Origin: Pseudomonadota bacterium
GTDB lineage: Bacteria; Pseudomonadota; Gammaproteobacteria; Burkholderiales; Thiobacillaceae
Assembly: GCA_021836225.1 (NCBI GenBank)
Contig: JAKBJA010000006.1
Location: 1-19,707, forward strand
Direction of reading: 5' to 3'
DNA: 19,707 nucleotides
Shown here piece by piece: positions 1 through 19,707 of the stretch. A program made the translations under genes and the position numbers. Below the pieces are notes generated by a model. That model did no database searches and was not told the DNA's origin. It saw nothing but the letters and a program-made list of their open reading frames with translations. Within the stretch, counting starts at the first letter, position 1. Each line of letters opens with the position of its first letter.

Positions 1-105
1 GGCAAGCGCGCTGGCGGGGTGTCCGTTTGTGATGAACGAAAGAGCGCCCCAGGCCATCGAGGCCAACATGCCGGCGGTGTCGATGATGTCTTTGATGCTG
101 TCCAT
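1..105 (-). CDS. Second copy of the 5' part of the 55-residue membrane protein gene (closure overlap)
   Basis: This is the first 35 codons of the gene described in full at 19518-19685, shown again because the window overlaps itself. The start codon (complement of 103-105) and the upstream GAAGGAG ribosome site are present. The gene runs off the left edge and is not a truncated second gene. Confidence 0.6.
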   Translation of the reverse strand, partial: MDSIKDIIDTAGMLASMAWGALSFITNGHPASALA

Positions 106-127
106 TTCATTTCTCCTTCAGTTAGCC
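1..127. repeat. Terminal direct repeat, left copy (circular closure)
   Basis: These 127 bases are identical to 19581-19707. An exact overlap of this size at the two ends of a contig is the usual mark of a circular molecule assembled with a k-mer of 127, so this is taken as the same DNA written twice. The true circle is then 19,580 bp. A genuine terminal repeat of a linear replicon is the less likely alternative. Confidence 0.93.
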
Positions 128-206
128 CCGGCCAACGAGCCGGGGGGAGTGGGTGGTGTTTTACTGCCGCCGGACTCGAAGATTCTGAAGCCCCCGCCGA
201 TTGAAT

Positions 207-485
207 CCGGCTTTGCTCTGCGGGTGCTTTGGCTTGCGCCGCCGTTCTCGTTAGTTCCTCGCCCCTTGTGTCGCTTTTCGACGGGACGAGCGAAAGATCA
301 AGGGATCGGACGCCCCCGATCCGTCGGCCCGCGCGCTTTTTGCGCGGGGCGTCGGGCGGAGCGGCCGAGCGAAGCGCGTCCCTTGATCTTTCGAGCGGCC
401 TGGCGATACTTGACACATAAAGGGGGCGAGGAACTAACGAGAACGGTGAACAGCGCAAGCATTTGCATCGAGTAAAAGCCGGACT
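207..485. repeat. Large nested inverted repeat in the 128-530 gene-free region
   Basis: The stretch between the trbL-like gene and the small gene at the closure point has no convincing gene, but it folds as a multi-arm palindrome. A perfect 24-bp arm at 242-265 pairs with 423-446. Inside it a perfect 15-bp arm at 291-305 pairs with 379-393. The centre holds two short hairpins: GGATCGG at 303-309 with CCGATCC at 316-322, and CCGCGC at 329-334 with GCGCGG at 342-347. Imperfect outer arms (TCCGGCTTT near 206 with AAAGCCGGA near 475; GCTTGCGC near 232 with GCGCAAGC near 453) extend the symmetry. GCCGGACTCG also occurs as a direct repeat at 169-178 and 478-487. It could be a single-strand origin, a regulatory RNA, a MITE-like insertion or a recombination site; the sequence does not decide. 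Confidence 0.8.
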
Positions 486-530
486 CGGCGCGCGCTTGTC
501 GCGCATCAAAATCGCTATTAGATGCTCAAG

Positions 531-553
531 AAAAACCCCGCCGAAGCGGGGTT
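531..553 (-). terminator. Rho-independent terminator of the trbJ-trbL operon
   Basis: Read on the minus strand, a 6-bp stem CCCCGC/GCGGGG closes a UUCG tetraloop and is followed by five T. It begins about 7 bp after the trbL-like stop codon. The terminator at 3330-3352 is nearly the same sequence. Confidence 0.88.
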
Positions 554-559
554 CCCGTA

Positions 560-1543
560 TTACTTACCGCCGCCGCCTGGCGGACCTTTCGGCATCTTCG
601 GCATCCTGCCGGCCGCCATTCTGCTCATGATGACCGCGCCAACGCCGCCGGCACCCGCACCGCCGCCGCCGATCATTGCCGCCGCCAGGTCGTCGGCGCG
701 GAACAACATGAACGCGACGAACACGATGACCGCCGCCGACGCCATGAAGCCGCCGATTTTGCCGGCAATCTCTTGAGCCAGCGGCAGATTCGGATCCCGG
801 CTCATGAGCGCCATGGCGTCAGTGAAGCTCTCAATCGACGTGACAGCGATCATCGCAATCGTGATGCCGACGACAAGCGCGAAGCCTTGACTCAACATGA
901 ATTGCAGCCAGTTGCGCGCCAGGTGCGCCGCCGGGCCGAACGGCATCCAGGCAAGCAGCAGCGGGCCGAAGATGATGCCCAGATGCAGCGCCAGCAGCGG
1001 GCCGTAGAGAGCGAAGATCAGCGCGACGGACAGCAGGATCGCGAGCGCGAACAGGATCAGTTCGAGCAGGGCTTGAGTAAGCCCGGAAACAAGCATGCCG
1101 CCAAATGATTCATTCGATACAACAAACGCCTTCACTTTTTCGTAAGCCGTCCGCTCGTCTGGATTTCGAGCATTCGGAAACATCGCATGCGAGAGCTTTG
1201 TGATCGTCTGACTGATCGCTTCCGGGCCGCTCGTCGCGCCGCCGGTATTGAGAATCGGCTGCGTCAGCCCGGCACTGAAAAAATTCGATGTGGCGGTCAT
1301 CGTGCTTTTCCAGTTGTCGCCGCTGAGAAGCGTCATCGGAATGATGAGAATCAAGCCCGCCCGCGTGATGCGAGCGAGCGCGCCCGACACTTCGCCCATC
1401 CACCACTGGTAGACCGCGAACAACAGCGCGAGCACGAACGCCAGCGCGAGCATTTGCAGAGCAATCGGAATGAAAACAGTGTGCATCTTCTCTGCTGAAG
1501 TGATGAGCGGATCTAGCAGTCCAGCAATGTCTCCAAGTGCCAT
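560..1543 (-). CDS. trbL: TrbL/VirB6-family inner-membrane transfer protein
   Basis: A 327-residue polytopic membrane protein of the TrbL/VirB6 family, which forms the inner-membrane part of type IV secretion channels. Visible are hydrophobic segments at about 25-47 and 52-70, a long hydrophobic block at about 150-205 carrying a GPLLLAWMPFG stretch typical of the family, two later segments, and a Gly-rich C-terminal tail. The chosen ATG has GGGAG about nine bases upstream; a TTG five codons earlier has no comparable site. It lies directly after the 91-residue gene and last before a terminator, so it sits in a trbJ-trbK-trbL-like order. The other subunits of the machine are absent from the plasmid. 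Family assignment is fairly secure; whether it works with a helper channel is inference. Confidence 0.8.
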   Translation of the reverse strand: MALGDIAGLLDPLITSAEKMHTVFIPIALQMLALAFVLALLFAVYQWWMGEVSGALARITRAGLILIIPMTLLSGDNWKSTMTATSNFFSAGLTQPILNTGGATSGPEAISQTITKLSHAMFPNARNPDERTAYEKVKAFVVSNESFGGMLVSGLTQALLELILFALAILLSVALIFALYGPLLALHLGIIFGPLLLAWMPFGPAAHLARNWLQFMLSQGFALVVGITIAMIAVTSIESFTDAMALMSRDPNLPLAQEIAGKIGGFMASAAVIVFVAFMLFRADDLAAAMIGGGGAGAGGVGAVIMSRMAAGRMPKMPKGPPGGGGK

Positions 1544-1547
1544 TTTT

Positions 1548-1823
1548 TCAGCTCCCAAAAATCAGGTCGTAAAACAACCACACGTAGCACGCGACGGACA
1601 CCGGCGCGAGCATGGTGAGCCTGGGGTTCTGCTGGGCGAAGTCGATGGCGAACGCCCGCCAGTCGAAGCCATCCGGCCGGGTGGCCACGTCCTCGCCGGC
1701 CTCGCGCCGGCGGGCAACGTCGGCCATAAGCTCGGCGCGCTCAACTTCGCCGCGCTCGACGAGCCGGGCGACAAGATCAACAACTCTTGCTTCTGCCTTG
1801 TTTTCCATGATTATGTTTTCCAT
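1548..1823 (-). CDS. Small membrane protein in the TrbK position (possible entry exclusion)
   Basis: A 91-residue protein with a charged helical N-terminal half rich in Arg, Glu and Ala and one C-terminal hydrophobic segment (about residues 70-88). It starts 2 bp after the trbJ-like stop and ends 4 bp before the trbL-like start, so the three genes are one transcript. In IncP plasmids this slot holds trbK, the entry-exclusion lipoprotein, but I see no signal peptide or lipobox here, so the match is positional only. The start region is odd: a 15-bp unit ending in ATGGAAAAC occurs twice in tandem and gives two in-frame ATG codons (1823 and 1808). No good ribosome site is visible, which suggests translational coupling to trbJ. 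Confidence 0.7.
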   Translation of the reverse strand: MENIIMENKAEARVVDLVARLVERGEVERAELMADVARRREAGEDVATRPDGFDWRAFAIDFAQQNPRLTMLAPVSVACYVWLFYDLIFGS

Positions 1824-1825
1824 GA

Positions 1826-2584
1826 TTATTTGGCGAACTCGTGCGGTAGCTTCAGCTTGCCGACCGGCGGCGCTTCAAGCTCGGCGCGGCGGCGCGCATC
1901 CATCACTGCCGCTTCTCGGCGCTGCACGCGCTCAAGTTCGTCTTGCCGGAGCTTCGCTTCGTGTGCGGCATTCGCATTGGCCGTCGCGATCGAGCCGGCG
2001 ATGTCCGCGAGCGTTGCTTGCACCTGCACGTTCTGCGTCGCGAGAAACTGGATGCCCTTCACGTTGGCGTCGATGCTCTTCACCGTGTCAGCCTGCTTCT
2101 GCACATCCTTCGAAGTTTCGGCGAGGCGGCGCAGCTTCGCCTGCTCCTGCTCGTAGGTCTGCTGATAGACGCCGCCATGCTTGTAGGCGGCATCGGCCTT
2201 CAGGCGCAGCAGATCGGACGGCGTAATACCGAGGCGCTGAGAGTCGGCGGCCGCCTTGCGCAATACGCCTTCCGCGTCCTTGTAGACCCCGTGCGCCTGC
2301 GACATGACCCGGTAGGCTTCCGCCATCGCGCGCACTTTCTCAAGAGGCAGCCCTTTCATGGACTGATCTATTACGGACTGCGGCAATTGGCGAAGCTGTT
2401 GCATCGTCGCTTGCGCCGCCATAAGCGTGTTCGAAGTAGTGTTGATGGCTTCGCTTACCTGCATCACCAGCTCGGCGTGGTTCATGATCTGGGTGACTTC
2501 GGTAGCACCGCCTGTCGCTGCGCCGGCGTGGGCGCCGGATACTGGAAAAGCGAATGCGATTGAGACAAGAAAGCGGCGGATCAT
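1826..2584 (-). CDS. trbJ: TrbJ/VirB5-like periplasmic transfer protein
   Basis: A 252-residue secreted protein. It opens with a signal peptide (MIRRF, hydrophobic stretch, cleavage likely after AHA near residue 20), followed by a long, mostly helical Gln/Ala/Lys-rich body, as in VirB5/TrbJ minor pilus proteins that are needed for donor-recipient contact. In IncP, TrbJ together with TrbK also gives entry exclusion. The start overlaps the stop of the 49-residue gene as ATGA and has GGAG eight bases upstream. The last residues, APPVGKLKLPH plus a short tail, recur almost unchanged at the end of the 161-residue protein at 18619-19104, with a shared 20-base DNA match. The family call rests on architecture and gene order. 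Confidence 0.72.
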   Translation of the reverse strand: MIRRFLVSIAFAFPVSGAHAGAATGGATEVTQIMNHAELVMQVSEAINTTSNTLMAAQATMQQLRQLPQSVIDQSMKGLPLEKVRAMAEAYRVMSQAHGVYKDAEGVLRKAAADSQRLGITPSDLLRLKADAAYKHGGVYQQTYEQEQAKLRRLAETSKDVQKQADTVKSIDANVKGIQFLATQNVQVQATLADIAGSIATANANAAHEAKLRQDELERVQRREAAVMDARRRAELEAPPVGKLKLPHEFAK

Positions 2585-2730
2585 TTGCGGTCTCCTTTTT
2601 TCAAGTGATCGAGAAGGTCGAGAACAGTGCGCGGTCGTGTTTGCGAGGGTTTCGACAGATAGTCGAGCACGGTTTTGTTTCGCGACGTGCGCAGCGGCGG
2701 AATGACGACAGGGGTGTGCGAGTCTTTCAT
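2581..2730 (-). CDS. 49-residue leading protein of the trbJ-trbL operon, unknown
   Basis: A short basic protein (MKDSHTPVVIPPLRTSRN...) ending in LLDHLKKGDRK. It is supported by context: AAAGGA lies just upstream of the ATG, a full leader module precedes it (2736-2792), and its TGA overlaps the trbJ ATG as ATGA, the same coupling used by other real gene pairs here. I recognise no family. It has no membrane segment or cysteine motif. It may regulate or couple translation of the transfer genes, but nothing in the sequence shows that. Confidence 0.65.
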   Translation of the reverse strand: MKDSHTPVVIPPLRTSRNKTVLDYLSKPSQTRPRTVLDLLDHLKKGDRK

Positions 2731-2735
2731 GTGTT

Positions 2736-2792
2736 TCCTTTCCGCCCGGCGGAAATGCCGGGCCTGTCTACTTCAGCAAAAAGCGGAAGCGC
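2736..2792 (-). promoter_or_regulatory. Leader module copy 1 (trbJKL operon)
   Basis: Read on the minus strand: a GCGCTTCCGC block, the core CTGAAGTAG, a GC-rich hairpin (GCCCGGC/GCCGGGC) and then the GGAAAGG ribosome site before the ATG at 2730. The same arrangement recurs at six other places. No consensus sigma70 promoter is evident inside it. Confidence 0.8.
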
Positions 2793-2814
2793 AAAAAACC
2801 CGGCGCGTGGCCGC
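2793..2814 (-). terminator. Probable terminator of the zinc-ribbon protein gene
   Basis: Directly after the stop codon at 2815 the minus strand reads a short CGGC/GCCG stem followed by six T. The stem is weaker than the other terminators here, but its position and T-tract fit. Confidence 0.55.
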
Positions 2815-3267
2815 TCAGGGAACAAACTTGTTGCCGCACTTGCGACAAAAAAACTCTCTCTCCCACCTCTCGCGCTCAATCTCCCAGGCCGCGAGCTTCG
2901 GCGCGCGGACATGCTTTCTGTGCAGGAAAAAAGCCGCCACCGCGGCAGCGACAGGAAGGGCGACAAAATGAATCGGTAGGGTAGGCAGCGGCAGCACACC
3001 CGGCAGAACCAGCCAGTACGCTAGAAAAACAAAAGCGGAGAAAAACACTCCCGGCAAAACAGACGGGCGGACCGGCGCCGCAAGCTCTTCCGCGAGCCGA
3101 GAGCGCGTCACTCTCGTTTCTCGCCTCGCAGCCCCGCTTGCGGGGTCGCGAGTCTCCGCTTCGACGGTTCGAGTTTCGAGCGCGACGACGACGGGAACTG
3201 ATTGAATATGAGGCGAGCCGCACCTTGTGCAGACCATCCCGCCGACCTGTTCATTTAGGTGGTTCAT
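2815..3267 (-). CDS. Two-zinc-ribbon membrane protein, unknown function
   Basis: A 150-residue protein with a CTRCGSPH zinc-ribbon half near residues 13-20 and a second CRKCGNKF pair at the extreme C-terminus. Between them are a charged, Arg-rich segment (about 30-65) and two hydrophobic segments (about 72-95 and 98-115). The four cysteines may come together as one ribbon on the cytoplasmic side, with the two helices forming a membrane hairpin. The ATG has AAAGGA five bases upstream and follows leader module copy 2; a terminator follows the stop. It stands alone between the relaxase side and the trb operon. I do not recognise a named family. Confidence 0.75.
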   Translation of the reverse strand: MNHLNEQVGGMVCTRCGSPHIQSVPVVVALETRTVEAETRDPASGAARRETRVTRSRLAEELAAPVRPSVLPGVFFSAFVFLAYWLVLPGVLPLPTLPIHFVALPVAAAVAAFFLHRKHVRAPKLAAWEIERERWEREFFCRKCGNKFVP

Positions 3268-3272
3268 AGGTT

Positions 3273-3328
3273 CCTTTCCGCCCGGCGGAATTGCCGGGCT
3301 TGGCTACTTCAGGCGAAAGCGGAAGCGC
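3273..3328 (-). promoter_or_regulatory. Leader module copy 2 (zinc-ribbon gene)
   Basis: Same order as copy 1: GCGCTTCCGC, the core CTGAAGTAG, a GCCCGGC hairpin and GGAAAGGAA before the ATG at 3267. The bases just before the core differ (TTTCGC instead of TTTTTG). It directly follows the terminator at 3330-3352. Confidence 0.8.
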
Positions 3329-3329
3329 G

Positions 3330-3352
3330 AAAAACCCCGCCGAAGCGGGTTC
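3330..3352 (-). terminator. Rho-independent terminator of the 103-residue gene
   Basis: On the minus strand CCCGC and GCGGG pair around a TTCG loop and are followed by five T. Its sequence is nearly identical to the terminator after trbL at 531-553, so it may have been copied together with neighbouring leader DNA. Confidence 0.85.
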
Positions 3353-3373
3353 TTGTGAGGCATCTCGCGCAGG

Positions 3374-3685
3374 TCAGACCGAGCAGCGCCCGGTGCTCGG
3401 CCTGTCGCCAAGTTCGACGCCGATCTTTTGCGAAAACTCAATCGCTTGAGCTTTTTCCCCTGCGACCCACAGATCGACGCCATTCGTTAGCTCGACACAC
3501 AGCCGCCCAGACATGGTTTCGTAAGACACTCGCTCGATCTGATTTCTCGGCACATTAGTCCATGCGCTAGCAAATGCCAGATGATCGCTCAGAATAAAAA
3601 CCATATCGGAACCACCATCGCAGCCAAACTCGCTAATCCAGTCAGACTTTTCTTCGCTCATTTCAATCATGCTTTTTTGTTTCAT
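3374..3685 (-). CDS. Small acidic soluble protein, unknown function
   Basis: A 103-residue protein without signal peptide or membrane segment. It has alternating strand-like stretches (DMVFILSDHLAF, QIERVSYETMSGRLCVELTNGVDLWVAG), which suggests a small alpha/beta fold. The ATG at 3685 is preferred over the one two codons earlier because AAAGG lies six bases before it, whereas the upstream ATG abuts the ribosome site. Leader copy 3 precedes it and a UUCG terminator follows, so it is a single-gene unit. It shares size and general character with the 105-residue protein at 19132-19449, but I see no convincing alignment. No family recognised. Confidence 0.7.
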   Translation of the reverse strand: MKQKSMIEMSEEKSDWISEFGCDGGSDMVFILSDHLAFASAWTNVPRNQIERVSYETMSGRLCVELTNGVDLWVAGEKAQAIEFSQKIGVELGDRPSTGRCSV

Positions 3686-3691
3686 CTTCAT

Positions 3692-3747
3692 CCTTTCTGC
3701 CCGGCGAAAATGCCGGGGATGTCTACTTCAGCAAAAAGCGGAAGCGC
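3692..3747 (-). promoter_or_regulatory. Leader module copy 3 (103-residue gene)
   Basis: GCGCTTCCGC, TTTTTG, the core CTGAAGTAG, a CCCGGC/GCCGGG-type hairpin and AGAAAGG, in the same order as copy 1. It follows immediately after the relaxase terminator at 3748-3771. Confidence 0.8.
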
Positions 3748-3771
3748 AAAAACCCGGCGCGCGGCCGGGTG
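3748..3771 (-). terminator. Rho-independent terminator of the relaxase operon
   Basis: On the minus strand a 6-bp stem CCCGGC/GCCGGG with a 5-base loop is followed by five T, about 14 bp after the relaxase stop codon. Confidence 0.85.
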
Positions 3772-3784
3772 GTTGAGGAAGCGA

Positions 3785-6700
3785 TCATCGTTCAAAATCG
3801 CGGTCTGTTGCCGCTTTGCCGTCTTTGACTTTTGTTTCGAGCTTGTCGCGAGCTTCCGAGCGCATGGCGCGGGTCTCGATGGCGGCTGAGAGCTTCGCGC
3901 GGATAGACTCTTGTGTTGAGGCGCCGCGCCAGCCTTCGGCGTTGAGCTTCTGCATTGTCTTGTCTTGCAGCTTCGCCCAGGCCTTGCTGACTGCTCCGGT
4001 TTCCTTCGATTGAATCCGCCCGCGCAGCTCGTCGCGGTCGCGCCCGAACGCCTTTTGCTTCATGGTGTCGCGGCCGACGACGACTTTCTCGCCGATTTTG
4101 ATCGAGGTCTTGATGCCGAAGACTTCGAGCTTCTTGTCTACGATCTTCGCGGTCTTTGCAGTCATGCCGAGGGTTTTCGCCTGGCGGAGCTTCACTTCGC
4201 GCACACGTCCGTGCAGCTCGCGGTGATACGTCTTTCCGTTCTTGTATAACAAATAGCGTTCGCCCTTGCTGTCGAACTCCCACTTTGCGCGGCCTTTCTC
4301 GATGTCCTTCGCGATCTTGGCGGGCTGCGGCATCTGGCCTTTCGTCTTGAGGGCTTTGGCGGCTAGCTCGCCGTCGCGGCGGCGTTCTTCGCCGGTGCGG
4401 TGGTCAGGCTGACGGCCTGACTGTGGGGCAGCCTGAGCGTCAGGCTGGGGGTTAGGCTGACGCGGCTGGTCGGCTCGCGTAAAGCGCGGGCGGTCGGTGG
4501 CGTCGGCGCGCTTATAGTCCGCGCTGGTGTCCTTGTCCCGCGCCCGGCTCATCTCCTTCAGCAGCTCGTCGCGCTGCGCCGACGTGTGGTGATACGTCAT
4601 GCTTTCACGATGGCGAGAGGCGGCAACGTAGCTCAAGCTGCGGTCGCTCATGGCGCTGTCGTGTACGACGTGCGCCCGGTCGATCGTCACGCCTTGCGAC
4701 TTGTGGACGGTCGCGGAATAGGCGTGGTCGATGTGCTTGTATTGCTGGTCTGAGACTTTCAGCTCTTTACCGTCTCCGTCGCGCTTCATCGTGAGCTGGC
4801 CGTCCCGGGCGTCGGTCACAGTCCACGTCTGGCCGTTTTTGACGTTCAGCCCCCGGTCGTTTTGAAGAGTGATAACCCGGTCGCCGGCGGCAAACTGCTT
4901 GTCTTTCTCGGGGCTGTCTTTGCCGGCTTGGGTGGTGAAACGGGCGTCGTCGCCTTTCAGGATGCCCTGCTCGCGTGCGAGCGTGCGGGCCCGCTCGTTG
5001 ATCGCGGCAACGTCCGAGCGCCTGGCGGCGAGCGCCATGCTTGATTTGCCTTCGCCCAGGTCTGAAATGACGTTCTTCGCGATCTCCCGCCGTGCGGTGT
5101 CGGTGTCGGCGTGCTCGCGCAAGTAGCCGCGTTCTTGCATGATCTCGACTGCTTTCCCGGCGTCGCCGGCTTTCAGCGCCAACACCATCTCTTTGTCGCG
5201 GTCGTCGTGCTGACGGCGGATCTCGTTCATCTCGGCGTGCTTGCCGGCCGCGTCGCGCATCGAGCGCATCGCGCCCCCGGCGTCGATAGGCTGCAGCTGC
5301 CGGGTGTCGCCGACGAGCACGAGCTTTGCCCCGGCCCGGTCGCAGTGATCCTTGAGCTGCGACATGAGCCGGCTGCCGGCCATGCCGGCTTCGTCCACCA
5401 CGATGACGGTTTGCCGTCCGAGCTGCAGTTCACCCTTTTCAAGCCGGTTGAGCGTGCTATGGATCGTGTCTGACTTGATGCCTGAACCTTCTTCGAGTCC
5501 TGAAGCCGCTTTGCCGGCCAGCGCCGCACCGATAACCTGGTTGCGGTCGCGCTCCCAAACTTCCCGAGCCGCGCCGAGCATGTAGCTCTTGCCGGCTCCG
5601 GCGGTGCCTTCGACGACGGCGAAGCTGCGGGCGTTGTCGGTGATGTGAGCCAGGGCCGCTTTCTGCTCGTCGGAGAGCGTCCGTTTGCTGATGACGGATT
5701 CGAGGGTGTCGGCGGAGACGCGGGCAGTCGTCTCAGTGCGTGCCGCGCGTTCGGCGTAGTCCGACAGGCCTTTCTCGATTTCAAGCATCTCGCGCGAAGT
5801 CCAGCGTTCTTCGCCGTCGCGGCCGACGAGCTGCACCAGCTCGCCAGACTTGCGCAGCTCTTCGAGCTTCGACAGGGCACCATCGATGCCGCCGCCAGCG
5901 GTCTGCGCCTGCTCGAAAGCATAGCGTTCGAGCTGCTGCCGGGTGAGCGTCGAGGCTTCCGAGAACGCGCGTTCGGTGAGCTTCGCCGGGTCGCGTTCGG
6001 GTGTCGGTTGGTTCTTGAGAGCTTCGGCAGAAAAGCCGTTTTCTGCGGCTGCGGTGCGGGCAGACTCGAAAGCGGCGGCGCGGGGGTTGTCAGCTTTCGC
6101 GGTACGGGTAGAAAGCGCGTGAACGTCGCGTGCGGCCTGGGACTTCTGGCCCGTTGCGGCTGCGGCTGCGGCAATCTCTGCCGAGCGGCTGGAAAGCTGC
6201 TTTTCAAGGTCGGGCGGGAAGCCGGCCAGGCGGAAAGATTTACGGTCGGTGTCGATATGGAAGCCGAGCTTTTCCAGTTCGGCGGCGAACTCGGCGCGGT
6301 ACGCGGTGCCGATGGCGTGCGCGTGCGTCGTCTGGAAGTCGATGCGCTTGCCGTTCTCGGCGATGTTACTAATAACGGCGTGGGTGTGAAGGTGCGGCTC
6401 GCCGGCCCTGTTTGAGCTGTGCTCGAAGGTGGCTGCGGCGATCTCGTGGTGAGGAACCTTGACGGCCCCGGCGTGACCTTCTCGCTGCACGAATGCGCCG
6501 CTGTGCTCGACATAGCGCAAGGCGGATTCGACCGCTCTTTGCTGCGCTTCGCTGATTGCTTTTTGAAGCTCGGGCGATGCCGCCGCCCAAGCGATTGAGA
6601 CAGACTTGGGCGCGGAAAATGTCAGGTCGTAGCCCGGTTTGTGCTTGCCCGCGCCCGCGTTGTTCGACAGCTTTTCGCCGGTTCGCGGATCGAACCCGGT

Positions 6701-6892
6701 CAGCGTCGCCGTGAGGTCGCCGCGCCTGACTTGCTCACCTGCAAAACCGCGTTTTTCTGCGAAGCTGCCAACCCACTTACCCGCCGGTTCGTCGTGCTGC
6801 TTGGCGTTCGGGTTTTCGGCTCCGAGCTGGTAGTTTTCGTAGTACGCGGCGATGCCAGCACCGCCGGCAGGGATTGATTTGATCGACAACAT
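3785..6892 (-). CDS. trwC: MobF-family conjugative relaxase-helicase (TrwC/TraI-like)
   Basis: This 1,035-residue protein should nick oriT, stay bound to the 5' end of the strand and unwind the plasmid for transfer. The N-terminal relaxase domain shows the catalytic tyrosine pair AAYYEN (Y17/Y18), [13 protein letters not shown] (about 88-99) and the metal-binding triad in GEPHLHTH (H167, H169, H171). A superfamily-1 helicase follows, with Walker A GTAGAGKS (429-436), Walker B VVDEAGM (about 498-504), GDTRQLQP (about 528-535) and a late [12 protein letters not shown] motif. A charged C-terminal region of about 250 residues ends the protein. The start at 6892 has GGAGGGG upstream and matches the usual MLS beginning of TrwC; an in-frame extension to 6961 lacks support. 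Length is normal for MobF proteins. It ends the accessory-relaxase operon. Confidence 0.95.
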
Positions 6893-6894
6893 TG

Positions 6895-7077
6895 TTAACC
6901 CCTCCCGCGTCGCGCGGATTGATGAAGCGGCTTCCACGACGGCGCTGTGTATCGCACGCAAGCGCCGCGCGGCTCCCGGATGCCGGCGAGACAGAAAATC
7001 TCGTTTGGCGCGTCCATACGCTCGCGGCGTACATAGAAATTCAGGCAGTCACGCTGCCGGCAGGTTGTCGGCGTCAT
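6895..7077 (-). CDS. Possible 60-residue ORF bridging accessory gene and relaxase
   Basis: An open frame begins at an ATG that overlaps the stop of the 71-residue gene (ATGA) and ends two bases before the relaxase ATG. It therefore fits the space exactly and would couple translation across the operon. The product is basic, with three cysteines, and resembles nothing I know. The relaxase has its own strong ribosome site inside its last codons. The layout argues for translation; the unremarkable composition argues for caution. Confidence 0.35.
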
Positions 7078-7289
7078 TCTGCGTCCCCCGACGCGCCGGG
7101 GGCGGCGCTGCTGGCGTCGAGAATCTGAGAAAGGCGCGCAGCGGAAATGCCGCGTGACTGAATCAGTTTCACCAGTTCGCGCTGCTCAGACTCGCGGGCT
7201 GCCCGCTCGGCTTTTGCGAGCTGGGCGTCGATCTGTTTTATCTGAGAGACGAGTTTTTCGCGGCGGGTTTTCAGTTTTTCGATGCTCAT
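7074..7289 (-). CDS. Small coiled-coil accessory transfer protein (TraD/MobC-like)
   Basis: A 71-residue, highly charged protein. Residues 2-40 (KLKTRREKLVSQIKQIDAQL and onward) form a clear heptad-pattern coiled coil, followed by a short helix pair (LVKLIQSRGISAARLSQIL) that could bind DNA or a partner. Small coiled-coil proteins of this kind often lie beside relaxase genes and help build the relaxosome. The ATG has GGAG eight bases upstream, and leader copy 4 precedes it. It opens the operon that ends with the relaxase, so a relaxosome role is likely from context; the exact family is not established. Confidence 0.75.
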   Translation of the reverse strand: MSIEKLKTRREKLVSQIKQIDAQLAKAERAARESEQRELVKLIQSRGISAARLSQILDASSAAPGASGDAE

Positions 7290-7310
7290 GGTTTTGCTCC
7301 TTTTTTTGAC

Positions 7311-7368
7311 GGGTTGCGCGGCAATGCGCAGCCAACTACTTCAGTAAAAAGCGGAAGCGCGGAAGCGC
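7311..7368 (-). promoter_or_regulatory. Leader module copy 4 (relaxase operon)
   Basis: GCGCTTCCGC occurs twice in tandem here, followed by TTTTTA, the core CTGAAGTAG and a hairpin of different sequence (TGCGC/GCGCA) before the GGAG ribosome site. The hairpin sequence differs while its position is kept, which suggests that the fold matters. It begins right after the stop of the upstream RHH gene. Confidence 0.75.
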
Positions 7369-7369
7369 A

Positions 7370-7867
7370 TCAGGCGGGCGGGCGGGTTGGGAATTTGGCG
7401 GCGTCAAACGCTTGTGGGGTGGGTCCGAAACTGCGGGAATCGGACGGATCGGGCCAATTCTGATAGAGCACGAAATAGCGAGACGCGGCGCGGAGAAGAA
7501 AGGAGGTGTCGTCTTCGTTTTGCCTTTTCTCGACGCCCTCGACGGCGAGCCGAGCGCGATACTCGCGAAAGCTGGGGATGCGCAGGAACTCGGCGAGCTG
7601 CGACAAAAGCGTGTCGAAAGCACGGGCGCTCGCCGACAGCGATTCGTCGATTTCTGAGAGCCGGCTTTCGACGGCGGAAAACCGCGATTCGTCGAAAGCC
7701 GGGGCGGCTGTGGCGGGCTGCTGCGGCTGCGGTTTCGCCATCGCACCGCCTGTCAACAGAATGCGCGCCAGGCGGGATTTCGGCATGTTGAGAATCTTCG
7801 CCTGCCGTTCGAGTTCAAGCAGTTCGGCGGCTTCGAGCCGAACGTCGATCTTGTGTGTCTTGCTCAT
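7370..7867 (-). CDS. Ribbon-helix-helix relaxosome accessory protein (TrwA/MobC-like)
   Basis: A 165-residue protein with an N-terminal ribbon-helix-helix domain at residues 4-40: strand KIDVRL, helix ELLELERQAKIL, then MPKSRLARILL. Such domains in TrwA, TraY and MobC bind oriT and also repress their own operons. A Pro/Gln/Ala linker (about 44-58), a helical segment (about 60-100) and a Pro-rich tail follow. It lies just upstream of the coiled-coil and relaxase genes and next to a repeat-bearing non-coding region that is the best oriT candidate, the same layout as trwA in R388. Leader copy 5 precedes it; the ribosome site is weak (GGAA). The DNA-binding role is well supported; the TrwA equivalence is inferred. 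Confidence 0.82.
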   Translation of the reverse strand: MSKTHKIDVRLEAAELLELERQAKILNMPKSRLARILLTGGAMAKPQPQQPATAAPAFDESRFSAVESRLSEIDESLSASARAFDTLLSQLAEFLRIPSFREYRARLAVEGVEKRQNEDDTSFLLRAASRYFVLYQNWPDPSDSRSFGPTPQAFDAAKFPTRPPA

Positions 7868-7891
7868 GTCTTGTTCCCACGAAATGTCGGA

Positions 7892-7936
7892 CAGCGGAAA
7901 AGCCCGCTGCTAAGACACTTCAGCGAAAAGCGGAAA
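7892..7936 (-). promoter_or_regulatory. Leader module copy 5 (RHH gene), diverged
   Basis: The most divergent copy: TTTCCGCTTTTCG, then CTGAAGTGT in place of CTGAAGTAG, then a hairpin CAGCGG/CCGCTG. The order of elements is preserved. It lies within the putative oriT region, so RHH autoregulation could act here. Confidence 0.65.
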
Positions 7937-8059
7937 CGAAACGTCGGCGCACGTCGGACAACCGTCGGACAGCGCAAAGCCGCGTTGCCACGAGGTTTTA
8001 GCCGCGCAGCGACGACACTGTGGTGGGTAGGGTGTCTCTTGAAAAAATGAGAATGGGTA
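7937..8059 (-). other. Candidate oriT region
   Basis: This non-coding stretch lies between the HNH gene and the RHH accessory gene, where MobF plasmids such as R388 keep oriT. GTCGGACA occurs at 7953-7960 and 7964-7971, with a third copy at 7886-7893 and a partial one at 7943-7947; such repeats could be accessory-protein sites. Further on the plus strand reads GGGTAGGGTGTCTCTTG (about 8025-8041), whose TGTCT resembles the R388 nic context (TTGTCT). No long inverted repeat flanks it. The location is good and the nic assignment is a guess. Confidence 0.4.
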
Positions 8060-8617
8060 TTACGTCATGCCGTAGACTTCCGCCCCGAGGCTTTTGAAGA
8101 ATTGCTCTACTTGTCCTTCGAGATGAATTTCAAAAACAATGATTGCCGCATACCCGCTATGCAAGCGCACAAAGCGTAGGCCTGGCGTTTTACGGTAAAG
8201 CTCAACGGCAGAAGGGACGAAGCCGCGAAAGATGTAAGCGGTATTGTTGGACTTGCCGAAAGTCTCTCGTCTGACGAAAGGCGATGTCAGTCCGCCGGAC
8301 ACGACAAAACCGCGTTCCGTTTTCTCTCCGGCTCTCGGCTCAACATCAAGCGGAACCTTCGCGTGTTTTTTGAGATTGCATGTTCGGCAGGACGCGCGGA
8401 GATTGTCTAACGAATGCGCGCCGCCGTTGTTCAATGGGTCGTAGTGGTCGGCCGCGAAATTCTCGAATGTCAGCGCGGCACCACAGTAAAAGCATCGCGG
8501 CTCTTTGTCAGATTTAAAAACGATCTTCCGGAAAAGCTCTTCCAGATTTCCGCAATACATCCCGCGCCCAATGAAAGCGCCAAGCGCTCGTTTGTAATAA
8601 AGCATCGTGTTGTTCAT
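8060..8617 (-). CDS. HNH endonuclease-like protein
   Basis: A 185-residue protein with a zinc-bound HNH/beta-beta-alpha-Me nuclease core at residues 42-85: CFYC (C42, C45), AADHYDPLNNGG with D57-H58, N72 in LDNLRASC, and the second pair C77-RT-C80 followed by NLKKH. The C-terminal 100 residues are alpha/beta and unrecognised. The ATG at 8617 has GGAAAGGG eight bases upstream, directly after the coupling-protein terminator, so it is probably its own unit; a TTG six codons upstream was not chosen. No obvious terminator follows. It lies between the coupling protein and the putative oriT. It could be a homing-type nuclease, an anti-competitor nuclease or a transfer-linked enzyme; the sequence does not say which. 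Confidence 0.82.
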   Translation of the reverse strand: MNNTMLYYKRALGAFIGRGMYCGNLEELFRKIVFKSDKEPRCFYCGAALTFENFAADHYDPLNNGGAHSLDNLRASCRTCNLKKHAKVPLDVEPRAGEKTERGFVVSGGLTSPFVRRETFGKSNNTAYIFRGFVPSAVELYRKTPGLRFVRLHSGYAAIIVFEIHLEGQVEQFFKSLGAEVYGMT

Positions 8618-8633
8618 CGTGGGAACCCTTTCC

Positions 8634-8661
8634 AAAAAAGCCCCGGCTTTGAGACCGGGGC
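8634..8661 (-). terminator. Rho-independent terminator of the coupling-protein operon
   Basis: On the minus strand GCCCCGG and CCGGGGC pair around an 8-base loop and run into six T. It begins about 23 bp after the coupling-protein stop and ends just before the HNH ribosome site. Confidence 0.9.
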
Positions 8662-8684
8662 AAGGCTGGCGCTGCGTGAAAAAG

Positions 8685-10358
8685 TTAGAGAAGGTCGAGC
8701 ATGTCGGCTTCGGCCGCTTGTGCGCGATCCGTGCCGCCAGCCTGCTTCTGCTCTTGCTGCTTGACTTGTGGTTTCACGCGCACACGCGGCGGCGCGGCAA
8801 CGAACACTTCGGCTTCTTTGTGAGGCCGCGCGATCTGCAAATTCACGACTGCGGAAGGCGTCGGCCCGGCGAGGTTGAAGATGCCGCGCAGGTCGGGCAT
8901 TTGCTGAAGCTCGGACGGCAAGACGACTCGATCTTTGACTACTTGCTCTTGCCAGTTGTCAGACTTCGAGCTGCTGAGTTGCATAGACTGCGAGCTTTCG
9001 CCGCCGCTCTTCACGATTCGCGTTTTCTCTTCTTCGCCCAAGAAGCGGGACATGTACTCTGCCGTCTCGGCGTCAGAAACTCGCAACACGAGCCAAGAAC
9101 CCAGGCACGCGAGAAGCGTCTGAGCCGTCTCGTTGCCGTATGCCTCGCGAATTTGCGCGACGGTCTGCAGCCCAGCAAAAATCATCGCGCCATGCTTCCG
9201 GCCATTCGTCGCCAAATCGATGATGCTTTGAATTTTTCCAAGCAACGGCAATTCGTCGAGCGCGAACACGACCCGGCGATCATGAGAAGGTGGCAGCGAC
9301 AAAACCGCGCGGCTCGCCACGTCTACGCAACAAGCGATCATCGATTTCAGAGCGTCCCGGTGCTGTTGCTGGTAGCTCAAAAAGAGAAAACCGGCGCGGT
9401 CGGAATGCAGATACCGACGGATCGAAAAACCGTTCTGCGCGTCGGCGTTGGGGTCCAGATATTGCAAAAATTTTGCCGCGCTCGAAGCGATGCCACGGAT
9501 CGAGCCGAACATGCGTTCGTTGCCGTCGGCCACCAGCGGCTGAGCCGGCGTTCCGGCGCACACTTCGCGCAGCTCTTCGATGTCGGCGACTACCAAAATT
9601 CTGAAAAGCTCGCCGTTCCCCAAGCCGGCCGTCAGGCAATGTTCGAGGACGGCTTCTACGAATGTTTGAGCGTAGCTGTTCCACTCGGCCGCGCTGCCCT
9701 CGCCGTCCGGCACCAAGCTTTTTGCAAGCGCCGGCACGTCGGCGACGCTCTCAAGTTCAGACAATGGCGACCAGCGCACGCAGCGCGAGTCAAACGGATT
9801 CAAAATCGCGTCCTGCCCGCCTTCGCGGTAGTAGCGCGAAGTGTAAATGCCGCTTGCGTCGGCGATCACCGCGAGCGCGCCGTCTGCGCGCAGCGCGTCG
9901 AGAGCGTGCGTCAATGTTTGCGACTTGCCGGTTCCGGGTGAGCCCGCCAACAGAAAGCCCCTGGTCTCCAACTCGACGGGCACCGGCACGGCGCCGACGC
10001 TGAAGCGCGATTGAGAGTGCTTGAGCTGCTTCGCGACGGCACGCTCGTCAACGACCAGGGCGCCGCGCAGGTGGTTTTTGTTGGCGACGCCCACCCCGGC
10101 TTTCACTGCTACCCAGTGCCAGCCGTGGCGCGCGAGGTTAACCAAAAAAGCAAAGATCGCGACGCCGATGAGCAGGTCGCCGATGCCATTGATCTGCTGC
10201 CGGCCGACGAGCGCCATGAGCGCGACAAAAGCCGCGCCGATCGACGCGTTGAGCGCCCAGCTCTCAGCAGCGAACCATTCTTTTTCGAGCAGCTTCGGCC
10301 GGATGATCCAGAGCCAGGCCGACAGCCCGGCGGCGATTAGAAAATAAACGATAGTCAT
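8685..10358 (-). CDS. trwB: Type IV coupling protein (TrwB/TraD family)
   Basis: A 557-residue membrane ATPase that brings the relaxase-DNA complex to a type IV secretion channel. Three hydrophobic N-terminal segments (about 2-19, 38-53 and 58-75) anchor it. The ATPase domain has Walker A GSPGTGKS (139-146) and Walker B VVFALDE (363-369), followed by GRKHGAMIFAGLQTVAQI, a typical TrwB/TraD stretch. It ends in a short acidic tail (EADMLDLL), as coupling proteins often do. Start: AAAGG lies eight bases before the ATG, and the 91-residue membrane gene ends just upstream, so the two are co-transcribed. Having its own coupling protein but no channel ATPase is unusual: many small mobilisable plasmids borrow both. 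Confidence 0.93.
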   Translation of the reverse strand: MTIVYFLIAAGLSAWLWIIRPKLLEKEWFAAESWALNASIGAAFVALMALVGRQQINGIGDLLIGVAIFAFLVNLARHGWHWVAVKAGVGVANKNHLRGALVVDERAVAKQLKHSQSRFSVGAVPVPVELETRGFLLAGSPGTGKSQTLTHALDALRADGALAVIADASGIYTSRYYREGGQDAILNPFDSRCVRWSPLSELESVADVPALAKSLVPDGEGSAAEWNSYAQTFVEAVLEHCLTAGLGNGELFRILVVADIEELREVCAGTPAQPLVADGNERMFGSIRGIASSAAKFLQYLDPNADAQNGFSIRRYLHSDRAGFLFLSYQQQHRDALKSMIACCVDVASRAVLSLPPSHDRRVVFALDELPLLGKIQSIIDLATNGRKHGAMIFAGLQTVAQIREAYGNETAQTLLACLGSWLVLRVSDAETAEYMSRFLGEEEKTRIVKSGGESSQSMQLSSSKSDNWQEQVVKDRVVLPSELQQMPDLRGIFNLAGPTPSAVVNLQIARPHKEAEVFVAAPPRVRVKPQVKQQEQKQAGGTDRAQAAEADMLDLL

Positions 10359-10361
10359 GAT

Positions 10362-10637
10362 TTAGCCTTTTCGAAAAAACAGATAGAAAAATGGCGCGGT
10401 GAGCAGCGCAGCGCCGGCCCCGGCTGAATACAAAAGCTCACGGCGAGCGATCAGCGCGCCCTGCGCGTCGAGCGTGAAAGCGTGGTAGACAGCCAGCGCG
10501 TAGCGCGGCAGCACTTGAAGCTCTCGCTCGAAAACAAAAAAATGCAGGTACAGCAAACCGCCGGTCAGGCCGCCCAGCAGCGCCAGGCCGACAATCAATC
10601 TGATCCGCCAGGCGAGTTCGTTCGTTTCTCGTTTCAT
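10362..10637 (-). CDS. Small two-helix membrane protein co-transcribed with the coupling protein
   Basis: A 91-residue protein with two hydrophobic segments (about 12-34 and 69-88) separated by a loop of about 35 residues, and ending FFRKG. The ATG follows leader copy 6 with GGAAAGGG in place; an open frame continues upstream to 10967 but runs through the leader and repeats and is not coding. The stop is four bases from the coupling-protein ATG. A role in assembling or stabilising the coupling protein in the membrane is a reasonable inference. No family recognised. Confidence 0.75.
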   Translation of the reverse strand: MKRETNELAWRIRLIVGLALLGGLTGGLLYLHFFVFERELQVLPRYALAVYHAFTLDAQGALIARRELLYSAGAGAALLTAPFFYLFFRKG

Positions 10638-10642
10638 GTGTC

Positions 10643-10700
10643 CCTTTCCGCCCGGCTGAAAAATGCCGGGGATGTCTACTTCAGCAAAAAGCGGAAGCGC
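10643..10700 (-). promoter_or_regulatory. Leader module copy 6 (coupling-protein operon)
   Basis: Nearly identical to copies 1 and 3: GCGCTTCCGC, TTTTTG, CTGAAGTAG, a CCCGGC hairpin and GGAAAGGG. It lies directly downstream (minus sense) of the TTTCGGAAA repeat array. Confidence 0.8.
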
Positions 10701-10726
10701 GCCGCGCCAGATTGTCCTAATTAGAA

Positions 10727-10820
10727 CTTTCCGAATCCGAAACACCTTTCGGAAATGCCTTTCGGAAACACCTTTCGGAAATGCCTTTCCGAATCCGAAA
10801 CACCTTTCGGAATCGGAAAC
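10727..10820. repeat. Short direct-repeat array (TTTCGGAAA family), possible iterons or partition site
   Basis: Three tandem 13-bp units CTTTCGGAAA(T/C)(G/A)C occupy 10746-10784. They are flanked on each side by a 19-bp unit CTTTCCGAATCCGAAACAC (10727-10745 and 10785-10803), and a related CTTTCGGAATCGGAAAC tail ends the array at 10820. Units are head to tail with no spacers. The array sits between the replication operon and the transfer leader copy 6, where iterons, a centromere or operators could all lie. Confidence 0.85.
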
Positions 10821-10865
10821 CGGCTTGAAAGCCTTTGTTGGCGCGGACGGGTCCAGCCGGCACGT

Positions 10866-10899
10866 TAAAAAGCCCGTGGTGCTTCTCAGCACGACGGGC
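10866..10899 (-). terminator. Strong rho-independent terminator downstream of repC
   Basis: On the minus strand a long stem (GCCCGTCGTGCT with AGCACCACGGGC, one mismatch) closes a 4-base GAGA loop and is followed by five T. It lies about 180 bp past the repC stop and would end the replication operon. Confidence 0.88.
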
Positions 10900-11081
10900 G
10901 GGGGTTGGGGTTGCCCGCGTCGGCGATTGAGTCGTGGCGGGCGGTTTTCGGCGGGTGAGGGTGTCACCTATGCCCGCCGGGGCGGCGGGCTGGGGATTCG
11001 CGCAGGGCGTACCACTGCGCGTCTTCTTTCAGCCGCCCGCCCTCGGGCGGCATGGGTGTCGTGGTTTAGCGGGCTGGGGCA
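10900..11081. other. GC-rich non-coding part of the probable oriV region
   Basis: No supported gene lies between the repC stop and the terminator. The stretch is very GC-rich, with local palindromes such as CCCGCC/GGCGGG near 10975-10990. With the iterons inside repC (11140-11202) on one side and the 13/19-bp array (10727-10820) on the other, it is the likeliest place for the vegetative origin. In IncQ-type plasmids such hairpins can be single-strand initiation sites, but no specific match is claimed. Confidence 0.45.
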
Positions 11082-12056
11082 TCAAGCCCCGGCCCCGGCC
11101 CCTTGGGGTAATTTCCTTATAGGAAATTCCTTAGAGACCGGGGTTTTTGCGTCCACCACCGGGGTTTTTGCGTCCACCACCGGGGTTTTTGCGTCCACGC
11201 CCTGTATTTCCGGGCTTTCCGACGGCCCCGGCGCTGTGATGAAAGCGCCTTTTTGCCGAGAGTAGTGCAGCCGCAGGCCGTCGATCTCGATACCCAGCTC
11301 GGCGAAGGCCCCGGCGCTTTCTCGAAGCTGCTGCACGTAGCGCCTGGCCTGCCTCGACGCTGCGCGCCCGGTGATGGGTTCGCCGGGCTGGACAGCGCCG
11401 ACCGCCGCCAGGACGCGCGCGATCTCGTGGTGCTGGTCGTGGCTGTGTGACAGACACCAGCGCGCCACGGCCCGGCTAACCGTGTTCGGCAGCGCCAGCA
11501 CTTTTGCGAGCACATCACGCGATAGCGTGATGGTTGCATGCGTCTCAATCAGACTTGAGAAACCGGCTGACAGCACAAGACGTTTCAAGCGCGCCGGGAA
11601 TTGATGCGGTGCGCGAACCGCCGCCGAATTCGCATCGCCGACGAAGGTGGCGAGCGGAAACGCGGCGCCCCATGCGCCCGGCGTGTCGCCGTCGAGCTGC
11701 ATGACTGTAGAGAGCATGTCGAGAAGGTCTTCTCGCACATCGCGCCAGTTCACTCGGCTCGGTAGCAGCTCGCGCACCTTCGCCGAGTCGAAGATCAAGT
11801 GCTCCTGCCGGGCGCCGTCGGTGATCCGATGCTCCGCAACCGCGCGGATCACGTCGAGCAAGTCGCGGTGATGCTGCGTCACGCCGCCGGCGATCACCCG
11901 CACGAACCCGTAAGATTCGCTGCCGCTGATCGCCGGGGTTGCGCCTACCGCTACGTGAGCACGGCCGACGGCGAACAGCGGCCGGCGGTACTCCGCCGCC
12001 GATGCGGTCGGCCGGGTCGGGCGCTTGGGTTTAGATGTTCCATGGGTCGATTTCAT
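11082..12056 (-). CDS. repC: RepC-like replication initiator
   Basis: A 324-residue protein following RepA, the position of the IncQ iteron-binding initiator RepC. The N-terminus is basic and disordered; the middle (about 45-225) is mixed alpha/beta with helix-rich stretches that fit winged-helix initiators (RDLLDVIRAVAEHRITDG, REDLLDMLSTVMQLDG). The C-terminus carries VDAKTPV three times in tandem (about 287-307). The start at 12056 overlaps the end of repA by 26 bases and has AAAGGGGG just upstream; a longer frame to 12191 lies entirely inside repA. Coding iterons at the 3' end support an origin-binding role. The middle is too diverged for me to prove RepC family membership, so position carries most of the call. 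Confidence 0.72.
   Translation of the reverse strand: MKSTHGTSKPKRPTRPTASAAEYRRPLFAVGRAHVAVGATPAISGSESYGFVRVIAGGVTQHHRDLLDVIRAVAEHRITDGARQEHLIFDSAKVRELLPSRVNWRDVREDLLDMLSTVMQLDGDTPGAWGAAFPLATFVGDANSAAVRAPHQFPARLKRLVLSAGFSSLIETHATITLSRDVLAKVLALPNTVSRAVARWCLSHSHDQHHEIARVLAAVGAVQPGEPITGRAASRQARRYVQQLRESAGAFAELGIEIDGLRLHYSRQKGAFITAPGPSESPEIQGVDAKTPVVDAKTPVVDAKTPVSKEFPIRKLPQGAGAGA
11110..11128. repeat. Perfect 8-bp inverted repeat in the 3' end of repC
   Basis: AATTTCCT and AGGAAATT are separated by TAT. It is an AT-rich patch in otherwise GC-rich sequence, 12 bp from the 21-bp iterons and still inside the coding region (KEFPIRKLP). It could be an initiator dimer site or a melting region. Confidence 0.7.
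11140..11202. repeat. Three tandem 21-bp iteron-like repeats inside repC
   Basis: The units begin at 11140, 11161 and 11182, each GGGGTTTTTGCGTCCAC plus a variable last four bases. The first two are identical and the third differs only at the end. Because 21 bp is seven codons, they encode VDAKTPV three times on the minus strand. Length, number and tandem order match plasmid origin iterons. Confidence 0.85.
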
Positions 12057-12924
12057 TGCTTCCCCCTTTCTTGCTCGTACCCGCCGCCGTCTTCCGCATC
12101 TCATACTCGTGCCGCACCAGCACGCCGCCCTCTTCGCGGCGCAGCCAAATATCGAGCTGTGGCGGGCAGTAGTTCGCTTTCGTAACGCCATAACGGACGT
12201 AATGTTTGCGCTCGTCCTCGTTGTACCCGAACGTCTGCGCTTCCTGCGTTGTCATCGTCTGCAAAAACGCTACCCAGCGCGCTTCGTCAACGAATACCGA
12301 GCTGCCGCGCGACGATTGTTGTTTGTCGCCATCACCGTTCATCGCCGCCGCTTTGTTCGTGTGGTGCAGAAAAACAACTGCCGCGCCGGTGTCTGCCGCA
12401 ACCTTTTCCATTTCGCGCATTACTCTCGCCGCGTCGCGACGCTCGTTCTCTTCGCCGGTGTGCCAGCGCGAAAGCGTGTCGATCACAACCAGACGCGCGC
12501 CCCGTGCGACCTTCTCGATGTCTGCGGTGGTCTTGCCGTTGTCAAGAAAGTCGCCGGCTTTGCCGAGACACGGCAGTATCAAAGAGTTCGACTTGAGGTT
12601 TTCGCGTTCGCAATCACCAAGATGCCCGGCAACAGCTTTTAGCCTGGTGTGTAATGCGTTTACCGGGTCTTCCGCTGCGAAAATGACCGCCGTTCCGGTC
12701 GGGTATTGACCGATTCCGAGCATATCTTTGCCGGTCGCGATCTGTGTAAGCAGTTCGAGCGCCGCGAAACTTTTGCCAGTCGCGCCTGGTGCGATCAGCG
12801 AGCCGACGGTGCCAGCCAGAAGCCCCGGAAGCACGAAGTCGAGCGGTTCGGGTTCGGTATCGAGCGCGCGTGCGATGTCGAGAACGGGCCAGGCGAATCC
12901 GGAATCATTGATGACGATGCTCAT
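12031..12924 (-). CDS. repA: RepA-type replicative DNA helicase (RSF1010/IncQ family)
   Basis: A 297-residue hexameric RecA-fold helicase that unwinds the plasmid origin. Features: PLDFVLPGLLAGTVGSLIAPG leading into Walker A APGATGKS (45-52), AAEDP (about 83-87), Walker B LVVID (145-149) with TLSRWHTGEEN, then VVFLHHTNKAAAMNGDGDKQ and QSSRGSSVFVDEARW (about 183-217). These blocks closely follow RSF1010 RepA as I remember it, including the length. Its ATG overlaps the stop of the zinc-finger gene (ATGA), and repC starts within its last codons, so helicase and initiator are translationally linked as in IncQ plasmids. The IncQ primase RepB' is missing. Family identity is the most secure call in the replication operon. 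Confidence 0.95.
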   Translation of the reverse strand: MSIVINDSGFAWPVLDIARALDTEPEPLDFVLPGLLAGTVGSLIAPGATGKSFAALELLTQIATGKDMLGIGQYPTGTAVIFAAEDPVNALHTRLKAVAGHLGDCERENLKSNSLILPCLGKAGDFLDNGKTTADIEKVARGARLVVIDTLSRWHTGEENERRDAARVMREMEKVAADTGAAVVFLHHTNKAAAMNGDGDKQQSSRGSSVFVDEARWVAFLQTMTTQEAQTFGYNEDERKHYVRYGVTKANYCPPQLDIWLRREEGGVLVRHEYEMRKTAAGTSKKGGSNEIDPWNI

Positions 12925-13370
12925 GCCGCCCCCTTTCGCATCGCTTGCCGAGCTGCCGCACGGAATCGTGCCACCGCGCTCGCCAACTCTGCATACGCCT
13001 CAATGCTGCCGGCGGTCACGCCCGCTGCCGCGTCCGCCACGGCGTCCGCCAGCGCGGCTGCCGACGCCCAGCCGGCCGGCCCGCCGGGGATACCGCTCCC
13101 ACCGCCGCTGCTGCTGTCGGGGAAAAGCTCGGCAAGCTCGATGCCGACCGCGCGGGCGATCTCGTCAGCAGTGCAGCCGGCGAAGCAATGCAGCAGCACA
13201 GCGCCGTTTTCAGACTCAGCGACCGACAGCGATGGCGAGCGGCCGGGCTTTGGCCCCTCGCCCTGGTGCGCGGGGCAGCACGCCCGGTATGCCTGCGCAA
13301 TGCCAGCGCGGGCGGGGGCTTTGCGGACGCCCGACAGGCGGAGAAGTATGATGTCGATTTTGTCCATCAC
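12921..13370 (-). CDS. Stand-alone CHC2 zinc-finger (primase-type) protein
   Basis: A 149-residue protein with a DnaG-like CHC2 zinc-binding domain at about 28-84: CCPAHQ (C32, H35), a short beta stretch, then LLHCFAGC (C62, C66) and TADEIARAVGIELAELFP, the usual helix after the finger. After a Gly/Ser/Pro linker comes an Ala-rich helical tail. The catalytic Toprim part of a primase is absent, so on its own this is a template-recognition module. It overlaps both neighbours by ATGA junctions (sigma-like gene upstream, repA downstream), so it is a built-in operon member rather than debris. It may pair with RepA or recruit a host primase. Confidence 0.85.
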   Translation of the reverse strand: MMDKIDIILLRLSGVRKAPARAGIAQAYRACCPAHQGEGPKPGRSPSLSVAESENGAVLLHCFAGCTADEIARAVGIELAELFPDSSSGGGSGIPGGPAGWASAAALADAVADAAAGVTAGSIEAYAELASAVARFRAAARQAMRKGAA

Positions 13371-13768
13371 ACACGCCCCCCGCCGCCAAACAAATCGCCC
13401 TGCTGCGCCCGCTTCACCTGCGCGGCGATGATCTGCCGAGCGCGCCGCGTGGTGACGCCGTAATCGGCCGAGATCGAGCGCGCAATTTCGCGCTTTTTTT
13501 TCCCGCCGTCCGGCGCGTGCGTGTGGGTATCGGCGACGCCATCAAGCCCCCGCCCGTAGTGCGCCAGGTCTTGCGTAAACCGGCGGCACGCGCTGCGAGC
13601 GCGGTTGAAAATCGTGCGGATGGTGTCGTCGCGGCTCGCTTCGAGCAGCACCACCGCGACTTGCTGCACCAGCTCGTCGATGTCGCCGAAGCGTGCGGCG
13701 TGAGCGCGGATCCATGTTTGAAGCTCGGCGGGGAACGTGGCGAGCGTGCGGAGAGTGAGCGCGTTCAT
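13367..13768 (-). CDS. Sigma-like/HTH DNA-binding protein of the replication operon
   Basis: A 133-residue protein. The N-terminal half (LQTWIRAHAARFGDIDELVQQVAVVLLEASRDDTIRTIFNRARSACRRF) has the spacing and charge pattern of sigma-factor region 2. The C-terminal half contains a likely helix-turn-helix (KKREIARSISADYGVTTRRARQIIAAQVKRA). Small proteins of this kind occur in phages and plasmids beside replication genes. Both junctions are ATGA overlaps. It could activate a plasmid promoter or bind the origin; I cannot choose between these, and the similarity to sigma factors is my reading of the pattern. Confidence 0.7.
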   Translation of the reverse strand: MNALTLRTLATFPAELQTWIRAHAARFGDIDELVQQVAVVLLEASRDDTIRTIFNRARSACRRFTQDLAHYGRGLDGVADTHTHAPDGGKKKREIARSISADYGVTTRRARQIIAAQVKRAQQGDLFGGGGRV

Positions 13769-14115
13769 GCTGCCCCCCCTTCCTTCGCTGCGGGTGCGGC
13801 GGTGCCGGCGGCGGGGTACTTGCGAGGGCGTCCGCGCGGGCGTGGTGCGGCGTCACTCGTGACGGGCTCGGCGGGTGCGGTGGTATCAGAATCGAGACCG
13901 ACAAGCTCGGCGTAGTACCGCGCCAAGTCATCAACGACGACGAGGCGCTTACTCCCTACTCGGACTGTTTTAATGGGAAACGTGCCGTCTGACAGCATGT
14001 TCCGAGCGGTTTTTTCCGCCCAGCAAACTGCGGCAGCGCCGGCTTTGATGCTGACTAACGCCTGTTCGGGAAACAGCTCATAAATGCGGTTTTTGGGGGT
14101 GGGGTTTTGTTGCAT
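13765..14115 (-). CDS. HTH/AT-hook protein leading the replication operon
   Basis: A 116-residue protein. Residues 15-70 look like a winged-helix/AlpA- or excisionase-type DNA-binding domain (helix VSIKAGAAAVCWAEKTARNML, then FPIKTVRVGSKRLVVVDDLARYYAEL). A linker leads to an AT-hook, PRGRPRKY, at 93-100, followed by an Ala/Pro tail. As first gene behind the only clear promoter of the operon, it is the natural candidate for an autoregulator acting at the nearby AT-rich palindrome (14332-14351). AGAGGA lies about nine bases before the ATG, and the stop overlaps the next gene by ATGA. The regulatory role is inference. Confidence 0.75.
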   Translation of the reverse strand: MQQNPTPKNRIYELFPEQALVSIKAGAAAVCWAEKTARNMLSDGTFPIKTVRVGSKRLVVVDDLARYYAELVGLDSDTTAPAEPVTSDAAPRPRGRPRKYPAAGTAAPAAKEGGAA

Positions 14116-14220
14116 GCCCGGAGTCCTCTGACTGAGACGCCGGCGCCGCTTTTGTGCGCTGCATGCCGATAACCAAAGGCACGTCGTCTCGTAGGTTAAC
14201 TCCAGGCCCCCTTAGCGGGC

Positions 14221-14273
14221 GCGGGCAACATGCCCGCCTTCTTGGCCGTCCAGCGAACGGGTTTCGCTAGGAC
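14221..14273 (-). promoter_or_regulatory. Structured 5' leader of the replication mRNA
   Basis: Transcription from the promoter at 14280-14308 should begin close to 14273. The RNA would then open with a hairpin (GTCC-TAGCGAA pairing with TTCGCT-GGAC, one bulge, 14248-14273), followed by a second hairpin GCGGGC/GCCCGC (14221-14237). About 105 more untranslated bases lie before the first ATG. A structured leader fits copy-number control or mRNA protection; no known RNA family was recognised. Confidence 0.6.
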
Positions 14274-14279
14274 AGTGCC

Positions 14280-14308
14280 AGAATAACAAGGCAAACCAAG
14301 GATGTCAA
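14280..14308 (-). promoter_or_regulatory. Sigma70-type promoter of the replication operon
   Basis: On the minus strand a perfect -35 TTGACA (14303-14308) and a -10 TATTCT (14280-14285) are separated by exactly 17 bases. It is the best promoter match in the window and reads into the five-gene replication operon. Confidence 0.88.
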
Positions 14309-14331
14309 CAACTTTCAATAAAAACAATAAC

Positions 14332-14351
14332 TTGGATAAACTGTTATCCAA
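14332..14351. promoter_or_regulatory. Perfect palindrome upstream of the rep promoter (operator candidate)
   Basis: TTGGATAA and TTATCCAA are separated by four bases. It is centred about 33 bp upstream of the -35 box in an AT-rich stretch between the divergent replication and integrase genes, where a dimeric regulator of either could bind. Confidence 0.7.
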
Positions 14352-14391
14352 TACGGTGCTGGTCGGCTCCCGTGAGATTCAACTTCAACAA

Positions 14392-14626
14392 TTGTGGGAC
14401 GATTTGTGGGACGATAAAACATAAGTTAACAACATTTACTTATTATTCTTGTACTTATAGTTTGATAATTACGGACACCGCTTCCGCCATCACCCTATCC
14501 GCCCATATCCCAGGGCGTCCATAAAACCTAGTAAATACGCGATTTACAGCCGGCATTGCGTCTGCAATCATCCCGCGTTATCCTCCCCTATCCTGTGCTT
14601 TTTTGTGGGATTAATTGTGGGACGAG
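14392..14626 (+). repeat. Two pairs of 12-bp tandem repeats (TTGTGGGACGAT family) upstream of the integrase
   Basis: TTGTGGGACGAT occurs twice in perfect tandem at 14392-14415. A second pair, TTGTGGGATTAA and TTGTGGGACGAG, lies at 14603-14626 and covers the integrase start codon. Both pairs have the same 12-bp period and orientation, as arm-type integrase or excisionase sites often do. The AT-rich sequence between the pairs shows nothing else I can identify beyond weak promoter-like boxes near 14435-14466. Confidence 0.7.
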
Positions 14627-15771
14627 CAACGACCGACCGCGAGGTGAGAGCGCTTCTGAAAATCCCCGGCATGCATCGCGTCGGCCCCGGGCTGTACCTC
14701 CGTGTTCGCGAGGGCGGCGCGGCCTGGTGGATGTACCGCTACACGAACGCGGGGCAAGCCCATGAGCTATCGCTGGGACCCCTATACGCCAAAGGGCTCG
14801 CCGAGGCCCGCGCCGAAGCCGAGGCGCTGCGGGTAGCGCGGCGCAGCGGCTCAGACCCGGCGCTAGAGCGCCAGAAGCGGCGGGGGGTGCCGATTTTCTC
14901 GACCCTTGCCACGGAATATATCGAGTCCCACAAGGCCGGCTGGAGAAATGCCAAGCATGTGGCGCAGTGGGAAAGCACGCTGAAAACCTACGCTTATCCA
15001 GAGATAGGGAAGCAGCCCGTTGACCAGATTGAAACAGCTCATGTGTTGAATGTGCTGAAGCCTATCTGGTCCGACAAGACTGAGACTGCCTCTAGGCTGC
15101 GCGGCCGCATCGAAGCCATTCTCGACTATGCCGCCGCTCGCCATCATCGACAAGGCGAAAATCCGGCTCGCTGGAAAGGGCACCTCGACAAGCTGCTACC
15201 CAGGAAAAGCAAGGTCGCTCCCATCGAACACCACGCCGCTCTGCCGTATGCTGAAGCGGCTGCATTCATGGCGGCATTGCGAGAGCGTGAGGGCACTGGT
15301 GCTCGTGCTTTGGAGTTCGCGATCCTAACCGCTGCCAGGTCCGGCGAAGTGCGCGGTGCAACTTGGTCGGAAATCGATCTGGATGCAGGAGTCTGGGTGA
15401 TCCCTGCGACACGCATGAAAGCCGGGCGCGAGCACCGAATCCCGCTGTCGTCGCAGGCCGTAGCACTGCTCGAAGCCTTGCCGACCCACGACGGCCTCCT
15501 CTTTCCGGGGCGCAAGGCGGATCAACAGCTATCTGATATGTCGCTCACTGCCGTCCTGCGCCGCATGGGACGTGGCGACTTGACCGCTCACGGGTTTCGT
15601 TCGACGTTCCGCGACTGGGCGGCCGAGGCAACGAACTACCCCCACGAGGTAGCCGAAATGGCTCTCGCGCACGCCGTCGGCAACAAGGTTGAGGCCGCAT
15701 ACAGGCGGGGCGATCTATTTGAGAAGCGTCGCGGCATCATGCAATCTTGGGCCGACAGCCTGTATTCTTGA
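14605..15771 (+). CDS. int: P4-type tyrosine recombinase/integrase
   Basis: A 388-residue site-specific recombinase. The N-terminal arm-binding part carries a GPGLYLRVREGGAAWWMYRYT-type segment (about 27-47) typical of the P4/CP4-57 family; a core-binding domain follows (about 98-185). Catalytic residues are all present: R245 in TAARSGEVRG, K272, H329 and R332 in HGFRSTFRDW, H356 in ALAHAVGN and the nucleophile Y366 in EAAYRRGD. It starts at a GTG inside a 12-bp repeat; a second GTG four codons later is possible. These enzymes usually insert elements into tRNA genes, but no tRNA or flanking duplication was found here. It is the first gene of the only plus-strand block and may have brought in the restriction pair. 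Confidence 0.93.
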   Translation: MGLIVGRATTDREVRALLKIPGMHRVGPGLYLRVREGGAAWWMYRYTNAGQAHELSLGPLYAKGLAEARAEAEALRVARRSGSDPALERQKRRGVPIFSTLATEYIESHKAGWRNAKHVAQWESTLKTYAYPEIGKQPVDQIETAHVLNVLKPIWSDKTETASRLRGRIEAILDYAAARHHRQGENPARWKGHLDKLLPRKSKVAPIEHHAALPYAEAAAFMAALREREGTGARALEFAILTAARSGEVRGATWSEIDLDAGVWVIPATRMKAGREHRIPLSSQAVALLEALPTHDGLLFPGRKADQQLSDMSLTAVLRRMGRGDLTAHGFRSTFRDWAAEATNYPHEVAEMALAHAVGNKVEAAYRRGDLFEKRRGIMQSWADSLYS

Positions 15772-15833
15772 TAAGCCCTATAATCATTACCCAAAGATTT
15801 TCAATTTATTAGGCCGACGCAACGAATGGGATC

Positions 15834-17414
15834 ATGCAAACCGAACAAGAGCTAATCGCCCTTTGCCTTGCCCTGATTGGTGGGCAGGCCGGACTGTCCG
15901 CTCCTGAGCGCAAGTTGGTAAAGAGCGCACTGGCCACGCCAATTAGCCAGCGCGAGGTTTCGGCGGCGCGCAAGTCAATCCTTCGTGGTGCCGACCCCCT
16001 CGGCGAGGTCTTCTCGAAGATCCGATCAGCTCAAGACCGTCGTGCGCTCGGTGCAGTCTATACGCCGCATCCAATCGTGCGCTCGATGATGACCTGGCTC
16101 GCGAGCCAAGGCGAGCCGGCTCGGATTGTTGACCCAGGGGCTGGTTCGGGGCGATTCATCGTGGCAGCAGGCGCGGCTTTCCCGAGCGCCCAACTCGTGG
16201 CCGTCGAAATGGATCCGTTGGCAGCATTGATGTTGCGCGCGAACCTGAGCGCACGCGGCTGGACTGATCGGGCGACTGTGTTCGTCAAGGATTATCGCGA
16301 GATCAAGTTGCCGCGCTGCGCCGGTATGACGGCCTTCATCGGCAATCCTCCCTATGTGCGGCATCACGACATCACTGAGGACTGGAAAGGCTGGTACGCA
16401 TCCCGGTTCGCCGAACTTGGCATCAAGGCCAGCGCCCTCGCCGGCCTGCATCTACATTTCTTCCTGCAAACCCGCCTTCTGGCGAAAGCGGGCGACGTCG
16501 GCGCATTTATCACCTCCGCTGAGTGGATGGATGTTAATTACGGTTCGGCCCTGCGCCGGCTGCTGCTTGACGAGCTGGGCGGAACCGCTCTGCATGTGCT
16601 TGAGCCGACCGTCGAAGCCTTCCCAGGCACGGCGACAACGGCCGCGATCACCTGCTTCCGAGTTGGCGAGACCGACAGGCCGATCCGGGTTCGCTCTATA
16701 GGCGAACTGGCACGCCTCAACGGCTTGACCAAAGGAACCGACATCCCGCGCGAGAAACTGCAAGCCGCCCCGCGCTGGTCGATCATCGTTCGCCCGCCTG
16801 AGCCAACCATGGCCGGCGACATCGAGCTTGGCGAGCTATTCCGCGTGCATCGCGGCCAGGTCACGGGTGCAAATGAGATCTGGATCGCCGGCGAGCACGC
16901 GAAGGGCCTGCCCGATCACGTCAAGCTCCCGGCAGTCACCAAGGCTAAAGACTTGATCGCAGCCGGCGCGCACCTGCACTCAGCCGAGGTTTTGCGCCGC
17001 GTGATCGACCTGCCGGCCGAGCTGGATGACTTCACTAAAGAAGAGCGCCGACGCATCAGCGCATTCCTTTCTTGGGCAAAGCTCAACGGCGCCGACCAGA
17101 GCTACATCGCTCAACACCGGAAAGCCTGGTGGTCCGTTGGCCTCAAGGCGCCGGCTCCGATTCTATGCACGTACATGGCACGACGGCCGCCGCAGTTCAC
17201 GCTTAACGCATGCGACGCGCGGCACATCAACGTCGCGCATGGCCTTTACCCGCGCCAGCAGTTGGCCGACGGGGTGATGACTCGTCTGGTGACGTGGCTT
17301 AATACAAACATCAGCACGGGGAGCGGCAGAACATATGCCGGCGGCTTGACCAAGTTCGAGCCCAAGGAAATCGAACGCCTGCGCATCCCCAGCCTGGAAA
17401 CACTTCAAGCATGA
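15834..17414 (+). CDS. xamIM: N6-adenine DNA methyltransferase of a XamI-type restriction-modification system
   Basis: A 526-residue Eco57I/TaqI-like (gamma-class) methyltransferase that should protect GTCGAC by methylating adenine. Motif X region GAVYTPHPIVRSMM (about 73-86), SAM-binding motif I DPGAGSGRF (100-108), the acidic VAVEMDP (about 122-128) and the catalytic NPPY (171-174, in FIGNPPYVRHH) are intact. The long C-terminal half is the target-recognition part. A perfect TATAAT at 15779-15784 could be its -10 box, but no good -35 accompanies it. The stop overlaps the endonuclease ATG as ATGA, so methylase is made first and both are coupled. No controller (C) protein gene is present. The specificity is inferred from the partner endonuclease. 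Confidence 0.92.
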   Translation: MQTEQELIALCLALIGGQAGLSAPERKLVKSALATPISQREVSAARKSILRGADPLGEVFSKIRSAQDRRALGAVYTPHPIVRSMMTWLASQGEPARIVDPGAGSGRFIVAAGAAFPSAQLVAVEMDPLAALMLRANLSARGWTDRATVFVKDYREIKLPRCAGMTAFIGNPPYVRHHDITEDWKGWYASRFAELGIKASALAGLHLHFFLQTRLLAKAGDVGAFITSAEWMDVNYGSALRRLLLDELGGTALHVLEPTVEAFPGTATTAAITCFRVGETDRPIRVRSIGELARLNGLTKGTDIPREKLQAAPRWSIIVRPPEPTMAGDIELGELFRVHRGQVTGANEIWIAGEHAKGLPDHVKLPAVTKAKDLIAAGAHLHSAEVLRRVIDLPAELDDFTKEERRRISAFLSWAKLNGADQSYIAQHRKAWWSVGLKAPAPILCTYMARRPPQFTLNACDARHINVAHGLYPRQQLADGVMTRLVTWLNTNISTGSGRTYAGGLTKFEPKEIERLRIPSLETLQA

Positions 17415-18328
17415 CAAGTTCGCCGCCTCGCTGGAGCGAAGAAGAGCTTGCCGCCGATGCGGAAATATCTTCCGCTCAATTTCGAGCTGAACGATTGGCC
17501 GTTTCTGGCGCATGGGAAACACACTACAAACAGGCTCGCGAAAAATTCGAGCTGCTTTTCAACAAACTGAGCGACCTCAACCCAGGAGCCATCACAGACG
17601 GCAGCTTGGCGGAAGCCTACGGCCTGGATTTGGGGGATGCGCTGCGATACCTGGCTGGCCCGCCAATCTCTGACGATGACCTGCAGGTTATCGCTGATGT
17701 TGGCTCCATTGCGCCGGGGGTCTTAATGCGAAACCCCGACGCACTCCGCAAGGTGTTCGGGGTAATCGAGCGCGTCATCGACCCGCATCGGTTTCCCTGG
17801 ATAGCGGAGGGAGTCGGCCCCAGCAATCAGCAGCGCGAGGCGGCATTGCTCGCCTCGTCGGTTCTCCTGGCCGCCCAGCGCATCGCCACTGAGCGGCGCA
17901 ACGACGGCAAGGAAAGCCAAGAGACTAAAGTGAAGGATTATCTTCGCGGGCTCGGCTTCACCGAAGCCCCCGCCGTGGCGATCAACACGATCGTTAAAGG
18001 ACCGCAGGCCATGCAGTTCTGTGCCGAGTGCCAGCTTGGCGAGCGCAAGGCCGATGTGGTGGTGCGGCTGCACGACACGCGCCTCATGGCCATCGAGTGC
18101 AAGGTGTCCAACAGCTCGACCAACAGCGTCAAGCGCCTGAACAACGACGCCGCAGTGAAGGCCGAATACTGGATCACGCAGTTCGGCACGGCTCAGGTCG
18201 TCCCGGCCGCTGCGCTGGCCGGCGTCTTCAAGGTGTTGAACCTCAAGCAAGCACAGGCTCGCGGACTCGCTCTATTCTGGTCCCACGATCTTGATAAGCT
18301 GGGCACATTCATCGAATCGACCAGATAG
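17411..18328 (+). CDS. xamIR: XamI-family type II restriction endonuclease (predicted GTCGAC)
   Basis: A 305-residue enzyme matching the XamI family throughout: WSEEELAADAE at the start, ALRYLAGPPISDDDLQVIADV (about 77-97), HRFPWIAEG, a GERKADVVVRL stretch and IECKVSNSSTNSVKRLNNDA, ending FIESTR. The PD-(D/E)xK active site is visible as D215, E229 and K231. XamI is an isoschizomer of SalI (GTCGAC), and the plasmid has no such site, which agrees with this specificity. It is coupled to the methyltransferase by an ATGA overlap. Its last 20 bases also encode, on the other strand, the end of a 42-residue ORF, which probably marks the right edge of the inserted block. Confidence 0.9.
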   Translation: MTSSPPRWSEEELAADAEISSAQFRAERLAVSGAWETHYKQAREKFELLFNKLSDLNPGAITDGSLAEAYGLDLGDALRYLAGPPISDDDLQVIADVGSIAPGVLMRNPDALRKVFGVIERVIDPHRFPWIAEGVGPSNQQREAALLASSVLLAAQRIATERRNDGKESQETKVKDYLRGLGFTEAPAVAINTIVKGPQAMQFCAECQLGERKADVVVRLHDTRLMAIECKVSNSSTNSVKRLNNDAAVKAEYWITQFGTAQVVPAAALAGVFKVLNLKQAQARGLALFWSHDLDKLGTFIESTR

Positions 18329-18437
18329 CCCCTTTGCCCGCCCCCCGCCGCAGCCTGCGCAACAAGCGCCGCGCCTCACGCTGCGCGATCTGCCAGTCCT
18401 TCAGCCATGCGGCCGGGTCGATTCGTGCCTTTTCCAT
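18309..18437 (-). CDS. 42-residue basic protein, C-terminus overlapping the endonuclease gene
   Basis: A short, very basic helical protein (MEKARIDPAAWLKDWQIAQR, then RRLLRRLRR). AACGGAAAG just before the ATG is a fair ribosome site, and it closes the minus-strand cluster of small genes. Its last six or seven codons are read from the complement of the endonuclease 3' end. Since XamI-type enzymes normally end as this one does, the original C-terminus of this ORF has probably been replaced by the insertion. No family recognised. Confidence 0.5.
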   Translation of the reverse strand: MEKARIDPAAWLKDWQIAQREARRLLRRLRRGAGKGAIWSIR

Positions 18438-18469
18438 GCTTTCCGTTCTCCGGTGACGAAACGACGCGC

Positions 18470-18622
18470 TCAGCGCGGCTGGTAGTTGATGAAAATGAAC
18501 AGCCACGCCGCCGCCGCGACACCGTATAACACGGCGTCTTGGTGGAACCCCGCAGCGAGACCGACGAAGATTGCTGGCAGCGAGAAGGCGAGCGCGTGCA
18601 GCGTTGTGCGGGCGAGACTCAT
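18470..18622 (-). CDS. 50-residue two-helix membrane protein, unknown
   Basis: The ATG overlaps the stop of the 161-residue gene (ATGA), with GGGGTGG upstream. Two hydrophobic helices fill almost the entire chain (about 8-25 and 30-46), and the end is NYQPR. The size and two-helix shape are reminiscent of small channel subunits or holin-like proteins, but no family is claimed. It is probably made together with the 161-residue protein. Confidence 0.65.
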   Translation of the reverse strand: MSLARTTLHALAFSLPAIFVGLAAGFHQDAVLYGVAAAAWLFIFINYQPR

Positions 18623-19104
18623 TTGCCACCCCCGATCTGGTGCGGCAGCAAGAGCTTGCCGACCGGCGGCGCCTCGGCTGCCCGGCGCTGCATCTCTTCC
18701 TCGCGCTCAAAGTGCCGGAAAGCCGCCGCCACGCGCATCGCCGCCGCGCACTGCTCCTGAGAAACGTCGGTCGTGGTCTCGCACGCCTTGACGATCTTCA
18801 ACGCGAGCTTGACGCGCCGCTCGTCTTGAACGAGGTAAACCGCCGAGCATTTGCCCGTCGCGCACTCTTCGAGATCGATCTTGCCGGCCGGCGGGGCGAC
18901 CTGGACGGCCTCGCGGGCGGCTTTGAGTTGCTGCAAGTCCGGCGATGGCTTGGCTGCGCCATAGCCCACGGCGCCGACGCCGACGGCAGCGGTGACAACG
19001 GCCGCGCGCTTCGCAACGCTGAGAAGAGAGAGGCCTTCGTTGGCGAACGTGAACCACTCGCGGAAGTTGTTCGCGGCGGCGAGAATTCTTAGAAAAATGG
19101 GCAT
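18619..19104 (-). CDS. Membrane-anchored protein sharing the TrbJ C-terminal tail
   Basis: A 161-residue protein with an N-terminal segment and a hydrophobic helix at about 28-49 (SVAKRAAVVTAAVGVGAVGYGAA). A probably periplasmic region follows with four cysteines (ECATGKC, KACE, QCAAA; two disulfides possible). A charged helix ends in AAEAPPVGKLLLPHQIGGGK. The APPVGKL-LPH motif is the same as at the end of the trbJ-like protein, with an identical 20-base DNA run (18653-18672 and 1854-1873). GAAGGAG precedes the ATG. The tail suggests a shared partner or a shared evolutionary origin with the transfer apparatus. No named family recognised. Confidence 0.72.
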   Translation of the reverse strand: MPIFLRILAAANNFREWFTFANEGLSLLSVAKRAAVVTAAVGVGAVGYGAAKPSPDLQQLKAAREAVQVAPPAGKIDLEECATGKCSAVYLVQDERRVKLALKIVKACETTTDVSQEQCAAAMRVAAAFRHFEREEEMQRRAAEAPPVGKLLLPHQIGGGK

Positions 19105-19131
19105 ATTGTGTCTCCTTCAAAAAGTTGGTTG

Positions 19132-19449
19132 TCACGCATCGATCAGCCGTTCGGCTGCTCTGATGAACCCGACGCAGCGTTGTGCGTCGTCGAACTGCAA
19201 GCCCCGGATGGAGTCGGCGAGCACGTTTTCTGCGCACACCGCCTCGACCGCGACGTAGAAATCCTTTGATTCCGTGTAGCGCCAGACATAACAAACACCG
19301 AGAAAATCATCAAAAACAAACACTGCGCCGCCCCCGTCAACCGAGGCACAGACGCGGCGCGATTCACGGTCAAGCGCATTGAACGAGTACATGCGCTCAA
19401 GAAAATTCTTGCAATTGAAGTCTTTTGTGAACATGTCTGCTTTCAGCAT
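19132..19449 (-). CDS. 105-residue soluble protein, unknown function
   Basis: It follows leader copy 7 with GGAG seven bases before the ATG and precedes the 161-residue gene by 27 bp, so it opens the small-gene operon. The protein has no membrane segment. It contains four scattered cysteines and beta-like stretches (RRVCASVDGGGAVFVFDDFLGVCYVWRY) followed by a helical C-terminus (AQRCVGFIRAAERLIDA). In size, leader and rough fold it resembles the 103-residue gene at 3374-3685, but I find no alignable motif. Function unknown. Confidence 0.7.
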   Translation of the reverse strand: MLKADMFTKDFNCKNFLERMYSFNALDRESRRVCASVDGGGAVFVFDDFLGVCYVWRYTESKDFYVAVEAVCAENVLADSIRGLQFDDAQRCVGFIRAAERLIDA

Positions 19450-19468
19450 TTTGTTTCTCCTGTGTTGT

Positions 19469-19510
19469 GCCGCCGGGGCGACATGACTACTTCAGTCAAA
19501 AATGAAAGCG
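19469..19510 (-). promoter_or_regulatory. Leader module copy 7 (small-gene operon), diverged
   Basis: CCGCTTTCATTTTTGA followed by CTGAAGTAG, then a CGCCCCGGCGGC palindrome and CAGGAG before the ATG at 19449. Here the core is preceded by TTGACT, which would serve as a -35 box, but no matching -10 is seen. Confidence 0.65.
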
Positions 19511-19517
19511 GCAGCAA

Positions 19518-19685
19518 TCACGAAAAACTGCCGACGATCATCCACACCCCAGACAGCCAGCCGCCGCCGACAACGGCGAGGGCAAGCGCGCTGGCGGGGT
19601 GTCCGTTTGTGATGAACGAAAGAGCGCCCCAGGCCATCGAGGCCAACATGCCGGCGGTGTCGATGATGTCTTTGATGCTGTCCAT
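19518..19685 (-). CDS. 55-residue membrane protein, unknown
   Basis: MDSIKDIIDTAGMLASMAWG, a short polar loop, then a hydrophobic stretch (about 30-52) ending VGSFS. GAAGGAG lies about nine bases before the ATG; an ATG five bases upstream is in another frame. It is complete only at the right end of the window and across the closure point, because the left end repeats its first 35 codons. It stands downstream of the large palindrome at 207-485 and upstream of leader copy 7. One or two short membrane helices are likely. No family recognised. Confidence 0.65.
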   Translation of the reverse strand: MDSIKDIIDTAGMLASMAWGALSFITNGHPASALALAVVGGGWLSGVWMIVGSFS

Positions 19686-19707
19686 TTCATTTCTCCTTCA
19701 GTTAGCC
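19581..19707. repeat. Terminal direct repeat, right copy (circular closure)
   Basis: Identical to 1-127 over its whole length; base 19581 corresponds to base 1. The 55-residue gene reads through the junction without a break, which supports circularity over a true duplication. Confidence 0.93.

What the first reader, a model, noticed from the sequence alone, without database searches (positions are those of the whole stretch)
560..10358. A plasmid with relaxase, own coupling protein and only TrbJ/TrbL of the secretion machine
Sequence shows a MobF relaxase, accessory proteins, a TrwB-type coupling protein, and an isolated trbJ - small membrane gene - trbL operon. No VirB4 ATPase, core channel, pilin or VirB8 is found in the closed circle. 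Small mobilisable plasmids usually lack all channel parts. Known precedents: IncP TrbJ/TrbK give entry exclusion, and the island SGI1 carries a few transfer subunits that replace those of its IncC helper. I infer that this plasmid either blocks entry of related plasmids or swaps its TrbJ/TrbL into a helper machine to favour its own transfer.
Basis: partly seen in the sequence, partly recalled or inferred. Interest (0 to 1): 0.85.

Follow-up and report, generated by a model that had tools for sequence, protein, structure and literature searches.

The report
Mobilizable element with borrowed-machine stalk genes
A small circular bacterial element carries its own DNA-transfer enzyme and coupling pump but only the central "stalk" of the transfer machine, plus a protein whose tail copies that of the stalk's tip, which suggests it re-keys another element's machine and blocks entry of its own kind.

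Summary
The window is a circular contig with a MOBF relaxase, a TrwB-type coupling protein, an integrase and an intact TrbJ(VirB5)–small–TrbL(VirB6) block; no other pore gene was found. Three relatives in MAGs are integrated between 46–51-bp tRNA-end repeats, so this is an IME lineage; four genomes with orphan copies have no related VirB4. The closest TrbJ found beside VirB4 is 67% identical, with a different C-terminal tail. IncP islands and GIsul2 are published precedents for TrbJ/K/L on IMEs; MOBF plus own coupling protein is a new combination.

New: the TrbJ tail recurs at the end of the protein encoded at 18619–19104 (score 65; next best of 189 ORFs 31). Cognate tail-sharing between VirB5/TrbJ and Eex/TrbK recurs elsewhere: 14 of 22 non-redundant loci, R751, and nine annotated VirB5–EexN pairs (each cognate best in its row, though R388 and IncU score only 22–23). 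I infer that the element swaps a helper's stalk and carries its own exclusion specificity, with the VirB5 tail as donor-side mark. The sequence pattern is shown; the mechanism is inferred.

The parts
560..1558 (-). trbL (VirB6): inner-membrane platform of the T4SS stalk
   Evidence: Pfam TrbL E 5.1e-12; 83% aa identity and dN/dS 0.16 to the integrated relative in L091
1548..1808 (-). small gene between trbJ and trbL, about 86 aa, hydrophobic C-terminal segment (read by eye); by position a stock T4SS-cluster gene, not the tail-sharing protein
   Evidence: 29 proteins incl. the window's own; dN/dS 0.17; an 84-aa gene sits at the same place in L157 but shows no BLAST similarity
1826..2584 (-). 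trbJ (VirB5): pilus-tip/stalk protein
   Evidence: 67% identical over 218 aa to the TrbJ beside VirB4 in L157
1829..1903 (-). codons of the last 25 residues of TrbJ, the shared tail
   Evidence: tail score 65 with the 18619-19104 protein, next best 31 among 189 ORFs
18619..19104 (-). candidate exclusion protein: 161 aa, N-proximal hydrophobic segment (read by eye, no topology predictor run), conserved cysteines, C-terminal tail like TrbJ's; downstream of trbL on the circle
   Evidence: 52% aa identity, dN/dS 0.38 to L091
18622..18696 (-). codons of the last 25 residues of the candidate exclusion protein (tail copy)
3785..6961 (-). MOBF (TrwC-type) relaxase-helicase
   Evidence: Pfam TrwC E 4.6e-58, AAA_30 E 7.1e-54
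7074..7289 (-). small accessory protein (DUF4315 match)
   Evidence: Pfam E 4.4e-6; match in L001
7370..7867 (-). probable relaxosome DNA-binding protein
   Evidence: weak: NikA-like E 0.026, phrog DNA-binding E 0.0023; 81% identical in L091, dN/dS 0.14
8685..10358 (-). TrwB-type coupling protein (T4CP)
   Evidence: TrwB_AAD_bind E 4.2e-108; 83% identical in L091, dN/dS 0.21
10362..10967 (-). ORF upstream of the coupling protein; its last part looks like a small membrane protein (by eye)
   Evidence: 48% over 164 aa in L001
11082..14115 (-). replication-type operon with an AAA_25 helicase (12031-12924)
   Evidence: AAA_25 E 1.6e-33; related ORFs in L091
14116..14604 (.). intergenic region 5' of the integrase with a repeated TTGTGGGACGA; possible attP, core not identified
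   Evidence: sequence printed; no match in 117 genomes
14605..15771 (+). tyrosine integrase
   Evidence: Phage_int_M E 1.8e-34, Phage_integrase E 1.4e-15, Arm-DNA-bind_3 E 2.4e-15

Best explanation
This is the circular form of an integrative mobilizable element. It nicks its own DNA with a MOBF relaxase and feeds it to a T4SS with its own coupling protein, but of the machine it makes only the stalk: TrbJ (VirB5, the tip) and TrbL (VirB6, its platform). A helper element must supply the ATPases, core channel, pilin and VirB8. The element's stalk is inferred to replace the helper's stalk in the assembled machine, as SGI1 TraG/H/N replace those of IncC plasmids, so that the machine carries the element's tip. 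The protein at 18619-19104 is inferred to be the matching entry-exclusion protein: it looks membrane-anchored and ends in a tail that copies TrbJ's. A cell holding the element would thus recognise and block machines tipped with the same tail, while a helper machine re-tipped by the element would no longer be recognised by the helper's own exclusion protein. Shown: gene identities, absence of other recognisable parts, integration of relatives, conservation, and tail-sharing here and in many VirB5-Eex pairs. Inferred: stalk replacement, exclusion activity, and the VirB5 tail as the donor-side determinant.
For: Parts. No other T4SS gene found. Three integrated relatives with tRNA-end repeats of 46, 51 and 48 bp. 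G001, G002, G003 and G450 carry orphan copies and have no match to the VirB4 of L157, while the five other TrbJ-bearing genomes of the family have one (G463 is the query's own; those of G427 and G430 are pieces). L157: VirB4/8/9/11, TrbJ 67% identical with another tail, TrbL 32%. Seven genes compared between window and L091 are open with dN/dS 0.14-0.38, highest for TrbJ and the tail partner. Tail-sharing: window 65 v 31; partner chosen without looking at tails, 14 of 22 non-redundant loci at 30 or more, 0 of 20000 permutations reach the cognate mean, internal-segment control 2 of 440; nine annotated VirB5-EexN pairs, each cognate pair best of its row, 0 of 20000; R751 TrbJ/TrbK 44; partial Mantel 0.51, 0 of 2000. 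Of the 18 of 80 loci without VirB4, 11 have a tail partner at 47 or more. Like architecture in four named MOBP plasmids. Literature: stalk made of VirB5 and VirB6 (PMC12624023, passages and section 12); TrbK C-terminus essential for exclusion (PMC8923210, abstract and passages); trbJ or trbK in recipients protects against an RP4 T4SS (PMC11045733, passages); SGI1 (PMC5389848, abstract).
Against: No mating or exclusion experiment exists for this element. The tail partner has no lipobox and no family match to EexN or TrbK; profile comparison with EexN is not significant (probability 0.4%, E 0.15). Several orphan relatives show no tail partner above background: L002/L098, L003/L094, L004/L099, L005, L015, L080, and L156, whose own TrbJ tail does not match its homologue of the 18619 protein. 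The pair P0056-P0134, tied only by equal contig length, scores 12. L157 shows no tail partner of its own and is not shown to be complete (VirB10 not seen; the contig ends after VirB9). 8 of 22 non-redundant loci score under 30, and the cognate partner is the row maximum in only 13 of 22 and 17 of 83. Against a strict tail code: TrbK of pKPC_UVA01 also excludes IncP and IncN plasmids and is needed in the donor too (PMC8923210, abstract); in F-type systems the donor target is TraG, a VirB6-type protein (PMC12624023, section 12). The TrbJ model gives no informative structural match. The window's host and helper are unknown.
Confidence: 0.55

Rival explanations
1. Exclusion only: the TrbJ-TrbL block and its tail partner protect the host cell from related elements, and TrbJ/TrbL are not built into a helper machine.
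For: trbJ or trbK in recipients protects (PMC11045733, passages); tail partner present.
Against: TrbK alone excludes in the systems read about (PMC8923210, passages), so a 332-aa TrbL kept under purifying selection (dN/dS 0.16) beside an own relaxase and coupling protein is better explained by use in a machine.
Confidence: 0.15
2. Relic: the block is what is left of a decayed conjugative element and does nothing.
For: TrbJ, a small gene and TrbL are neighbours in fuller clusters, so a fragment of that shape could remain by chance.
Against: Seven genes open, dN/dS 0.14-0.38; TrbJ has 108 close relatives besides itself; VirB5, Eex and VirB6 are kept without the rest in four MOBP plasmids and in published IncP islands and GIsul2 (PMC5704250, section 11 and passages).
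Confidence: 0.1
3. The host chromosome encodes the rest of a dedicated T4SS, so the element is conjugative in its own host.
For: The host of the window is not known.
Against: G001, G002, G003 and G450, which carry orphan relatives, have no match to the VirB4 of L157; G450 is a 2.9-Mb contig. The Pfam search adds little, since the same model missed VirB4 pieces in G427 and G430. MAGs can be incomplete and a very distant VirB4 could be missed.
Confidence: 0.08
4. The shared tail is a common sorting, processing or chaperone signal, not an exclusion determinant.
For: Both proteins are expected to face the periplasm; a shared C-terminal signal would give alike tails.
Against: Tails covary by system rather than being one motif: within 40 loci whose TrbJ ends in W, cognate 57.6 v non-cognate 46.4, 0 of 20000 (restricted to loci whose cognate score was already 30 or more); internal or upstream segments do not match.
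Confidence: 0.2

Closest known systems
IncP island (Burkholderia glumae and relatives; PMC5704250, section 11)
   Same: IME with own relaxase and TrbJ, a 69-aa TrbK-like gene and TrbL, no other mating-pore gene reported; tyrosine integrase; proposed to subvert a helper's pore
   Different: MobP relaxase, relaxosome proteins TraJ/TraK, no coupling protein mentioned; here MOBF and own TrwB-type coupling protein, divergent TrbJ/TrbL, and the tail-sharing protein is encoded after trbL
GIsul2 (PMC5704250, passages)
   Same: trbJ-trbK-trbL triple on an integrated element
   Different: no relaxase and no coupling protein; guaA site
SGI1 (PMC5389848, abstract)
   Same: mobilizable island that brings replacement pore subunits, one a VirB6 homologue (PMC5704250, passages), and disables helper exclusion; this is what the window is proposed to work like
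   Different: F-type TraG/H/N; relaxase and coupling protein from the IncC helper
Small MOBP plasmids: Xanthomonas plb and pXAG81, Achromobacter pKUN4507_1, Sulfuriferula AH1 plasmid
   Same: relaxase + TrwB-type coupling protein + VirB5 + EexN + VirB6, no VirB3/4/8/9/10/11 by tblastn; VirB5 and EexN share tails
   Different: MOBP relaxase; VirB-type, not Trb-type, proteins; EexN lipoprotein between VirB5 and VirB6
IncP R751 TrbJ-TrbK-TrbL
   Same: gene order and tail-sharing between TrbJ and its exclusion lipoprotein TrbK (score 44)
   Different: self-transmissible plasmid with its own T4SS; TrbK is a lipoprotein between trbJ and trbL

Membership tests
Integrative and mobilizable element (IME) | integrase and site-specific integration | tested here: met
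   window integrase; three relatives flanked by 46-51-bp repeats at tRNA-His, -Val and -Thr ends. For the window copy itself the att core was not found
Integrative and mobilizable element (IME) | no complete T4SS of its own | tested here: met
Integrative and mobilizable element (IME) | transfer by a helper | not testable with these tools
   no helper known; the L157 cluster is only a candidate
IncP island / GIsul2 type (TrbJ-TrbK-TrbL on a mobilizable element) | TrbJ, small gene and TrbL adjacent, no other pore gene | tested here: met
IncP island | MobP relaxase related to IncP plasmids | tested here: not met
   relaxase is MOBF/TrwC; so not filed as an IncP island
TrbJ/VirB5 | sequence relation to TrbJ and position between VirB4 and TrbL in a fuller cluster | tested here: met
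TrbJ/VirB5 | VirB5 fold | tested here: inconclusive
TrbL/VirB6 | Pfam TrbL | tested here: met
   E 5.1e-12, over cut-off
EexN/TrbK exclusion lipoprotein (for 18619-19104) | lipobox and family profile | tested here: not met
   no lipobox in the sequence (read); no Pfam family and no NCBIfam family beyond chance-level matches; profile comparison with nine EexN E 0.15
EexN/TrbK exclusion lipoprotein (for 18619-19104) | C-terminal tail shared with the cognate VirB5/TrbJ (a feature found here, not a published criterion) | tested here: met
   score 65
SGI1-like pore remodelling | element subunits replace helper subunits | not testable with these tools
   needs mating assays

The most novel reading that the evidence does not exclude
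In P/T-type conjugation systems the C-terminal tail of the pilus-tip protein VirB5/TrbJ is the donor-side mark read by entry exclusion, and Eex/TrbK proteins are tail mimics of their cognate VirB5; mobilizable elements such as this one carry VirB5, VirB6 and a tail mimic as a portable cassette that re-keys a helper machine.
Probability: 0.45. Interest if true: 0.88.

Novelty: new variant of a known kind. Interest (0 to 1): 0.7.

Why it matters
Partial T4SS sets on mobilizable elements were known for IncP islands, GIsul2 and SGI1; a MOBF relaxase plus own coupling protein plus stalk, in a lineage with 108 close TrbJ relatives, shows the strategy is wider. More important, the donor-side target of Eex/TrbK in VirB-type systems is not named in the passages I read (one says the eex mechanism remains unknown, PMC9825185), and a tail shared by cognate VirB5 and Eex gives a specific, testable answer and a way to find unrecognised exclusion proteins by sequence. 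It also shows that automated typing called four plasmids conjugative in which only VirB5 and VirB6 of the pore were found.

Tried and rejected
Close DNA relatives of the window in plasmids: only the XamI R-M genes match. Viral contigs: no relatives of TrbL or TrbJ. TrbL in plasmids by tblastn: none. Fold of TrbJ: uninformative; no PDB relative by sequence (one chance-level match). attP of the window: no tRNA, no match to three tRNA/tmRNA ends, no match in 117 genomes. Idea that the small gene 1548-1808 is the exclusion gene: it has no shared tail, and a gene of like size sits at that place in L157. Idea that the 18619 protein is a distant EexN: not significant.

The tail test in full. The idea came from reading gene ends and from four small plasmids. 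One search took, for each of 93 TrbJ loci, the best-scoring ORF tail within 6 kb, which favours high scores. One search used a lipobox rule and took in out-of-frame ORFs: 53 of 114 loci, cognate mean 26.3 v 15.3; 24 non-redundant, 9 above the 99% point, 0 of 20000 permutations. I then changed the rule to the first small same-strand gene with an N-terminal hydrophobic stretch, so that test was made after seeing the first. Before both counts I dropped the window and 12 loci (L001, L003, L091, L094, L097-L104); L002 and L004 of the window's family stayed in. In one search, 31 of 114 loci had no such gene; 65 of 83 and 14 of 22 score 30 or more. For one search I had 11 annotated records with VirB5: two (L141, L142) have no EexN annotated and are not among the nine pairs; four of the nine were those that raised the idea, one of which (pXAG81) is also. 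The five others (R388 22, IncU 23, two IncN 38 and 31, pAt 28) are each best in their row. One search keeps only loci with cognate score 30 or more. In one search, 30 VirB5 loci were scanned; many show no tail partner. In one search the L094 line used a wrong frame for TrbJ; I use for that locus. In the TrbJ family 79 of 105 tails fall in one single-linkage cluster.

Literature on tail-sharing: none of the passages I opened states it. Paper searches were made; I read passages, not whole papers, and the primary papers on trbJ/trbK of 1994 and 1996 are subscription papers (the 1996 one is not held), so it may be in print.
Full report
What is there. The window is a closed circle (127-bp exact terminal repeat). 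On the minus strand run a replication-type operon, a TrwB-type coupling protein, an HNH gene, relaxosome-type small proteins, a MOBF relaxase, two small ORFs, and then trbJ, a small gene and trbL; across the join lie ORFs 19132-19449 and 18619-19104. An integrase and a XamI restriction-modification pair are on the plus strand. No other T4SS gene was found by Pfam in the 21 genes I picked from the ORF list or by tblastn. TrbL is a Pfam-level assignment. TrbJ is assigned by a partial NCBIfam match, by homology to annotated TrbJ, and best by a 67% identical protein that lies between VirB4 and TrbL in L157.

Relatives. A search of the protein collection gave 115 TrbJ relatives, 109 of them close with the window's own counted, mostly metagenomic. 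A scan of one genome per species found 97 loci, of which the best 80 were kept. Sixty-two of these 80 have a VirB4 in the fetched stretch and 18 do not; the 18 include the four closest to the window, one of them on a 4.2-kb contig. MAG G001 holds three elements with a MOBF relaxase and coupling protein: one 71-83% identical to the window in relaxase, coupling protein and trbJ-small-trbL, at tRNA-His (46-bp repeats); one at tRNA-Val (51 bp) with its own trbJ-small-trbL; and one beside ssrA, for which I found no repeat, without trbJ/trbL. G003 has a trbJ-trbL element at tRNA-Thr (48 bp); no MOBF relaxase or related coupling protein was found in that genome. G450 has integrase, trbJ, trbL, MOBF and coupling protein in a 2.9-Mb contig. 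In the family of G001, 9 of 117 genomes have a TrbJ match. With the VirB4 of L157 as query, G001, G002, G003 and G450 have no match; G463 (the query's own genome), G421, G422, G427 and G430 do, the last two as pieces. So the orphan state looks like a property of a lineage of integrated elements.

Candidate helper. L157 (G463, a 19.6-kb contig) has VirB11, VirB4, TrbJ, an 84-aa gene, TrbL, VirB8 and VirB9; VirB10 was not seen, as the contig ends after VirB9. Its TrbJ matches the window's over 218 aa at 67% but ends in another tail, and its TrbL is 32% identical.

Selection. Between window and L091 the seven compared genes are open, with dN/dS 0.14-0.21 for relaxase, coupling protein, accessory protein, small gene and trbL, 0.30 for trbJ and 0.38 for the 18619 gene.

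A recurring architecture. The plasmid hits of the coupling protein are mostly on conjugative plasmids, but include small MOBP ones. Of five small records that I chose and read, four carry VirB5, EexN and VirB6 and, by tblastn, no VirB3/4/8/9/10/11; the fifth, of Vibrio japonicus, has neither VirB5 nor VirB6. PLSDB types the four as conjugative MPF_T.

The tail. While reading gene ends I saw that the end of TrbJ resembles the end of its neighbouring exclusion-type protein. In the window the TrbJ tail scores 65 against the 18619-19104 protein and at most 31 against the other 188 ORF tails. In the integrated relative the pair scores 46-48. Of the 18 loci without VirB4, 11 have a tail partner at 47 or more. 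With a partner rule that does not look at tails, 83 of 114 loci have a candidate gene; among 22 non-redundant ones (under 60% VirB5 identity) the cognate mean is 35.6 against 15.0 for non-cognate pairs, 14 of 22 reach 30, the cognate partner is best of its row in 13, and 0 of 20000 permutations reach the cognate mean; 2 of 440 internal segments reach 30. An earlier, poorer rule gave a weaker but still positive result. In nine annotated VirB5-EexN pairs (R388, IncU, two IncN, pAt, and the four small plasmids) every cognate pair is the best of its row, though R388 and IncU score only 22 and 23; 0 of 20000 permutations. R751 TrbJ/TrbK score 44. The likeness stops at the tail: the preceding 25 residues reach 28 in 1 of 33 pairs against 23 of 33 for tails, and identical tail residues share a codon in 94 of 207 cases (0.45) against 0.38 expected, so these are not recent DNA copies. 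Tails covary: partial Mantel 0.51 given the rest of both proteins, 0 of 2000; within 40 loci whose TrbJ ends in W, cognate 57.6 v non-cognate 46.4, 0 of 20000; both on loci with cognate score 30 or more. Within the window's TrbJ family, 24% of 49 pairs with body identity of 90% or more have dissimilar tails, as expected if tails are exchanged.

Mechanism. VirB5 and VirB6 together form the stalk, and VirB5 becomes the pilus tip (PMC12624023 and PMC12857230, passages). Carrying these two is carrying one physical subassembly. SGI1 is the tested precedent for an island that replaces pore subunits and defeats helper exclusion (PMC5389848, abstract); IncP islands and GIsul2 are proposed precedents with TrbJ/TrbK/TrbL (PMC5704250, section 11 and passages). 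The same review says that no canonical IME with a MobF relaxase was known in 2017. For exclusion, the C-terminus of TrbK is needed (PMC8923210, passages), and trbJ or trbK in the recipient protects it against an RP4 machine (PMC11045733, passages): both fit a shared tail. Less fitting: TrbK of pKPC_UVA01 also excludes IncP and IncN plasmids and is needed in the donor (PMC8923210, abstract), and in F the donor target is TraG, a VirB6-type protein (PMC12624023, section 12). I propose that the tail of VirB5 is what exclusion reads, that 18619-19104 is this element's exclusion protein, and that the element re-tips the helper's machine. How a tail mimic blocks transfer (occupying the docking site of VirB5's tail on the machine or in the recipient envelope) is open.

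Limits. The window's host, helper and att core are unknown. The 18619 protein fails EexN/TrbK family tests, and its membrane anchor is read by eye. Structure comparison of TrbJ was inconclusive.

Verdict. Observation confirmed; interpretation partly supported; new variant of a known kind of element, with a sequence pattern across VirB-type systems that may answer how exclusion recognises its target.

Noticed in passing
L081, L082, L083, L085: PLSDB/MOB-suite types these plasmids as conjugative MPF_T, but only VirB5 and VirB6 of the pore were found.
   Followed up: partly
L095 (G001:C77:160001-180000): A third MOBF-plus-coupling-protein element beside ssrA in the same MAG; no trbJ/trbL found there.
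   Followed up: partly
L118-L126: Several VirB loci show an ORF of about 390-400 aa starting about 2 kb upstream whose tail somewhat resembles that of VirB5 (scores 24-48).
   Followed up: no
L142: A Photobacterium damselae plasmid has VirB5-VirB6 side by side with no EexN annotated; the 5.7-kb stretch read holds no other pore gene; the rest of the record was not read.
   Followed up: no
window 15834-18328: XamI-type restriction-modification pair, 73% DNA identity to four Pseudomonas aeruginosa plasmid records of about 35 kb.
   Followed up: no
window 8060-8635: HNH endonuclease gene inside the transfer region; no match to it in the relative L001.
   Followed up: no
L156:16655-17173: The 18619-type homologue in G450 bears a tail like a TrbJ tail type of five other family members, not of its own TrbJ.
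   Followed up: partly
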